The position numbers and the translations under genes were made by a program. From contig NZ_OMOQ01000001.1 in the NCBI RefSeq assembly GCF_900302475.1, positions 1,674,001-1,738,000 on the forward strand: a DNA stretch of 64,000 nucleotides, given 5' to 3'. This document shows, piece by piece, positions 1 to 64,000 of the stretch. The notes below the pieces were generated by a model. That model saw only the letters and a program-made list of their open reading frames with translations. It had not been told where the DNA came from and searched no databases. This stretch comes from Defluviimonas aquaemixtae (GTDB lineage: Bacteria > Pseudomonadota > Alphaproteobacteria > Rhodobacterales > Rhodobacteraceae). The number at the start of each line of letters is the position of its first letter. Position 1 is the first letter of the stretch.

Positions 1-954
1 CAGTCGCTGCAGCTCTCGGATGCGCCGCTTCTTCTGGAGAACCAGGAAAAGGGCGACTACACGATCCACCTCAAACCCAAGATCGCGATGCACGCGGTAT
101 CGTTCAACGTGACGTCGGCGGATGAGGAAAAGCGCAAGGTCTTCGGCGACCTGCGCTTCCGCCAGGCGATGTCGATCGCGATCAACCGGGAGGAGCTGAA
201 CGCGACTGCCTATTTCGGTGAGGGGGAGATCCAGCAATATACCGGCTTCTCGCCGGTGCCGGACTATATCGACGCGAAGTGGAAGACCTTCGCGACCGAG
301 TTCGATCCCGACGGCGCCAAGGCGCTCTTGGACGAGGTCGGCGTGGTCGATAGCGACGGCGATGGCTTCCGCGACCTGCCGAACGGTCAGCCGCTGGTCC
401 TGAACCTGCAGTTCGCGACCCAGGGCATTGCCGGTCAGGTCGTCGAACTCATCGGTCAGCATTGGTCCAATGCCGGCATCAAGACCACGGTGAAGGAGAT
501 CACGCCGGACGAATACCGCTCGGCTCAGTCCTCCAATCAGCTTGATGTCGGTCTCTGGGAAAAAGGCCAGCCAGTCGGCATCATCCTCGGCAACAACGAA
601 CTCTGGGTGCCGCCGTTCGAGAACTACTTCGCCCACCGCACGGGTATGCTCTGGGCCGAATGGGTGGATTCCGGCGGTTCGAGCGGCGTCGAGCCGCCCG
701 ACTACGTCAAGCAGCTGATCGACGACATCAACACGCTGCAATCGACCCCGGCAGGAACCGACGAGTTCAAGGCTCTCGCCAACCGGCTGGTCGAGAACAT
801 GACCGGGAACCTCCTGTTCATCGGCACGGCGCTCACGCCCGACCCGATCTATCACCGCAACGCGCTGAAGAACTTCGTCGAGTTCAAGACGGCGTCCTAC
901 GAATACTACCGGACGTATCCCTACCGCGCGCAGCAGTGGTGGTTCGACGAGTAA
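1..954 (+). CDS. Peptide-type ABC transporter substrate-binding protein, C-terminal part (family 5)
   Basis: The frame is open from the first base, so the gene starts outside the window; about 317 residues are present, against a usual 500-600 for this family. The missing part would hold the signal peptide and the first lobe. The stretch DLRFRQAMSIAINREEL matches the conserved (R)xRQAxxxAIDRE region of SBP_bac_5 (OppA/DppA) proteins, and the rest reads as the second lobe. The product should be periplasmic and deliver a peptide, opine or similar solute to the permeases encoded 92 bases downstream. Family assignment is firm; the ligand cannot be read from the sequence. Confidence 0.88.
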   Translation, partial: QSLQLSDAPLLLENQEKGDYTIHLKPKIAMHAVSFNVTSADEEKRKVFGDLRFRQAMSIAINREELNATAYFGEGEIQQYTGFSPVPDYIDAKWKTFATEFDPDGAKALLDEVGVVDSDGDGFRDLPNGQPLVLNLQFATQGIAGQVVELIGQHWSNAGIKTTVKEITPDEYRSAQSSNQLDVGLWEKGQPVGIILGNNELWVPPFENYFAHRTGMLWAEWVDSGGSSGVEPPDYVKQLIDDINTLQSTPAGTDEFKALANRLVENMTGNLLFIGTALTPDPIYHRNALKNFVEFKTASYEYYRTYPYRAQQWWFDE

Positions 955-1046
955 ACTCTTGATCCGGCCTTAAGAGTCGTCCGGGGCGGGCACGCAATTC
1001 CGCCCCGGACGAACCAGCCGCTGGACAGACTGGAACCGGCACTCAC

Positions 1047-2054
1047 ATGGCTCAATTCGCCCAATTCGCGCTGACCCGTGCCTTTCTCGCGTTGGTGACG
1101 CTTCTGACCGTGTCGCTGATTGTGTTCACTCTGATGGAGCTCGTGCCCGGCACCTGCGCCGAACGCTACCTAGCGTTCAAGAACACCCAAGGCTCGCAGA
1201 TCACGATCGCCGATATCGTGGCGGAGGAGAAACGCCTTGGCCTCGACCGGCCGTTCCCTGAACGCTGGGCCAAATGGGTTTACAACGTCTTCGTCCATGG
1301 CGAGTTCGGCGACAGCTGCATCCTCAGGCTCAACATCAACCAGCTTCTCGCCGACAAGTTCTGGATCTCGCTCGGCATCTGCATGGCGGCGCTGATCCTG
1401 TCCTATGCAATCGCCGTACCGGTAGGCATCGTCACGGCAAGTTCGACGAGCGCCGTGACCAACAACTCGCTGCGGTTCGTAAGCTATCTCGGCCTCGCGC
1501 TGCCGAACTTCCTTCTGGCGCTGATCATCATGCTGATCTCCACGGTCCTCTTCGGCGACAGCCTGACGGGGCTTTTCTCGAAGGCATACCGTGACGCCGC
1601 GTGGAGCTGGGCGAAGTTCGGCGACTTCCTGAGTCGCGCCTGGCTGCCTGTCTTCATACTCGGCTGGTCGGCGACCGCCTTCGCGCTCCAGACCGTCAGG
1701 GCGCTGATGCTCGACGAGATCGGCAAGCTCTACGTCACTGCGGCCGCAGCGCGAGGCGTCTCGGGCTCGAAGCTCCTCTGGCGCTACCCGGCCAAGCATT
1801 CGCTCGGGCCGGTCGTCAATTCGCTCGGCTTCGACCTCAACCGGATCTTCAACGAGTTGCCGATCGTAGCCCTGATCCTGACACTGACGGAATCCGGAGC
1901 GCTTCTGTTCGAAAGTCTCGCCCGGTCGAACGACCAGCAGCTCGCCGGCGCGATCATCTTCCTTTTGACGGCAAGCATCGTCGCGCTGAACTTCTTCACC
2001 GACATACTCCTGGCAGTGATCGACCCGAGGGTCCGGCGCGGGATGATGGGATAG
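1047..2054 (+). CDS. ABC transporter permease, OppB/DppB type
   Basis: 335 residues, the usual size for the first inner-membrane permease of a peptide-type importer. An N-terminal membrane segment (about residues 10-32, rich in L, V and T) is followed by a periplasmic stretch with two Cys, then five further hydrophobic segments with the BPD_transp_1 permease core. The sequence LYVTAAAARGVSGSKLLWRY around residue 230 is the EAA-type loop that contacts the ATPase. The ATG at 1047 has only a weak purine-rich upstream sequence. It lies between the binding protein and the second permease (3-base gap), which fixes its role. Substrate unknown. Confidence 0.92.
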   Translation: MAQFAQFALTRAFLALVTLLTVSLIVFTLMELVPGTCAERYLAFKNTQGSQITIADIVAEEKRLGLDRPFPERWAKWVYNVFVHGEFGDSCILRLNINQLLADKFWISLGICMAALILSYAIAVPVGIVTASSTSAVTNNSLRFVSYLGLALPNFLLALIIMLISTVLFGDSLTGLFSKAYRDAAWSWAKFGDFLSRAWLPVFILGWSATAFALQTVRALMLDEIGKLYVTAAAARGVSGSKLLWRYPAKHSLGPVVNSLGFDLNRIFNELPIVALILTLTESGALLFESLARSNDQQLAGAIIFLLTASIVALNFFTDILLAVIDPRVRRGMMG

Positions 2055-2057
2055 ACG

Positions 2058-3212
2058 ATGGCATTCCTCACCAGACAAGCAACCGTCGTCGAGGTCGACC
2101 AGAAGGCCAAGGAGGCCTATTTCACCGCCTCGCAGGGGCAACTCATCTGGGCGCGCTTCAAGGGCAACCGCACAGCGATGATCGCGGCCTGGGCGCTGAT
2201 CTTGATGATCCTCATGGGGCTGTTCGCGCCATTCCTGTCGCCGTACAATCCTACCATCGCGGGCCGCGACGCGGCCTATGAGAACGGCGCGCCGCAGATC
2301 CCGAAATTCTGGGACGAGAACGGCTTTTCAGCGCGGCCCTTCATCTACGCGACCGAACGCGAAAGGTCGATCAAGACGAACTTCCGCTGGGTGGTGACCG
2401 AGAACCGCGACAAGCGGCTCTACCTGCGATTCTTCGTCAGAGACTGGAACTACAAACTCCTTGGCTTCATCCCCTCGAACGTGCATCTTTTCGGCGTCGA
2501 CCAAGGGGGAAAGATCCACCTGTTCGGCACGGATGCGAGCGGCAAGGACATCTTCGGACGAACCTTGCACGCAATCTGGACGTCGCTCGCGGTCGGGACG
2601 CTCGGGGTTCTGATCTCCTTCGTACTCGCGCTGATCATAGGGGGTGTCGCGGGCTATTTCGGCGGCTGGATCGACAGCGTCCTGCAAATGATCACCGACG
2701 CCATCCGAACGGTGCCGTCTATTCCACTTTTCATGGCGCTCGCGGCGTTCATGCCCGATCACTGGTCGTCCGAGACACGGTTCTTCTTCATCTCGATCAT
2801 TCTAGGCCTAATCGGCTGGCCGACGCTCGCCCGACGAATACGGACCCACCTGCTGACGGAGCGGACGCAGGAATACGTGCTCGCCGCCGAACTCTCGGGC
2901 GCCTCGGCGGGCCATATCATCCGCCGCCACCTGCTGCCCTCGTTCACGAGCTACATCATCGTCGACTTGATGATCTCGTTCCCCTACATGGTGCGGTCGG
3001 AAACCGCGCTGTCGTTCATCGGTCTCGGGCTGAAGGACCCGGTGAACTCCTTGGGCGCGCTGATGCAGAATGTCTCCAAGGCCGACGTGCTCCTGAACTA
3101 CCAGTGGTACTTCATCCCCGTCATCTTCTTCGTGGCGCTGGTCCTGGCCTTCGTCTTCGTCGGCGATGGGCTGCGCGACGCCGCTGACCCCTACTCGGAT
3201 ACCAAGAAATGA
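2058..3212 (+). CDS. ABC transporter permease, OppC/DppC type
   Basis: 384 residues, longer than the usual 280-320. The extra length is a hydrophilic insert of about 90 residues after the first membrane segment (roughly residues 65-155), probably periplasmic. The N-terminus is cytoplasmic and followed by a segment beginning AMIAAWALILMILM. The EAA loop reads EYVLAAELSGASAGHIIRRH. It overlaps the next gene by four bases (ATGA), indicating translational coupling. With the upstream OppB-type protein it should form the membrane channel of the importer. The long insert is seen in some peptide and microcin-like importers, but I cannot tie it to a ligand. Confidence 0.92.
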   Translation: MAFLTRQATVVEVDQKAKEAYFTASQGQLIWARFKGNRTAMIAAWALILMILMGLFAPFLSPYNPTIAGRDAAYENGAPQIPKFWDENGFSARPFIYATERERSIKTNFRWVVTENRDKRLYLRFFVRDWNYKLLGFIPSNVHLFGVDQGGKIHLFGTDASGKDIFGRTLHAIWTSLAVGTLGVLISFVLALIIGGVAGYFGGWIDSVLQMITDAIRTVPSIPLFMALAAFMPDHWSSETRFFFISIILGLIGWPTLARRIRTHLLTERTQEYVLAAELSGASAGHIIRRHLLPSFTSYIIVDLMISFPYMVRSETALSFIGLGLKDPVNSLGALMQNVSKADVLLNYQWYFIPVIFFVALVLAFVFVGDGLRDAADPYSDTKK

Positions 3213-4207
3213 CGGCATTGATCGACGTGAAGAACCTGACGCTCAAGTTCAGGACGGATGAGGGGCTGATCACCGCAGTCGAGGACGTGAGCTTCTCGCT
3301 CGACAAGGGAGAGGTCATGGGACTCGTGGGCGAATCCGGCTCGGGCAAGTCTGTGACGGCGAAATCGCTTATGCATCTCAACGCCCGGAACGCCGTCTAC
3401 ACGCCCGAAAGCAAGATCACTCTTCACGAAGGAAACCGCCAGGTCGATGTCCTGTCGCTGAGGACCCCGCGCGATCTGAAGATCGTCCGCGGCGGCGCGA
3501 TCTCCATGATTTTCCAGGAGCCGATGGCGAGCTTTGCGCCCGCGATCACGATCGGCAAGCAGATGGTCGAACAGTTGCAGCTGCATTCCGACATGTCCAA
3601 GGCGCGCGCCAAGGAAATCTCAGTCGAGATGCTCGACCGGGTCGGCATTTCCGACCCGTCACGACGGTTCGACCAGTATGCGTTCGAACTATCCGGCGGC
3701 ATGCGCCAGCGGGCGATGATCGCGATGGCGCTCTCGACCAAGCCGCAGCTTCTGATCGCGGACGAGCCCACGACCGCGCTCGACGTGACGATCCAGGCCC
3801 AGGTGATCGACCTCATGAAAGACCTCGTGAACGAGTTCCACATGGCGATCATCTTCATCACGCACGACCTCGGCGTCATTGCCCAGACCGCCGACAAGGT
3901 CGCCGTCATGTATCTCGGCCGGGTGATCGAGGAGGGCCCGGTGCGCGAGGTCATCCGCAATCCGAAGCATCCCTACACCCAGGGCCTCCTCGCGGCGCTG
4001 CCGAAGCTCGACGATCTCGACGCGCCCTTGACGCCGGTCGCCGGCGACATCCCCTCGCCGCTCGAACGGCCGACGGGCTGCGTCTTTCACACGCGCTGTC
4101 CGAAATTCATCGGCGAAGTCTGCAAGACTGCGCTGCCGCAAGACGCGCGTGTCGATCCGACCCATCGCGTCGCCTGCCACCTCCATTCCGAAGAGGTCAC
4201 CGCATGA
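3209..4207 (+). CDS. ABC transporter ATP-binding protein, OppD type
   Basis: 332 residues. Walker A is GESGSGKS at residues 41-48, the signature is LSGGMRQR and Walker B is LLIADEPTTALDV, followed by the switch sequence ITHDLG. The C-terminal Oligo_HPY extension carries the motif CVFHTRCP, typical of OppD/DppD. It starts inside the stop of the permease gene (ATGA) and ends inside the start of the second ATPase (ATGA). It should form a cytoplasmic heterodimer with the next product and power import. Confidence 0.94.
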   Translation: MTALIDVKNLTLKFRTDEGLITAVEDVSFSLDKGEVMGLVGESGSGKSVTAKSLMHLNARNAVYTPESKITLHEGNRQVDVLSLRTPRDLKIVRGGAISMIFQEPMASFAPAITIGKQMVEQLQLHSDMSKARAKEISVEMLDRVGISDPSRRFDQYAFELSGGMRQRAMIAMALSTKPQLLIADEPTTALDVTIQAQVIDLMKDLVNEFHMAIIFITHDLGVIAQTADKVAVMYLGRVIEEGPVREVIRNPKHPYTQGLLAALPKLDDLDAPLTPVAGDIPSPLERPTGCVFHTRCPKFIGEVCKTALPQDARVDPTHRVACHLHSEEVTA

Positions 4208-5208
4208 GCGACGACAGCCTCATCACCGCGCGGGACCTGTCGGTGGGGTTCAAGATCGGCTCCGGCTTTTTCGGCAAGTCGATCCTGAAGGCAGTAGATC
4301 ACGTCGATATCGACATCGCGAAAGGCTCGTTCTTCGGCCTCGTCGGCGAAAGCGGCTCGGGCAAGACGACGCTTGGCCGCGCGCTCCTGAAGGCGGTGCC
4401 GATTACCGGGGGCACAGCGCACTACCGGGACGGCGAGGTCGACTATGACCTGACGACGCTGTCGGGTCCTGCGCTGAAGGACTACCGCAAACGCGCGCAG
4501 CTCATCTTTCAGGACCCTTACGCGGCGCTGTCGCCCCGCATGACCGTCCGAGACATCATCGCCGAGCCCTTAGAGGTTATGGGCCTCACGAAGACGCGCG
4601 AGGAAACCGACGCCCGTGTGCGCGAGATCGCCGCGAAATGCCGTCTGAACCTCGAACATCTCCGCCGGTTCCCGCACGCCTTCTCGGGCGGCCAGCGTCA
4701 GCGCATCTCGATCGCCCGCGCCCTCGTCTCCGGGCCGCAATTCATCGTGGCCGATGAAAGCGTGGCGGCGCTCGACGTCTCGATTCAGGCCGATGTTCTC
4801 AACCTTCTCAAGCAGATCCAGCGCGATCTTGGGATAACCTTCCTGTTCATCAGCCACGACCTTTCGGTCGTCGCACATACTTGCGACCACGTCGCGGTCA
4901 TGTATCTCGGCCGGCTCGTCGAATCCGCACCGACCCGGACCCTCTTCGCCGCGCCGCGCCATCCCTACACCAAGGCTCTCTTCTCGGCGATCCCGTCGCT
5001 CGATCCCGACGATCGCGGCCGCGCGCAGAAGCTCGAGGGTGAGATCCCCTCGCCCACCAACCAGCCCTCCGGCTGCAAGTTCCACACGCGCTGCCCCTTC
5101 GCGATCGACCGCTGCAGGGCCGAGGAGCCGCTCCTGGAGCATCCGGGCGACGGGCACGAGGTCGCCTGCCACCGCTGGCGCGAGCTTCTGGCCGAGACGG
5201 CCGCCTAG
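4204..5208 (+). CDS. ABC transporter ATP-binding protein, OppF type
   Basis: 334 residues. Walker A is GESGSGKT at residues 48-55, the signature is FSGGQRQRIS and Walker B is FIVADESVAALDV; in the Walker B and D-loop region a Ser replaces the usual Pro of DEP. The C-terminal oligopeptide extension carries GCKFHTRCPF. It is the last gene of the importer operon. Its TAG stop (5206-5208) overlaps the TAG stop of the convergent aldehyde dehydrogenase gene within one CTAG, so no separate terminator lies between the two operons. Confidence 0.93.
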   Translation: MSDDSLITARDLSVGFKIGSGFFGKSILKAVDHVDIDIAKGSFFGLVGESGSGKTTLGRALLKAVPITGGTAHYRDGEVDYDLTTLSGPALKDYRKRAQLIFQDPYAALSPRMTVRDIIAEPLEVMGLTKTREETDARVREIAAKCRLNLEHLRRFPHAFSGGQRQRISIARALVSGPQFIVADESVAALDVSIQADVLNLLKQIQRDLGITFLFISHDLSVVAHTCDHVAVMYLGRLVESAPTRTLFAAPRHPYTKALFSAIPSLDPDDRGRAQKLEGEIPSPTNQPSGCKFHTRCPFAIDRCRAEEPLLEHPGDGHEVACHRWRELLAETAA

Positions 5209-6713
5209 CCAGTCCCGCGCCCGCCGCCGTCGAGGAACCAGTCGTCGGGATAGGGATACCACCAGTCCTGCATCCTGGGTTTGTGGTCGATGACGACCAT
5301 CTTCGTGCGCCGGAACGCGTCGAGCCCCTGCCGCCCGAGTTCCCGCCCCACGCCGGACGCCTTCCACCCGCCGAAGGGCAGCGCGTCGTTGTCGATCAAG
5401 GGGTTGTTGACCCACACCATACCCGCTTCAAGCCGTTCCGCCGCCTCCATCGCCTCGCCGAGCCGCGTCGTGAAAACCGAGGCGCCGAGCCCGAAAGGCG
5501 AGGCGTTGGCGCGGGTTATCGCCTCATCGAAATCCTTCACACGAACGACGGCGGCGACCGGACCGAAGCATTCGGCGCGAAGCAGTTCCATCTCCTCGTG
5601 GCAGCCGGTCAGGATCGTCGGCTCGTAGAACCAGCCCTTCGGCTGATCGGGCGGGATGCACCCGCCAATTTCGACCTCGGCCCCCTTCGCGCGGGCATCC
5701 TCGACGAGCCTTGCCACCCTGTCTCGCGCCGCCTCGCTGACCAGCGGGCCGATCTCGCTCCGCCCAAGCCCGCTGCCGATGCGGAGCGACCGCGTGCGGC
5801 GGGCGAACTCGGCGACGAAGGTGTCATGGACGGCGTCCACGACGTACAGCCGCTCAGCCGAGGTGCAGACCTGCCCCGTGAGGTGGAAGGCCGCCGTCAC
5901 GGCACCGGCGGCGGCGACATCGAGCGGGGCGCTGTCGCTGATGATCATCGGATCGCTGCCGCCCGCCTCGATCACGGCGGGCTTCATCGCCTGCGCGGCG
6001 GCGGCGGCGACCGCGCGGCCCGCCGCGACCGAGCCGGTGAAGGCAACGGCGTGTGTGCGCGACGACGTCACGAGTGCCTGGCCAAGCCTGGCGCCACCCG
6101 GAAGACATGCGACAAGACTCTCCGGCACCTCGTTGAAATGTCGCATGAAATCGAGCGAACACAGCGTCGTCTCTAGCGCCGGCTTGACGATGCATCCGTT
6201 GCCGGCGGCGAGCGAGGCCGCGACGGTCCAGCACATGAGGAGGACCGGAAAGTTGAAGGGAACGATGTGAACGGAGACGCCAAGCGGTTCATAGCGCGCG
6301 TACTGGAACGACCCCGCCTGCGTCGTGCCCGCCACCTTGCCTGCCTCGTCGCGCGCCATCTCGGCATAGTAGCGGAAGACGGGCGCGCAATTGGCGATCT
6401 CGCCGATCGCCTCGGGATAGGGCTTGCCCATCTCGCGGCTCATCAGGATCGCCGTCTCCCGGTGGTCGGCCCCCTCGATCCGGTCCGCGAGGCGGTGCAG
6501 GGCCCGCGCCCGGGACTTCGCATCGAGCACCCGCCAGGCCCTCTGCGCGGCGGTCACTGCGTCGAGCACGGTCTCGCGTTCCGCTTCCGTGGCATCGGCG
6601 GTGTGGCCGACAATTTCGAGCGTGGCGGGATCGATGACAGGGTGCGCCGATCCCGTCATCGGACAGTAGCGGGGCGCGAGGTAGTAGGCCGGGCGGGCCG
6701 GATCGAACGCCAT
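5205..6713 (-). CDS. NAD(P)-dependent aldehyde dehydrogenase
   Basis: About 502 residues, normal for the ALDH superfamily. An ATG at 6719 is also in frame, but the AAGGA at 6724-6720 is well spaced for the ATG at 6713. Counting from 6713, the general base is Glu249 in VIEAGGSDPMII and the nucleophile is Cys283 in TGQVCTSAERL; the cofactor-binding stretch has PFNFPVL and FTGS. The reaction is oxidation of an aldehyde to a carboxylic acid in the cytoplasm. The closest look is to succinate-semialdehyde-type and broad-substrate enzymes, but the substrate is not clear. It is the last gene of a run starting with a polyamine-type importer, which would fit an amino-aldehyde substrate (inference). Confidence 0.92.
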   Translation of the reverse strand: MAFDPARPAYYLAPRYCPMTGSAHPVIDPATLEIVGHTADATEAERETVLDAVTAAQRAWRVLDAKSRARALHRLADRIEGADHRETAILMSREMGKPYPEAIGEIANCAPVFRYYAEMARDEAGKVAGTTQAGSFQYARYEPLGVSVHIVPFNFPVLLMCWTVAASLAAGNGCIVKPALETTLCSLDFMRHFNEVPESLVACLPGGARLGQALVTSSRTHAVAFTGSVAAGRAVAAAAAQAMKPAVIEAGGSDPMIISDSAPLDVAAAGAVTAAFHLTGQVCTSAERLYVVDAVHDTFVAEFARRTRSLRIGSGLGRSEIGPLVSEAARDRVARLVEDARAKGAEVEIGGCIPPDQPKGWFYEPTILTGCHEEMELLRAECFGPVAAVVRVKDFDEAITRANASPFGLGASVFTTRLGEAMEAAERLEAGMVWVNNPLIDNDALPFGGWKASGVGRELGRQGLDAFRRTKMVVIDHKPRMQDWWYPYPDDWFLDGGGRGTG

Positions 6714-6723
6714 CGTCATTCCT

Positions 6724-7071
6724 TCAGCGGATCATATAGACCTTCTTCACCGTCTCGTGCACCGTGCAGACGCCCTTCCATCCCTCCGGGAAGAAGGCCG
6801 CCGTATCCGGCGAGATTTCAATGACTTCCCCGCCCTCGTGAACGTAGGTCGCGCGGCCTTCGAGAAAGTGGCAGAACTCGTCGCTCGTGACGTGGCACTG
6901 CCACTTCCCCGGCGTGCAGATCCAGAGCCCGCATTCGCTTTGGCCATCCGGGCCCTTGTGAATCACCTTGCCCGAGGTGCGGGACTCGCCCTCCAGCATC
7001 GTCGGGACCGCGCCCCAATCCGTGATGTCGGTCTCGTCGAGCGGCTTACGCAGCAGGGGTGCGGTGCTCAT
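6724..7071 (-). CDS. Small cupin-domain protein (DUF861 / Cupin_3-like)
   Basis: 115 residues, a single cupin barrel. The motif region CHVTSDEFCHFLEGRATY, followed by PDTAAFFPEGWKG and the ending VKKVYMIR, is typical of Cupin_3 proteins, which include ureidoglycine aminohydrolase-like and EutQ-like members. A purine-rich GGAGGCATGAGG precedes the ATG. It sits four bases after the glycosyltransferase stop and ten bases before the aldehyde dehydrogenase start, so it is surely co-transcribed with them. No precise enzymatic function can be assigned; such cupins act as small isomerases, hydrolases or binding proteins. Confidence 0.82.
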   Translation of the reverse strand: MSTAPLLRKPLDETDITDWGAVPTMLEGESRTSGKVIHKGPDGQSECGLWICTPGKWQCHVTSDEFCHFLEGRATYVHEGGEVIEISPDTAAFFPEGWKGVCTVHETVKKVYMIR

Positions 7072-7075
7072 CGCC

Positions 7076-8350
7076 TCATGCCTCCGTCAGCTGGACCAGA
7101 AGCCTCGCCGCCTTGGTGGGACCGTCCTGGCGCTGCATGTGTTTCGACGTCTCTGCAAGTTTTGCCTTCATCTCCTTGCTCTCAATGCATTCTTCGAGCC
7201 TTTCAATCAGATCGTCATCGGTCCAGTCATAGCGAGGCATCTTGAAACCGTGGCCGGTCTCCTGCACCCGTGTCGCGTTATCGTGGCCGTCCCATACATA
7301 GGGCATGATGATCGCGGGCTTGCCGAAATAGAGGCATTCGGTGAACGAGTTGTTGCCACCGTGATGGATCACCGCGTCGACCTGCGGGATTACCGAGGGC
7401 TGCGGGAACCAACCCGCCACGTGAACATTGTCCGGTATGTCGCTGTATTCGCTTTCGTAGTCCCCGACATTGACGAGCGCCCGAAAGCGCGAATTCGCGA
7501 TCGCCGCGATGATCCGTTTCAAGAGCTCCGTGTCACCGGCACCAAGACTGCCGAAGGAGACATAGAGAAGCGGCCCGTCGGAGTTCTTCGCGAACTTAGG
7601 CACCTCGTAGGGCTCCTCCTTCCGCACGCAGCCTTCGAGATACTGGAAGCGCTGCGGGTCGAGCGGTTCGGCGCGGTCGAACTTCACCGGCTCGGGGTAG
7701 AGGAGCAGGTTCAGATGGGGCGATGCCTCAAAGAACTGGCCGAGCGGATAGTTGGCCTCGCCGCAGGTCGTGAGGAACGCGTTGAAGTCATCGTGGATCG
7801 GCTTGATCACTTCGTTGAACCGCGCGCGGAAGCGGTCGTGGCAGGTCCTGTCCTTTTCGCCGCAGCCCGACAGGTGAGGCGGGATCGCCTCGTCCTCGAT
7901 CTCGTTCTCGGAACACGAGATGACGCGGACCCAGGGCACGCCGAACTGCTTGATCGCGGGAAAGAGGATGACGTTGTCGACCGCGATCACGTCGGGCTTG
8001 ATCTTCGCCAGCACGCCGGGCAGATCCTTCTCGGCCCATTTCGCACTGTCGACAATGGCTTCCCAGCAATCCTTCACGTAGTTGTCGATCTGTTCGTAGG
8101 GCGATTTGCGGAAGTTCGGAATGTGGCCATTGATGAAATCCTCCCAAAACTTCGCCATCTGCTCGGGCGGCATGGGTTCGGAGAGCGCGACGGGATGGGC
8201 CTCGAAGCCGTAGCCCTCGTAGACCTCGACGAAGCCCGGGTCGGACAGGAACACCGCCTTGTGGCCCATCGCCTCCACGGCCTGGGCGATGCCCACCGAG
8301 TTCAGCGCGGGGCCAAAGGCCGCTTCGGGGAAGAAGGCGAAGGTTTTCAT
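7076..8350 (-). CDS. UGT/MGT-family glycosyltransferase (GT1, GT-B fold)
   Basis: 424 residues. The N-terminus (KTFAFFPEAAFGPALNSVGI) and the C-terminal donor-binding region are those of macrolide- and erythromycin-CIII-like GT1 enzymes. The donor region has VAGWFPQPSVIPQVDAVIHH, then GGNNSFTECLYFGKP and a D-x-x-D/N segment (WDGHDN). These enzymes transfer a sugar from a nucleotide donor to a small lipophilic or phenolic acceptor. AAGGAG precedes the ATG. Its place between a polyamine-type ATPase gene (18 bases upstream) and a cupin gene (4 bases downstream) is unusual. The acceptor is unknown. Confidence 0.85.
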   Translation of the reverse strand: MKTFAFFPEAAFGPALNSVGIAQAVEAMGHKAVFLSDPGFVEVYEGYGFEAHPVALSEPMPPEQMAKFWEDFINGHIPNFRKSPYEQIDNYVKDCWEAIVDSAKWAEKDLPGVLAKIKPDVIAVDNVILFPAIKQFGVPWVRVISCSENEIEDEAIPPHLSGCGEKDRTCHDRFRARFNEVIKPIHDDFNAFLTTCGEANYPLGQFFEASPHLNLLLYPEPVKFDRAEPLDPQRFQYLEGCVRKEEPYEVPKFAKNSDGPLLYVSFGSLGAGDTELLKRIIAAIANSRFRALVNVGDYESEYSDIPDNVHVAGWFPQPSVIPQVDAVIHHGGNNSFTECLYFGKPAIIMPYVWDGHDNATRVQETGHGFKMPRYDWTDDDLIERLEECIESKEMKAKLAETSKHMQRQDGPTKAARLLVQLTEA

Positions 8351-8368
8351 CGTCAGGCTCCTTTCGGG

Positions 8369-9348
<980 letters not shown>

Positions 9349-9352
<4 letters not shown>

Positions 9353-10143
9353 GGCGCAATCACCCCGCGGTTCAGTCGCTGCGCGAGGACCAGCGCGGTG
9401 ACAGACACAAGCATCACGAGCGTGGCGAGCGCGTTGATCTCGGGCGTCACGCCAAAGCGGATCATCGCGAAGATCTGCATCGGCAGCGTGGTCGAGGCGC
9501 GCCCCGCGCCCGCCGTGAAGAAGGCGATGATGAATTCGTCTACCGACAGCGTGAAGGCCAGAAGCGCGCCCGCGATGACGGCGGGCAGGATGAGGGGCAG
9601 CGTAACGCGGCGGAAAGTGGTCAAGCCCGAGGCACCGAGATCAGCCGACGCCTCGGTCACCGACCAATCGAAGCTTTTCAGCCGGGCGCGGACGACCGCC
9701 GAGACGAAGGCGAGATTGAAGACGACGTGGCTGAGGATGATCGTGTGAATACCCATCGGGACTTTCAGCAGAGAGAAGAAGCTCAGAAGCGCGATGGCGA
9801 GCACGATGTCGGGAATGATCATCGGCGCGAAGACAACTGCTTCGAGAGCCCTGCCCTTTCTCCGCCGAGTCTCGATCCCGAGCGCGAGGAGCGTGCCGAG
9901 AACTGTCGCGATCCCGGTCGAAACGACGGCCACGATCAGCGTATTCCGCGCAGCGTGGAGAATGTCGCGGTTGGCGGCCAGCGCGCCGTACCATTTGGCC
10001 GAGAATCCGGTCCAGGCGGTGGGCAGCCCGCCCTCGTTGAAGCTGAGCGCGATCAGGACCGCGATCGGCACATAGAGAAATGCGAAGATGGCCGCGAGAT
10101 AGGCCCAGAGCCCCCGTCGGACGCGAAGCGACGCCTCAGCCAT
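9349..10143 (-). CDS. Polyamine-type ABC transporter permease (PotC-like)
   Basis: 264 residues with about six membrane segments, beginning LWAYLAAIFAFLYVPIAVLI. The EAA loop is EASADLGASGLTTFRRVTLP, the classic PotC/PotB loop. The ATG overlaps the TAA of the upstream permease by one base (TAATG). It forms the second half of the channel with the product encoded at 10143-11003. Confidence 0.92.
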
Positions 10144-11003
10144 TAGCCGTCCCTCCGCCGTTCGCCCGCACCACGTTCGGCGGCCATCGCCTGCAGTGTC
10201 AGAAGCCCCATCATGATGGCGATCAGCACCATCGAGATCGCAGCCCCGAACGGCCAGTCATTGGCAGTCAGGAACTGCGCGTAGATGAGATTACCCATCA
10301 TCTGAAACCGCCCGCCGCCGAGAAGCGCGGGCGTGATGAAGTTGCCGATCGAGAGCACGAAGACAAAGACCGCCCCCGCCGCGATGCCCGGCAGCGTCAT
10401 CGGCAGGACCACCCGGCGGAAGGTCGTGAAACCCGACGCGCCGAGATCCCGCGACGCCTCCGCAAGCTCCGGATTCAACCGCTGAAGCGGGGCGAAGCAG
10501 GCGAGGATCACGAAGGGCAGGTAGTTGTAAACGAGCCCGAGGATCACCGCGCCTTCGGTATAGAGCATCGAGGGCGGCTCGCCCTCGTAGCCAAGGAGTC
10601 TCAATCCTTGGGTGATCAGCCCCTCGCGGTTCAGAATGACAATCCAGGCATAGGTCCGGATCAGATAGTTCGACCAGAAGGGCAGCACCGCGAGGAAGAG
10701 GAGAAGCGGCTGATGCCGGCGCGGCGCGGCGGCGATCGCGTAGGCGGCGGCGTAACCGAGGATCACGGCGATCAGCGTGGCGAGGCCTGCGATACGGGCC
10801 GATGTCAGGAAGATGCCCGCGTAGAGCGGGTCGGCGATCAGCGCGAAGTTCTCGAGCGTGAAGGTGTATTCGATCCCGCCGTAGAGCCCCCTCCGGAAGA
10901 AGGCGAGCGCGAGGACGAGCGCGCAGGGCACGACCATCAGCGCCGTGAGCCAGGCGAGCGCCGGCGCCATCAGGACGGTCGAGCGGGCGTTGGATGGGGT
11001 CAC
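10143..11003 (-). CDS. Polyamine-type ABC transporter permease (PotB-like)
   Basis: About 286 residues from the GTG at 11003 (protein start VTPSNARSTVLMAPALAW). A longer reading to 11141 would run 77 bases into the binding-protein gene with a low-complexity Arg/Pro-rich leader, so I reject it. The EAA loop is EASRDLGASGFTTFRRVVLP. About six hydrophobic segments are visible. It lies 61 bases after the binding-protein stop. The start remains uncertain because no strong ribosome-binding site precedes the GTG. Confidence 0.88.
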   Translation of the reverse strand: MTPSNARSTVLMAPALAWLTALMVVPCALVLALAFFRRGLYGGIEYTFTLENFALIADPLYAGIFLTSARIAGLATLIAVILGYAAAYAIAAAPRRHQPLLLFLAVLPFWSNYLIRTYAWIVILNREGLITQGLRLLGYEGEPPSMLYTEGAVILGLVYNYLPFVILACFAPLQRLNPELAEASRDLGASGFTTFRRVVLPMTLPGIAAGAVFVFVLSIGNFITPALLGGGRFQMMGNLIYAQFLTANDWPFGAAISMVLIAIMMGLLTLQAMAAERGAGERRRDG

Positions 11004-11064
11004 GGCGCGCGGTCCCGGCGGCTTGCGGGCCGGGTGGCGCTCACGCCCGCCCGGCCCTGCTTGC

Positions 11065-12120
11065 TCACTGGGCGGCCTTGATCGCGCTGACCGCCTTGGC
11101 ATAGGCGCGGCTCGCCTCACCCACGTCGCGGAGCTGTTCAAGCGCGAGCAGGTCGGCCGGGCTCATCGCCATGTTCGGGAAGGCGCCGGTCACGTCCTCC
11201 GAAAGGCTTTCCATCGCCGGCTTGTTGGGCACCTTGTAGAGGATGTTCTCGGCTGCCCAGGCGTGGTTCCCGGCATCAAGGATGTAGTTGATGAAGGCGA
11301 AGGCCGCGTCCTTGTTCTCGGACGCCTTCATCACGACCATCGTGTCGACCCAAAGATCGGACCCCTCGCTTGGCACAACGAACTTGATGTCGCCGTTCTC
11401 GGCGATGCCGTAGTTGCACCAGCCGTCCCAGGCATGGACGAGCGTCGCCTCGCCCGAGACGAGCTTGGCGTAGAAGGTGGTGTCGTCGAATGCGAGCATG
11501 GTCTTCTTCGCCTCGATCAGGTCGGCCTCGACCTCGTCGAGCTTGGCCTGGTCGGTTTCGTTGACCGAATAGCCGTGCGCGAGGAAACCCGCGGCCAGCA
11601 GCCAGCGGTCGGTGCCCAAGAGCGTGACCTTGCCAGCCTGCGCCGCGGCCGGATGCAGGAGGTCGTTCCACGAGGTTGGCGCGGGATCGACGAGGTCGGA
11701 GCGATAGCAGAGCCCCGTCGTGCCCCAGGCATACGGCACCGAGAAGGTGTTGCCGGGATCGTGCGAAAGCTCCATCGCCTCGGGGTAGAGATTGACAAGG
11801 TTTGGCACCTTCTGGGGATCGATCGGCTCAAGCAGTCCGAGATTGTTCAGTACTTCCGCGAAGGGAGAGGAAACGAAGACCACATCATAGCCCGCACCGC
11901 CCGAGGCGATGAGCTTGCCCATGATCTCTTCGTTGGTGGCATGGACGACCATCTCGGCGGGTTCGCCAGTCGCTGCGGAGAAACTTTCGACCGCATCCGG
12001 CGCCATGTAGCCATCCCAGTTGGAGATCACCAGATCGGCATGGGCTGGCCCTGCAAGCGTGAGGCCGACGGCCAGAACGGCGCCTGCGACGGGTCTGAAG
12101 GGATTGGAGAATGACATCAT
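11065..12120 (-). CDS. Periplasmic polyamine-type substrate-binding protein (PotD-like)
   Basis: 351 residues with a cleavable signal peptide (about residues 1-28, ending GPAHA). The mature start DLVISNWDGYMAPDAVESFS is characteristic of spermidine/putrescine-binding proteins (PotD/PotF). Another conserved stretch is NTFSVPYAWGTTGLCYR. AGAGG precedes the start; the first two codons are both ATG. It is the first gene of the operon continuing through PotB-, PotC- and PotA-like subunits, glycosyltransferase, cupin and aldehyde dehydrogenase. The ligand is inferred only from family. Confidence 0.92.
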   Translation of the reverse strand: MMSFSNPFRPVAGAVLAVGLTLAGPAHADLVISNWDGYMAPDAVESFSAATGEPAEMVVHATNEEIMGKLIASGGAGYDVVFVSSPFAEVLNNLGLLEPIDPQKVPNLVNLYPEAMELSHDPGNTFSVPYAWGTTGLCYRSDLVDPAPTSWNDLLHPAAAQAGKVTLLGTDRWLLAAGFLAHGYSVNETDQAKLDEVEADLIEAKKTMLAFDDTTFYAKLVSGEATLVHAWDGWCNYGIAENGDIKFVVPSEGSDLWVDTMVVMKASENKDAAFAFINYILDAGNHAWAAENILYKVPNKPAMESLSEDVTGAFPNMAMSPADLLALEQLRDVGEASRAYAKAVSAIKAAQ

Positions 12121-12301
12121 GGCTGTACCTCTGCTGGCTGGACTTCAGGTCGCGGGCCGGTTTCGTTTCGAACTTGCGGCCCTTGGATCGGCAGCTTTTC
12201 GCAGTTGCCTTGCCTTGAAAGTACTGTCGGGCGAAAATTTACGTCAATGGCGAAGTCGCGTGGCGGTGACCGGGACTTTAGCGGTGCGCGAAACGCCCGT
12301 C

Positions 12302-12316
12302 GCGGGCTGTGCCCGC
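12302..12316. terminator. Short GC hairpin between two co-directional operons
   Basis: GCGGGC (12302-12307) and GCCCGC (12311-12316) form a perfect six-base stem with a TGT loop, 18 bases after the last gene of the branched-chain importer operon and upstream of the PotD-like gene. No clear T-run follows on the minus strand, so it is at best a weak intrinsic terminator. The rest of 12121-12333 should hold the promoter of the polyamine-type operon, but I could not single out -35/-10 boxes. Confidence 0.3.
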
Positions 12317-12333
12317 ATTCGGCCCCTGACACC

Positions 12334-12945
12334 CTATCGGAACGGGCCGTCGGGGATCAGGAGGCAGGCCGCCAGCATCTTGCGCGTGTCGTCGAAGACC
12401 GGCGGCTTCTCGCCGCGCCAACGGGAATACCCGCGATGGGCGGCCGCACCGGGCCGGTCGAGCGCCTCGAGCGTTTCGCGAAATTCCTCTGCCATCCGCG
12501 TCAGCCGCAGGCGCAGGTTCCTGTGATAGGTGTCCAGGTGCCGGGCCTCCATACGCAGATGGAAGAGCGAGCTGCGCGCGCGGGGCCGGATTTCCATGCC
12601 CTCGATGAACGCTTCGGCGCAGCCAAAAAGCGACAGCGCCCGCCGTTGCAGGCGCCTGGCGCCGCACGAGCGTCCGGCGGCGAGGGCGAGCGCCGCCCGT
12701 GCGCCCGGGGCTGTTGCGCGGCGCGGATCGTGCACCGGAAAGGTCAGCCGCGCGTGGATGTCGGCGACAAGGAACAGGTGTCGCGCACGCCCCGCCCGTC
12801 CGCTCGCCCACTCGCTGTTCGCGGCCTCCATCAGTCGTTCCCAGATCAGGTCCGCACGGCGCCACCCGGCCTCGCGGGCGATCCGCATTTCGGCATTCGC
12901 GCGCTCAGATCCCCAGATATGCGGCACGGACATGTTCGTTGTCAT
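12334..12945 (-). CDS. Uncharacterised Arg/Ala-rich protein at the end of the branched-chain importer operon
   Basis: Up to 203 residues. ATG codons at 12945 and 12933 are both in frame and both lie inside the 3' end of the preceding ATPase gene (overlap 41 or 29 bases), so the start is unsettled. The sequence is basic and helix-rich. An N-terminal half resembling helical (TPR-like) pairs precedes a better conserved-looking part, RSSLFHLRMEARHLDTYHRN followed by LRLRLTRMAEE and YSRWRGEKPPVFDDTRK. There is no signal peptide or membrane segment. I do not recognise a function. Its position suggests co-expression with the importer; similar orphans occur in Rhodobacteraceae genomes as far as I recall. 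Confidence 0.7.
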   Translation of the reverse strand: MTTNMSVPHIWGSERANAEMRIAREAGWRRADLIWERLMEAANSEWASGRAGRARHLFLVADIHARLTFPVHDPRRATAPGARAALALAAGRSCGARRLQRRALSLFGCAEAFIEGMEIRPRARSSLFHLRMEARHLDTYHRNLRLRLTRMAEEFRETLEALDRPGAAAHRGYSRWRGEKPPVFDDTRKMLAACLLIPDGPFR

Positions 12946-13612
12946 GAAGCTCCCCCGCCGGTCCTTCGAGCGCGCATCTCCCGGTTTCGAGTACGTAGGC
13001 GTGATCAGCCAGTTCGAGCGCGAGTTCCGCGTTCTGTTCGACCAGCACGACCGACAGCCCCTCGGCGTTGATCTCCTCGATGATCCGCGCGATCTCTTCG
13101 ACGATCACCGGTGCAAGGCCCATCGACGGCTCGTCCATCAGCATCAGGCGCGGCTTGGACATCAGCGCGCGGCCGATCGCGAGCATCTGCTGTTCGCCGC
13201 CGGACATGGTCTGCGCACGCTGCCTGCGCCGCTCACGAAGCCGCGGGAAGCGGGTGAAGACGCTTGCGAGGTCACGCTCCACACCCTCCTTGTCCTTCCG
13301 CAAGAAGGCGCCTGTGCGCAGGTTCTCCTCGACCGTCATGTCGGGAAATATTCGCCGACCTTCGGGCACGTGGGCGATGCCGTGGGCCACGACCTTGCTC
13401 GCCGGCATTCCGTCGATGCGTTTGCCGTCGAATGTGATCTCTCCTTGCGTGATCGGCAGCATCCCCGACATGGCACGCAATGTCGTCGTCTTGCCCGCGC
13501 CGTTCGCGCCGATGATAGTGACGATCTTGCCTTCGGGCACTCTGATCGAGATATCGCGGACGGCGGCGATCCGGCCGTAGCCTGCGGACACGCTTTTCAT
13601 CTCAAGCAACAT
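12905..13612 (-). CDS. Branched-chain amino acid-type ABC transporter ATP-binding protein (LivF-like)
   Basis: 235 residues, normal for LivF. Walker A is GANGAGKT, the signature is MSGGEQQMLAIGRAL and Walker B is LMLMDEPSMGLAP, and the C-terminus ends HVRAAYLGI as in LivF proteins. It overlaps the upstream LivG-like gene by 11 bases and the downstream orphan gene by 29-41 bases. It pairs with the LivG-like ATPase in the cytoplasm to drive uptake. Confidence 0.94.
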   Translation of the reverse strand: MLLEMKSVSAGYGRIAAVRDISIRVPEGKIVTIIGANGAGKTTTLRAMSGMLPITQGEITFDGKRIDGMPASKVVAHGIAHVPEGRRIFPDMTVEENLRTGAFLRKDKEGVERDLASVFTRFPRLRERRRQRAQTMSGGEQQMLAIGRALMSKPRLMLMDEPSMGLAPVIVEEIARIIEEINAEGLSVVLVEQNAELALELADHAYVLETGRCALEGPAGELHDNEHVRAAYLGI

Positions 13613-14369
13613 GGCGCGCGCCTCCGAGATAGGCTTCGATCACGTCCGGATGCCTGCGGATTTCTTCCGGGACGCCCTCGGCCAGAAGCTTGCCGAAGCT
13701 CATGCAGGTAATGTTGTCGCAAAGCCCCATGATCGCCTGCATGTCGTGCTCGACGATGAGGATAGTGATCCCCTCGCCGCAGAGCCGCTTCATCAACTCC
13801 ATCATGTGCCGCGTTTCCTCGGCGTTCATGCCCGTGAACGGCTCGTCCAGAAGCATCACGTCGGGATGGCTCGCATAGGCCACCGCGAGCCCGAGCGCCC
13901 GTTGGTGGCCATGGCTCAGATCGCCCGCGCGCTCGTTTCTGTGACCGTGCAGATCGAAGAACTCAAGCGCCTCGCGCGCCCGCGCGGCAGCGCCGCGCCG
14001 GTCTTCCCGGTCCCATCCGACGATCGCGGCGAAGATGTTGGGGCGGAAAGCCATATGCGTGCCGATGAGCGCATTGTCCATCACGGTCAGTTCGGCAAAG
14101 AGCGTGGAATGCTGGAACGTGCGCACGATGCCGCGCCGCGCGACTTCGTACATCTTGAGGCCCGAGATCGGCTCGCCGCGCAAGAGAACCTCGCCCGCGC
14201 TCGGCCGGTAGAAGCCCGAGATCATGTTGAACGTGGTCGTCTTGCCCGCACCGTTGGGTCCGATAAGACCGTGGATCGTCCCGTGTTCCACCTTGAAGTT
14301 GAGCGCATCGACGGCGGTCAGCCCGCCGAAGCGCATGGTCAGGTCCTTGACCTCGAGCAGATGGGTCAT
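13602..14369 (-). CDS. Branched-chain amino acid-type ABC transporter ATP-binding protein (LivG-like)
   Basis: 255 residues. Walker A is GPNGAGKT and Walker B is VMLLDEPFTGMN, followed by IVEHDMQ and a C-terminal EAYLGG, the LivG hallmark. The signature reads LSHGHQRAL rather than the common LSYGEQRRL, a mild variant. The ATG overlaps the stop of the LivM-like gene by four bases (ATGA). Confidence 0.94.
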   Translation of the reverse strand: MTHLLEVKDLTMRFGGLTAVDALNFKVEHGTIHGLIGPNGAGKTTTFNMISGFYRPSAGEVLLRGEPISGLKMYEVARRGIVRTFQHSTLFAELTVMDNALIGTHMAFRPNIFAAIVGWDREDRRGAAARAREALEFFDLHGHRNERAGDLSHGHQRALGLAVAYASHPDVMLLDEPFTGMNAEETRHMMELMKRLCGEGITILIVEHDMQAIMGLCDNITCMSFGKLLAEGVPEEIRRHPDVIEAYLGGARHVA

Positions 14370-15319
14370 GCGGCGGCCTTCCTTGGCAGGGCCCGCTGCA
14401 CGAGGCTTTCCAGCCCGTTCGGCAGGAACAGGATCGACAGGATCAGGATCGCCCCGTAGATGAGCGGGCGCATCTGCTCGAAGCCCATCTCGCGCAGCAC
14501 GATCTCATTTAGGATCGTGAGCACGACGCAGCCGAGGATGGGCCCATAGAAAGTCGCCGTTCCGCCGACGATGGCCCAGGTCAGCACGAAGACCATCACT
14601 TCGACGTCGAAACTATTGGGGTTGATCGTGCCGACATAGTGGGCAAGAAGCGCGCCGCCGACCCCAGCGAACCCACTTGCGATCGCGAAGGCGAGCGTGC
14701 GGTAGGCGCGCAGATTTACGCCCGACGCTTCGGCCAGCTTGTCCTGCCAGTGGACTGCGTGGAACGTCAGACCCACCGGGCTCTTCTCAATCCGCCACAG
14801 GATCCACAGGCAGAAGGCCACGACGGCGGCGGCGAAGTAGAAGTAGCTGATCGGCTCGAAGAAATCGAAATCGTAAATGCCGATCGTGAAATCCGGCATC
14901 GGGTCGATGCCCTTGATGCCCTTTGGCCCGCCGAACGGATCGCGGAAGCGCTTCCAGAGAAGCCGGATGATCTCGCCCGCCGCGAAGCTGCCGATAAGGA
15001 AGTAGAAGCCCTTCATGCGGAACAGTGGAAAACTCAGCAGCACGGCTAGAAGCGCTGCAGTGATCCCGCCCAGCAGGATCGAAACAGGGACGAAGACGCC
15101 GAACTCTTTGGTGTAGAGGGCGCTCGCGTAGGCCCCCACCCCCATGATCACGACATGGCCGAGCGACCATTCCCCGGTCAGCGTCAGAAGCCGGTAGGAC
15201 GACACAAGAAGCACATTGATCGTGAGGAAGACGAGGATCTCCTGCTGCGAGAAGCTCAAGCCATGCGGCAAGAGGATGAGCGCGACCGCGAGGAGCGCGA
15301 AGAAGAGGAGCCTAGGCAC
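14366..15319 (-). CDS. Branched-chain amino acid-type ABC transporter permease (LivM-like)
   Basis: 317 residues from a GTG start at 15319, overlapping the TAG of the LivH-like gene by eight bases. Eight to ten hydrophobic segments are visible. The stretch GEWSLGHVVIMGVGAYASAL is the LivM GxxSxGxxxxxGxGAY signature, and the Ala/Gly-rich AIASGFAGVGGALLAHYVG is the family's conserved segment. It forms the channel with the LivH-like protein. Confidence 0.93.
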   Translation of the reverse strand: MPRLLFFALLAVALILLPHGLSFSQQEILVFLTINVLLVSSYRLLTLTGEWSLGHVVIMGVGAYASALYTKEFGVFVPVSILLGGITAALLAVLLSFPLFRMKGFYFLIGSFAAGEIIRLLWKRFRDPFGGPKGIKGIDPMPDFTIGIYDFDFFEPISYFYFAAAVVAFCLWILWRIEKSPVGLTFHAVHWQDKLAEASGVNLRAYRTLAFAIASGFAGVGGALLAHYVGTINPNSFDVEVMVFVLTWAIVGGTATFYGPILGCVVLTILNEIVLREMGFEQMRPLIYGAILILSILFLPNGLESLVQRALPRKAAA

Positions 15320-16181
15320 GGTCGGCGCTCCCGAACAGGCCGGTAGGACGGACGATGAGCACGAGAAGCATCAGCGACAATCCGACGATGTCGGCGATCA
15401 CTCCGTCGAAGAAGGTCGTGACAAAGGTATGGACGATCGCATAGGCGACCGAGGCCACGACCGCGCCTTCGAGCGATCCGACGCCACCCACGATGATCAC
15501 GATGAAGGCGGTGACGATGACCGAATGGCCCATGAATGGATTGACCGAGACGAGCGGTGCCGTCAGCGCGCCCGCGATCCCTGCGAGCGCCGCCCCGATG
15601 AACATCGCGATCCGCGCCGTCTGGATGATCGAGATGCCCTGAAGCTCGGCCGCCTCCGGGTCCTGCGCCGAGGCGCGGAGCGCCCAGCCGAACCGCGTGC
15701 GTTTCAGGAAGTACCAGAGTGCCGACAGCAGCATTATGGCGGCGACGATGACGTAGAGACGCGCGACCGGCAGGCGCACCTTGTCGGAAAAGACGATGAC
15801 GTCCTGCGTGACGGGCGGAATGTGTTCCATCCGGACCCCGAATCCCATGACCGCCAGTGCCTGAAGGATCATGAGAAACCCGATCGACGCCACGAGCCCG
15901 CCAAGTGGATTTCCCCTCAGCGGCCGGAAAAGAGCCCGCTCCATGAGAAGCCCCAGGAGCCCCACGAAGACGAGGCCGGCGGCTACCGCGAGGAGGAACG
16001 GCATCTGCATGTCGGTATAGAGCGCCACCACGGTGTAGGCACCCGCCATGAACAACTCGCCATGGGCGAAGTTGATTACGCCCATGACACCGAAGATCAG
16101 AACCAGCCCCACCGCGACGAGCGAAATGTAACTGGCCGCGTAGAGGGCGTTCAGCCCTGTCTGCGCGAGGAGTTCGAGCAT
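15312..16181 (-). CDS. Branched-chain amino acid-type ABC transporter permease (LivH-like)
   Basis: 289 residues from the ATG at 16181 (MLELLAQTGLNALYAAS). An upstream in-frame ATG at 16286 would overlap the binding-protein gene and add a non-family leader, so I reject it. The motif GVMGVINFAHGELFMAGAY and the later ALAGIAGALTAPLVSVNPFM are typical of LivH. About eight membrane segments. It lies 70 bases downstream of the binding-protein gene. Confidence 0.92.
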   Translation of the reverse strand: MLELLAQTGLNALYAASYISLVAVGLVLIFGVMGVINFAHGELFMAGAYTVVALYTDMQMPFLLAVAAGLVFVGLLGLLMERALFRPLRGNPLGGLVASIGFLMILQALAVMGFGVRMEHIPPVTQDVIVFSDKVRLPVARLYVIVAAIMLLSALWYFLKRTRFGWALRASAQDPEAAELQGISIIQTARIAMFIGAALAGIAGALTAPLVSVNPFMGHSVIVTAFIVIIVGGVGSLEGAVVASVAYAIVHTFVTTFFDGVIADIVGLSLMLLVLIVRPTGLFGSADRA

Positions 16182-16251
16182 CTGTGGTATCTTTCGAGAG
16201 TTGAGCCGGGGCCCGGAATGAAACCCGGACCTCCGCCATGTGGCTGCAAGT

Positions 16252-17544
16252 CTAGCTCCGCTGATTCCACATCTGGTCGTATTCACTCATGTACTTGATC
16301 AGCAATTCGCCGTGCTTGTCGTACCAGGCCGGGATGTTCTTGAAGCCCTTGATCACGGCCTTGCCGTCCTCGATCACCACGACCGGCCAGTCGCCGACGA
16401 GCGCGTTGTCGATGCCGAAAAGCTCGGTGCCCCACCAGTTGGCCTCGCCGAAGGCGTGAAGCCCCTTGCCGCCTTCCTTCATGGCCGCAATCACAGCGTC
16501 GGGCGCGGCCGATCCTGCCTTTTCGGCGCCGGCTTTCCACAGATCCATGATCGAGGCGTATTCCCAGCTCACCGCGCCCCACTGGCCGGGGTGGCGCTTG
16601 TTGTATTCGGCGAAGAACCCGTTCGGATCGTCGAAGTTGATGTTGTCGGCGTTCAGCGCCGGATCGTCGAAGTCCGGGAACTGGAAGACGAATCCTTCCA
16701 TGAACTCCTTAGAGGTCTTGGCGATGATCTGGTCGTAGAAATCCGCCGTGCACGAGATGATCTGGCCTTCATAGCCCTGCTGGAAGAGCTGTTCGCAGAT
16801 CGGATGCACGTAGTCCGAATAGCAGGTGTCGAGGCAGACGATGTCGGGATTGCCCGAGATGAGCCGCGTCACGACCGGCGCAAAGTCCGTCGTCGCCGGG
16901 TCAAAGAGGAGCGGTGCCTCCAGCATCTCGATGCCCGCCGCCTCGAAAGCGGCGAGATAGGTTGCGACCGACGGAAGGCCGAGCGCGTCGTCCTGGGCGC
17001 ACATCACGGCCGTCTTCAGGTCCGGCTTGGTCTCGGCCAGCCACTCGACGCCTGTCACGTTGTAGATCGGGTGCACTTCGGCCGGCGCGATCAGTGTTGT
17101 CGTGTCGGGCGAGAGGTCGGAGGGCAGAAGCGTCGAGAACAGCATCCCGGTCTTTTCTGCCACCGGCTGCACGCCCGGCCATGTATCGCCGCCGAGCATC
17201 ATGATGAAGCTCACCTCGTCCTCTCGGATGAGCTTGGTGGCACCGGTGCGTGCCTTTGCGGGGTCGTATTCGTTGTCGTAGCTAACGAACTCGACCATGT
17301 AGTCGCCGTCCGACAGCTTGATCCCGCCGGCTGCGTTCACCCGTTCGGCCCATATCTCGCAACCGTCAAGCCCGGGCTTGCCCCAGGCTGCGACCGGACC
17401 GGTCAACGGCGCGAGGAAGCCGATCTTGATAATCTTATCCTGCGCCAACGCAGCGCCGGGCAGCCCAGCACTGGCCGCCGTGACGGCGGTCGATTTCAGA
17501 AATGTCCGGCGGGTCAGGCCGGAGGCCACCAGTCTGGAAATCAT
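16252..17544 (-). CDS. Periplasmic branched-chain amino acid/amide-type substrate-binding protein
   Basis: 430 residues. The N-terminus has a twin-arginine-like signal (TRRTFLKSTAVTAASAG, cleavage near ALA-QDK). The mature protein begins IIKIGFLAPLTGPVAAWGKP, the Peripla_BP_6 (LivJ/UrtA/AmiC) fold. At 400 mature residues it is on the long side, closer to amide, urea or aromatic acid binders than to LivJ itself. GGGAGG precedes the ATG. It is the first gene of the operon with two permeases, two ATPases and an orphan. Ligand unknown; the neighbouring methylamine locus might suggest a nitrogen compound (inference). Confidence 0.9.
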   Translation of the reverse strand: MISRLVASGLTRRTFLKSTAVTAASAGLPGAALAQDKIIKIGFLAPLTGPVAAWGKPGLDGCEIWAERVNAAGGIKLSDGDYMVEFVSYDNEYDPAKARTGATKLIREDEVSFIMMLGGDTWPGVQPVAEKTGMLFSTLLPSDLSPDTTTLIAPAEVHPIYNVTGVEWLAETKPDLKTAVMCAQDDALGLPSVATYLAAFEAAGIEMLEAPLLFDPATTDFAPVVTRLISGNPDIVCLDTCYSDYVHPICEQLFQQGYEGQIISCTADFYDQIIAKTSKEFMEGFVFQFPDFDDPALNADNINFDDPNGFFAEYNKRHPGQWGAVSWEYASIMDLWKAGAEKAGSAAPDAVIAAMKEGGKGLHAFGEANWWGTELFGIDNALVGDWPVVVIEDGKAVIKGFKNIPAWYDKHGELLIKYMSEYDQMWNQRS

Positions 17545-17628
17545 AGTAGTCCTCCCGTGTTGGCACCGCTATTTTTTCTTTGTGCGGCGTTTTTGAATGA
17601 GCCCGGCATGGACGCGGCCGCCCCCTTC

Positions 17629-17644
17629 CGGATCGATTGATCCG
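17629..17644. repeat. Perfect inverted repeat CGGATC-N4-GATCCG
   Basis: CGGATC (17629-17634) and GATCCG (17639-17644) are separated by GATT. It lies 85 bases upstream of the binding-protein start and downstream of the FAD oxidoreductase gene. It could be an operator for the importer operon; no function is established. Confidence 0.45.
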
Positions 17645-17666
17645 CATTTAAACCAATAACTTCAAA

Positions 17667-17684
17667 TGGTCCTCTTTCGGACCA
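17667..17684. promoter_or_regulatory. Perfect inverted repeat TGGTCC-N6-GGACCA (operator or terminator candidate)
   Basis: TGGTCC (17667-17672) and GGACCA (17679-17684) flank a six-base spacer in the 253-base gap between the FAD oxidoreductase stop and the binding-protein start. On the minus strand the hairpin is followed by TTT, so it could be a weak terminator of the TMAO operon. Equally, TGGTCC/GGACCA dyads are common for GntR/FadR-type regulators, several of which are encoded in this window. The sequence alone does not decide. Confidence 0.45.
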
Positions 17685-17797
17685 ACGTTAGCAAACCAAT
17701 GGATTCCCGCCAAGTCAATTTGCCCTGTTTGGAGCGTCACGAAGCGCGCACGAGCGACGCTACTTCCGCGACCTGCCACGGTAACCTGTACACTGCA

Positions 17798-19111
17798 TCA
17801 GAGACGCCGCGCCGCGAGGTTCTCGGCCAGATCGACCCAGTGACGATACCACAGATCCGCAGCCTTCAGAAAATGCGGTGCTCCGCCGCGGTGAAACCAG
17901 CGCGCCTCAAGCCCGGTTCGGGAATAGGCAGTCTCGCCCCGCGCGTCGCCCAGAGCCGCCCATGCAGCCTTGGCCCCGAGATAAGGCGCCATGACGGTGC
18001 CCGACCCGGAAAACCCCATTGCATAGTGAATGCCCTCATGCACGCCGATAGCGGGCACGTGAGTGAAGCTGAAACCCGTGCTTCCGGTCCAGGCATGGCT
18101 CAACCTGACGCTGCGCATTTCCGGCCAAATAGCCCGCATCGTGTCGACCAGCCGCGCCGCCGCCGCGGTCAGATCGATCTCATTCATCGACGCGCGCCCG
18201 CCGAAGAGAATACGCCCGCCATCGGGTGATATCCTGAAATAGCTGTGGCGCGCGCGGGTCTCGACCATCATGCGCCGACCGGGCGCCAACCGGGCGAGAA
18301 GATCGGCGGGGAGCTCCTCGGTCGCAATGAGAAAGCTCGGGATCGGGAAGACGCGCCGCGCGAACCAGCGGAAGGCACTTGGCGTGTAGCCGTTCGTCGC
18401 GAGCAGCACTTTGTCCGCGCGAACCGCGCGATGCTTGGTTTCGACGCGAAACGCCTCTCCGACACGCTCGATCGACACCGCGGCGCAATGTGACGATACG
18501 GTGACGCCGCGCCGAAGGACGGCTCCGAGCATCCCGGCATGGTACTTCCATGGATGCATCGCGCAATGGTCGGGAAAGAGGATGCCGCCGTGATAGAGCT
18601 CCGTCGTGATCTCTCGCGGCAGCGCATCGCGTTCGACGACTTCGCACGCCACTTGGCCCTTGTCGCGCACATGCGCCGCCGTCACCTTCTGTGCCTCAAA
18701 ATGCCGGCGTGTCCAGGCAAGCTGGATACGGCCGGTGCGCTCGAGGTCGCAGTCGATGCCTTCGCGCGCGATGAGGTCGAGGACGAAACCGAGCGCCGGC
18801 GCGGCCTCGGCGAAGAGTGCATCCGCCGTTTCCGCTCCGAACCGGTCGCGGAGTGCGCCCCATCCGAGGCGGGGATGCGCGCCCATCATGCCGCCATTGC
18901 GCGTCGACGCGCCATGCCCCGGCTGTCCGGCATCGACGACAGCGACGCGAGCACCTGCGTCATGCGCCGCGATCGCGGCGGAAAGCCCGGTGTAACCGGC
19001 CCCGATCACGAATAGGTCGACACGGTCTGGCGGAGGCGCCGTCAGATCAGGCCACTCGGCACCGTCCCACCAGTAGGGCGTGCCGGGTTCGGCCTCTCCG
19101 GTCCACCGGAT
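17798..19111 (-). CDS. FAD-dependent amine oxidoreductase of the DAO family (PuuB/glycine oxidase-like)
   Basis: 438 residues from a TTG start at 19114 (interval given to 19111 excludes the overlapping start base triplet; the TTG is 19114-19112). The TTG overlaps the TGA of the tdm gene as TTGA, so the two are tightly coupled. The FAD-binding motif DLFVIGAGYTGLSAAIAAHD lies at about residues 33-52, followed by ASTRNGGMMG, typical of gamma-glutamylputrescine oxidase-like DAO enzymes. The C-terminal part has AWTGSTGFSFTHVPAIGVHE and AMGFSGSGTVMAPYLG. It should oxidise a secondary or primary amine in the cytoplasm. Its place at the end of the tmoXVW-tdm run suggests a methylated amine or product substrate, but none can be assigned. 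Confidence 0.88.
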   Translation of the reverse strand: MRWTGEAEPGTPYWWDGAEWPDLTAPPPDRVDLFVIGAGYTGLSAAIAAHDAGARVAVVDAGQPGHGASTRNGGMMGAHPRLGWGALRDRFGAETADALFAEAAPALGFVLDLIAREGIDCDLERTGRIQLAWTRRHFEAQKVTAAHVRDKGQVACEVVERDALPREITTELYHGGILFPDHCAMHPWKYHAGMLGAVLRRGVTVSSHCAAVSIERVGEAFRVETKHRAVRADKVLLATNGYTPSAFRWFARRVFPIPSFLIATEELPADLLARLAPGRRMMVETRARHSYFRISPDGGRILFGGRASMNEIDLTAAAARLVDTMRAIWPEMRSVRLSHAWTGSTGFSFTHVPAIGVHEGIHYAMGFSGSGTVMAPYLGAKAAWAALGDARGETAYSRTGLEARWFHRGGAPHFLKAADLWYRHWVDLAENLAARRL

Positions 19112-21483
19112 CAATCGTAGTTGCCCTTAACCCGTTCCTTCGCGGGATCAAAATGCGGGAACGCTGTCACGACTGCCTTCAGGCGTTTCTGCTGTCCATC
19201 GAGCTGGCCGATCTCGAGCTTGGTGCCCGACTCGGAATGCGTTACCGCCACGCGGCCAAGAGCTATGACCTTTCCGAGGATCGGAGATTTCATTGCGGAC
19301 GTGATCTCACCGACCTGGGCCTTACCGATCCGCACGCAATCGCCGGGCGACGGCACAGTGCCACCCTCTATCTCGAAGCCCACGAGCTTGCGGTGCGGGT
19401 GCGCCTTGCGTTCCTCGAGCGCGGTGCGGCCGATGAAATCGTCCTCCTTGGATTTCAGGGGCACGGTGAAGCCGATCCCGGCCTCCCACGGATCGGTCGA
19501 GTCGTCGAATTCGGAGCCCGCGAAGATCAGCCCCGCCTCGATCCGCATCATGTCGAGCGCGGCGAGACCAAGGGGCGTGAGCCCGTATTCGCGCCCTGCC
19601 TCCCACACCTTGTCGAAGATCTCGACCGCATCCTTCGGGTGGCAGAAGATCTCGTAGCCGAGCTCGCCCGAATAGCCCGTGCGCGAGATGACGACCGCAG
19701 TGCCATGCACGTCGCCCACCCGCGCGATGGTCAGCCGGAACCACGGCAGTTCCTCGATCGTCGGCTGCTTCGGCGGCGTCCAGAAGACCTTGGCGAGGAT
19801 GTCGCGCGAATGGCGGCCCTGCACGGCGATGTTGTGAAGCTGATCTGTGGACGAACGAACCCAGGCGTTCAGCCCGCGCCTCTCGGCCTGTTCGCGGAGC
19901 CACAGGCCCGACGTGTCGTTGCCGCCGATCCAACGGAAGTTGGTGTCGCCGAGCCGGTAGACGGTGCCGTCGTCGATCATGCCGCCATGCTCGTAGCACA
20001 TCGCGGTATAGACGACCTGCCCGGTGCTCAGCTTCTTCATGTCGCGCGTCACGCAAGCCTGCAGCAGCTCCTCGGCATCCGGCCCCGTGACCTCGTACTT
20101 CCTGAGCGGCGAGAGGTCCATGACCGCCGTCTTCTCGCGCACCGCCCAGTACTCGGCGATCGGGCCATGATTGGTGAACGAGTTGGGCAGCCAGAAGCCG
20201 TTGTATTCCACGAAATCGCGCGTGTGGCGGGCAAAGCACTCGTGAAACGCGGTCTTCTTGGTGTCTTCCACATCCGCCTCCGCAGATTTCCGATAGCCGA
20301 TCGAGCGGTCGAACTCCTCCTTCGCGCGATAGGTGCGCACTTGGATGTCGGTCGGGTTCCAGCCGTTCGCCGGATCAACATCGCACGGACAGGCTGTCGA
20401 GACGCAGACAAGATCGCTGAGCGCGCGCAAAAGCACGTAGTCGCCGGGCCGAGACCACGGATCGTCCATGCCGATGGCGTTGGTGTCGTCGAGCATCGTG
20501 TTGAAGAAGAAGTTGATCGCCGGCCAGCCGCCACGCGGACGCACACCGTAGCGCGACAGATCCTTGTTCATGTTGTCGGAACAATTCACGTGGCCCGGGT
20601 AGCCGAGGTCCTCGTAGTACCGCGCCGTGCAGGCCAGACCGAACGTGTCGTGTCGTCCGCAGGTATCCTGCACGATTTCGACGAGCGGCTCCTGATCGAC
20701 GGTCCAGTATTTGGAGAAGATACCCGGCTGAGGATAGAGTGATCCCATGAGCGAGCGTGTCGTCGTCGGGTCGATCTCGCGCTCCAGCCCCTTGTCGAGG
20801 GCGCGCATCGAGAACGCCTGGAAGTCCGAGCATTCGCGCCCCTTGACGTCGAGGATCTGAATGTATTCGCCCTGCTTCACCTCGTAGGCGGTGGCATTGC
20901 CCGGCTGGATGTTGAAATCCTGAAGCGGGTCGGCCAGTGGATCGGGTGGCCCGATATCGGCCTTCGGATCCTTCGGCGCGGCGCGGCGGATGTAGAGGAC
21001 AAGCTCGGTCGGCGCGTCCTGACCCTCGGGCGACATGGGCCCACCGGGCGCGGCGACGATTAGAAGCCCGTCGCCCTCAGCGACGAAATGCGCCATATCG
21101 CCGGGGCGCGAACCGTCGCCCAGCGCGCGGATCGCATCACCGCGTTCGATGTCGAAACCGGCCGCAGCGAGCGCCTTCAGCACCTTGGCGCCCGAGCGTG
21201 TCCCATTGGCGAGTGTCTCGATCAGCGCGTTCGGCCGCCCCTGCCCCTTCGCGCCGAGTCGTGCTGCGTCCGACGTCTTGTCGGGCGAGAAGAAGACCAG
21301 TTCGGCCGCTTGGAGACCTTCGCGGTCCATGATCGAAATCTCGTCGCCCTTCCAGATCGGCACGGCGCGTGAACCGCCGCCAGGAACCGGGTGGCGTTCG
21401 ACGCCGTGCGGAAGAATGGGCAGGCCCGGGGTCAGCACCCCGCGTCGTTCGAACGGTGTCTCGATGACCGGCTTTATGTTCAT
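19111..21483 (-). CDS. tdm: Trimethylamine N-oxide demethylase (DUF1989-GcvT fusion)
   Basis: 790 residues from the ATG at 21483, which overlaps the upstream permease stop by one base; an in-frame extension to 22251 lies inside the permease gene and is rejected. Tdm converts TMAO to dimethylamine and formaldehyde. Residues about 1-400 form the DUF1989 domain. Cys285, Cys301 and Cys365 have the spacing (16 and 64) I recall for the zinc-binding cysteines of Methylocella silvestris Tdm. Residues about 415-790 are a GcvT/aminomethyltransferase-like tetrahydrofolate-binding domain (TGYSGELGYEIFCHPKD; LDMMRIEAGL). Directly following tmoXVW and near tmm, the context supports this call strongly. Confidence 0.93.
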   Translation of the reverse strand: MNIKPVIETPFERRGVLTPGLPILPHGVERHPVPGGGSRAVPIWKGDEISIMDREGLQAAELVFFSPDKTSDAARLGAKGQGRPNALIETLANGTRSGAKVLKALAAAGFDIERGDAIRALGDGSRPGDMAHFVAEGDGLLIVAAPGGPMSPEGQDAPTELVLYIRRAAPKDPKADIGPPDPLADPLQDFNIQPGNATAYEVKQGEYIQILDVKGRECSDFQAFSMRALDKGLEREIDPTTTRSLMGSLYPQPGIFSKYWTVDQEPLVEIVQDTCGRHDTFGLACTARYYEDLGYPGHVNCSDNMNKDLSRYGVRPRGGWPAINFFFNTMLDDTNAIGMDDPWSRPGDYVLLRALSDLVCVSTACPCDVDPANGWNPTDIQVRTYRAKEEFDRSIGYRKSAEADVEDTKKTAFHECFARHTRDFVEYNGFWLPNSFTNHGPIAEYWAVREKTAVMDLSPLRKYEVTGPDAEELLQACVTRDMKKLSTGQVVYTAMCYEHGGMIDDGTVYRLGDTNFRWIGGNDTSGLWLREQAERRGLNAWVRSSTDQLHNIAVQGRHSRDILAKVFWTPPKQPTIEELPWFRLTIARVGDVHGTAVVISRTGYSGELGYEIFCHPKDAVEIFDKVWEAGREYGLTPLGLAALDMMRIEAGLIFAGSEFDDSTDPWEAGIGFTVPLKSKEDDFIGRTALEERKAHPHRKLVGFEIEGGTVPSPGDCVRIGKAQVGEITSAMKSPILGKVIALGRVAVTHSESGTKLEIGQLDGQQKRLKAVVTAFPHFDPAKERVKGNYD

Positions 21484-23453
21484 CAGCCCAACCCCAAAGC
21501 TGCTTTGCGGTCCCTCGCCCAGCGCATAATGATATGGTCGAACGTCAGAGCCATCAGCGCCACGTTCATCCCGAGCACGAAATTCTTGCCGAGTTCGTTG
21601 CCAGCGAGCGTCTTCTGCAACTCCTGCCCCAGATCCTGCGTGCCGATGAAGGCCGCGATGATGACCATGAAGAAGGCAAACATGATCGCCTGGTTGAACC
21701 CCACGGCCATCGTTGGCAGCGCAATCGGCAGTTGCACGTTGAGCAGTTTCTGCCAGCGGGTCGAACCCGACATGTCCGCCGCTTCGGTCAACTCCGGCGG
21801 CACAGCGCGCAGCCCTTCGATAGTATAGCGCACGAGGGGGACTGTCGCGAAGATGAGAATCGCGAAGACGACCGCGACATCGTTCACGCCGAAGAGCATG
21901 ATCGCGGGGATCAGGTAGATGAAGCTCGGAAAGGTCTGGGCGGTGTCGCAAACAAGAAGTAGGCGACGCGACCAGGCCTCGTCCCGGCTGGCCACGATGC
22001 CGAGCGGAATGCCGATGAGGGTGGCGAGGACGACGGCCGAGATTACAGTGTAGAGCGTGATCATCGACCGGTCCCACCAGCCCGAAAGCGCCACCATACC
22101 GAAGAACGCCGCGGCGAGAAGGGCCGAATTGATCCCCCCCACCGCCCAGGCGAGCCCGGCGATCGCAAGAATCACCGCTGGGATCGGCAGCCAAAGGATG
22201 CCATCGCGGAACGGGATCAGGACTTGCGTGTTGAGAAACCAACGCAGCCATTCAGTCATGGCCTGAATCCAGTCGACATTGAGGACCCACTTGATCGCCA
22301 CGTCGATCTCGTCGCCGATCGACAGGTCCTGCCGCCGGCCGACCTCGGCCAGGTAGGGAATCGCAAGCGAGATGAGCCAGAAGCCCACGAAGGCCCCGAT
22401 GGCGGAGAGCAGGTAGATATGCTGACGCCACCAGGGCGTGCCCTTTTCATAATGCTCTGGCTGCTTGACCACCCATGCCTTCGACATTCGGTCGAGCGTG
22501 ATCGCGATCAGAACGATCGTCACCCCGATCTCGAACGAGCGGCCGAGCTTGAACGAATTCATCAGCGACAGAAGCTTGGCGCCAAGCCCCGGCATCCCAA
22601 TGAAGGCAGTGAGCACGACCATAGCGAGGCAGAGCATGATGACCTGGTTCACGCCCACGAGGATTTCGGTCCGGGCGGCTGGGATATAGACGTAGCGCAG
22701 CATCTGCCAGCGGGTCGAGCCGCTCATCTTGCCCGCCTCGATGACTTCGGGCGAAACCTTCCTCAGCCCGAGCGTCGTCATGAGGATCATCGGCGGGATG
22801 GCGAAGATGACGGTCGCCACCGCCCCGGCGGTCGGGCCGACCTTGAAGAAGATCACCGCGGGCAGCAGGTAGGTGAAGAAGGGCAGCGTCTGAAGGACCG
22901 CGAGCATCGGCAGCATCACCCGCTCCGCCCGGCGGTATTTCCAGCCAAGGATGCCGAGCCCGAGCCCGATGACGAAGGCAAGCGGTGCGGCCACGACGAT
23001 GACCGACATTGTCTGCATCGCGATGTCCCATTGCCCGATGACCGCGGTCCAGACAAAGGTGCCGCACGTCAGCGCGGCAATACGCCAGCCGCCGAGCCAG
23101 TACCCGAGGATGGCCATCGACGCGGCGACCGCTGACCACGGGATGGGTCCGAGATTGGGCCACCGCCGCTTGCCGTAGAGAAGGTTAGCCGTTGCGTCGA
23201 GAACATATTCCAGCGCCCCCGCGATGGCGCGCGTGAGGTGGATCAGGCCCAGATCGTCCTTGATGAAGTCGAACAGCGCCTGAAACCAGACCTCCCAGGG
23301 CAAAAGCGCCCATTCCGGCAGACGAACGAGCCCGGCCGGAAGAAACGGCTTGGCGATCGCGAACGCAACCGCCAGCGCGAGCAGTATCTGTGCCGCACGC
23401 ACCCGGTCAAATCCACGCGCCTCGATGCGCATGTTCGGCGAAACCGAGACCAT
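21483..23453 (-). CDS. tmoW: TMAO ABC transporter permease, duplicated (ProW-like)
   Basis: 656 residues, about twice a normal ProW, with two permease cores in one chain. Each has an EAA loop: VIEAGKMSGSTRWQML (about residue 235) and LTEAADMSGSTRWQKL (about residue 560). A dozen or more hydrophobic segments are visible. Its ATG overlaps the stop of the ATPase gene by one base (TGATG) and its stop overlaps the tdm start the same way. Tandem-permease TmoW is the membrane part of the TMAO-specific TmoXWV importer known from Ruegeria pomeroyi. Without the tmm/tdm context it would be called glycine betaine/proline permease. Confidence 0.9.
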   Translation of the reverse strand: MVSVSPNMRIEARGFDRVRAAQILLALAVAFAIAKPFLPAGLVRLPEWALLPWEVWFQALFDFIKDDLGLIHLTRAIAGALEYVLDATANLLYGKRRWPNLGPIPWSAVAASMAILGYWLGGWRIAALTCGTFVWTAVIGQWDIAMQTMSVIVVAAPLAFVIGLGLGILGWKYRRAERVMLPMLAVLQTLPFFTYLLPAVIFFKVGPTAGAVATVIFAIPPMILMTTLGLRKVSPEVIEAGKMSGSTRWQMLRYVYIPAARTEILVGVNQVIMLCLAMVVLTAFIGMPGLGAKLLSLMNSFKLGRSFEIGVTIVLIAITLDRMSKAWVVKQPEHYEKGTPWWRQHIYLLSAIGAFVGFWLISLAIPYLAEVGRRQDLSIGDEIDVAIKWVLNVDWIQAMTEWLRWFLNTQVLIPFRDGILWLPIPAVILAIAGLAWAVGGINSALLAAAFFGMVALSGWWDRSMITLYTVISAVVLATLIGIPLGIVASRDEAWSRRLLLVCDTAQTFPSFIYLIPAIMLFGVNDVAVVFAILIFATVPLVRYTIEGLRAVPPELTEAADMSGSTRWQKLLNVQLPIALPTMAVGFNQAIMFAFFMVIIAAFIGTQDLGQELQKTLAGNELGKNFVLGMNVALMALTFDHIIMRWARDRKAALGLG

Positions 23454-24475
23454 CAGCCCTGCCCCAGCAGCACGTCGAGCGCGCTTTGACGGTCGAGCGC
23501 CCCGATCACCATGCCCTTGTCATCCGCCACCGGAAGCTTGTCCCGGTCGTCGTTTACCAGAAGCCGCGCGAGCGAGTGAATCGTCGATCTTGCTGCGACG
23601 GGAGATCCGGTCAGCGCCGAGCCATTGACGGCGCCGGCAAGTGCCCCGGCATGAACGACCCGGGCCTTGTCGATATCCTCGGTGAACTTCGAGACGTACT
23701 CCGTCGCGGGCTGCAGCACGATCTTGTCGGGCGTGTCACACTGCTCCACCGCGCCGTCCTTCATGATCGCGATGCGGTCGGCTAGGCGCAGCGCCTCGTC
23801 GAAGTCATGCGTGATGAACACGATCGTCTTGCCGAGCATGCCCTGCAGCCGCAGGAATTCGTCCTGCATTTCGCGCCGGATCAGCGGATCGAGCGCGCTG
23901 AACGGTTCGTCGAGGAACCAAATGTCGGGCTCGATAGCGAGCGAGCGCGCAATTCCAACACGCTGCTGCTGACCGCCCGAGAGCTCGCGGGGATAGTAAT
24001 CCTCGCGCCCCGAAAGACCCACGAGTTCAATGACTTCGAGTGCGCGCTTGCGGCGCTCATGCCGGTCCTGGCCGCGCATTTCCAGCGGAAAGGCGACGTT
24101 TTGGAGAACGGTCCGGTGCGGCAGGAGGCCGAAGCTCTGGAACACCATACCCATCTTGCGGCGGCGGAGCTCGATCAGCTCCTTCTCGCTCAGAACGCCT
24201 ATATCCTGACCCTCGACCTCAATCGTGCCTCCGGTGATCTCATGCAGCCGGGTCAGGCAGCGCACCAGCGTCGACTTACCAGAGCCCGAGAGGCCCATGA
24301 TAACGAGCATTTCACCGCGCCCGACCGAAAGCGAGACGTCCTTGACCCCGGCGATGTAGCCTTGCTGACGGATATCTTCGTAGCTGAGCCCGGCGGGCAT
24401 CTTCTTGAGAAACGCCTCCGGGTTCGGGCCAAACAGCTTCCAGACATTCGTGCAGGTGATGACCGGTTGCGTCAT
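23453..24475 (-). CDS. tmoV: TMAO ABC transporter ATP-binding protein (ProV-like)
   Basis: 340 residues from the ATG at 24475, preceded by AAGGGGA; the 11-residue upstream extension is not family-like. Walker A is GLSGSGKS at residues 61-68, the signature is LSGGQQQRVGIARSL and Walker B is IWFLDEPFSALDPL. The long N-terminal segment (residues 10-45, GPNPEAFLKKMPAGLSYEDI) is typical of ProV/OpuAA-type ATPases. The C-terminal part (from about residue 270) resembles a CBS-type module. It is co-directional and coupled to tmoW. Confidence 0.9.
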   Translation of the reverse strand: MTQPVITCTNVWKLFGPNPEAFLKKMPAGLSYEDIRQQGYIAGVKDVSLSVGRGEMLVIMGLSGSGKSTLVRCLTRLHEITGGTIEVEGQDIGVLSEKELIELRRRKMGMVFQSFGLLPHRTVLQNVAFPLEMRGQDRHERRKRALEVIELVGLSGREDYYPRELSGGQQQRVGIARSLAIEPDIWFLDEPFSALDPLIRREMQDEFLRLQGMLGKTIVFITHDFDEALRLADRIAIMKDGAVEQCDTPDKIVLQPATEYVSKFTEDIDKARVVHAGALAGAVNGSALTGSPVAARSTIHSLARLLVNDDRDKLPVADDKGMVIGALDRQSALDVLLGQG

Positions 24476-24547
24476 CGCATCCCCTTTCAGTTCGGACCGT
24501 CCCGGCATTGTGCCGGAACGGTCATTGGTGTCAGCGGTCGCCGGCTA

Positions 24548-25543
<996 letters not shown>

Positions 25544-25567
25544 TTACTGCTCGGGTCTCGCCTGCGT

Positions 25568-26935
25568 CTAGCCCGCAATCTTCTGACCCGTCTTCGCGGG
25601 CTCTGTCTGAAGATAATCCTCGAGGCTGTCGTCCAGCGCCTTCACCCACGGTGTGTGGTGCGGCGGCGCCATCGCGCCCGTCATCGGGCTGACGTAGCCG
25701 TGGTCACGGAACGTCATGATTCCTTCCTTCTTGTGCTTCTTCCACTGGTAAAACGCCTTGTTGGCGGCCTCGACATCGAAGCTCGGATAGTCGGTTTCGC
25801 CGATCAATTCCTGCGTATAGGCGCCCTGGTAGGCGATGCAGGCATAGTCGTCGGCTAGCGCGTCCTCGTCGGCCTGGCGCTTCTTCCAGTCGGCCTCCAT
25901 GGTCTTGGCCTCCGGCAGCTCGATCCGTCCGAGGATCGCGTCGCGGACCCACCAGGCCTGGGCGTCGAACATGTTGAAAGTGAACCACTGGTCCTGCATG
26001 CCCAGGTAGAAGAGCGCGGGGTTATTCACCCAGACCACGCCCTTGTAGAGATCTGTCGCGGCGAGCCGGTTGGCCGTGCTCAGCCTCAGATCGTCGGGCA
26101 GGAAATTGAAGTGGTGCTTGTAACCCGTGCACAGGATGATCGCGTCGACCTCTTTCGAGGTCCCGTCCTTGAAGTACGCCGTGCGCCCCTCGACCTTCAC
26201 GAGCGCGGGCACCTCCTGCCAGTTGTCGGGCCACTTGAAGCCCATGGGGGCCGTGCGATGTGCCACGGTGACAGACTTGCAGCCGTATTTCCAGCACTGG
26301 CTGCCGATATCCTCGGCCGAGTAGGACGTGCCGAGGATCAAGATGTCCTTGCCGGTGAATTCGCGCGCGTCGCGGAAATCGTGGGCGTGGAGGATGCGCC
26401 CCCGGAAGCTCTCGAATCCGGGATAGTGGGGCACGTTCGGCATCGAGAAGTGTCCCGTGGCGACGATCACGTTATCGAAGATCTCGCGGGTCTCCTTGTC
26501 GGTCGCGCAATCGCGCGCCGTCACCTCGAACTTGCCGTTATCGAAGCGCACGTCGCGTACGACCGTGTTGAACCTTATCTTGTCGCGGACGCCCGCCTTC
26601 TTCACGCGGCCCTCGATGTAGTCGAACAGGACCGCGCGCGGGGGGTAGGAGGCGATCGGCTTTCCGAAATGCTCATCGAAGGTGTAGTCGGCGAATTCCA
26701 GACCTTCCTTGGGGCCGTTCGACCACAGGTAGCGGTACATCGAGGCGTGGTTCGGATTGCCGTGCTCATCGACGCCGGTGCGCCAGTCGTAGCGCCAGAG
26801 CCCGCCCCAGTCGGCCTGCTTTTCGTAGCAGACAATCTCGGGCATGTCGGCCCCCTTCGCGGCGGCGGACTGGAATGCCCTGAGCTGGGCGAGACCCGAC
26901 GGCCCGGCACCGATGATGCAAATACGTTCTTTCAT
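25568..26935 (-). CDS. tmm: Trimethylamine monooxygenase, flavin-containing (FMO family)
   Basis: 455 residues from the ATG at 26935, preceded by GGGAGGTT. It oxidises trimethylamine to TMAO with NADPH and O2 in the cytoplasm. Motifs: FAD-binding GAGPSG at residues 9-14, the FMO identifying motif F-x-G-x3-H-x3-F at 177-187, and the NADPH-binding GTSYSA at 202-207. The length and conserved stretch [19 protein letters not shown] are those of bacterial Tmm. An in-frame region upstream to 27202 overlaps the preceding gene and is rejected. It sits directly upstream of tmoXVW-tdm as in known marine TMA degraders. Confidence 0.94.
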
Positions 26936-26963
26936 GATGTAACCTCCCAGCTGATCTCGCTTG

Positions 26964-27635
26964 CTAGCTTCCCGTTCGCGCGTTTCGGATGGAGCCCGGC
27001 ATGGGATCGGCGCTTGATCGTTGCCAGTCAGGTTCAAAGCCAAGCACTTCGGTCTTGCCCGGCAAACCCGGATTGAAAAGTCGGTTGTGCGCCATCGTCG
27101 CCTGGTAAAGCGGGTTGCGCGGCGCGAGCTTCCAGACCCGGCATTTAAGGTCGAAGCGTTGCGAGAAGGCATCGAACACGAGGCGGACTGCTTCAGCCGC
27201 ACGGATCGTTGCCGCGCCGGGAGATACCGGCGGAAAGGTCGCTGTCAGAATATCTGAGAACTCGTGCGCCTTCTGGTAGTAGGCGGAACCCAGGAACCGG
27301 ATTGCCTGCTCGCGCCGCTGTGCCGGATCATTGGTCTTGGCGCTCATGTGTGTAAGCTCGGGTGTGAGCGAATGCCCCGGCGCCTTGTTCAGGACGGTGA
27401 TGACATGGCCCAGAGGCACGTCGTCGTCGCCGAGGAACACCGCCGGCATGATCCCGTCATCGGGCCGGCCGTCTCGCTCGCGCACCGCGAACTGCCTGAC
27501 GCGGCACTGCCACTTCAGGAAGGCATCGCGTAGCGGATGCGGGTCGGGATCGAGTCCGAACTGTCGGTGCAGATCCGGTGCTATCGGCGTGGCTCCTTTC
27601 TTTCTGGTCGCCCGCTGTGCGTGCGGGGCGTTCAT
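26964..27635 (-). CDS. Uncharacterised protein encoded directly upstream of tmm
   Basis: 223 residues from the ATG at 27635; the further in-frame region to 27818 overlaps the nitrilase gene and looks non-coding. There is no signal peptide or membrane segment. The N-terminus is basic (RATRKKG), followed by an alpha/beta region with [17 protein letters not shown], then [20 protein letters not shown] and a helical C-terminal half ([40 protein letters not shown]). I do not recognise a named domain. It lies 28 bases before tmm and 46 bases after the nitrilase gene, so it is almost certainly co-transcribed with the TMA genes. Function unknown. Confidence 0.8.
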
Positions 27636-27681
27636 TCGTTTGCGCCCCAGGAATGCGGGACGGATTGAAAGTGGGTCTTGT

Positions 27682-28530
27682 TTAGCTCGCCAGCGCGTCC
27701 TCTGTTGTCTCCAAACGAATGGTGCGGTCGTGCGAAAGGCTCGGGATGCGTGACCGGGCTGACTCGACCCTGTCGAGTTCGATCTGCGCATGAACGACGC
27801 CGGGCAAGGTTCCGCCATCCGCGATCACCTCACCCCACGGATTCACGACAAGCGAATGACCGTAGCTTTCGCCGCCGCCCGGAATCGGACCGATCGCGCA
27901 GGCGGAGACGACGAAGCAGGTATTCTCGATGGCGCGTGCGCGGTTCAGCACATGCCAATGCGCCTCGCCGGTACGGCGCGTGAAGGCAGCTGGGCAACAG
28001 ATGATCTCGGCCCCAGCCTTTGCGAGCGTGCGGAAAAGTTGCGGGAAGCGCAGGTCATAGCAGATTGTGTGGCCGATCCGGGCGAAGGGCGTGTCGTGCA
28101 GGACGGCGCGGCGGCCAGGCGCGACCGTCGCGCTTTCGCGGTAGGTCTCGGTTTCGGAAAGCGTGATGTCGAAGAGGTGGATCTTGTCATAGCGGCCACG
28201 GATATCGCCACGATCGTCGAGCATGTATCCCCGGTTGTAGATGCGCTCATCGGGTCCGTCGACCGCGATCGAGCCGACATTGATCCACACCCCTCGCCGC
28301 GCGGCGAGTTCCCGGAACTCGGTCAGCACCAGATGCTTCGCCTCTGGTGCCGAGGGCGGCGCCAGCCTTGGGCCATCGGACCGCAGCCCGCCGCAGTACT
28401 CGGGAAGAAACAGCACTTCCGCGCCCGACCGGATCGCCGCTTCGGCCAGCGGCAGCGCCTCGTCCAGAGCCGCACGAAAGTCCGGCATCGGCCGGGTCTG
28501 GAGGCAAGCTATGTTGAGCGGGCGCGGCAT
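27682..28530 (-). CDS. Carbon-nitrogen hydrolase (nitrilase superfamily amidase)
   Basis: 282 residues. The catalytic triad is visible: Glu44 (LFLPEYCGG), Lys116 (RGRYDKIHLF) and Cys157 (IGHTICYDLRFPQLF). The sequence is of the Nit1/Nit2 (omega-amidase and deaminated-glutathione amidase) branch. It should hydrolyse a small amide in the cytoplasm. It begins one base after the stop of the 137-residue orphan gene. In this operon possible substrates are amides of the glutamate/glutamine family, for example 2-oxoglutaramate or gamma-glutamylmethylamide; that is inference. Confidence 0.9.
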   Translation of the reverse strand: MPRPLNIACLQTRPMPDFRAALDEALPLAEAAIRSGAEVLFLPEYCGGLRSDGPRLAPPSAPEAKHLVLTEFRELAARRGVWINVGSIAVDGPDERIYNRGYMLDDRGDIRGRYDKIHLFDITLSETETYRESATVAPGRRAVLHDTPFARIGHTICYDLRFPQLFRTLAKAGAEIICCPAAFTRRTGEAHWHVLNRARAIENTCFVVSACAIGPIPGGGESYGHSLVVNPWGEVIADGGTLPGVVHAQIELDRVESARSRIPSLSHDRTIRLETTEDALAS

Positions 28531-28531
28531 G

Positions 28532-28945
28532 TCAGAACTTCATATACGCCTTTCTGAGCGTCACCAGGGGATGCCGGTCCGACATCTGGAACTTCAGGAG
28601 AAGCTCGCGTGCGATCATGTCGCGGTCCTGCTGGTTATCCGGCAAGTCGATGGAGTCGGGTATCCGGACCCAGCCGTTGTTGTTGCGGTCGAAGACCGCG
28701 GCCGAGCCCTCCTCGTAGCCCATATGGACGTCTTCGAGCCAGTTGAGGTCATCCCAGCCCATCACCTCCATGTACTTCTTCAGGAACGGGGTGATCCGGT
28801 CGTAATCAGGCACGAGGTTCACGTCATAGCGGTAGCCGATATGCTGACCGATCTCCTTCTCGCGCTGGGATTCGAGACCCGCCGAGTCCTTCAGGAACTG
28901 GTCGACATCCTTGATCTCGGAACCGCGGTACTGTGTTCCAGCCAT
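28532..28945 (-). CDS. Uncharacterised 137-residue protein linked to mgsABC
   Basis: From the ATG at 28945, which follows a strong AAGGAGG-type site, the protein has 137 residues. It is acidic and rich in Asp, Glu and aromatic residues, with no Cys, no signal peptide and no membrane segment. Notable stretches are ESQREKEIGQHIGYRYDV, DYDRITPFLKKYMEVMGWDD, DRNNNGWVRIPDSIDLPDNQ and RHPLVTLRKAYMKF. It lies ten bases after mgsC and one base before the nitrilase gene, so it is translated from the same message. I do not recognise the family; it could be an accessory factor for N-methylglutamate synthase (inference). Confidence 0.82.
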   Translation of the reverse strand: MAGTQYRGSEIKDVDQFLKDSAGLESQREKEIGQHIGYRYDVNLVPDYDRITPFLKKYMEVMGWDDLNWLEDVHMGYEEGSAAVFDRNNNGWVRIPDSIDLPDNQQDRDMIARELLLKFQMSDRHPLVTLRKAYMKF

Positions 28946-28955
28946 GGCGTCCTCC

Positions 28956-30320
28956 TTACAGGTGGTGGTAGTCGGCGACGCCGACCGTGTGGTTGGTGCC
29001 GGCGAGCGGCACGCCCGCCATCGCACTCGCCTCCATCGTCAGCGCGGCGAGGTCCTCGGGCTCCAGCGAATGGAGGTTGGTCTTGCCGCAGGCGCGCGCG
29101 AAGAGCTGCGCCTCGATCGTGAGCGTATGGAGGAAGTTGTAGACCCGCTCGGCGGCCGCGTCGGGATCGAGCCGTTCGCGCAGCTTCGGGTCCTGTGTCG
29201 CTACGCCGACCGGGCAGCGCCCCGTGTGACAGTGGTAGCAATGGCCCGGTTCCGTGCCAATCTCCTCGGGATAGTTGGCCTCGGGGATGTCCTTGTTGCA
29301 GTTCAAGGCCATCATCGCCGAATGGCCGATGGCGATGGCGTCGGCGCCGAGCGCGATCGCCTTGGCGACGTCCGCGCCATTCCGGATGCCGCCGGCATAG
29401 ACGAGGCTGATCTCGCCCCGCTTGCCGAGGTCGTCGATCGCCTTTCGCGCCTGGCGGATCGCGGCGATGCCGGGCACGCCGGTATCCTCGGTCGCGAGGT
29501 GCGGACCGGCGCCGGTCGAGCCCTCCATCCCGTCGATGTAGATCGAGTCGGGATCGCATTTCACCGCCATCCGCACGTCGTCATAGACCCGCGCCGCGCC
29601 GAGCTTGAGCTGGATCGGGATTTGCCAGTCGGTTGCCTCGCGGATCTCCTGGATCTTGAGCGCGAGGTCGTCCGGCCCCAGCCAGTCCGGGTGCCGGGCG
29701 GGCGAGCGCTGGTCGATGCCGGCGGGAAGCGAGCGCATCTCGGCCACCTGGTCGGTGACCTTCTGGCCCATGAGGTGTCCGCCGAGGCCGACCTTGCAGC
29801 CCTGGCCAATGAAGAACTCGCAGCCATCGGCGAGGATCAGGTGATTCGGGTTGAAGCCGTAGCGCGACTGGATGCACTGGTAGAACCATTTCGACGAGAA
29901 CCGCCGTTCGTCGGGGATCATGCCGCCCTCGCCCGAACAGGTCGCGGTGCCCGCCATCGTGGCGCCCCGCGCGAGCGCGGTCTTCGCCTCGTAGCTGAGC
30001 GCGCCGAAGGACATGCCGGTGATGTAGACGGGAATGTCCAGCTCCAGCGGACGCTTGGCGCGCGGCCCGATCACCGTCTTGGTCTCGCATTTCTCGCGAT
30101 AGCCCTCGATGACGAAGCGCGTGAGCGTTCCGGGCAGGAAGGTCAGGTCGTCCCAGTGCGGGATCTTCTTGAAGAGCGAGAAGCCCCGCATCCGGTAGCG
30201 TCCCAACTCGGCCTTGACGTGAATGTCGTCGATGACTCTGGGCGGGAAGATGAAGGAGTCGCCCAGACGGTAGGTGTCGCGTCCAATGGGCTTTTTTTGG
30301 GTCGGGCTGCCATCGGCCAT
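28956..30320 (-). CDS. mgsC: N-methylglutamate synthase subunit C (FMN-binding glutamate synthase domain)
   Basis: 454 residues, matching the central FMN/iron-sulfur domain of glutamate synthase. Visible are PVYITGMSFGALSYEAKTAL, the substrate and FMN loops SIYIDGMEGSTGAGPHLATE and LVYAGGIRNGADVAKAIALG, and the cluster-type segment CYHCHTGRCPVGVATQDPKL. With MgsA and MgsB it converts gamma-glutamylmethylamide plus 2-oxoglutarate to N-methylglutamate and glutamate. It starts 22 bases after mgsB. The split of glutamate synthase into three genes next to gmaS is diagnostic. Confidence 0.93.
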   Translation of the reverse strand: MADGSPTQKKPIGRDTYRLGDSFIFPPRVIDDIHVKAELGRYRMRGFSLFKKIPHWDDLTFLPGTLTRFVIEGYREKCETKTVIGPRAKRPLELDIPVYITGMSFGALSYEAKTALARGATMAGTATCSGEGGMIPDERRFSSKWFYQCIQSRYGFNPNHLILADGCEFFIGQGCKVGLGGHLMGQKVTDQVAEMRSLPAGIDQRSPARHPDWLGPDDLALKIQEIREATDWQIPIQLKLGAARVYDDVRMAVKCDPDSIYIDGMEGSTGAGPHLATEDTGVPGIAAIRQARKAIDDLGKRGEISLVYAGGIRNGADVAKAIALGADAIAIGHSAMMALNCNKDIPEANYPEEIGTEPGHCYHCHTGRCPVGVATQDPKLRERLDPDAAAERVYNFLHTLTIEAQLFARACGKTNLHSLEPEDLAALTMEASAMAGVPLAGTNHTVGVADYHHL

Positions 30321-30342
30321 GTTTTCGTTCCTTTCGACAGCG

Positions 30343-31212
30343 TCAGAGGATGAGTTTCTTCTCGGTCGGTTCGAGATTGTCGTAGTTCCAGAGTTGCTTG
30401 CCCGCGACGATCTTGGTGAAGTGATCGACGCCCTTTTGAGGCATCAGCCCGTACTGGGTGAGCTTGCGGGTCAGCCACTTCTTGTCGAGATCGGTCAGTT
30501 CGGCCTCGACGGCATCGACGCCCAACGACTTGATCTCGCCGCCGACATAGATCGTGCCGTCGTACATCGAGTCGCCGAGGTTCTTGCCGGCATTGCCGCA
30601 CACGACCATCCGGCCGCGCTGCATCATGAAGCCCGACAGAGCCCCGGTATCGCCGCCGACAAGTATCGTTCCGCCCTTCATGTCGATGCCGGTGCGCGAC
30701 CCGACCGATCCCCTGCAGACGAGATCGCCGCCGCGGAGCGCCGCCCCAAAGGTGGAGCCCGCGTTCTTCTCGATGACGATCGTGCCCGACATCATGTTTT
30801 CGCCGCAGGACCAGCCGACGCGGCCGTTGATCCGCACGTTCGGCCCGTCGATCAGGCCGACGCCGAAATAGCCGCACGACCCTTCGATGATCAGGTTGAG
30901 GCGGCTGAGGATGCCGACGCCGAGCGAATGCTTGCCGCGCGGGTTCTTGAGCACGATCGTGCCGTAGCCCTCGCCCATCAGGTCTCGGATCTTGGCATTG
31001 ACCTCGGTCGTAGTCATGTCGTCGGTGTCGATTTCGGTCCGCTTGTTGAAGTCGACGTCGGGCGCCCAGGGATAGGTGAACCGTTCCTCAGCCTCGGGGT
31101 CGAACTCGATATAGAGCGTCTTGCCGGTAAGCTGCTCTGTCCGCATTCCGAGCGCCGTGACACGCTCTTCCTGGCTCATCTTCTTGAGGTCGGCGTCACT
31201 CACGCTTGCCAT
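30343..31212 (-). CDS. mgsB: N-methylglutamate synthase subunit B (GXGXG domain)
   Basis: 289 residues with a right-handed beta-helix of the GltB alpha-3/GXGXG type. The repeated Gly pattern is seen in GSCGYFGVGLIDGPNVRING, GWSCGENMMSGTIVIEKNAG and GSRTGIDMKGGTILVGGDTG. The start overlaps the end of mgsA by 13 bases. This domain is structural in glutamate synthase and here forms a separate subunit of N-methylglutamate synthase. Confidence 0.92.
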   Translation of the reverse strand: MASVSDADLKKMSQEERVTALGMRTEQLTGKTLYIEFDPEAEERFTYPWAPDVDFNKRTEIDTDDMTTTEVNAKIRDLMGEGYGTIVLKNPRGKHSLGVGILSRLNLIIEGSCGYFGVGLIDGPNVRINGRVGWSCGENMMSGTIVIEKNAGSTFGAALRGGDLVCRGSVGSRTGIDMKGGTILVGGDTGALSGFMMQRGRMVVCGNAGKNLGDSMYDGTIYVGGEIKSLGVDAVEAELTDLDKKWLTRKLTQYGLMPQKGVDHFTKIVAGKQLWNYDNLEPTEKKLIL

Positions 31213-32138
31213 ACCCGAACCTCCTCGTCGTAGGGATCATAGGTGTCGATTTCCTGGGGAAGGATCGCCCGGATCGCGACCTCTTCGGAGGCCATGGCGA
31301 TCAGGTCGTCGCTTTCGTAGAGCACCAGCGGCTTCGCGGCCATCGTGTCTTTGGCCATGCCGAGCTGGTCCTTGGTGGCCACGAGATAGGTGAACACCCC
31401 GTCGATCTCGCTGATCGACTTCTTAAGCGAATCCTCGAGGCTCATGCCGTTCTTGAGGTTGTGGGCGGTGTAGACCGCCAGAAGCTCGCTGTCGCAGTTC
31501 GACTGGAACCGGTGGCCCTTGCGCTCCATCTCGCGGCGCATGATCCAGTAGTTGGTGATCTGGCCGTTATGGACGACGCTGATGTCGTTGTAGGGGAAGG
31601 CCCAGTAGGGGTGGGCGGACTTGATGTCGACGTCCGATTCCGTCGCCATTCTTGTGTGGCCGATCCCGTGAGTTCCGGTGAAGTCGTTGAGCCCGTAGGC
31701 GCCCGCCACGTCGCTCGCGTCGCCGAGGTCCTTGATCAGTTCGAGACCGTTGCCCATTGACAGGATCTCGGTGCCCTTGTCCTCCTCGATATGAGTCGCC
31801 ATCGCGGCGGTGTCGCCGTCGTGGCTGAGGACGTAGCGAAGCGCGTATTCGCGGATCGCCTCCTTGGACTTCACCTTCGCGCCGTGCTCGGCAAGGATCT
31901 CGTCCACCCGCGCGATGCGGTCGGCGATCAGCTTGTGGACGCCGTGACCGGTCTTGCGGTCCTCGGCCTCCGCGACCTTGATCCGCATGATGTAGTCCTT
32001 GGGGTCGCCGCCCTCGCCGTAGACCGCATAGCCGGTCGAATCCGGGCCGCGGTGCTTCAGGGCCTGCAACATCGCGGTCATCTCGCCGCCCACGTTGGAG
32101 CTCTTACCCCTGTGGATAATTCCAGCAATTCCACACAT
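31200..32138 (-). CDS. mgsA: N-methylglutamate synthase subunit A (class II glutamine amidotransferase)
   Basis: 312 residues beginning MCGIAGIIHRG, with the N-terminal nucleophile Cys2 of class II (Ntn) amidotransferases. The Arg-bearing stretch GIGHTRMATESDVDIKSAHP and SVVHNGQITNY are the conserved glutaminase motifs. In this complex the amide-carrying donor is gamma-glutamylmethylamide, so methylamine rather than ammonia would be released to the synthase site (family knowledge). It lies 76 bases downstream of gmaS. Confidence 0.93.
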   Translation of the reverse strand: MCGIAGIIHRGKSSNVGGEMTAMLQALKHRGPDSTGYAVYGEGGDPKDYIMRIKVAEAEDRKTGHGVHKLIADRIARVDEILAEHGAKVKSKEAIREYALRYVLSHDGDTAAMATHIEEDKGTEILSMGNGLELIKDLGDASDVAGAYGLNDFTGTHGIGHTRMATESDVDIKSAHPYWAFPYNDISVVHNGQITNYWIMRREMERKGHRFQSNCDSELLAVYTAHNLKNGMSLEDSLKKSISEIDGVFTYLVATKDQLGMAKDTMAAKPLVLYESDDLIAMASEEVAIRAILPQEIDTYDPYDEEVRVWQA

Positions 32139-32214
32139 TTAGCTGCGTCTCCTCGTGTGAATATTCGGCGGCGGGCGCGGTCAGCCGCGACCCGCCGTCA
32201 GATTGCAGTTTTAC

Positions 32215-33720
32215 CTAGGGCAGGCACTCCATGTACCTGTCTTTGTCCCATTCGGTGACGGTCGACATGAAGCGCGCCCATTCGTCAGTTTTGTATTCGT
32301 CGTAGAGCCGGTACATCTCGCCGGGCAGGCCGCGCTGGACGACCTCGCTCTTGCGCAGGTGGTCGAGCGCCTCGCCGAGCGACATCGGAAGCTTCTTGAC
32401 TTTCTTGCCGGCCGCCATCGCGTCGTAGATGTTGCGCTCTTCCGGCTTGCCGGGATCGAGATTGTTGTCCAGCCCGTCATCCATCGCGGCCAGCAGGCAG
32501 GTCCCCATGAGATACGGGTTCACCATTGAGTCGACCGAACGGTATTCGAACCGGCCCGGCGCCGAGACGCGCAGCCCCGTCGTGCGGTTCTGGAAGCCCC
32601 AGTCCGAGAAGACCGGCGCCCAGAAGCCAGTGTCCCAAAGCCGGCGGTACGAGTTCACGGTCGAACAGCCGATCGCGGTCAGCGCTTGCAGATGTTTCAC
32701 CACGCCGCCGATCGCCTTCAGGCCCTCCTTGCCCGGCATCTGAGGATCGTCCGTGTCAGGCATGAACGTGTTGTCGCCACCCCTGACATACATGTAGTTA
32801 TCTTCCATGCCGGGCAGCTTCTTCTTGTCATTGCCGCAGGGCGCGAATTCATCCTTGCCGCCATGCCAGAGGCTCATGTTGTGATGGCAGCCCGAGGCCG
32901 ATACGCCCATGAAGGGCTTGGTCATGAAGCAGGCGAAAATGCCGTTTTCGCGCGCGACCTGGGCGCAGATCTGGCGGTAGGTCGTCAGCCGGTCGGCATT
33001 CCTGAGGACGTCGTCGAACATCCAGTTGAGTTCGAGCTGGCCCGGCGCATCCTCGTGGTCGCCCTGGATCATGTCGAGGCCCATCTTGCGGGAGTAACGG
33101 ATGACTTGGAGCGAGACGGGACGCAGCTTCTCGAACTGGTCGATGTGATAGCAATATGGCTTCGAGTAGCCGTCGCGCGGCTTGCCGTCCTCGTCGAACT
33201 TCAGCCACATCATCTCGGGTTCGGTCCCGATCCGAAGCATGGTGCCGTGCTTCTTGGTGAACTCCGCGTGCATGCGCCTCAGGTTGCCACGGCAGTCTGA
33301 GGTCAGGTAGCCGCCGGGATCGACCTTCTCCTCGCGGTTGCGGAAAAGCGTGCAATAGAAGCGGCCGATCTGCGGCGCCCAGGGCAGCTGCATGAAGGTC
33401 TCGGGCTCGGGAATACCGACAAGTTCAGCGGCCTCGGGTCCGTAGCCCAGATATTCTCCCGCACGGTTGGTGAAAAGGTTGACGGTCGCGCCGTAGACAA
33501 GCTGGAAGCCCTTTTTCGCGACGTTTTCCCAGTGATCGGCGGGGATCCCCTTCCCCATCACCTTGCCGGTCACGGAGACGAACTGGAGGTAGAGATATTC
33601 AATCCCCAGTTCGTTTATCTTGGCACGAACCTGCTTGATCTTGTCGTCCCGCCCTTTGGCGTTCACGAATGATTCGAGATCCGTCGATGTCTGCTTCCTG
33701 CTTGACGAATTCTTAGGCAC
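32215..33720 (-). CDS. gmaS: Gamma-glutamylmethylamide synthetase (glutamine synthetase family)
   Basis: 501 residues from a GTG at 33720 that follows AGGGAGAGAG. Glutamine synthetase motifs are present: LRIGTEPEMMWLKF and QGDHEDAPGQLELNWMFDD (metal-binding Glu residues), KPFMGVSASGCHHNMSLW (substrate/ATP region) and APGRFEYRSVDSMVNPYL. GmaS ligates methylamine to glutamate with ATP, the first step of the indirect methylamine pathway. Its neighbour mgsABC makes GmaS the right call over an ordinary glutamine synthetase. It is the first gene of the long minus-strand run and is divergent from a GntR regulator gene. Confidence 0.93.
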   Translation of the reverse strand: MPKNSSSRKQTSTDLESFVNAKGRDDKIKQVRAKINELGIEYLYLQFVSVTGKVMGKGIPADHWENVAKKGFQLVYGATVNLFTNRAGEYLGYGPEAAELVGIPEPETFMQLPWAPQIGRFYCTLFRNREEKVDPGGYLTSDCRGNLRRMHAEFTKKHGTMLRIGTEPEMMWLKFDEDGKPRDGYSKPYCYHIDQFEKLRPVSLQVIRYSRKMGLDMIQGDHEDAPGQLELNWMFDDVLRNADRLTTYRQICAQVARENGIFACFMTKPFMGVSASGCHHNMSLWHGGKDEFAPCGNDKKKLPGMEDNYMYVRGGDNTFMPDTDDPQMPGKEGLKAIGGVVKHLQALTAIGCSTVNSYRRLWDTGFWAPVFSDWGFQNRTTGLRVSAPGRFEYRSVDSMVNPYLMGTCLLAAMDDGLDNNLDPGKPEERNIYDAMAAGKKVKKLPMSLGEALDHLRKSEVVQRGLPGEMYRLYDEYKTDEWARFMSTVTEWDKDRYMECLP

Positions 33721-34131
33721 TTACTCTCTCCCTGTTGTATCGGCCTTATCAGCTCTTCGTTTTCACAGCCGTTCCGGTTCACGGCGATGATCATCTTCTC
33801 GGTTACGGGCTGTGCGACTCCGGGTGCAGTCATCCCAGCACCTCGCCATCGAGACCCTTCAAGGTGATATTCTTCGGCAGGTACAGCATGTTCTCGAAGT
33901 CGCGGACCGAGGGCCGAGCCCGACGACGAAGAACTTCGCATGCACAGGAAACGTCATCGACTTCATCCCCCCGGCTGGCCGTGCATTTCATCGCCACGCT
34001 GAGTCTGCGCAACGACAGGCACATTGACGCAGATTCGGACCAATAATCAACCTTTTTTAAGCCAAACCGCTAGATTTTCTCTGTCATACGTGTATATTGG
34101 ATCAGAATTGGGCTACAAGGACTACAAAACC
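33721..34131. other. Divergent intergenic region between gmaS and a GntR gene
   Basis: 411 bases. It must hold the gmaS promoter (minus strand) and the regulator promoter (plus strand). A GGACCA half-site at 34037-34042 is the same half as in the dyad at 17667-17684. An AT-rich stretch at about 34044-34100 could be the regulator promoter. A short coding-like segment is listed separately. No other gene is convincing here. Confidence 0.5.
33830..33919 (-). pseudogene. Possible 3' remnant of a lost gene upstream of gmaS
   Basis: On the minus strand the last 30 codons of an open frame ending in TGA at 33830 have strongly coding-like third positions (nearly all G or C) and read RPSVRDFENMLYLPKNITLK followed by GLDGEVLG. 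The upstream part of the same frame is Arg/Cys-rich and unlike a protein, and a different frame nearby begins MTFPVHAKFFVVGLG. This pattern suggests the frameshifted tail of a decayed gene. It may be chance in GC-rich DNA. Confidence 0.2.
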
Positions 34132-34806
34132 ATGGCCAGAATGGGTTCCGCTGACATCGCCGCACTCATGCGCCGGGAAATCGCGAAGGGCACGTATCAA
34201 CGCCACGACCGGCTGCCGGCATCGCGGAAACTTGCTGAGCTTTATGGCGTCGCACGCAACACCTTGCGGGACGCGTTGGGTCAGCTTGAGGCCGAAGGGT
34301 TTCTGGAAACACGGCCCGGCAGCGGCACATACATAACGTTTCAGCGCGACGAGGTTTCAGCCGAGGCGGTCGCCAATGCAAGCCCACTCGAGCTCATCGA
34401 CGCGCGGTTTGCGCTCGAGCCGCACGTCTGTCGGCTTTGCGTGCTCCACGGCAGGCGCGAAGACTTTGACCGGCTCGATGAGCTTTGCACGCGGATGGAG
34501 GCGTCCGTCGACGATCCCGTAGCCTTTGCCGAGGCCGATAGCGAGTTTCACCGGACGCTGGCGGAGACGACGCGCAACGCGCTTCTCATCTGGATCATCC
34601 GTCAGATCAACCGCGTCCGGTCGATGGATGAATGGACGCGCATGCGGCACCTTACGCTCGACCCGTCGATTATCGCCACCTACAATCTTCAGCACCGCCA
34701 GATCCTGAATGCGATCCGGTCGCGCGAACCCGAGCGGGCGACCGCGCACATGAAGGAGCATCTGGAGACCGCGCGCCTGTCGCTGACGCGCGCCGCGGAC
34801 ACCTAA
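34132..34806 (+). CDS. GntR-family regulator (FadR subfamily, FCD domain)
   Basis: 224 residues from the ATG at 34132, preceded by AAGGA ten bases upstream. An earlier in-frame start at 34024 would add an unlikely 36-residue leader. Residues 1-70 are the winged helix (DRLPASRKLAELYGVARNTL, RDALGQLEAEGFLETRPGSG) and residues 85-215 the all-helical FCD ligand-binding domain. It faces gmaS across a 411-base gap, so it is the prime candidate to control the methylamine run. The effector could be a methylamine-pathway intermediate (inference). Confidence 0.92.
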   Translation: MARMGSADIAALMRREIAKGTYQRHDRLPASRKLAELYGVARNTLRDALGQLEAEGFLETRPGSGTYITFQRDEVSAEAVANASPLELIDARFALEPHVCRLCVLHGRREDFDRLDELCTRMEASVDDPVAFAEADSEFHRTLAETTRNALLIWIIRQINRVRSMDEWTRMRHLTLDPSIIATYNLQHRQILNAIRSREPERATAHMKEHLETARLSLTRAADT

Positions 34807-34878
34807 CAGAATTCACGCTAGTCGGGTCGCCTCAGTATCCCATCTATTGGAACAAGTCGGTCGCGCGCACGCCGCCCC

Positions 34879-35601
34879 TCACGCCTGCGCGGCAGTCTGC
34901 AGCCAGTTGATGTAAAGCCGCTCCGCCATTTCGTTGAAAGCAGAAAGCCTGTCCTCGACATCTGAGGCGAGGCGCTCCGCGCCGCCTACACCCAGCGCAC
35001 GGTCGAGGGCCGCCGCGTATTCAGGAATCGCAGCCCAATTCGTCACGGTGTCGGCCTCGACCTCGACGTGGAATTGCGCCGAATAGGCGCGCGGGCCCCA
35101 TTTCATCGCCTGCACCGTGCAGGCGGGCGACGTCGCGAGGCACTGCGCACCGGCAGGCATCCGCGTCACCTCCGCCGAGTGCCATTGCAGCGTGTGGAAA
35201 CGCTCCGGCAGGCCATCGAAGAGGACGCCTTCCGCGCCGGCCTCGGTCAGTCGCACCTCCATGACCCCGATCTCAGGCGTCTTCGCGGGCCCCACTTCTC
35301 CTCCAAGCGCCTCGGCCAGAAGCTGGTGTCCGAGGCAGAGACCGAGAAATGGCAACCCCCTGCCCTCTACCGCATCACGGATGAACGCCTTTTCCTCAAC
35401 CAGCCAGGGATGGTCGCGCTCCTGCCAGACATCCATTGGCCCGCCCATAACCCACAGGCCATCGTAGCCGTCGATGGCTGGCAGCGCGTCGCCGGCATCA
35501 AGCTCCACCGTGTCGTAGACGTGACCGTCATCGGCGAGGAAAGACCGGAAGATGCCGGGATGTTCGACATCGACATGTTGAAGGACGAGCAGTCTCACCA
35601 T
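34879..35601 (-). CDS. Class I glutamine amidotransferase-like protein
   Basis: 240 residues from the ATG at 35601. The nucleophile elbow is LGLCLGHQLLAEALGGEV with Cys89, and the His/Glu pair is in YSAQFHVEVEAD (His178, Glu180), so the triad is intact. It is a stand-alone GMP-synthase-like GATase domain. Such proteins hydrolyse glutamine or gamma-glutamyl amides. It sits 16 bases after a GlxA-like regulator gene, between the gma/mgs and mgd gene sets, so a gamma-glutamyl substrate is plausible but unproven. Confidence 0.88.
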   Translation of the reverse strand: MVRLLVLQHVDVEHPGIFRSFLADDGHVYDTVELDAGDALPAIDGYDGLWVMGGPMDVWQERDHPWLVEEKAFIRDAVEGRGLPFLGLCLGHQLLAEALGGEVGPAKTPEIGVMEVRLTEAGAEGVLFDGLPERFHTLQWHSAEVTRMPAGAQCLATSPACTVQAMKWGPRAYSAQFHVEVEADTVTNWAAIPEYAAALDRALGVGGAERLASDVEDRLSAFNEMAERLYINWLQTAAQA

Positions 35602-35617
35602 GGCCCCCTCTGAGGTA

Positions 35618-36574
35618 TCAGCGCCGCACCTTTGAGGGCGGCATACCATACCGTTCCGAAAATGCCCGCGAGAAATGCGCCGATCCCGCGAAGCCGGTGG
35701 CGAGCGCGATCTCGGTCAGCGGCAATGGCGACGCACCTAAGAGGTGCTGCGCCACGTCAAGACGGATCGCGCGGTAATAGGTCATCGTGCTCTGACCAAA
35801 GCGGTCGCGAAACAGTCGGTTGAGCTGGCGCGCCGACACGCCCGCGATCGCCGCGAGCTGCGGCAGGCTCAGCGGGTCGGCGACATGATCCTCCATCGCC
35901 GACACCGCGTCGAGGATGGGGGCCGAGCTGGTGCCGATGCGCTCGACGAGGCCGGAACGCTGCGGATCGGCCGAGGCGCGGATGCGGGTATGGAGGAACC
36001 AGTCGCTGACGAGCCGCGCGAAGGCGCCGCCGTGATGCTCCGAGATCAGCGCGTGCATGAGATCGAGGGGAGCGGTCCCCCCGCCGCAGGTCACGCGGTC
36101 GCGGTCGATGACATAGAGCCGGCGCTCCACGACGAGGCCCGGCGACATCTCGGCGAGCACCGGCGCGTGCTCCCAGTGGACGGTCATCCGGCGCCCCTCC
36201 ATCAGCCCGGCCATGGCGAGGATCACGGGCCCGCCCGAGACGCCGCCGAGCTGCACGCCGCGCCGCGCCATGCGCTTCAGCCAGCCGAGCGCCTCCGGGT
36301 CGCGAAAGCTCGCCGGGTCGCCGCCGGCGATGACCATGAGGAGATCGAGCGCGGGCATGTCGCCCACGCGCTGCGACGCCGCGACGCTCGCCGCGCCCGA
36401 GCTTCCGACCTGCGCGCCATCTCCGAAATGGATGACGTCGTAGAGCGGCCGCCGGGCGAGGAGATTCGCGGCCCGCAGCGGCTCCACCGTGCAGGCATAA
36501 GACATGAGCGCGAATCCCGGGACCGGGAAGATTCCGATGCGAAACTGAGACGGTGGAGAGCCAATCGCGGCCAT
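35618..36574 (-). CDS. GlxA-like AraC-family regulator (DJ-1/PfpI-like domain plus AraC HTH)
   Basis: 318 residues from the ATG at 36574; the codon nine bases upstream is only TTG. Residues about 10-180 form a class I amidotransferase-like (DJ-1/PfpI) sensor domain with GGVSGGPVILAMAGLMEG, lacking the nucleophile Cys of enzymes. Residues about 215-318 are the AraC DNA-binding domain (LPQLAAIAGVSARQLNRLFR; EIALATGFAGSAHFSRAFSE). It is divergent from mgdA with an 86-base gap, so control of mgdABCD is likely. Related regulators (GbdR, SouR) act on glycine betaine and sarcosine catabolism in Pseudomonas. Confidence 0.9.
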   Translation of the reverse strand: MAAIGSPPSQFRIGIFPVPGFALMSYACTVEPLRAANLLARRPLYDVIHFGDGAQVGSSGAASVAASQRVGDMPALDLLMVIAGGDPASFRDPEALGWLKRMARRGVQLGGVSGGPVILAMAGLMEGRRMTVHWEHAPVLAEMSPGLVVERRLYVIDRDRVTCGGGTAPLDLMHALISEHHGGAFARLVSDWFLHTRIRASADPQRSGLVERIGTSSAPILDAVSAMEDHVADPLSLPQLAAIAGVSARQLNRLFRDRFGQSTMTYYRAIRLDVAQHLLGASPLPLTEIALATGFAGSAHFSRAFSERYGMPPSKVRR

Positions 36575-36660
36575 AACGTACAAATGAACGTCCGTTTCGG
36601 AAAAGTCGAGTCGGGCTTTCGGATGGAATGCTGGGTTGATCTAAAGAAGCGGGCGGCGAG

Positions 36661-37911
36661 ATGCGCTATTCGGCATTCAGGATCTTCACGGAAGGGCTGA
36701 CCGGCAACAAGGGCTGGAAGCCGGTCTGGCGCGAGCCCGATCCCAAGCCGGAATACGACGTCGTGATCGTCGGCGGCGGCGGGCACGGACTGTCGACCGC
36801 CTACTACCTCGCCAAAGAGTTCGGCGTCACCAATGTCGCGGTGGTCGAGAAGGGCTGGCTCGGCTCCGGCAATATCGGGCGGAACACGACGATCGTGCGG
36901 TCGAACTACCTCCTGGAGGGCAACCAGCCGTTCTACGAGCTCTCGATGAAGCTCTGGGAGGGGCTGGAGCAGGATTTCAATTACAACGCGATGGTCAGCC
37001 AGCGCGGCATCCTGAACCTGATCCACAGCGACCCGCAGCGCGACGCCTTCGCCCGGCGTGCCAATGCGATGCGGCTCTCGGGCGCGGATTCGGAGCTTCT
37101 CGACCGGGACGGCATCCGCAAGATGTGCCCGTTTCTCGACTTCGACAATGCCCGCTTCCCGATCCAGGGCGCGCTCTGGCAACGTCGGGGGGGCACCGTG
37201 CGCCACGACGCGGTCGCCTGGGGCTATGCGCGCGGCGCGGACAGCCGTGGCGTAGACATCATCCAGAATTGCGAGGTCACGGGCTTCCAGATCGAGAACG
37301 GCGCGTGCCGCGGCGTCGAAACGTCCCGCGGCGCAATCCGCGCCCGCAAGGTCGCCGTCTGCGTGGCCGGATCATCCTCCCGGGTCATGGCCAAGGCAGG
37401 GATGCGGTTGCCGATCGAAAGCCATGTTCTTCAGGCTTTCGTTTCCGAAGGCATGAAACCCGTCATCCCCGGGGTCATCACCTTCGGCGCGGGACATTTC
37501 TATGTGAGCCAGTCCGACAAGGGCGGGCTCGTCTTCGGCGGCGATATCGACGGCTACAACACCTATGCCCAGCGCGGCAACCTCCCGGTCGTCGAGGATG
37601 TCTGCGAAGGGGGCATGGCGATCATGCCGATGATCGGGCGTGCGCGGCTTCTCAGGATGTGGGGCGGCGTGATGGACATGTCGATGGACGGCTCGCCCTT
37701 CATCGACAGGACCCATATCGACGGGCTCTACTTCAACGGCGGCTGGTGCTACGGCGGCTTCAAGGCGACGCCCGCCTCCGGCTACTGCTACGCCCATCTT
37801 CTGGCCACCGACCGCCCGCACGAGACCGCGAAGCACTACCGGCTCGGCCGGTTCCGCCGCGGCGCGCCGATCGACGAAAAGGGCCAGGGCGCCCAGCCGA
37901 ACCTGCACTGA
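36661..37911 (+). CDS. mgdA: N-methylglutamate dehydrogenase subunit A (SoxB-like)
   Basis: 416 residues, equal to the beta subunit of heterotetrameric sarcosine oxidase. The FAD motif YDVVIVGGGGHGLSTAYYLA is at residues 32-51. His182 in GGTVRHDAVAWGYA is at the place of the His that covalently holds FMN in SoxB. The C-terminal MWGGVMDMSMDGSPFIDRTH is also family-typical. With subunits B-D it oxidatively demethylates N-methylglutamate to glutamate. Sarcosine as substrate cannot be excluded by sequence; the gmaS-mgsABC neighbours favour N-methylglutamate. Confidence 0.9.
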   Translation: MRYSAFRIFTEGLTGNKGWKPVWREPDPKPEYDVVIVGGGGHGLSTAYYLAKEFGVTNVAVVEKGWLGSGNIGRNTTIVRSNYLLEGNQPFYELSMKLWEGLEQDFNYNAMVSQRGILNLIHSDPQRDAFARRANAMRLSGADSELLDRDGIRKMCPFLDFDNARFPIQGALWQRRGGTVRHDAVAWGYARGADSRGVDIIQNCEVTGFQIENGACRGVETSRGAIRARKVAVCVAGSSSRVMAKAGMRLPIESHVLQAFVSEGMKPVIPGVITFGAGHFYVSQSDKGGLVFGGDIDGYNTYAQRGNLPVVEDVCEGGMAIMPMIGRARLLRMWGGVMDMSMDGSPFIDRTHIDGLYFNGGWCYGGFKATPASGYCYAHLLATDRPHETAKHYRLGRFRRGAPIDEKGQGAQPNLH

Positions 37912-37923
37912 GGAGGGAACGAG

Positions 37924-38211
37924 ATGATCATAAACCACCCCCTTCTCGGCCCGCGTGACGCGGCGGAGTTCGTCTACAAGGGCGATGCGAGCCTCATCGA
38001 CCGGCCTGACGGCATGGCCGACGGCGTCGAGGAGGCGTTTCACGACTATGCCTATCTGCGCGACAATCCGGCGGGCGAGCATCAGGAGCTCTGGTATCAC
38101 GAACAGGGCGACCGCTCGTGGCTCGTCGTCACGCGCGACACGCTGACGCACGAGATTACCAAGGTGGAACTCGCCCGCGATGTGGCCCGCGCGCGGGGGC
38201 GGTCGAGATGA
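37924..38211 (+). CDS. mgdB: N-methylglutamate dehydrogenase subunit B (SoxD-like, without zinc cysteines)
   Basis: 95 residues, the small delta-type subunit, with a conserved GPRDAAEF start and a VVTRDTLTHEI core. In sarcosine oxidase SoxD the start reads CPxCGPR and the middle carries a further Cys (GCRxW); together with a His these bind zinc. Here those places read HPLLGPR and GDRSW, so all three Cys are absent. GAGGGAACGAG precedes the ATG. Its stop overlaps the mgdC start (ATGA). The loss of the zinc site may mark the N-methylglutamate type of the complex. Confidence 0.88.
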   Translation: MIINHPLLGPRDAAEFVYKGDASLIDRPDGMADGVEEAFHDYAYLRDNPAGEHQELWYHEQGDRSWLVVTRDTLTHEITKVELARDVARARGRSR

Positions 38212-41147
38212 GCCAGACGCACCGGATCGGCGGCGGCCTCATCGACCGCAGCCAGACGCTGAACTTCGCCTGGAACGGCCGGAAGATGCAGGGCCATCCC
38301 GGCGACACGCTCGCCTCGGCGCTTCTGGCGAACGGCGAACACTTCGTCGCGCGTTCGTTCAAGTATCACCGCCCGCGCGGCATCTTCTCCGCCGGGTCGG
38401 AGGAGCCGAACGCGCTCGTCCAGCTGCGCAAGGGCGCGGCGCAGGAGCCGAACACCCGCGCCACCGTCGCCGAACTGTTCGACGGGCTCGACGCCACCAG
38501 CCAGAACCATCGCGGGCCGTTGAAATGGGACCTTCTGAGCTTCAACGACCTCATGGCGCCGTTCTTCTCAGCGGGATTCTACTACAAAACCTTCATGTGG
38601 CCCGCCGCGTTCTGGGAAAAGGTCTACGAACCGGCGATCCGCGCCTCGGCCGGTCTTGGGCGGCTCTCGATGGAGCCGGACCCGGACGTCTACGACCACG
38701 GCTTCCTGCATTGCGACCTTCTGGTGATCGGCGCGGGACCTGCGGGCCTCTCGGCGGCGCTCGCGGCGGGACGCGCCAGCGCGCGGGTGATCCTCGCGGA
38801 CGAGGATTTCCGCATGGGCGGGCGGCTCAATGCCGAGACGCTCGAGGTCGCGGGCATGGCCGGGGCGGACTGGGCCGCCGAGGCCGTCGCCGAGCTTCAG
38901 GCGATGGAGAATGTGCGGCTTATGACCCGCACCACGGTCTACGGCGCTTATGACCACGGCATCTACGGCGCGGTGGAACGGAGGACGGACCACCTGCCCC
39001 GCTCGGACGGCAAGCCGCGCCAGGTGCTCTGGCGGATCTATTCCCGCCGCGCGGTGCTGACTGCGGGCGCCACCGAGCGGAGCATCGCGTTTGCCAACAA
39101 CGACCGCCCCGGCGTGATGCTCGCGGGCGCGGTCCGGGCCTACGCCAACCGCTGGGGTGTGGCCCCCGGCAAACGCGTCGCGGTCTTCACCAACAACGAC
39201 GACGGCTGGCGCACGGCTACGGACCTTCAGGCGAGGGGCGTCGAGGTCGCCGCCGTGATCGACTCCCGCGACGGCGCGGGCCACACGCTGGCCGGGGCGC
39301 TCGTCGCGACCGGCAGCGCCGTCGCCGACACGTCGGGCCGTCACGGCCTCAACGCCATCACGCTCACCAACGGTCAGCGGATCGAGGCCGACTGCCTCGC
39401 CGTCGCGGGCGGCTGGTCGCCGAACGTCCATCTCACCTGCCACCATCGCGGCCGACCGGTCTGGCGCGAGGACATCGCGGCCTTCACCCCCGGCGGCGAG
39501 CTGCCGCCCGGTATGACAGTCGCGGGCGCTGCGAAGGGCACGCTGACGCTCGCGGCCGCGCTGGTCGAGGGCTGGGCCGCCGCCGAGGCCGCCGTCAAGG
39601 ACATGGGCCTCACGCCCGCCAAGGCCGTCACGCCGAAGGCGGAGGACGAGGCGGCCGACATCACCCCCTTCTGGCACGTCGCGGGCAAGAAACGCGCCTG
39701 GGTCGACCTCCAGAACGACGTGACCTCGAAGGACGTGAAGCAGTCTCAGCGCGAGGGCTTCCGCTCCGTCGAGCTTCTCAAGCGCTACACGACGCTCGGC
39801 ATGGCGACCGATCAGGGCAAGACGGCCAACGTTCTCGGCCTCGCTATCCTCGCTGAGGCGGCGGGCAAATCGATCCCGGAGACCGGCACCACGATCTTCC
39901 GCCCGCCCTATACGCCCGTCCCGATCGGAACATTTGCCGGCCGCGCGCGAGGACGTGACTTCCGCCCCTACCGCCTCACGCCCAGCCACGAATGGGCGAA
40001 GGAGAACGGAGCGACCTTCGTCGAGACCGGCATGTGGCTCCGCGCCCAGTGGTTCGCCCGTCCCGGCGAAAAGGGCTGGCGCGACAGCGTCGACCGCGAG
40101 GTCGAGATGACCCGCCGGTCCGTGGGGATCTGCGACGTCACCACGCTCGGCAAGATCGACATTCAGGGCCGCGATGCCGCGGAGTTCCTGAACCGCGTTT
40201 ACGCGAACCCGTTCCTCAAGCTCCCTGTCGGCAAGGTCCGCTATGGCCTGATGCTGCGCGAGGACGGGTTCGCGTACGATGACGGCACCACCGCGCGGCT
40301 CTCCGAGACGCATTTCGTCATGACGACGACCACGGCGAACGCGGTCGCGGTCTTCCGCAACCTCGAATTCGCGCGGCAGTGTCTCTGGCCCGATCTCGAC
40401 GTGCACCTGATCTCGACGACCGACGGCTGGGCGCAGTTCGCGGTCGCCGGGCCGATGAGCCGGGCGCTCTTGCAGAAGGTGGTGGACGACCTCGACCTGT
40501 CGAACGACGCCTTCCCCTTCATGGCCTGCGCGGAGCGCACGGTCTTCGGCGGCACCCCGGCGCGGCTCTTCCGCATCTCGTTCTCGGGCGAACTGGCTTA
40601 CGAGATTGCCGTTCCCGCCCGCTACGGCGACGCCATGGTCCGCGCGCTGATGAAGGTGGGAGAGCAGTTCGACGCGGTGCCTTACGGCACCGAGGCGCTC
40701 GGGGTGATGCGGATCGAGAAGGGCCATGCGGCGGGCAACGAGCTGAACGGCCAGAGCACGGCCGCGATGCTCGGCCTCGGCGGGATGGTGTCGAAGACGA
40801 AGGACTCGATCGGCTCGAAACTCTCGGAACGCGACGAGATGAACCGCGAGGACGATCTCAGGCTCGTGGGCTTCCACCCGGTCGACAAGGCGGTGCTTCT
40901 GAACGCAGGCGCGCATTTCCTGACGAAGGGCGATCCGGAGGACATGGCGCACGATCAGGGCTGGATGACCTCGGTCGCCTTTTCTCCTGAGCTCGGCCAC
41001 TCCGTCGGCCTCGGTTTCCTCAAGCGCGGCAAGGAGCGGATGGGCGAGATCGTGCGCGCCTACGATCCGGTGCGCGGCAAGGACACGCTGGTCGAGGTCG
41101 TCTCGCCGCACCACGTCGACCCGGAAGGAGACCGCCAGCGTGCCTGA
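38208..41147 (+). CDS. mgdC: N-methylglutamate dehydrogenase subunit C (SoxA-like)
   Basis: 979 residues from the ATG at 38208 (ATGA overlap with mgdB); an earlier in-frame start at 38118 lies within mgdB. Domains: a ferredoxin-like N-terminal fold (residues about 8-110), a dinucleotide-binding domain with LLVIGAGPAGLSAALAAGRA, and a C-terminal GcvT/aminomethyltransferase domain from about residue 600 (MTRRSVGICDVTTLGKIDIQ; FSGELAYEIAVPARYG). The last binds tetrahydrofolate and captures the C1 unit as methylene-THF. It is the alpha subunit of the complex. Confidence 0.92.
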   Translation: MSQTHRIGGGLIDRSQTLNFAWNGRKMQGHPGDTLASALLANGEHFVARSFKYHRPRGIFSAGSEEPNALVQLRKGAAQEPNTRATVAELFDGLDATSQNHRGPLKWDLLSFNDLMAPFFSAGFYYKTFMWPAAFWEKVYEPAIRASAGLGRLSMEPDPDVYDHGFLHCDLLVIGAGPAGLSAALAAGRASARVILADEDFRMGGRLNAETLEVAGMAGADWAAEAVAELQAMENVRLMTRTTVYGAYDHGIYGAVERRTDHLPRSDGKPRQVLWRIYSRRAVLTAGATERSIAFANNDRPGVMLAGAVRAYANRWGVAPGKRVAVFTNNDDGWRTATDLQARGVEVAAVIDSRDGAGHTLAGALVATGSAVADTSGRHGLNAITLTNGQRIEADCLAVAGGWSPNVHLTCHHRGRPVWREDIAAFTPGGELPPGMTVAGAAKGTLTLAAALVEGWAAAEAAVKDMGLTPAKAVTPKAEDEAADITPFWHVAGKKRAWVDLQNDVTSKDVKQSQREGFRSVELLKRYTTLGMATDQGKTANVLGLAILAEAAGKSIPETGTTIFRPPYTPVPIGTFAGRARGRDFRPYRLTPSHEWAKENGATFVETGMWLRAQWFARPGEKGWRDSVDREVEMTRRSVGICDVTTLGKIDIQGRDAAEFLNRVYANPFLKLPVGKVRYGLMLREDGFAYDDGTTARLSETHFVMTTTTANAVAVFRNLEFARQCLWPDLDVHLISTTDGWAQFAVAGPMSRALLQKVVDDLDLSNDAFPFMACAERTVFGGTPARLFRISFSGELAYEIAVPARYGDAMVRALMKVGEQFDAVPYGTEALGVMRIEKGHAAGNELNGQSTAAMLGLGGMVSKTKDSIGSKLSERDEMNREDDLRLVGFHPVDKAVLLNAGAHFLTKGDPEDMAHDQGWMTSVAFSPELGHSVGLGFLKRGKERMGEIVRAYDPVRGKDTLVEVVSPHHVDPEGDRQRA

Positions 41148-41706
41148 GATCGTGCTGACTGCCACGCCCGCGCTCGCGGGCACCGACCTCCGCTTCGGCG
41201 AAAACCGCATCCGGTCGCGCGACGACCTCGCGCTCGTCTCGGTCGCGGTGCCGCTCGGCGCGGAGGACGCGGTGAAGGACGCCTTCGCCAGGGCCTGGAG
41301 CATCGACCTGCCCGGCTCGCGCGACAGCACGGGATCGGACGAGATGCGCGCCTTGCGCACCACGCCCGATCAGATGATGGTCGTCTTCCCCCATGCGACG
41401 CCCGACGCGGAGCCGGTCGTGCAGGCGGCCCTGGGCGGGGCGGCCTACACCACGGACCAGACCGATGTCTGGGCCGTGCTCGAACTGTCCGGACCGGGCG
41501 TTCGCGCGGCGCTCGAACGTCTCTGCCCGCTCGACCTCTCCGTCGCCGCCTTCTCCGAAGGCGCCTTCGCGCGGACCGTGATGGAGCACATGGGCGCGCT
41601 TATCCTCAGGATCGGCGCCGACCGGTTCCTGCTGATGTCGGCGCGTTCCTCGGCGGGTTCGTTCCTGCACGCGGTCAAGACCTCCTTCGCCTACACGACA
41701 GACTGA
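41140..41706 (+). CDS. mgdD: N-methylglutamate dehydrogenase subunit D (SoxG-like)
   Basis: 188 residues from a GTG at 41140, overlapping the mgdC stop by eight bases. It has a GcvT-like small fold with DVWAVLELSGPGVRAALERL and ARTVMEHMGALILRIGADRF, as in sarcosine oxidase gamma subunits. It closes the mgdABCD set. It ends FAYTTD, and an untranslated stretch of 246 bases follows before the TRAP genes. Confidence 0.88.
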   Translation: MPEIVLTATPALAGTDLRFGENRIRSRDDLALVSVAVPLGAEDAVKDAFARAWSIDLPGSRDSTGSDEMRALRTTPDQMMVVFPHATPDAEPVVQAALGGAAYTTDQTDVWAVLELSGPGVRAALERLCPLDLSVAAFSEGAFARTVMEHMGALILRIGADRFLLMSARSSAGSFLHAVKTSFAYTTD

Positions 41707-41839
41707 GCGGTGGCGCCCAGCCGGGTGGTCAGGAGTGCCGCTTGCCGACATCGCCGCCGCAACGGACCTTGGCCAGCGGGTGGATGGAATTCCAACGCGC
41801 GGCTCAAAGTGAAATGCGGCCAGAAAAATCGCAATGCGT

Positions 41840-41858
41840 CCATGCAGCAGTTGCATGG
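41840..41858. repeat. Perfect inverted repeat CCATGCA-N5-TGCATGG before the TRAP operon
   Basis: CCATGCA (41840-41846) and TGCATGG (41852-41858) flank GCAGT, about 95 bases before the TRAP binding-protein start. The dyad may be an operator of the TRAP operon or a hairpin after mgdD; no T-run follows. The rest of 41707-41952 shows nothing definite apart from the AGGAGGAA ribosome-binding site at its end. Confidence 0.4.
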
Positions 41859-41952
41859 CGCGCCCGGATGCGCACTAATCCTTCGCAGTCGCATCAGAAG
41901 CGGCAGTGCCGGACCGGAAAACGGCCGGTACAAACCGAACAGGAGGAAATCA

Positions 41953-42957
41953 ATGCGTATACAACATCTGCTTGCCGCAGCCGCCAGCGTTCTTGCGCTT
42001 TCGTCGGGCGCAGCTTTTGCGAGCTGCGAAGACGGGGAAACACTGGTGAAATTCGCCCACGTCACAAACTCGGACAAGCACCCCAAGGGCATCGCCGCCC
42101 AGCTCTTCGCGGACCGCGTCAACGAGGAGATGAACGGCAAGGCTTGCGTCGAGGTCTATCCGAACTCGACGCTTTACGACGACGACAAGGTGCTCGAGGC
42201 GATGCTTCTCGGCGACGTGCAGATGGCCGCGCCGTCCCTGTCGAAATTCGAGACCTTCACCAAGAAGCTGCGCCTCTTCGACCTGCCATTCGTCTTCAAC
42301 GACATCGCGTCGGTCGACCGCTATCAGGCCTCCGAGGACGGCCAGGCGCTTCTGACCTCGATGACGCGCAAGGGACTTCTGGGCCTCGCCTACTGGCATT
42401 CCGGCATGAAGCAGATGTCGGCGAGCAAACCGCTGCTGCTGCCCGAGGATGCGAAGGGGCTGAAGTTCCGCATCCAGCCGTCGGACGTGCTTCAGGCGCA
42501 GTTCGAGGCGCTCGGCGCCAACCCGCAGAAGATGGCCTTCTCGGAAGTCTACGGCGCGCTTCAGACGGGCGTTGTGGACGGCCAGGAGAACACCTGGTCG
42601 AACATCTACGGCCAGAAGTTCTTCGAAGTGCAGGACGGCATCACCGAGACCAACCACGGCGTGCTCGACTATATGGTCGTCGTATCGAACGACTGGTGGG
42701 AAGGCCTGCCGGAAGACGTTCGCACCGGCCTGAAGACCATCATGGACGAAGTGACGGCCGAGCGGAACGCCGCCGTGACCCAAGTCGAGGAGGAATCCAA
42801 GCAGGCCATCATCGCGACCGGCGCTGAGGTGCGGGAGCTTACCCCCGAGCAGCGCGACGCCTGGGTCGAGGCGATGAAGCCCGTCTGGGAGAAGTTCTCG
42901 GGCGAGATCGGCCAAGACGTCATCGACAGCGCCGTGACTTATAACGTCATGAACTGA
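41953..42957 (+). CDS. TRAP transporter periplasmic binding protein (DctP type)
   Basis: 334 residues from the ATG at 41953, preceded by AGGAGGAA. A signal peptide (residues 1-23, ending GAAFA) precedes a DctP fold with VKFAHVTNSDKHPKGIAAQL. The Arg that usually binds the carboxylate of the ligand is in LKFRIQPSDVLQAQF, and EVYGALQTGVVDGQENTWSN is the DctP family signature. It is followed by the small and large membrane subunits. The ligand is probably a carboxylate; adjacency to mgdABCD does not prove a link. Confidence 0.92.
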   Translation: MRIQHLLAAAASVLALSSGAAFASCEDGETLVKFAHVTNSDKHPKGIAAQLFADRVNEEMNGKACVEVYPNSTLYDDDKVLEAMLLGDVQMAAPSLSKFETFTKKLRLFDLPFVFNDIASVDRYQASEDGQALLTSMTRKGLLGLAYWHSGMKQMSASKPLLLPEDAKGLKFRIQPSDVLQAQFEALGANPQKMAFSEVYGALQTGVVDGQENTWSNIYGQKFFEVQDGITETNHGVLDYMVVVSNDWWEGLPEDVRTGLKTIMDEVTAERNAAVTQVEEESKQAIIATGAEVRELTPEQRDAWVEAMKPVWEKFSGEIGQDVIDSAVTYNVMN

Positions 42958-43043
42958 CGACGCCGGGGCCCGTCGCAACCACGCCGATGGGCCCCGCGCA
43001 TCAGAGCCGGGCGAAGTGACCCGGCCTCGGGGAGGGGAAGTGC

Positions 43044-43670
43044 ATGCACAAGACGCCGAAAGGCCCGGTGGGGCGGTTCATCAACTCAATCGAGGAGACG
43101 CTTATCGCGTTGCTTCTCGGCCTCATGACAGTGATCACCTTCGCAAATGTGATCGCCCGCTATGTACTCAACACCAACCTGCTCTGGGCGCTTGAGGCGA
43201 CGGTCTTCCTTTTCGCCTGGCTGGTGCTTCTGGGCGCGTCCTATGTCGTGAAGATCTCAGGCCACCTCGGCGTTGACGTGGTCGCGCGGATGATGTCGGC
43301 GCCCCGGCGACGGGTGATGACGCTCGTTGCGGCGGCGATCTGCATCGTCTACGCGCTGCTATTGCTTATCGGTTCCTGGACCTACTGGTCGCCGTTCATT
43401 GGCCAGCAGGCCTGGTACGAGGTGAACGACATTCTCATGCCCGACTGGCTGCGTTTCATAGAGCCGATCATGAACGAGGGCGAGCCCTACGAGAAGCTTC
43501 CCCGCTTCATCCCCTACGCCGCCCTGCCGATTGGCATGGCGCTCTTGACGTTTCGCTTCGTGCAGGCCGCCTGGCGGGTCTGGACCGGCGAGGGCGATCT
43601 GCTGATTGCCAGCCACGAGGCCGAGGACATGGTCGAGGAAGCCGCGGGCGCAGCGGATCGGGAGCTCTGA
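43044..43670 (+). CDS. TRAP transporter small membrane subunit (DctQ type)
   Basis: 208 residues with four hydrophobic segments (about 17-38, 50-68, 92-112 and 155-175), the DctQ arrangement. NVIARYVLNTNLLWALEATV is the typical first-loop motif. It lies 86 bases after the binding-protein gene and three bases before the large subunit. A Glu-rich tail ends the protein. Confidence 0.9.
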   Translation: MHKTPKGPVGRFINSIEETLIALLLGLMTVITFANVIARYVLNTNLLWALEATVFLFAWLVLLGASYVVKISGHLGVDVVARMMSAPRRRVMTLVAAAICIVYALLLLIGSWTYWSPFIGQQAWYEVNDILMPDWLRFIEPIMNEGEPYEKLPRFIPYAALPIGMALLTFRFVQAAWRVWTGEGDLLIASHEAEDMVEEAAGAADREL

Positions 43671-43673
43671 GCC

Positions 43674-45050
43674 ATGGATATCGTCTTCCTCTTCACCATG
43701 GTCATCGGCTTCATGCTGATCGGGGTTCCGATCGCGGTCAGCCTCGGCCTGTCGTCGATCATCTTCATGCTGATGCTTTCGGACACATCGCTCGCCTCGA
43801 TCGCTCAGCAGCTCTTCAACGCCTTCGCGGGGCACTACACGCTTCTCGCGATCCCATTCTTCATTCTGGCTTCGTCCTTCATGTCGACGGGCGGCGTGGC
43901 CAAGCGGATCATCCGCTTCGCGATCGCGGTTGTCGGTCACTTTCGGGGCGGGCTCGCCATGGCGGCGGTTTTTGCCTGCATGATGTTCGCGGCTCTCTCC
44001 GGCTCGTCACCCGCGACGGTCGTCGCCATCGGCTCGATCTGTATCGCCGGGATGCGGCAGGTCGGCTATTCCAAGGACTTCGCGGCGGGCGTCATCTGCA
44101 ACGCGGGCACGCTCGGCATCCTGATCCCGCCGTCGATCGTGATGGTCGTCTATGCAGCTTCGGTCGATGTCTCGGTCGGCCGGATGTTCCTTGCCGGCGT
44201 CGTGCCGGGACTGCTCGCCGGCCTGATGCTCATGATCGGCATCTACATCGCCGCGCGGGTGAAGGGCCTGCCGGCCCAGCCATGGGCAGGCTGGGGTGAG
44301 GTCTTCGCCTCTGCGCGTGATGCGGGCTGGGGGCTCTTCCTCATCGTCATCATCCTCGGCGGCATTTATGGCGGCGTGTTCACTCCGACCGAGGCGGCCG
44401 CGGTCGCGGCGGTCTATGCCTTCCTCATCGCGAATTTCGTCTATCGCGACATGGGGCCGCTTCACGCGCCGAATTCGGATCACAACATCTCGCTCCTGAA
44501 GCGTCCATGGGCGCTTCTGACTGCCCTCATCCACCCGGATGTGAAGCACGTGCTCTTCGAATCCGGCAAGGTCACGATCATGCTGATGTTCATCATCGCC
44601 AACGCGCTGATCCTCAAGCACGTGCTGACCGACGAGCAGATACCTCAGGCGATCACGAAGGCGCTTCTCGATGCCGGCTTCGGGCCGGTGATGTTCCTGA
44701 TCGCGGTCAACGTGATCCTCTTGATCGGCGGTCAGTTCATGGAACCTTCGGGCCTCATCGTGATCGTCGCACCACTTGTCTTCCCGATCGCGATCGAGCT
44801 CGGCATCGACCCGATCCATCTCGGAATCATCATGGTCGTGAACATGGAGATCGGGATGATCACGCCGCCTGTGGGCCTTAACCTCTTTGTAACATCGAGC
44901 GTGGCCAGCATGCCGATGATGGACGTCGTGCGCGCGGCGCTGCCGTGGCTCGGCATCCTGTTCCTGTTCCTGATCATCGTGACTTACGTTCCGTTCGTCT
45001 CAACATGGCTGCCGACCACATTCATGGGTCCCGAACTGATCATCCGATGA
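43674..45050 (+). CDS. TRAP transporter large membrane subunit (DctM type)
   Basis: 458 residues with about twelve membrane segments. Conserved DctM motifs are visible: FAALSGSSPATVVAIGSICI, GTLGILIPPSIVMVVYAASV, FTPTEAAAVAAVYAF and MEIGMITPPVGLNLFV. It carries the sodium-coupled transport path with DctQ. It is the last gene of the TRAP operon and converges on the aldose epimerase gene. Confidence 0.93.
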   Translation: MDIVFLFTMVIGFMLIGVPIAVSLGLSSIIFMLMLSDTSLASIAQQLFNAFAGHYTLLAIPFFILASSFMSTGGVAKRIIRFAIAVVGHFRGGLAMAAVFACMMFAALSGSSPATVVAIGSICIAGMRQVGYSKDFAAGVICNAGTLGILIPPSIVMVVYAASVDVSVGRMFLAGVVPGLLAGLMLMIGIYIAARVKGLPAQPWAGWGEVFASARDAGWGLFLIVIILGGIYGGVFTPTEAAAVAAVYAFLIANFVYRDMGPLHAPNSDHNISLLKRPWALLTALIHPDVKHVLFESGKVTIMLMFIIANALILKHVLTDEQIPQAITKALLDAGFGPVMFLIAVNVILLIGGQFMEPSGLIVIVAPLVFPIAIELGIDPIHLGIIMVVNMEIGMITPPVGLNLFVTSSVASMPMMDVVRAALPWLGILFLFLIIVTYVPFVSTWLPTTFMGPELIIR

Positions 45051-45082
45051 TCGGCTTCGCGCAGGCGCTTTAGAAACGCGGC

Positions 45083-45102
45083 CGGGCCAGATGAAGGGCC
45101 CG
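45083..45102. terminator. GC-rich hairpin between convergent genes
   Basis: CGGGCC (45083-45088) and GGCCCG (45097-45102) pair across an eight-base loop, 33 bases after the TRAP large-subunit stop and 61 bases before the stop of the convergent epimerase gene. No T-run follows on either side, so any terminator function is tentative. Confidence 0.35.
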
Positions 45103-45108
45103 ACCGCT

Positions 45109-45120
45109 CATTGCGCAATG
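45109..45120. repeat. Perfect 12-base palindrome CATTGCGCAATG
   Basis: The palindrome lies six bases after the hairpin at 45083-45102, between convergent stops. With no promoter expected here it is either part of the termination region or a protein-binding site of unknown role. Confidence 0.4.
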
Positions 45121-45163
45121 TTGACAGAGGTTTGGGTGGAGATATTCAAGTCTCACTTTCGGC

Positions 45164-46165
45164 TCACCCCGGTCGCCTCGTGAAGACGAACTGCGTGTGC
45201 TGAACGTAAAGAGAACCGGGCCGCAGCAACGGCTGCGGCCAGTCCGGATGATGGATCGCGTCAGGCCAGACCTGCGGCTCCAGCGCGATCCCCGCATGCG
45301 GCCCCATCCTACGCCCTCCGAGCCCGGGCACTGGCACGTCGAGAGCCGCGGCGTCATAGACTTGAAGCCCCGGCTCGGTTGTCTTGACACGCATGCGGAC
45401 ATCCCCGGCAGACAGCTCCGCGACGTCCCGTAGCGCGACGCGGTCGGATGACAGGCAGAAGTTGTGGTCGATTCCCAGGCCCGCGTCGCGAAGCAACGCG
45501 CCCGAGCGGAAATCGAACGGCGTGCCCGTGACTGTTGCGGTCTCGCCGGTCGGGATCAGTTCGGCATCGACAGGAAGGTAGCGATCGGCAGCGACCGTCA
45601 GGTAGTGGCCGAGGATGTCCGGACTCCCGTCGAGATTGAAGTAGCTGTGATGGGCGAGATTGCACAGCGTTGCGCGGTCGGTCTCGGCCGTCATTCGGAT
45701 ATCGAGAACCCCGCCCGGCCCTAAATGGAATCGAACTTCTATCCGCATCGCACCGGGGTAGCCCATCTCTCCATCCTCGAGCCGGATGGAGAGCGTCGCG
45801 CTATCGAGCGACACCTCGTCGAAGGTCCAGAGCCGCACACCGATACCACGGCTTCCGCCATGCAGGTGGTGCTTTCCCAAGTTGTTGCGGTCGAGGTTGT
45901 GTTCCGCGCCGTCAAGCGCGAACTTCGCACCAGCGATGCGGTTGGCCGACCGCCCGACCGTCGCGCCGAAATATGGCGAATGGGCGAGATAGTGGTCGAG
46001 CGCCTCGAAACCCAGAACCAGCGGTGGCGCATGTCCGTCGAGCCGAAGGTCCTGAACCACTGCTCCGAAACTTAGAACCTTCGCCGTCAGCCCGCCACCT
46101 TGGATCACCGCACGCTCGACCGCACGTCCGTCAGGCATGCGTCCAAAAACCTCGCGCTCCGCCAT
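45164..46165 (-). CDS. galM: Aldose 1-epimerase (galactose mutarotase)
   Basis: 333 residues from the ATG at 46165, preceded by GGAGG. It interconverts alpha and beta anomers of sugars in the cytoplasm. Motifs: SPYFGATVGRSANRIAGAKF, the catalytic His in LCNLAHHSYFNLDG and the catalytic Glu in AGIALEPQVWPDA. A longer reading to 46405 has no support. It stands alone, with no sugar catabolic genes next to it in the window. Confidence 0.92.
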   Translation of the reverse strand: MAEREVFGRMPDGRAVERAVIQGGGLTAKVLSFGAVVQDLRLDGHAPPLVLGFEALDHYLAHSPYFGATVGRSANRIAGAKFALDGAEHNLDRNNLGKHHLHGGSRGIGVRLWTFDEVSLDSATLSIRLEDGEMGYPGAMRIEVRFHLGPGGVLDIRMTAETDRATLCNLAHHSYFNLDGSPDILGHYLTVAADRYLPVDAELIPTGETATVTGTPFDFRSGALLRDAGLGIDHNFCLSSDRVALRDVAELSAGDVRMRVKTTEPGLQVYDAAALDVPVPGLGGRRMGPHAGIALEPQVWPDAIHHPDWPQPLLRPGSLYVQHTQFVFTRRPG

Positions 46166-46570
46166 GACTTGCCTCCGATCGCGGGCGAGCGCCCGGCCAT
46201 GCCGTTGTCCATTTAACCTCATAGCAGTCGCGGAAGTAGATCGCATCCACGGATGGCCGCCCCGCCAGGCAAAGCTGCGACCCGTCACCTTTCCGAGGTT
46301 GTTGAAGCGAACTGTTTGGACGTCCCGGAAGCGCTCCGGCCGCGCCGACGCAAAGGGAAATGGCCGGCGCGAACCTTCGGGCGATCCCGAAGTCACACCG
46401 GCCATCCCGCCAGATCATTGATCGGACTACTCTTCAAACACAAGCAACAGCACGCAACATCGACCAACACCTGGGATGTGAGTGGCGACTAGTGACGTCG
46501 AACCCGGCAACCAACGCCGCGGCGCCAGGTTTCGACAAGACCCGAAACTGTGAAAACTCGTTAACAACCC

Positions 46571-46591
46571 CTAACACCTTGTATCTGTTAG
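46571..46591. repeat. Perfect inverted repeat CTAACA-N9-TGTTAG
   Basis: CTAACA is at 46571-46576 and TGTTAG at 46586-46591, in AT-richer DNA. It may be an operator or the stem of an RNA structure; there is no direct link to a gene. Confidence 0.45.
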
Positions 46592-46609
46592 TCGTGGTGG
46601 GCGGAGAAT

Positions 46610-46643
46610 CGTTCAAAAAAAAATCGCATCTTTTTTGGGAACG
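46610..46643. terminator. A/T-stem dyad that could be a bidirectional terminator
   Basis: CGTTC followed by nine A (46610-46623) pairs with six T, two G and GAACG (46631-46643). On the minus strand it would come about 130 bases after the subtilase stop. The stem is mainly A-T, unlike a classical GC stem with a T-tail, so the call is weak. Confidence 0.3.
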
Positions 46644-46775
46644 TCTCGGCGTGCACTGCAGCGCGCGCCGGTGGGTGTTTTTATCTAATATATTCAGTTT
46701 GTTGAAGACGCATCCGAGCGTGGCGCGCAGCTGTCTGGCGCGGAGATAATGTCCACTCAGGCGAGACGGAACTCT

Positions 46776-48257
46776 TTAGCAGTCCCCAAGCCGGACAAGG
46801 CCCCAGCCGTATTCGTCATCCCGCCCCGGCGCGCCGAGGTCCTCGGCCCGCGCCGCGAGCGACCGTTCGATGGCCTCCCTCGTGTGGTTTCCGCGGGCGA
46901 CTTCATGCGCGACGAGCGCCGTCGCGATGGCGGCGGCGTAGGACGTACCGGAACGGTAGCTCTGCCCGCCCGGTCCGGCGACGAGCACATCGACTCCAGG
47001 CGCGGCGAAATCGATCTCGCGTCCCGCATTCGCTGAGATGAAGCGGCGCTTGCGGGCGTCGACCGCAGTGACGGAGATCACATGGGGGTCGGCTGCCGGG
47101 AAGGCGACGCGGTCGCGGCCGTCGTTGCCAGCGGCCGCCACGAGGATCAGGCCCCGCGCATCCGCCATCGACATGAGTTCGGCCAGCACGGAGTTTCTCG
47201 GCCCGGCTAGCGACATGTTCACGACGTCGACACTTTGGCCGATCATCCAGTCGACAGCCGCGATGAGGTGATCGAGCCGCATCTCGTTGCTGCTGCCATT
47301 CCGCGAAAACGCCACAGCGAGAAAAATCTGCGCGCCTGGTGCGATCCCGGCCGGCGGCCCTGTCTTCGGGTTCGCCGCGATCAGCGAGACAAGCCCTGTC
47401 GCATGTCCGGTCCCGGCCACGTCCTCGTCCACGTCAAGTACTGACCGGGTGACGATCGGAACATCAACAAGGGCCGCATTCGAGGCATCCGCCGGTCCGT
47501 CGATCAGACCGATTCTGACCGGACGGCCGAGTCTGCACGTTGCGCGCTCGGGCAACCCGACCATGCGTTGGGCGTAGCTCCGGCCCGGCCCGGCCATGGC
47601 GAATAGCGTGTTGCGGTCGAGCTTCACGACGATGCCTTTTCGAGCCAGCCGCGCACGAAGGATCGGCGGAGTCATGAGGGCTCCGATATCGACGGCGGAG
47701 ACGACGATGCCAAGCGTGCCGAGGCTCTGCCGGCGCAGGATCTCACCATTTATGTCGACGATCTCACGCTCCGCGCGCCCGACGTCGGCCGCCTGTCCGA
47801 CGATGAGGAATTCGGGTCGCCCGCTCGGAAGCGCGCGTTCGTGCCGCGACGCGGGCGCCACCATGGAACCCGCGCGATCATCCCGCCCGTCGCGGTCCTT
47901 CACTCGCGTGCTCGGTTGGTTAGGTTCCGGCTCCGGTTCGGGTTCCGGCTCCGGTTCGGGTTCCGGTTCCGGTTCCGGTTCCGGTTCGGGTTCGGGTTCG
48001 GGCACTGGTTCGGGCTCGGGTTCCGGTTCCGGTTCGGGTTCGGACTCCGGCTCGGGCTCCGGTTCGGGCGCGGGGTCGGGCCCCGGACCAGGATCCGGCG
48101 CAGGGCCCGGATCGGGTGAAGGTTCCCCCTCGCCCCCGCTCTCGGCCACGAGTTGGATCAGAGGGGTTGCTTGGGGCTTGTCCGGCGCGCCTGCCCGGGC
48201 TGCCCATGTCGCCGACAGCGTGCAGACCGCGATCAGCCACGCCCGGTGCCATGTCAT
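46776..48257 (-). CDS. Exported subtilase (S8 family serine peptidase) with a Glu-Pro repeat linker
   Basis: 493 residues. A signal peptide (residues 1-23, ending AARAGA) is followed by an Asp/Pro-Gly-rich stretch and an almost pure Glu-Pro repeat at residues 64-112. Residues about 147-222 look like a prodomain. The catalytic domain starts near 245 with Asp253 (IGLIDGP), His285 ([12 protein letters not shown]), Asn378 (AAAGNDG) and Ser439 ([10 protein letters not shown]), so the triad and oxyanion residue are intact. The Glu-Pro segment could span the periplasm or cell wall as in TonB-like proteins. The ATG overlaps the anti-sigma stop by four bases (ATGA), so sigma, anti-sigma and protease form one operon. 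Confidence 0.92.
47922..48068 (-). repeat. Six-base-period repeat encoding (Glu-Pro)n
   Basis: About 24 six-base units (GGTTCC, GGCTCC, GGTTCG, GGCTCG variants on the plus strand) encode residues 64-112 of the subtilase. Two units deviate to Ser or Val. Such arrays can change length by slippage without breaking the frame. Confidence 0.9.
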
Positions 48258-48838
48258 TCCGTGGCGTCCACGCTTTCGACGACGTCGGTCATGTTCGACA
48301 GGGCGGCCATGATCGCGCCCATATCCTGCGCCTCGGGCACCGCGACGCGATACAGTCCGATAGCGGAGGGGCCATCGATGATCGTCACGTCGAGCCCTAA
48401 TAGCAGTGCCGATATCTGCTGCTCCTGCGCCGACGGCCGGAATGCAACAACCAGGACCCGGGCGCTCGCATCGGCCCCGGCCTGTACGAAACGCGGCTCC
48501 CGGTCGTTCATCGACAGGTAGATCAGCGAGCCGAAGACGAACATCGCGGCGGCGACCGATGTCGCCACCATGCCGATCCTGGGACGGCGGGGCGCAGCCG
48601 GGCGTCCATCGATCTCCCGTCTGAGCCGCGCGAGCCCGAATTCGCCCGGTGTGTAGTCGACTTCGTCCTCCTTTACCGCTCCGCGAATGAGGTTCAAAAG
48701 CTCCACCTCCCGACGCAAAGCCTCATCCACGGACAACAGCGCCTCGACCTCGGCCCGTTCCTCGGCGTCGAGCGTATCGTTCACGTAGAACGGCAACAGC
48801 TCCGAAACTCTTTCTTTACTATCCAGTTTACTCGTCAT
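48254..48838 (-). CDS. Membrane anti-sigma factor with a prodomain-like C-terminal domain
   Basis: 194 residues from the ATG at 48838, which overlaps the sigma-factor TAA by one base (TAATG). Residues about 8-80 form an acidic zinc-free anti-sigma-type N-terminal region ([20 protein letters not shown]). One membrane segment is at residues 89-109. The outer part (about 125-194) reads [40 protein letters not shown] and a helix ending [12 protein letters not shown]. That beta-alpha-beta-beta-alpha-beta pattern is like I9/fervidolysin-type prodomains of S8 peptidases (my reading, not tested). It should hold the sigma factor at the membrane until a signal arrives. Confidence 0.85.
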
Positions 48839-49416
48839 TAGCGCATTTCCGCTTTCAATCGGGCCGACAGGCATCGCATGAGAAGCTGCTTGGCATGGAA
48901 AACCCGCGATTTCACCGTGCCTTCGGGCACACCCGTCACCGATGAGATGTCACGATAGCTCATGTCCTCGTAGAACGTGAGTTCGATGGCGAGCCGGTGC
49001 TCTGCCTTGAGCGTGTCGAGACACAGACGAATGGCCTGCGACTGCTGGGCGGCCAGCAGGCACGCCTCGGCATCGGGCCGGCTGTCGATCTGTTCAGGCA
49101 CTTCCTCCTCAAATGTCAGCCTTCCCTGCTGTCTAAAGGCATCAACGACCTTTCGATAGGCGATCGCGAAAACCCAGGTACGCACGCTCGATCGTTTCTG
49201 AAACGCCCCGGCACCGCGCCAGACTTCCAGAAAGACCTCATGGACTATGTCGGCCGAACGGAACGGATCGTTCAATTTAAGTCGGACAAATCGGAAAAGC
49301 GGACCCTCCATCTCCCGGTAGAAGCGCTCAAAAGCCTCCCGGTCCCGGCGGCCGATGGCCGCCACGAGGCTTTCGAGGTCGTCCGATTGCATATGGCGGT
49401 CGTGTTGCATGCGCAC
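48838..49416 (-). CDS. ECF-type RNA polymerase sigma factor
   Basis: 192 residues; ATGs at 49416 and 49410 are both possible. Region 2 is visible in FRFVRLKLNDPFRSADIVHE, VFLEVWRGAGAFQ and RTWVFAIAYRKVVDAFRQ. Region 4 is LAIELTFYEDMSYRDISSVT with GVPEGTVKSRVFHAKQLL. It has no region 3 and no extra domain. It is the first gene of the operon with its anti-sigma factor and a subtilase. ECF factors usually autoregulate; I could not identify a matching promoter with certainty in the 113 bases upstream. Confidence 0.93.
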   Translation of the reverse strand: MRMQHDRHMQSDDLESLVAAIGRRDREAFERFYREMEGPLFRFVRLKLNDPFRSADIVHEVFLEVWRGAGAFQKRSSVRTWVFAIAYRKVVDAFRQQGRLTFEEEVPEQIDSRPDAEACLLAAQQSQAIRLCLDTLKAEHRLAIELTFYEDMSYRDISSVTGVPEGTVKSRVFHAKQLLMRCLSARLKAEMR

Positions 49417-49529
49417 GACGCTATGAAACCCGCATGACGATCATTTGTCATCGAAATTCGCGCGCCTGCGTCGGCGCGAGGGCCAAAAGTGCCACAACGT
49501 GTCTGCCGCCGCACGCGAGGCACGGCGCG

Positions 49530-50438
49530 CTAGGCAGCGACGGCTGCCACGACCGAAACTCCGCGGAACGTCCGCACGGTGGCATCGATCGCGGCGCGGT
49601 CGCTCATCAGACATGCCGCGGTCGACAGCGAGTCGGCCAGACCGGCGGAAGAGGCCGAGAGCGAGACGCTGCGCCAGACCGGGGCAGCGGGACGACCGGT
49701 CGCAGGGTTCAGAATGTGGCCCACCTTTCCCGCCGCGTCGAAGACCGTGCCGAGCGGAGCCGAGGTCGCGAGCGCCCTGCCCAGCAGGCCGATCTGCCCG
49801 CGCGACGCAAGCCGGACGGGCCAGTGGTTGCCGTCCGGATGCCCGCCAAGCGCGCGAAGTTCGCCCGTGTCGATCAGGATGTCGGTCAGGCCCTCCGCCG
49901 ACAGAAGCGCCGCCACCCGGTCGGCAATGTAGCCTTGCGCGATTCCGTTCAGCGTAAGCGCCATGCCCGGGCGCAGGCGGATCTCCGAGCTGTCGAACGT
50001 GACGCCCGCCCATCCGACCCGCGCGCGGACCGCGTCGATTTCCGCCGCGTCCGGCAGGCGGCCCTTGACCGCCGTCTCGGCGTAAAGCGCCCAGAGCGGC
50101 TGGATCGTCGGATCGAACAGCCCACCGGTCGCGCGATGCGCATGCTTGGCCAGCGACAGGCATTCGAGAAGCTCCAAGTGCGGCGCCGCCAAGCGGCCGT
50201 CCCGGTTGAGTCGGGAAAGCGCCGAATCCGGGCGGTATAGGCTGAAGATGTCCTCCAGCCGGTCGATCTCGGCCATGGCATTTGCGGTGATCGCCGCCGC
50301 ATCGGGATGGACGAGGCGGATCGTTGCGCGGGCGCCGAGCGCGGTCCCCGTCCAAACATGCAACGCCTCCGCACGGGCCGAGAGCGGCAGGCTCGCACTG
50401 GCGGCGGTGACGGCGAGAAAGCGGCGGCGGGTCAGCAT
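49530..50438 (-). CDS. nosX: NosX: FAD:protein FMN transferase (ApbE family) of the nos operon
   Basis: 302 residues from the ATG at 50438. The N-terminus MLTRRRFLAVTAASASLPLSA is a twin-arginine-type signal. The ApbE domain shows IDRLEDIFSLYRPDSALSRL, LNGIAQGYIADRVAALL and LIDTGELRALGG. ApbE/NosX transfers the FMN moiety to a Thr of NosR in the periplasm. It starts five bases beyond the nosL stop and is the last gene of nosRZDFYLX. Confidence 0.92.
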   Translation of the reverse strand: MLTRRRFLAVTAASASLPLSARAEALHVWTGTALGARATIRLVHPDAAAITANAMAEIDRLEDIFSLYRPDSALSRLNRDGRLAAPHLELLECLSLAKHAHRATGGLFDPTIQPLWALYAETAVKGRLPDAAEIDAVRARVGWAGVTFDSSEIRLRPGMALTLNGIAQGYIADRVAALLSAEGLTDILIDTGELRALGGHPDGNHWPVRLASRGQIGLLGRALATSAPLGTVFDAAGKVGHILNPATGRPAAPVWRSVSLSASSAGLADSLSTAACLMSDRAAIDATVRTFRGVSVVAAVAA

Positions 50439-50442
50439 CGGT

Positions 50443-51003
50443 TCATCCTCCCCGCCTTTGGGCGAGCGCCCGCAGACGATCTTCGTAATCGTCCTCACCA
50501 ACGCCCTCTTCCAGTGAGACGGGCGTCAACACCTCGACGTCCGGAATCGTGTCGAGCCGCATCACACGTCCGCCATGAGTTTCGGCGAAGGTGACCGCGG
50601 TATCTGCCGCGCCGAACGGCACCAGTTCGGGCGCGCCCATGCCGCCCTGTCGCTCGGACCCGACGACATAGAAGGCCTCGTTCGCCGCGATCCAGTTCGC
50701 GGCGCCGGGGGCCTCCCAGTTGGGCGCCGCTCCCATGTCGTTGACATAGATCGCGGCGATGTCGTGGCTCTGCTCGGGCATCCGGGCATAGGCCACTGCA
50801 TCGCGGACCTGGCTGAAGAAGAGCGGCGCGCCCGGCAGACCGTCGAGATGGACCTGGGCTTTGGGGCCGGGATGCTCCAGGATGTTCATCTGGCAGTAGT
50901 GTCCGACGGCGTCGGCCGTCATCGCGACCGGGTTCGGCGGACCCGCCCCGTCCTCCTGGCAGGCAGCAAGAAGGGCGAGCGACAGAACCAGGACGCGTCT
51001 CAT
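50443..51003 (-). CDS. nosL: NosL: copper chaperone lipoprotein for nitrous oxide reductase
   Basis: 186 residues. A lipoprotein signal ends in the lipobox LLAAC (Cys15 lipidated). The NosL copper-binding region is HYCQMNILEHPGPKAQVHL, with Cys37 and Met39 as Cu(I) ligands by family comparison. It delivers copper to NosZ apoprotein with NosDFY. The ATG overlaps the nosY stop by four bases (ATGA). Confidence 0.93.
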   Translation of the reverse strand: MRRVLVLSLALLAACQEDGAGPPNPVAMTADAVGHYCQMNILEHPGPKAQVHLDGLPGAPLFFSQVRDAVAYARMPEQSHDIAAIYVNDMGAAPNWEAPGAANWIAANEAFYVVGSERQGGMGAPELVPFGAADTAVTFAETHGGRVMRLDTIPDVEVLTPVSLEEGVGEDDYEDRLRALAQRRGG

Positions 51004-51821
51004 GGCGTTACCTTTCTGAAGGCAAGGGTTGCGAGGCTCAGGGCCGCAAACGGCCAGAGAATGACCGATGCGAGCGACTGCCAGAGGGGGATCGCGCCGG
51101 CGGCCGCGCCGACGCCGGCCGCCGCTGCGGTTGCCTCTGAGGCCGAAAGGTTGAATAGACGGAACGCGTCGGCTGGATTGGCCAGAAGCGCGAGCGGGAA
51201 GATGTCGGTCGTAAAGCGCCCGCCGTCATCGGCGACGATGGCCGCGAGAAGCCCCAGATCGTAGAGCACAACGAGCCCCAGCCAGAGTCCTATGGCGAGC
51301 CCCGCCGCGCCCGACGGCCGGCGGGCGAGCGACGAGATCGCATAGCCCGCACCGAGGAACGTCGCGCCCAAGAGCACCGAGGTCCAGGTCAGCCGCCAGA
51401 GTGCAGGCAGGCCGGCACGCGCGCCTTCGTCAAGCGCGATGGCCCCCGCGGCGGCGATTCCGTAGCCCGCGACGACTGCCAGCGACAGGACTGCGATATG
51501 GGCAAGAAGCTTGCCCGCGAGGATCTGCCAGCGCGCGACGGGATAGGTGAGAAGCAACGGCAGCGTGCCGCGCTCCACCTCTCCGGCGACTGCGTCGAAG
51601 GACATGAGTAGAGCTACGAGCGGCACGAGATAGACCGCGAGCGAGGTGAGCGAAGCGACGGAGACCGACAGCCGGTCGACCCCGAGCGTTCCGGTAGGCG
51701 CCGAGCTCGCCGCCGACAGCACGATCGCGAACAGGGCCATCAGCGCAACCGCGATCGCCACCCAGCGGTTGCGAAGCGCGATGCGGAACTCTGAGCCTGC
51801 TGTGGCGAGGATGCGTTTCAT
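51000..51821 (-). CDS. nosY: NosY: ABC-type permease for NosZ maturation
   Basis: 273 residues from the ATG at 51821 (ATGA overlap with nosF); a longer reading to 51950 lies inside nosF. Six hydrophobic segments follow a short cytoplasmic start. VAGEVERGTLPLLLTYPVAR is the typical NosY/ABC2 cytoplasmic loop, and a small-residue-rich segment lies near 235-250. With the ATPase NosF and periplasmic NosD it supports CuZ assembly in nitrous oxide reductase. Confidence 0.93.
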   Translation of the reverse strand: MKRILATAGSEFRIALRNRWVAIAVALMALFAIVLSAASSAPTGTLGVDRLSVSVASLTSLAVYLVPLVALLMSFDAVAGEVERGTLPLLLTYPVARWQILAGKLLAHIAVLSLAVVAGYGIAAAGAIALDEGARAGLPALWRLTWTSVLLGATFLGAGYAISSLARRPSGAAGLAIGLWLGLVVLYDLGLLAAIVADDGGRFTTDIFPLALLANPADAFRLFNLSASEATAAAAGVGAAAGAIPLWQSLASVILWPFAALSLATLAFRKVTP

Positions 51822-52714
51822 CGCGCGTCCCTCCGGCTGAAATGGCTGTAGATGTCTTCGAGACTCGGCGGCAGGACCTCGAGGTCGGCCACCTTGTCGC
51901 CGAGCCCTGTGATCCGCGACAGAACGTTGAGCTTTTCCTCTTGTGGGCACGTGAGGTGCAGCGCACCACCGACATGGATCGCTCCGGGCAGCGCCTCGGC
52001 GATCTGGCTGGTGTAGCCGTTCCGCGCCATCACGTGCATCGCGACCGGAAGCGCAGCCGTCTGGCGCAGGTCGGCGAGTGAGCCGGAGGCGACGAGCCGG
52101 CCCCGCGAGAGGATCACGATGCGATCGGTCCGCGCCTCGACTTCGGTTAGCGCGTGGCTCGAGAGCAGGATCGCGGCGCCGTCGGCCGCCAAACCGTCGA
52201 GAAGCGCGTAAAAATCGCGCCGCGAGACGGGATCGAGGCCCGAGGTTGGTTCATCCAGCACCAGAAGCCTCGGCTTGCCGATCAATGCCTGGGCGAGCCC
52301 GACGCGCTGCCGCATGCCCTTCGAATAGGTGCCGATCCGGCGTTTCGCGGCGCCGGCGAGGTCCACGCGTTCCAGAAGCTCCATCGCGCGGCCCGGCTTC
52401 TCGCCCCGAAGGCTGAGATAAAGGCGGAGCTGTTCGAGCCCCGTCAACGCCGGGTGGAAGGCCACGTTCTCGGGCAGATAGGCGACCTTGTCGCGCGCCT
52501 CGCGGCTGCCGGGCGCGGCACCCGTCACCGTGACCTCCCCCGCATCCCACGGGATGAGACCGAGGACGACCTTCATCAGCGTCGACTTCCCTGCCCCGTT
52601 GTGGCCGAGCAGCGCCACGCGCTCGCCGGGCGCGACGTCGAGCGAGACTTCGGCAAGCGCCGTGACGCCGTCGAACGCCTTAGTGAGACGCGAGATTTTC
52701 AACGTCGATGTCAT
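51818..52714 (-). CDS. nosF: NosF: ATP-binding protein for NosZ maturation
   Basis: 298 residues from the ATG at 52714, within the 3' end of nosD (35-base overlap). Walker A is GHNGAGKS, the signature is YSKGMRQRVGLAQAL and Walker B is LLVLDEPTSGLDP. The C-terminal extension after residue 215 is typical of NosF. It powers the NosDFY complex at the inner membrane. Confidence 0.93.
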   Translation of the reverse strand: MTSTLKISRLTKAFDGVTALAEVSLDVAPGERVALLGHNGAGKSTLMKVVLGLIPWDAGEVTVTGAAPGSREARDKVAYLPENVAFHPALTGLEQLRLYLSLRGEKPGRAMELLERVDLAGAAKRRIGTYSKGMRQRVGLAQALIGKPRLLVLDEPTSGLDPVSRRDFYALLDGLAADGAAILLSSHALTEVEARTDRIVILSRGRLVASGSLADLRQTAALPVAMHVMARNGYTSQIAEALPGAIHVGGALHLTCPQEEKLNVLSRITGLGDKVADLEVLPPSLEDIYSHFSRRDAR

Positions 52715-54005
52715 CGTGGTCACCTGTTTTCCAGCGTTCCGCGGCGGCGGCCTCCATGGCCGCGACATCGTCGGAAACGGGAATGTTGACGGGGGTCATG
52801 AGCGGATGGCTGTCCACCACTCCGCCCGGAAGGGTCGCGGGGAAGCTCGCCTGCGACCAGCGGATAAGCTGCACCGCCGGAGCGCCGGTCAGAAGCGCGG
52901 CAGCGGGCTGAGACCAGAGGATGTGGTCCATAAGGTCATTGGGGCGGAAGGCGCTGTCGGCGATACCGTCGGCGTTCAGATCGTAAGCGGGGTGATCCGA
53001 CCAGAAGTTGCCCCGCCCGTCGAAGCTCCACTCGACATCCTTGGTACCGACGTACTTCACCTGGTTCCGGTTGCCGAGGACGGCGTTGCCGGTCAGCACG
53101 TTCCGCTCGGAGCCTGCTGTAAAGTGGATGCCGATATCGCAGCCTTCGAAGCGGTTGTCGTAGATGAGGTTCTTGTGCGCGTTGTAGATGAAGGTGCACT
53201 TTTCCGTGCCGCCGCGCACGAGATTGCCCGAGACGTCGGCATTGTTCGCGTAGTTCAGCATGATGCCGTGGCCCCGGTCGCCGAGGCTCATGTTGTTCTG
53301 CACGACAACCCGGTTCGAAAACATTATCGCGTAGCCGAGATGGTTTCCGATGCTGATATTGCCCGAGACCTCGGAGTTGTTGGTGTACATGTAGTGGATC
53401 GCGAAGCGCAGGTCGCGAAGCAGGTTGTCGCGATAGATCCCGTCCTTCGACGTATTGGTGAAGATGCCGTCGCGACCGTAGCGGATGTCGTTGCCCTCGA
53501 TCACCGCGCCCGGAGCGTTCCAGACATAGACGCCGTTGCCGCGCTCGTTCATGCGGTGGTTCTGCGTGCCCTCGATCACGTTGCCACGCACCACAGCATC
53601 GCGCCCGCCATGCACGTCGATGCCATAGAGATTACCGATCAGGCGGTTCCCTTCGATCAGCGCGCGGTCGGCCTCCTTGGTTATCTTGATGCCGGAATCG
53701 ATGTGCTCGTGGCTTTTGCCCGACCCGGTCACGGACAATCCGCGCACGACAACGTCGTCGTCGGCTATGGTGAGGACTGTACCCTGCCCTCGACCATCAA
53801 CGACCGCCTCGCCTTCGGCGCGGATGGTCAATGGCCGGTCGATGGTGACGGGGCCCACATGGGTCCCGTCACCGAGGATCAGAACATCGCCGGGCAAGGA
53901 CCCGGCGATGGCGTCCTGCAGACTGTCCACCCCCGCGACCACGCGCACTTCTTCCGCGCCCGCGGGCACGGCCATAAGCGAGAGGATGAGGGGCAGGAAG
54001 CGCAT
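52680..54005 (-). CDS. nosD: NosD: periplasmic beta-helix protein for CuZ assembly
   Basis: 441 residues from the ATG at 54005, two bases after the nosZ stop. A signal peptide (residues 1-17, ending VPAGA) is followed by a right-handed parallel beta-helix (NosD/CASH repeats) with GIDVHGGRDAVVRGNVIEGT, NEVSGN-like turns (NNSEVSGNISIGNHLGYAIM) and GNFWSDHPAYDLNADGIAD. It brings copper or sulfur to NosZ together with NosL and NosFY. A reading extended to 54287 is inside nosZ and rejected. Confidence 0.94.
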   Translation of the reverse strand: MRFLPLILSLMAVPAGAEEVRVVAGVDSLQDAIAGSLPGDVLILGDGTHVGPVTIDRPLTIRAEGEAVVDGRGQGTVLTIADDDVVVRGLSVTGSGKSHEHIDSGIKITKEADRALIEGNRLIGNLYGIDVHGGRDAVVRGNVIEGTQNHRMNERGNGVYVWNAPGAVIEGNDIRYGRDGIFTNTSKDGIYRDNLLRDLRFAIHYMYTNNSEVSGNISIGNHLGYAIMFSNRVVVQNNMSLGDRGHGIMLNYANNADVSGNLVRGGTEKCTFIYNAHKNLIYDNRFEGCDIGIHFTAGSERNVLTGNAVLGNRNQVKYVGTKDVEWSFDGRGNFWSDHPAYDLNADGIADSAFRPNDLMDHILWSQPAAALLTGAPAVQLIRWSQASFPATLPGGVVDSHPLMTPVNIPVSDDVAAMEAAAAERWKTGDHDDIDVENLASH

Positions 54006-54007
54006 CG

Positions 54008-55951
54008 TCAGGCCGCCTTCGGCTCGACCAGCATCCGGCCGCGCATTTCCATGTGGAGCGCGTGGCAGAACCACTGGCAGTAGAACCAGTGCACGCCCGG
54101 CCGGTCCGCGGTGAAAGTGACCGAGGCGGTTGCCTGCGGGGCGATCTCCATCGCGATACCGTAGTTCGACAGGCAGAAGCCGTGCGTCACATCGTCGATA
54201 TCGTCGAGGTTGGTGATGTAGATCGTAACCTCGTCGCCTTCCTTCACCGTGAACTTCTCCAGGCTGAATGTCGGCGCCACCGACCACATGTAGATGCGGA
54301 CCTTGTTGCCGTCGCGGATCACCTCATCGTGGCCGTCCTCCAGCACCACGCCATCCGCCTCGGCCTGCCGGCGCGCGTCTTCCCAAGTGGGGTCGTCGCG
54401 ATTCCAGACATTGACCGGGTTCACGATGTCGGCGCGCACGATGATGCTGTCATGCGGCTCGGCAAAGGTCGGCCCATCGTGGACCACCCTCATCTCGTCC
54501 GACGAGATGTCGATGAGCTGCTCGTTCTCAGGCTTCAACGGCCCCACATTCAGGAACCGGTCTTTCGAGAACTTGTTCATCGATACCAACCACTTGCCGT
54601 CGGCCTCGTTGGTTTCCCCCATCGAGGTCGAATTGTGGCCCGGCTGATAGTGCACATCGACCTTTGAGATGATCGGGTCCACATCCTCGCCCGCATAGGC
54701 CTGGATCGCCTTTTCGAGATTCCACTTCACGACCTGGCTGTCGAGGAACAGGGTCGTGAAGCAGTTGCCCTTGCCGTCATAGGCGGTGTGCAGGGGCCCG
54801 AGGCCCAGCTCCGGCTCAGCCACGATGCAGGATCGCGGGTCGGCATCCTCGTTGAAGATCGCATCGAGCTTGGTCACGTCCATGACCGAACAGGTCGGCG
54901 ACAGCTTGCCGTTGATGACCACGTGCTGGCCGTCGGGCGCCGTGTTGATGCCGTGCGGGCTGTTCGGGATTGGGATGTAGCGGGTGTATTTCTTGTCCGA
55001 CCCCTTGCGCCCGTCCAGAACCTTGACGCCGTTCAGCTCTTGATAGTCGCCCGCGGCGACGCCTGCCTCGATCTCGGCGAGATTGAATACAACCACATGG
55101 TCCAGTTCGCTCTCGGTCATCTCGGGCAGGTTCATGCCCATTTCCGAGTTGTAGCTGGTCGAGAAGGCGTACTTGCCCTGATAATCGCAGTCGGTGTTGT
55201 CGAGATTGCCGGACACGATCACCTGCCAGGCGATCTCCATCGTGTCACCATCGATCGCGGTGTAGATGTTCACGTACTTGTCCGGCTCGTCGAGAATCTG
55301 CCCGTCGTTGACGAGCGGCGCCTCATGCTCGCCGTTCGCGAAAACGTAACCCGTCCTCGGGTACTTCTGCGGGCGCATCCCGTGGATGTCGCTGGCGTTC
55401 GGGATCTCGATGATCTTGTCGCATTTCATCACGTCGCACCGCACGCGGGCCACGCGGGTATTGGCCTTGTCGTTCATAAACAGGTAGCGCCCATCATAGG
55501 TGCCATCGGTGAACGACATGTGCGGGTGGTGCAGATCGCCATTGTCGTAGGTCTTCATACCCCGCTTGGCGAGGAAGGCCCTGGTCTCTTCCGTCAGGCC
55601 TTCGGTCAGAATCTTCAGCGACTCGTTGGTCTGGCCCCAGCCGGTGGCCGAGCAGCGGTTGAACACCGGAATCCGCATCAGCTCCCGCATGGACGGAAAG
55701 CCGAGGATACGCAGCTCGCCTGTCTGGCCCGAAGACCAGAAACCGTAGTATTCGTCGAGTTCGCCGGGGGCGAGCTCGAACCTGGCCGCCTGCGCGCCGG
55801 CTTTCGTCGTCGCGGCGGTCGTGGCGACCGCCGCTGTGCCGCCCATAAGCGCCAACCGCGCGGCGCCTGCGCCGCTCAGCAGCGCCGCGCCTCCTGCCGT
55901 TGCGCCGAGAAGTCCGCGGCGGCTTAGTCCTATTGTCCGTTTGTCTGTCAT
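54008..55951 (-). CDS. nosZ: NosZ: nitrous oxide reductase, clade I
   Basis: 647 residues from the ATG at 55951, preceded by AAGGAG. It reduces N2O to N2 in the periplasm. A twin-arginine signal ([11 protein letters not shown], residues 10-20) makes it clade I. The seven-bladed propeller has DLHHPHMS and [13 protein letters not shown] with CuZ His ligands. The C-terminal cupredoxin domain has the full CuA set: Cys625, Trp627, Cys629, His633 and Met636 ([15 protein letters not shown]). The gene is intact. Confidence 0.97.
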
Positions 55952-55965
55952 CTCTAGTCTCCTTT

Positions 55966-58164
55966 TCAGACGGAGTGTGTGGGTTCGAGTGAAATTCTTG
56001 GTGCGTTCGGATGCCCGGTCAGATCGCGTATCGGGCTGGCTGCGACTGCCTGGCGGCGCTTCAGCTTCTTGATGACCACCGGGCAGGTCGTTTCGGAGCG
56101 GTAGAGCATCTGGCAATGCAGGCAGTTCAGGCATTCGTTCGGGTTGATCTCGCCCGTCGGGTGAATCGCCTGGACCATGCATTCGTTCGCGCAGGTCTGG
56201 CAGGGATTGCCGCATTCCTTGTAGCGCTTCAGCCAGTCGAACATTCTCAGCCGCGCCGGGATGGCGAGCGCGGCGCCTAGCGGGCAGAGGTAGCGGCAGT
56301 AGAACCGCTCGACGAAGAGCCCCGCGATCAGCAGCGCCACGGCATAGGCGACGAAGGGCCAAGCGCGGACGAATTTCAGAACGATCGCGGTCTTGAAGGG
56401 CTCGACCTCGGCCAGGTGCTCCGCCTGCTCGATACTGACCAGAGAGACGCCGAACAGGCCGAGGAAGATCATGTACTTTACCGGCCACAGCCGTTCATGC
56501 AGCCCCCAGGGCAGCGTCCATTGCGGGATGCGGATCGCCTTGGCGATGCGGTTCAGAAGCTCCTGCAAGGCGCCGAACGGGCAGAGCCAGCCGCAATAGG
56601 CACCTCTGCCCCAGAAAAGCAGCGCCGCAGCAACCGCAAACCACAGAATGAAAGTCAGAGGATCAAGAAGGAACGCCTGCCAGCTGAATCCGGAGACCAG
56701 CGCCCCGAAAAGCGCCATCAGGTTCACGACCGAAAGCTGCGCATTGGCGTAAAAGCCGATGAAGACCAGCGTGACCGTCAGAAACGCCATGCGGAACCAA
56801 AAGAAGGCGCGTTCATTGCGCGTGGCGAACGACTGGAAAAAGAACGTGGCTGTCAGCACGAGAAGCATGACGCTAAGACCGGCAATCTCGGGCTTCGCGT
56901 CGGCCCATATCCGCTTCCACAAGGCAGCCTGCGCCGCGCTTTCCTCTTGGTCGGCGACGTCGGCCACAGCCTGCGAAACCTCCTGCGCAGGCGGCGTCAC
57001 TACCGCGCGCAGGTATTTTCGAGGCATTTCGTAGATCAGATCGAATGTCGTGAAGACCTTCTCGATCGCCCCCACTTCACGCTGGACGAGAAGCTGGAGG
57101 CGGAAGGGCTGCGTCGGATCGAAACCCGCATCGGCGGGGATCTTGAACAGATCCGCCTCGGCGAAGGCGGGCGCGCCGCCGGCGGCGAGCGACCCGATGC
57201 GCTTGTGCATGCGGTCGCGGAAGCGCACTGAGACGTCGTCCTGGATCAGCACGATCCGGTCGAAGATGCCGCCCCTCACATAGCCCGACCCCTTGAAGGA
57301 ATAGAGCCCGCGGCCCACGACGGCGATTGCATGTTCGCCCTCGCCCAGCCACTCCTCGAGGTTCGCCGCCGCAGCCGCGCCGAGAATCGCGCGCGCTATG
57401 GCCGGCTGCGAGACGAGCGCCACCTGCATTTCGATGAACGTCGTCTCTGGCGGCTCGGTCAACGCGCGCCGGCCAGCGCGTTCATCCTCCATCGCCGCGA
57501 AGGCCGCGTTGACCTGGCCCACGTCGAGCGAAAGGCGCCTGAGCGTGCCGTCGCCTTCCAGCGCCATCCATTCACCGGCGGCCTCGGCCTTCGGGTCGAT
57601 CTCGTAGGCCGGCCCGGCGGGCACCGTTTCGGGCGAAAGCCCGCCAAGGCCGAGCGCGCGGGCAACTTTCAAACCCGACCGAACGATGGAGTCATCGATC
57701 ACCATGACCGTGACCGTCGCGCCCGAGATGATGTCGAGTTCATGCGCCGTGCCGCCCGATTGCGCCTCTGCCACGAGGTCGAGGCCGCGGTAGTCTTCTG
57801 CCAGCGCCCGCATCTTCGAATCCGGAATGCCGATCAGTACGATCGGCTCGGAATGCTTGACGAGGCGCACCCCGACCACCTTCGCGTCCCCGTCGACCGC
57901 GACCATGGTGTGGATCGGTTTACCGGAATAGCCGGTCGTGCCGACGAAATCCGAAGTCACGAAGACCCAACCTACAGTCTCTCCGCCCTTCAGGACCGGG
58001 GCGACCGGAAGATCGTCACGAATTGATCCGTAGGCATCCGCTCCGTCGACGAGGTCAGACGCAGAAAGCTCGCCAAGGTATCTGGAGAGTACCGCTTCAG
58101 CCGCAACTGGGGCGACTTGCAGCAGCAGAGCGAGCATCAGAGCGAGAATTCGAAAGCGCGTCAT
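55966..58164 (-). CDS. nosR: NosR: membrane flavo-iron-sulfur protein for N2O reduction
   Basis: 732 residues. A signal peptide is followed by a periplasmic FMN-binding domain with SGATVT at 147-152 (FMN on Thr152 by family comparison). Then come a domain to about residue 400, six or so membrane segments from about 425, and the Cys motifs CGWLCPFG and CRYLCPLG. The C-terminal part has two [4Fe-4S] sites ([28 protein letters not shown]). NosR delivers electrons to NosZ and is needed for nos expression in relatives. It is the first gene of the operon, 57 bases from a TTGA-N6-TCAA site. Confidence 0.95.
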
Positions 58165-58221
58165 ACCTGGCGTGTCCTGTCGGATGCGCCGGGTGATAGC
58201 ACTGTTCGCGTAGGGCTGTTC

Positions 58222-58235
58222 TTGACCTATCTCAA
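58222..58235. promoter_or_regulatory. FNR/NnrR/DNR-type binding site upstream of nosR
   Basis: TTGA (58222-58225), six bases, TCAA (58232-58235). The half-sites match the TTGA-N6-TCAA core read by CRP/FNR-family regulators, which control nos genes in Rhodobacteraceae by low oxygen and nitric oxide. Its centre is about 64 bases before the nosR start, a suitable place for activation. Confidence 0.7.
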
Positions 58236-58319
58236 ATGCCGTCAGGAAGTGAACGGAGCTGCCCCAAAGAGCGATGGCTTCGCCCTATGAGCCGCCTTGC
58301 GCACTCTTGCGGCGCGGCT

Positions 58320-59072
58320 CTACCGCTTTGCGGCGTAGAAGGATATCCGACGCTCGATATAGGCCAAAACCTCGGAAATCGTGAAAGCGAGCGCGAACAG
58401 CACGATGAGCACGGCCCAGAAATGCGCCATGAGGAAATTGGCCGAATAAAGCTCGAACAGTGCTCCGAAGCCGACGATGGAGATCAGAAGCTGTCCGATG
58501 ATCACCCCCTTGACTGCACGAATCACACCGATCCGCACGCCGCCGAGGATCTCGGGCAGGGCCGCCCAGAGATAGATCTTGAAGAACGCATCGAGGGGCG
58601 AGGCACCGAAGCTGCGCGCCATCTCGACCAGCGAGCGGTTGATCTGAAGCACGCCTGCCCGAGCGTTCAAGATGATGATCCAGATCGCGAAGAGCGCGGT
58701 CGTGATGATAATCGACTTCATGCCGAAGCCGAAGAGCACCATCAGGACAGGCACGAGCGCCGTGAGGGGCGCGCTGAGGAAGATGTTGACCCAAGGCAGC
58801 AGAAGCTCATCCAGAAGCCGGTTCTTTCCCATGAGAATGCCCACGGGGATACCGATCCCCACGGCAGCGAAGACGCCCACCACGAAAGCATAGGCCGTCT
58901 CGCCGAGCGCCTTGAGAAAGGCCGGGGTGCCGATGATTGCGAAGAGCGTCGCTACGACCTCGGATAGCGGCGGGACGAAAAACGTGAGGCCCGACCGGCC
59001 GATGAGTTCCCACAGGAGACCCCAGAGGATCAGCGACGACATACCAGGAAGGCGGATACCGAAAACGGTCAT
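58320..59072 (-). CDS. ABC transporter permease (SsuC/TauC/ThiX-like)
   Basis: 250 residues from the ATG at 59072. Six hydrophobic segments; the EAA-type loop reads VEMARSFGASPLDAFFKIYL. The start lies four bases beyond the ATPase stop. It is the last gene of the operon and one of two different permeases, so the channel is probably a heterodimer, unlike the homodimeric SsuC. Substrate unknown. A reading extended to 59243 is inside the ATPase gene. Confidence 0.9.
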   Translation of the reverse strand: MTVFGIRLPGMSSLILWGLLWELIGRSGLTFFVPPLSEVVATLFAIIGTPAFLKALGETAYAFVVGVFAAVGIGIPVGILMGKNRLLDELLLPWVNIFLSAPLTALVPVLMVLFGFGMKSIIITTALFAIWIIILNARAGVLQINRSLVEMARSFGASPLDAFFKIYLWAALPEILGGVRIGVIRAVKGVIIGQLLISIVGFGALFELYSANFLMAHFWAVLIVLFALAFTISEVLAYIERRISFYAAKR

Positions 59073-59076
59073 ATAG

Positions 59077-59883
59077 CTATTCCACGTAGCTGCGCAGCGA
59101 GGCCCAGATTCGGTCGACGATATCGAGATATTCCGGGTCTCGGCGGATGTTGTCGACGCCCTTGTCGCGGAATCCGCTGGGGCGGATGATCTCGTGCACG
59201 CGGCTCGGCCGCGGCAGCAGGAGCGCGATCTGGTCAGAGACATAGACCGCCTCTTCGATCGAGTGCGTGACGAAGATGAAGGTCTTGTTCTCGTTCGCGA
59301 CGAGCCCGAGCAGATCCTCCTGGAACTTGCGTCTCGTCTGTTCGTCCACGGCCGAGAACGGCTCGTCCATCAGAAGAACCTGCGCATCGACCGACAGCGC
59401 CCGCGCGAGACCGACCCGCTGGCGCATTCCGCCCGACAGCTCGTGTGGATAGCTCTTCTCGAAACCCGCAAGGCCGACCTGACGGATATAGCGCGCGGCG
59501 ATATCCTCGCGCTCACTCTGTGCCACGCCGCGCAATTCGAGCCCGAACGCGACATTTCGAATGACGTTCGCCCAGGGCAGAAGCGCGAAGTCCTGAAAGA
59601 CGAATGCCCGGTCTGGTCCGGGGCCGGTCACGGCCCTTCCGTTCACTTCGACCTCACCCGAAGTAGGATCAAGAAGTCCCGCTATGATCTTGAGAAGTGT
59701 CGTCTTTCCGCAGCCAGAGGGCCCTAGGAGAGAGGTAAGCTGCCCCTTTGGAAAATCGAGCGACAGGTTCTTTAGCGCCTCCACGGCCCCGTAGTTCTTG
59801 GAAATCCTGCGCGCAGAGACCGCGTTCTCGGCATTGAACTTTGCGGGATGCACGACGTTGCCTTTAATCGGAGACGTAGCCAC
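59077..59883 (-). CDS. ABC transporter ATP-binding protein (SsuB/TauB-like)
   Basis: 268 residues from a GTG at 59883, preceded by GAAGGAAA and lying 20 bases inside the upstream permease gene. Walker A is GPSGCGKT, the signature is LSGGMRQRVGLARAL and Walker B is VLLMDEPFSAVDEQ, with THSIEEAVY after it. This set is typical of the nitrate/sulfonate/taurine ATPases. It drives the two permeases on either side of it. Confidence 0.92.
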   Translation of the reverse strand: MATSPIKGNVVHPAKFNAENAVSARRISKNYGAVEALKNLSLDFPKGQLTSLLGPSGCGKTTLLKIIAGLLDPTSGEVEVNGRAVTGPGPDRAFVFQDFALLPWANVIRNVAFGLELRGVAQSEREDIAARYIRQVGLAGFEKSYPHELSGGMRQRVGLARALSVDAQVLLMDEPFSAVDEQTRRKFQEDLLGLVANENKTFIFVTHSIEEAVYVSDQIALLLPRPSRVHEIIRPSGFRDKGVDNIRRDPEYLDIVDRIWASLRSYVE

Positions 59884-60622
59884 GGATGTTTCCTTCGAAA
59901 AGTACGGTCTCGAGTTTCTCGAGAAGATTGAGGAACAGCACGGCGAGCGCGATGATCGAAAAGATAGCGGCATACATGCTGGGGTAATCGGCGATCGACC
60001 GGCTGAAGGTGATGATGTCCCCCACGCCGGTGGGCGTGATCTTCAGTTCGGACAGAATCGCGCCGATGAAGCCGGCAGAGACACCGAGGCGCAGCCCCGA
60101 GAAAATAATCGGCGAGGCGTCGGGCAGGATGATCTTTAGAATGATGTCGGTGTCGTTGGCGAGAAACGAGCGGCCCATCTCCTTGAGGTTCGACGGTGTG
60201 TTGCGGACCGCGCCGGCAGTGTTCAGCACGATCACCGGCATCGCCATGATGCAGACGACGAATACCTTCGACGTCAGGCCGATGCCGTAAGCCATGACCA
60301 GAAGCGGAATCAGCGCAGCGAGCGGCGCCGCCTGCATCACGACGAAGATCGGCGAGAAGAGCCAATCGAACCAAGAGCTAAGCCCGATCCAGAGCCCGAG
60401 CGCGATTCCGAGAACGGCCGAGATCGCGACACCGATTACGAGCGGCTTCAGAGTCTCGCCATAAGCGGCAAAAAGTGTGCCGTCGAAGGTCATGGCGGCG
60501 AGCGCGCGCATCGAGTCGAAGAAGGTCGGAAACGCGTAGCTGACCGGGATGCGGCCCGCGATCTCCCAAGCGCCAAAGACGATGACGGCGGAGAGAAGCT
60601 TGAGTGCCAGAGATCGTGTCAT
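59864..60622 (-). CDS. ABC transporter permease (SsuC/TauC-like)
   Basis: 252 residues from the ATG at 60622 (MTRSLALKLLSAVIVFGAWE). Six hydrophobic segments and the loop LKEMGRSFLANDTDIILKII (EAA-type) are visible. It is the first permease after the binding protein, 59 bases from its stop. Confidence 0.9.
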   Translation of the reverse strand: MTRSLALKLLSAVIVFGAWEIAGRIPVSYAFPTFFDSMRALAAMTFDGTLFAAYGETLKPLVIGVAISAVLGIALGLWIGLSSWFDWLFSPIFVVMQAAPLAALIPLLVMAYGIGLTSKVFVVCIMAMPVIVLNTAGAVRNTPSNLKEMGRSFLANDTDIILKIILPDASPIIFSGLRLGVSAGFIGAILSELKITPTGVGDIITFSRSIADYPSMYAAIFSIIALAVLFLNLLEKLETVLFEGNIRGYVSD

Positions 60623-60681
60623 CGGGTTGGTCCCCTGGGATCGTCAGGGCGGCCGCCACTCGCAGGCGGCCGCCAAGATGC

Positions 60682-61656
60682 TCAGTTCATCGCCGCTTCG
60701 AGCGGCTTCATGTACCAGAAGTCCTCGATGTTCAGCGACGCCGGATCGCCTTCGAGCTGGCCGGCCTGACTGTACCATTCCATGTCGGCCATTGCGGCCT
60801 TCTCACCGCCGCCGTTCGGATCGTAGAGACCGCCTTCCACAGCGTCTTTGTAGAAGCCGTCGAGCTCACCGAGGATCTCGGGCGGCAGCTGACCGATCGG
60901 CCCGTCCGGGTTGGTTTCGCGGCTGATGATCGTCGGATCCTCGTTCATATCGCGCCAGACACTTAGAAGCGCGTTTACGAAGATTTGCACGTCCTCCTCG
61001 TTCGCCTGAATCCAGTCGAGATTGGCGAAGAGCGCCTCGTCGCTGGCTTCCACCTCGAACATCGGCAGGACATTGAACTTGTCACCATGTTCGCGCATGA
61101 TCTTGTTCTTGTTCGACAAATCGATGATCGTCGCATCCGCCTGCCCAGCGACCAGCGCGACCACGCGGTTTGCCGATCCGGGCACGTAGGACCGTTCGCC
61201 GAACGTGATGCCGGCCTTCTGCTCGATCACGTTGGCGATCGAATCCGTGCCGCCGCCGCGCGAATGCAGAAGGATTGGCTGGCCGTCGAGATCCTCGAGC
61301 TTTTCGTACTTCTTCGTGGTCACCGGGAAGAACTTGAGCTTCGAGAGCTGGAAGATGATCCTGACGGGCGCCTTTGACCTCTGCATGGCCGCATAGGGCG
61401 TCCCGAAGCCGATATCCATCTGGCCGCTGAGGACCGCCTGGATCGCCAGTTCCTCGTCCGAGAATGCTGTCCATTCGTAGTCGAGTCCGTTGGCTTTCGC
61501 CCGATCGAGTGCGACGAAGAATGCCGCAAGTTCGTCGGAAGGCGTTTCGGCGAGCGCGATCCGGATCGTGTCGGCCTGCGCGGCCGAAATCGCCAGTCCC
61601 AACGCCACAGGCGCGGCAAGCGCCGTCTTGACGATGCTCTTGAACAGGTTCTTCAT
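60682..61656 (-). CDS. Periplasmic substrate-binding protein (NMT1/TauA/SsuA-like)
   Basis: 324 residues. A signal peptide (residues 1-28, ending AAQA) precedes DTIRIALAETPSDELAAFFV and the NMT1-like features AVLSGQMDIGFGTPYAAMQR and LLHSRGGGTDSIANVIEQKA. The fold is that of sulfonate, taurine and pyrimidine-precursor binders. It begins the importer operon, 88 bases after a GntR gene on the same strand. The nearby FAH-family enzyme suggests an organic acid or aromatic breakdown product as ligand (weak inference). Confidence 0.9.
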   Translation of the reverse strand: MKNLFKSIVKTALAAPVALGLAISAAQADTIRIALAETPSDELAAFFVALDRAKANGLDYEWTAFSDEELAIQAVLSGQMDIGFGTPYAAMQRSKAPVRIIFQLSKLKFFPVTTKKYEKLEDLDGQPILLHSRGGGTDSIANVIEQKAGITFGERSYVPGSANRVVALVAGQADATIIDLSNKNKIMREHGDKFNVLPMFEVEASDEALFANLDWIQANEEDVQIFVNALLSVWRDMNEDPTIISRETNPDGPIGQLPPEILGELDGFYKDAVEGGLYDPNGGGEKAAMADMEWYSQAGQLEGDPASLNIEDFWYMKPLEAAMN

Positions 61657-61743
61657 TTTTCTCCTCCCTGAGAATGGAGCTGTTTGTCTATTACTCCTTG
61701 GTCCGGTCCTGCGCCTTTTCGGTCTGTCCGCCGGATTCTGCCC

Positions 61744-62433
61744 TCAAACCTCCCCAAACAGTCGCGCCGAAACCGACCCGATATGGTTCCGCATGGCGTC
61801 ATACGCGCGCGCAGGATCGCGCGCCTCAATGGCGTCGGAAATGTGCCGGTGCTCGGCGAAGCTGGTATGTTCATCGGGCGGGCGGTTGGTCTCTCGAACC
61901 ACCGCAGTCCAGCCGACGGTTCGGCGCACGCGGTTGAGCTTGTTGAAGATCGACAAGAGAAGGATGTTGTCGGACGCCTCCGCGACAGCGCGATGAAAGA
62001 GATCGTCCTGCGCCTCATATTCGGCCCAGCTCGACGCGCTTTCTGCGCGGGTCCTGGCAAGATGGATGTGCGCGACCGCGGCGGCCGAGGCGTTCACCGC
62101 CGCCTCTCGCGCAATAGCGGATTCGATGCAAAGTCGGGCGCGCATCATGCGCACGGGCGTCAGTTGCGTTCCGATTTCGGCAAGGTCGTCGAGTGCTGAA
62201 TCGTGGCGCGTATCGGAAATGAACGTCCCCTTGCCGACATGCCGCCAGATCGCTCCTTCACGCTCGAGCGCATCGAGCGCCTTGCGCAGCGTCGCGCGAC
62301 TCATGCCCAAATCACTCATCAGCTCTCGCTCGGCCGGCAAGCGGTCCCCTGGCCCGTAGGAGCCTTCTTCGATGAAGTCCCGAAGCGCGGCGATCGCCTG
62401 GCTTTGTCTTGGAGGGTCAGGACGCGTCAGCAC
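61744..62433 (-). CDS. GntR-family regulator (FadR subfamily, FCD domain)
   Basis: 229 residues. The N-terminal winged helix (GDRLPAERELMSDLGMSRAT; LRKALDALEREGAIWRHVGK) is followed by an FCD domain with the metal-binding type His/Asp pattern (AQDDLFHRAVAEASDNILLL). It is divergent from the FAH-family gene and upstream of the importer operon. A TTGGT-N2-ACCAA dyad lies 18 bases before its start, suggesting autoregulation. Confidence 0.92.
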   Translation of the reverse strand: MLTRPDPPRQSQAIAALRDFIEEGSYGPGDRLPAERELMSDLGMSRATLRKALDALEREGAIWRHVGKGTFISDTRHDSALDDLAEIGTQLTPVRMMRARLCIESAIAREAAVNASAAAVAHIHLARTRAESASSWAEYEAQDDLFHRAVAEASDNILLLSIFNKLNRVRRTVGWTAVVRETNRPPDEHTSFAEHRHISDAIEARDPARAYDAMRNHIGSVSARLFGEV

Positions 62434-62450
62434 CTAATCACTCCCTGCTA

Positions 62451-62462
62451 TTGGTTGACCAA
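62451..62462. promoter_or_regulatory. GntR-type operator dyad TTGGT-N2-ACCAA
   Basis: TTGGT (62451-62455), TG, ACCAA (62458-62462), in the gap between the divergent GntR gene and FAH-family gene. A second related half-site (TTGGTT) follows at about 62473. The form matches the T-G-G-T/A-C-C-A dyads bound by FadR-subfamily GntR proteins. Confidence 0.6.
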
Positions 62463-62530
62463 AGGACGCATATTGGTTCAAATAACGCGAATTTGCGCCC
62501 CACGGCAACTAATTTCCGCCGATATGTGCA

Positions 62531-62548
62531 ATTGATCTCGATTGATCT
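62531..62548. repeat. Direct repeat ATTGATCT with 10-base period
   Basis: ATTGATCT occurs at 62531-62538 and again at 62541-62548, about 47 bases upstream of the FAH-family start. A 10-base period places both on one face of the helix, so a regulator site is possible. Confidence 0.4.
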
Positions 62549-62594
62549 GTGACGAAATGTGCGTTAGCAGCGAGAAACCCAGAGGGAGGTGAAA

Positions 62595-63281
62595 ATGCCG
62601 GACTACGTGATCAAAACGCCGAAATTGCCGGCCGTCCCGGTCTCGGGAAGCGACGCCCTATTCCCGGTCCGCCGGGTCTACTGCATCGGACGCAACTACG
62701 CCGCCCACGCGATCGAGATGGGCCACGACCCGGACCGCGAGGCGCCCTTCTTCTTCCAGAAAAACCCCGACAATCTCGACACTTCGGGCACGTTTCCCTA
62801 CCCCGGCAAATCCTCGGACGTTCATCACGAGATTGAGTTGGCCGTCGCGCTGAAATCGGGCGGCACGAACATTCCGCTCGACAAGGCACTCGACCACGTC
62901 TTCGGCTACGCCGTAGCGCTCGATATGACGCGCCGCGATCTTCAGGGCGAGGCCAAGAAGCTCGGCCGCCCGTGGGAGATCGGCAAGGCATTTGAACGCT
63001 CTGCGCCGATTGGCTCCTTCCTCCCCGCCTCTGACATAGGACATCCGGACAGCGGGCGGGTCGAGTTGAAGGTCAATGGGGAGACGAGGCAGGAAGGTAA
63101 CCTCAACCAGATGATCTGGAAGGTGCCCGAAATGATCTCGTATCTCTCGGAGTACTTCGAACTGGCTCCCGGCGATGTCATCCTGTCGGGCACGCCTGCC
63201 GGCGTCGGGCCGGTGGCGCGCGGCGACACGCTCGAGGCGACGGTCGAGGGCATCGGGGCGCTGACGGTCAAGGTGAGCTGA
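62595..63281 (+). CDS. Fumarylacetoacetate hydrolase (FAH) family protein
   Basis: 228 residues from the ATG at 62595, with AGGGAGG five bases upstream; a GTG six bases earlier is in frame but overlaps that site. The metal ligands are visible: Glu79 and Glu81 (VHHEIELAVAL) and Asp110 (FGYAVALDMTRR), followed by GKAFERSAPIGSFLPASDI and LSGTPAGVGPVARGD. These single-domain enzymes act as acylpyruvate hydrolases, oxaloacetate decarboxylases or in aromatic catabolism. It is divergent from the GntR gene that probably controls it. Confidence 0.93.
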   Translation: MPDYVIKTPKLPAVPVSGSDALFPVRRVYCIGRNYAAHAIEMGHDPDREAPFFFQKNPDNLDTSGTFPYPGKSSDVHHEIELAVALKSGGTNIPLDKALDHVFGYAVALDMTRRDLQGEAKKLGRPWEIGKAFERSAPIGSFLPASDIGHPDSGRVELKVNGETRQEGNLNQMIWKVPEMISYLSEYFELAPGDVILSGTPAGVGPVARGDTLEATVEGIGALTVKVS

Positions 63282-63316
63282 AAGACCGTCGCTTCGGGTG
63301 CGCGTGGCGGAAAGCG

Positions 63317-64000
63317 CTAGGACTTTGCCTGAAAGCCCTTCCGCATCCGCTCGAAGCTCATCGAGATATGGGCCCGCTGGATGAGCGCGGCGGCGCGAAG
63401 GTCGCCGATTTCAAGGGCGCGGAGGACGTCATGCACCTCGCGGTCGAAGATATCGACCTCGTCGCGCAAGTCGATCTTGGAAGCGAAGACCGACATCAGC
63501 CAGATCCGCGTCGTCCGGAAATAGAGTCGCTCGCTGATCGCGCGCAACGGCTCGTTCTCGGTCAGGCGGATCAACGCCAGGAAGAAATCCATGTTGAGCT
63601 CTGCGAAACGCCGCGGATCAGGGTTGTGAACGACGGCTTTGGACCGAGCCGAAAGGCGTTGAAATTCCGCCCATAACTCGGCGTCCGGCACAACCGGGTC
63701 GAGCTTGCCGGTCAGTTCGGCCAGTTCGAGCCGAAGCTGGTAGGTCTGCGCCAGTTCCTCGATGTCGACATCTGTCACGAACGTTCCGACGCCGTGAACA
63801 GACTGCAACAGCCCCTCCCCCTCAAGCCGCACCAGAACTCGCCTCAGTGGCGTGCGGCTGACGCCGAACTCCGCCGCCAGCGCCTCTTCCGACAGCCGCG
63901 TGCCGGGCGCGTAGTCGAGGAGGCAGATCCGGGTCCGGATCTCGGCATGCAGCCGCTCGAAGCGGTCGCGGGCGGTCGGGGCGGCGTCGTCCGTCCCGAC
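63317..64000 (-). CDS. GntR-family regulator (FadR subfamily), 5' end beyond the window
   Basis: 228 codons are present and the frame is still open at the right end, so the start is outside. The visible winged helix reads APGTRLSEEALAAEFGVSRT followed by PLRRVLVRLEGEGLLQSVHG. The FCD domain (about 140 residues) has LRLELAELTGKLDPVVPDAE. It is convergent with the FAH-family gene (35-base gap). Only the first residues are missing. Target and effector unknown. Confidence 0.92.
   Translation of the reverse strand, partial: VGTDDAAPTARDRFERLHAEIRTRICLLDYAPGTRLSEEALAAEFGVSRTPLRRVLVRLEGEGLLQSVHGVGTFVTDVDIEELAQTYQLRLELAELTGKLDPVVPDAELWAEFQRLSARSKAVVHNPDPRRFAELNMDFFLALIRLTENEPLRAISERLYFRTTRIWLMSVFASKIDLRDEVDIFDREVHDVLRALEIGDLRAAALIQRAHISMSFERMRKGFQAKS

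Follow-up and report, generated by a model that had tools for sequence, protein, structure and literature searches.

Three genes of Defluviimonas aquaemixtae, encoding an ECF sigma factor, a single-pass anti-sigma factor and an exported S8 peptidase, form an overlapping unit in the window, by which is meant the whole 64,000-nucleotide stretch of contig NZ_OMOQ01000001.1 that was analysed (Table 1). The last A (48838) of the sigma factor TAA stop codon is also the first base of the anti-sigma ATG, and four bases (48254-48257) are shared between the anti-sigma stop codon and the S8 ATG. The overlaps of one and four bases described in the first-pass annotation were thus borne out by the ORF coordinates, with all three genes on the minus strand. 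The reading frame of the sigma factor was checked; its start codon, listed as GTG, is uncertain, and an alternative upstream ATG at 48874 would yield an anti-sigma factor of 206 aa. No description of such an anti-sigma/prodomain/S8 arrangement was found in the literature searched, and the unit is regarded as a novel form of sigma/anti-sigma/protease module.

Table 1. Features of the sigma/anti-sigma/S8 unit (positions in the window).
Feature	Position	Strand	Basis
ECF sigma factor, 192 aa	48838..49416	-	Sigma70_r2 45.3 bits, Sigma70_r4_2 54.1 bits (both above cut-off)
Single-pass anti-sigma factor, 194 aa	48254..48838	-	ORF; zf-HC2 below cut-off; homologues adjoin sigma genes
Anti-sigma N-terminal region, residues 1-85	48584..48838	-	zf-HC2 match at residues 10-33; alignment
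Transmembrane segment, residues 88-106	48521..48577	-	top 19-residue hydropathy window
Prodomain-like outer domain, residues 126-194 and stop codon	48254..48463	-	PF22148; AlphaFold2; Foldseek; hhalign; alignments
Exported S8 peptidase, 493 aa	46776..48257	-	Peptidase_S8 94.1 bits; PDB subtilisin matches; N-terminus
Glu-Pro-rich linker of S8, about residues 44-113	47919..48128	-	sequence
S8's own prodomain-like region, about residues 146-224	47586..47822	-	53 aligned N-termini of triad S8s
S8 catalytic domain, about residues 244-487 (D253, H285, N378, S439)	46797..47528	-	PDB subtilisin matches

The N-terminal region of the anti-sigma factor is presumed to be cytoplasmic and to bind the sigma factor. 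The zf-HC2 profile scored 18.9-19.1 bits there, under the cut-off of 22.2, and was matched at E <= 1 in 16 of 25 anti-sigma relatives. Zinc cysteines are absent from this region of the D. aquaemixtae protein, and the H-x3-C-x2-C motif is kept in a Xenophilus homologue (L006). As in class I (ZAS-like) ECF anti-sigma factors, the domain is encoded beside its ECF sigma factor, here with overlapping genes, and from sequence the protein may be presumed to bind and inhibit its cognate sigma factor. The most hydrophobic 19-residue windows fall within residues 88-110.

The outer part of the anti-sigma factor was examined as a possible prodomain, since residues 125-194 had been noted to have the look of one. 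Judged from profiles and a predicted model, this domain, at residues 126-191 of the anti-sigma factor, is a relative of subtilase prodomains, with a profile score that is borderline in Pfam. First, the Fervidolysin_NPro-like family PF22148 (gathering cut-off 21) scored 20.0-20.3 bits in the whole anti-sigma factor and 22.1 in the excised domain; it was matched in 20 of 60 outer-domain relatives at E <= 0.1 (best 1.6e-6), and it was the only one of all Pfam families matched by more than one of these members. Second, hhalign of the outer-domain profile against the neighbouring S8s' own prodomains gave 26.0, against a maximum of 15.2 in 300 shuffles. Third, the AlphaFold2 model (pLDDT 81.2) showed the order E-H-E-E-H-E, a beta-alpha-beta-beta-alpha-beta fold, and subtilase prodomains or pro-forms made up 16 among the 50 Foldseek matches listed from the PDB, including all of those listed with an rmsd of at most 2.3 A. 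In the GPSAxGLYR turn, G156 and P157 are invariant among 25 relatives, and G156 is conserved in at least 90% of 60. The earlier impression of a prodomain was therefore upheld by profile comparison and predicted fold alike.

It is conceivable, and distinctly unlikely, that nothing beyond a ferredoxin-like fold is shared, the domain sensing something else and the S8 gene being an ordinary target of the sigma factor. Among the Foldseek matches listed, a DAHP synthase had the best E-value, RRM, S6 and ACT domains were represented too, and none reached E 0.001; the PF22148 matches, the hhalign score and the rmsd values, however, all argue against this reading. As a separate observation, the anti-sigma domain profile also matched a true S8 prodomain (L170, an S8 by annotation), which was kept out of the evidence because chance matches to SHMT and siroheme genes (L167-L169, L171) score alike.

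Family I9 comprises propeptide-like subtilase inhibitors. The outer domain resembles I9 and the fervidolysin N-terminal prodomain PF22148 in the order of its elements, its propeptide-like model and its borderline PF22148 match, but differs in its setting and its end. It does not precede an S8 catalytic domain in one chain, being instead the C-terminal part of a membrane anti-sigma factor, with the S8 encoded by a separate gene; and the tail that enters the protease active site in PF22148-type domains is mostly absent from it. Only 3 residues follow the last strand in D. aquaemixtae, 1-3 in 35 of 60 relatives, none in 1 and 4-17 in 24. With a loose pattern, an N-x-x-Y/F-like tail motif was found in 47 of 53 S8 prodomains versus 1 of 60 anti-sigma outer domains. 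This short tail speaks against product-like inhibition of the I9 type and makes docking the likelier function.

The partner peptidase carries intact S8 catalytic residues (D253, H285, N378, S439), and the assignment of Ser439 as the catalytic serine, made at first pass, agrees with the comparison with PDB subtilisins. Its N-terminus is signal-peptide-like, the lipobox pattern having no match in the D. aquaemixtae member, and Pro plus Glu make up a fraction of 0.59 between residue 31 and its prodomain. The structure model of the S8 was of low quality (pLDDT 38.6; two sequences tried) and was excluded from the evidence. Across 62 distinct triad loci, the Asp is present in 59 and not covered in 3, the His is present in 62, and the Ser is present in 54 and not covered in 8, so that all three are retained wherever a locus covers them. 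The oxyanion asparagine is substituted in 7 of 61 covered loci, including L006, and this sub-group may therefore be weakly active or inactive. With that exception, a pseudo-protease reading was rejected for the D. aquaemixtae S8 and most of its relatives, whose catalytic residues are retained.

The S8's own prodomain was visible in 53 aligned triad S8 N-termini, after removal of 7 rows with cut N-termini and with one locus present twice (L042/L101), as well as in the reversed-order S8s when read from the ORF start. Subtilase prodomains fold their own protease, and the outer domain could by analogy act in trans as a foldase (chaperone) for the partner S8. Such a role is highly improbable and was rejected because the S8 proteases keep a prodomain of their own.

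The co-occurrence of the outer domain and the S8 gene was surveyed across genomes. An S8 gene adjoins 87 of 93 domain-bearing loci in the genomes searched. Loci with the domain carry 18 family labels, all in Pseudomonadota in the searches made. Among 25 control anti-sigma loci without the outer domain, in contrast, an S8 was found within about 1.5 kb in 2. These controls were the partial matches with a locus returned, the best-scoring of well over 100 and not a random sample; they include two short contig-end stretches (L055, L056) and two other anti-sigma types (L007, L032). In wide controls of about 12 kb, an S8 was present in 2 of 22, that is, in 0 of 20 fetched for this comparison (14 from the original 25 and 6 new) and in the wider stretches of the two S8-positive controls (L099, L100). 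Repeat rows were excluded from the counts (L036 and L109, equal to the D. aquaemixtae locus; L023/L033; L029/L035; L105, L107, L108, L110, L112, L130, L137-L151, L154, L155, L157, L159-L162), as were chance matches (L164-L169, L171) and the S8 prodomain L170. Chance neighbourhood was rejected, since the control anti-sigma loci mostly lack an S8, and the same lack speaks against a merely shared fold. Among the first 83 loci, leaving out L003 (a duplicate of the D. aquaemixtae locus), 63 have the order sigma, anti-sigma, S8, 12 have the anti-sigma gene reversed, 2 have the S8 first and 6 are arranged otherwise; the linkage persists through these changes.

Six domain-bearing loci lack an S8, and a caspase-like C14 peptidase gene was found in four of them, that is, in 4 of 4 assessable. 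One of these genomes (G684) had no S8 match at all. The outer domain is therefore not strictly bound to S8. The domain might then be a general peptidase receptor that docks S8 in most lineages seen and C14 in two families, a reading that we regard as unlikely. The only C14 among the 20 control stretches (L192) lies downstream of an anti-sigma factor whose C-terminus resembles a diverged outer domain (3.4 bits, by eye), which would fit it. Nevertheless, only four loci with two family labels are concerned; in two of these, about 1.5-2.5 kb separate the C14 gene from the anti-sigma gene, and one of the four (L176) has no sigma gene by profile. Of ten wide loci of the S8 type, moreover, one (L094) has a C14 nearby. 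The first-pass annotation had suggested that the anti-sigma factor could be a docking site, inhibitor or substrate of the subtilase in a self-contained module. The prodomain relationship and the linkage support this interpretation in part; the S8's own prodomain and the short anti-sigma tail favour docking over product-like inhibition, and in four loci the partner is a C14 peptidase.

In 11 of the 12 reversed-order loci a TGAAC-N16-18-CG[AT]C site of ECF type lies upstream of the anti-sigma gene, and in 5 of the 12 such a site lies upstream of the S8 gene. The S8 N-terminus is lipobox-like in 10 of these 12 loci (by eye, some atypical), so that the S8 would stay near the membrane. No clear copy of an ECF-type motif was found in the promoter region of the D. 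aquaemixtae triad, and a weak candidate there, TGGCA-N16-CGAC, was rejected as not conserved in two genus mates. A mirror-tree comparison gave a partial correlation with S8 of 0.113 for the outer domain (3 of 500 permutations as high) and 0.127 for the N-terminal domain, and hence no domain-specific coevolution. The sites before S8, as expected for a target gene, the unspecific mirror-tree signal and the caspase partners in 4 loci would all suit a domain that shares only its fold with prodomains. As for a mobile origin, tblastn of the D. aquaemixtae anti-sigma factor gave no plasmid match, and one scan of viral contigs gave 3 pattern matches with no confirmed relative.

The outer domain most likely acts as a receptor that docks the partner peptidase. 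Our best explanation, offered tentatively, is a three-gene module in which a tail-less prodomain docks the S8, whereupon the S8 brings about the loss of the anti-sigma factor and the release of the sigma factor. Alongside the computed gene anatomy, prodomain relationship, linkage, S8 prodomain and reversed-order promoter sites, we infer docking, cleavage, sigma release, their order and the signal. The anti-sigma factor would restrain the ECF sigma factor. Its periplasmic domain would be a subtilase prodomain that has been captured and lacks the active-site tail, and it would dock on that face of the exported S8 to which prodomains bind. Made as a zymogen, the S8 would shed its own prodomain and thereby free the docking face. 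Once engaged, it would trigger anti-sigma loss, most likely as a site-1 protease cutting the short juxtamembrane linker; intramembrane proteolysis would follow, and the released sigma factor would raise the production of anti-sigma factor and S8 peptidase. A bolder version, possible but more doubtful, makes the module a zymogen-state sensor, in which the tail-less prodomain competes with the S8's own for one face and S8 maturation, or its free amount, is converted into transcription; some lineages would have adapted this receptor to caspase-like peptidases, and the module would then sense peptidases in general.

Several known systems offer comparisons. The mammalian site-1 protease MBTPS1 is a subtilase acting on SREBP, DegS of the sigma-E pathway is a PDZ protease whose gene lies at another place, and RsiV has an outer domain different from the one described here. 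Like MBTPS1, the S8 is a subtilase with its own prodomain, proposed to start the release of a membrane-held transcription regulator; unlike here, that system is eukaryotic and SREBP is not known to have a prodomain-like domain. In S2P-type regulated intramembrane proteolysis, an ECF sigma factor and a single-spanning anti-sigma factor are combined with an outer site-1 protease (PMC10202637), and the present unit shares with the RseA/DegS/RseP scheme of sigma-E a protease outside the membrane, here in a proposed site-1 role. The words 'subtilisin' and 'subtilase' have no occurrence in that review (PMC10202637). ECF54 sigma factors are described as having subtilase, carboxypeptidase and CHAT genes nearby and as working without an anti-sigma factor (PMC8999054); a subtilase in the sigma gene context is common to both, but here an anti-sigma gene overlaps the sigma gene.

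RsiV of Bacillus subtilis, which controls sigma-V, binds lysozyme through its outer part and takes the bound enzyme as its signal (PMC5014341). The outer domain here is likewise proposed to bind a hydrolytic enzyme, except that the gene for the peptidase belongs to the three-gene unit itself, whereas the lysozyme of RsiV is foreign. By this precedent, the domain might be a tethered receptor or inhibitor that binds and restrains an active protease, its own or a foreign one; binding would either alter the anti-sigma factor in such a way that another protease cuts it, or stabilise it, the protease then acting as negative feedback. This is rather unlikely, although it fits the same anatomy and linkage as our best explanation and prodomain relatives often inhibit subtilases. 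RsiV binds and inhibits the active-site pocket of lysozyme and is thereby destroyed (PMC5014341), and a receptor role requires no protease activity and is therefore compatible with the S8s without the oxyanion asparagine. Against it, the tail that would fill the active site is mostly absent, and a built-in partner suits the data better than a foreign one, since the S8 is the cell's own neighbouring gene in 87 of 93 loci.

In the best-known cases, an anti-sigma factor generally encounters a protease whose gene lies elsewhere, and its outer domain seldom reveals what is sensed. The outer domain described here, by contrast, has relatives of known function and a partner encoded next to it, so that two proteins suffice to test what this anti-sigma factor senses. 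The sequences suggest that the protease itself may be what the sigma/anti-sigma switch senses. If the docking mechanism proposed is true, subtilases would be added to the proteases controlling sigma factors in bacteria, the prodomain of a protease would have found a second use as a receptor, and the caspase-like partners would mean that one sensor serves two unrelated peptidase clans.

On the minus strand of the window, three genes lay head to tail and overlapped by 1 and 4 bases, as the first-pass annotation had described; that of an ECF sigma factor came first, followed by the anti-sigma factor and S8 peptidase genes. A Pfam search recovered the sigma factor and the peptidase as clear family members. 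D253, H285, N378 and S439 of the peptidase occupied subtilisin positions, which confirmed Ser439 as the S8 catalytic serine; the N-terminus was signal-peptide-like, and residues ~146-224 aligned with prodomain regions from related proteases. A long Glu-Pro repeat linker, coded by a GC-rich repetitive tract, lay between signal peptide and prodomain, and related proteases carried low-complexity linkers of other kinds in its place. The module flanks in this 4.24-Mb, 18-contig genome were unrelated to it: one held genes for an aldose epimerase and a TRAP transporter, and the opposite one apbE, nosL and genes for ABC transporters, the latter suggesting a nitrous-oxide reductase (nos) cluster.

Features of the window and of related loci (L-numbers) from the genome searches
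Locus	Feature	Coordinates	Strand	Setting
Window	ECF sigma factor gene	48838-49416	-	module
Window	Anti-sigma factor gene	48254-48838	-	module
Window	S8 peptidase gene	46776-48257	-	module
Window	Glu-Pro repeat linker	47919-48128		within the peptidase
Window	ApbE, NosL, ABC transporter genes	49530-52768		suggested nos cluster
L096	C14 caspase-like peptidase gene	6956-7807	-	S8-less cluster, prodomain-like anti-sigma or anti-sigma-like protein
L097	C14 caspase-like peptidase gene	3382-5025	-	S8-less cluster, prodomain-like anti-sigma or anti-sigma-like protein
L175	C14 caspase-like peptidase gene	1656-3401	-	S8-less cluster, prodomain-like anti-sigma or anti-sigma-like protein
L176	C14 caspase-like peptidase gene	4588-6939	+	S8-less cluster, prodomain-like anti-sigma or anti-sigma-like protein
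L097	Second protein with outer domain	6451-6951	-
L175	Second protein with outer domain	4917-5630	-
L192	Wide-control anti-sigma	5482-6300	-	adjoining C14 gene
L170	Single open frame	3592-7806	+

The likeness to an S8 prodomain that had been read by eye in the outer part of the anti-sigma factor was borne out by family profiles, profile-profile comparison and predicted structure. The only Pfam match to this part was PF22148 (Fervidolysin_NPro-like), which scored 20.0-20.3 bits with the whole protein, slightly below the 21-bit cut-off, and 22.1 bits with the outer domain cut out alone. In an alignment of 60 outer domains, 20 had a PF22148 match at E <= 0.1, the best at 1.6e-6, and any other Pfam family was matched by one domain at most. 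When this alignment was compared with the N-terminal regions of 53 adjoining S8 peptidases, the score was 26.0 over 62 columns, against a best of 15.2 for 300 column-shuffled versions, 9.1 for the reversed profile, 15.6 for the sigma factor, 15.5 for the S8 catalytic domain and 8.5 for the anti-sigma N-domain. An AlphaFold2 model, built from two sequences only (window and Xenophilus), had the order E-H-E-E-H-E (pLDDT 81.2, pTM 0.64). Foldseek returned 1197 PDB matches at E <= 10, none of them at E <= 0.001; the best E-value belonged to a DAHP synthase (rmsd 2.9), and subtilase prodomains or pro-forms made up 16 of the best 50, among them 2z58_B (TM 0.66/0.77), 1spb_P (0.63/0.69), the PC1/3 prodomain bound to furin and entries titled merely Pro-S324A and similar, which we take to be pro-subtilisin. 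Among the matches listed, all those with rmsd <= 2.3 A were subtilase prodomains or pro-forms, and the remainder were of various kinds, RNA-binding, S6 and ACT domains being frequent among them. A search of PDB sequences with the outer-domain profile gave a single weak match (E 0.019) to an unrelated-looking protein. The resemblance is thus real and is probably homology, which the fold alone would not prove.

Homologues were found in 25 of 198 genomes labelled with the same family as the window, one of them being of another type. A profile of anti-sigma relatives matched 88/289 genomes of the class and 85/299 of the phylum at E <= 0.001; most of these matches spanned the N-terminal part alone, representing other anti-sigma factors, some of which were taken as controls. 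The outer domain by itself was found in 29/244 genomes of the order and 44/398 of the phylum, the weakest of the latter being mostly chance. A single-sequence scan of named genomes added two loci, the same triad in Xenophilus sp. L33 and an anti-sigma factor without the outer domain in Actinomycetospora termitidis. The module is real and present in 18 family labels.

The distinct outer-domain loci numbered 93, namely 60 from the family, class, phylum and named-genome searches, 23 more from the order and 10 more from the phylum when searched with the outer domain alone, and an S8 gene adjoined in 58, 21 and 8 of them, respectively (87/93). Control anti-sigma loci, which lacked the domain, had an S8 gene within ~1.5 kb in 2/25 cases; in 12-kb stretches around 20 wide controls (14 of the 25 and 6 others) there was none, and 2/22 once wider stretches of the two positives were added. 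Fisher's test for 79/83 vs 2/25 gave 2.6e-17, with relatedness of loci ignored. These two positives (L062/L099 and L064/L100) carried a different ECF sigma/anti-sigma pair, with the prodomain-like domain absent by profile and the S8 gene transcribed away, and are a second S8-linked anti-sigma type. The claim that a prodomain-like domain pairs the anti-sigma factor with a peptidase gene is well supported. That the domain is instead an unrelated sensor appears quite unlikely, even though a mirror-tree analysis of 75 loci gave it a partial correlation with the S8 of 0.113 (3/500 permutations as high), beside 0.127 for the N-terminal domain, and hence no sign of its tracking the protease more than the rest of the protein.

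Of the six loci without an adjoining S8 gene, four carried a gene for a C14 caspase-like peptidase in the same cluster, and the Pfam search found no S8 match in one such genome, G684; the outer domain is therefore not tied to S8. A role as general peptidase receptor, which overlaps the cutting and RsiV-like readings discussed below, is unlikely. A CHAT-domain protein also lay beyond the L096 sigma gene, and two of these clusters encoded a further protein of single-pass appearance, which shared the outer domain and adjoined a sulfate-permease-like gene in both. The sole wide-control anti-sigma with an adjoining C14 gene, L192, had a C-terminus resembling a diverged prodomain-like domain (3.4 bits, by eye). 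As for the other two loci, L135 ended at a contig end, and L133 was a sigma/anti-sigma pair whose sister locus L134, 68 kb away in the same genome, carried the S8; the two looked like one module in two pieces, with the sigma factor and a prodomain-like anti-sigma in L133 and an anti-sigma and the S8 in L134.

The S8 partners had their own prodomain (53 N-termini aligned, others read individually), so the anti-sigma domain is no replacement for it; a foldase function is very improbable. Real prodomains extend into the protease active site, as subtilisin structures illustrate. After the last strand of the anti-sigma domain, only 1-3 residues followed in 35/60, none in one and 4-17 in the other 24, and an N/H/Q-x(1-3)-aromatic tail motif (a loose pattern) occurred in 47/53 partner S8s vs 1/60 anti-sigma domains. 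Because of this mostly short tail and the rarity of the motif, docking would be more likely than product-like inhibition. Of the earlier proposal that the anti-sigma factor could be docking site, inhibitor or substrate of the protease, the association of the genes is upheld by the linkage, whereas inhibition of the product-like kind is disfavoured. We tentatively favour a scheme in which the outer domain would dock the mature partner peptidase, docking would govern the fate of the anti-sigma factor, and the docked protease would cut it as the site-1 step. Asp, His and Ser were retained at every covered position, and the oxyanion asparagine was replaced by Pro, Asp, Glu or Arg in 7/61 covered S8 loci (L006 from Xenophilus, L030, L067, L076, L077, L080 and L082). 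Such enzymes, still linked to the anti-sigma gene, may be weak or dead, and would suit a receptor better than a cutting role; even so, an RsiV-like receptor and inhibitor of the protease seems somewhat unlikely. In one locus, L170, a single open frame combined an S8 domain with a thermolysin-like M4 domain and a dockerin match.

As far as could be searched, the module is undescribed: among the papers listed from the open literature, no title or abstract start described it, although the large ECF reclassification paper, outside that listing, may mention a subtilase context. RsiV is an anti-sigma factor that can act as an enzyme's receptor and inhibitor (PMC5014341), a likeness to the docking inferred here. 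ECF54 sigma factors have subtilase genes nearby, as in the window, but are described as operating with no anti-sigma factor (PMC8999054), which the window module has. The words 'subtilisin' and 'subtilase' were absent from a site-2 protease review outlining the general proteolysis scheme (PMC10202637) and, by term search, from a regulated-proteolysis review (PMC7593790), as were 'subtilisin' and 'prodomain', again by term search, from a class I anti-sigma coevolution study (PMC7406223).

Gene order varied among 83 loci, with 63 sigma>anti>S8>, 12 sigma>anti<S8> (reversed), 2 S8>sigma>anti> and 6 others (4 without S8). A lipoprotein-signal-like S8 N-terminus occurred in 10/12 reversed loci (by eye; some atypical), and would put the protease close to the membrane. 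TGAAC-N16-18-CG[AT]C, which resembles known ECF promoters, preceded the sigma gene in 13/63 loci of the first order, 2/2 S8-first loci and 0/12 reversed loci; in the last it stood before the anti-sigma gene in 11/12 and before the S8 gene in 5/12. No clear copy was found upstream in the window. In an unbiased count, GAACC-N16-CGAC occurred in 18/80 upstream regions, whereas in one shuffled set no pair of this kind exceeded 5. Since ECF-type sites precede both genes in reversed loci, the sigma factor appears, from these motifs, to drive anti-sigma factor and protease, and the persistence of the linkage through changes of gene order argues for sigma factor, anti-sigma factor and S8 peptidase as a working unit.
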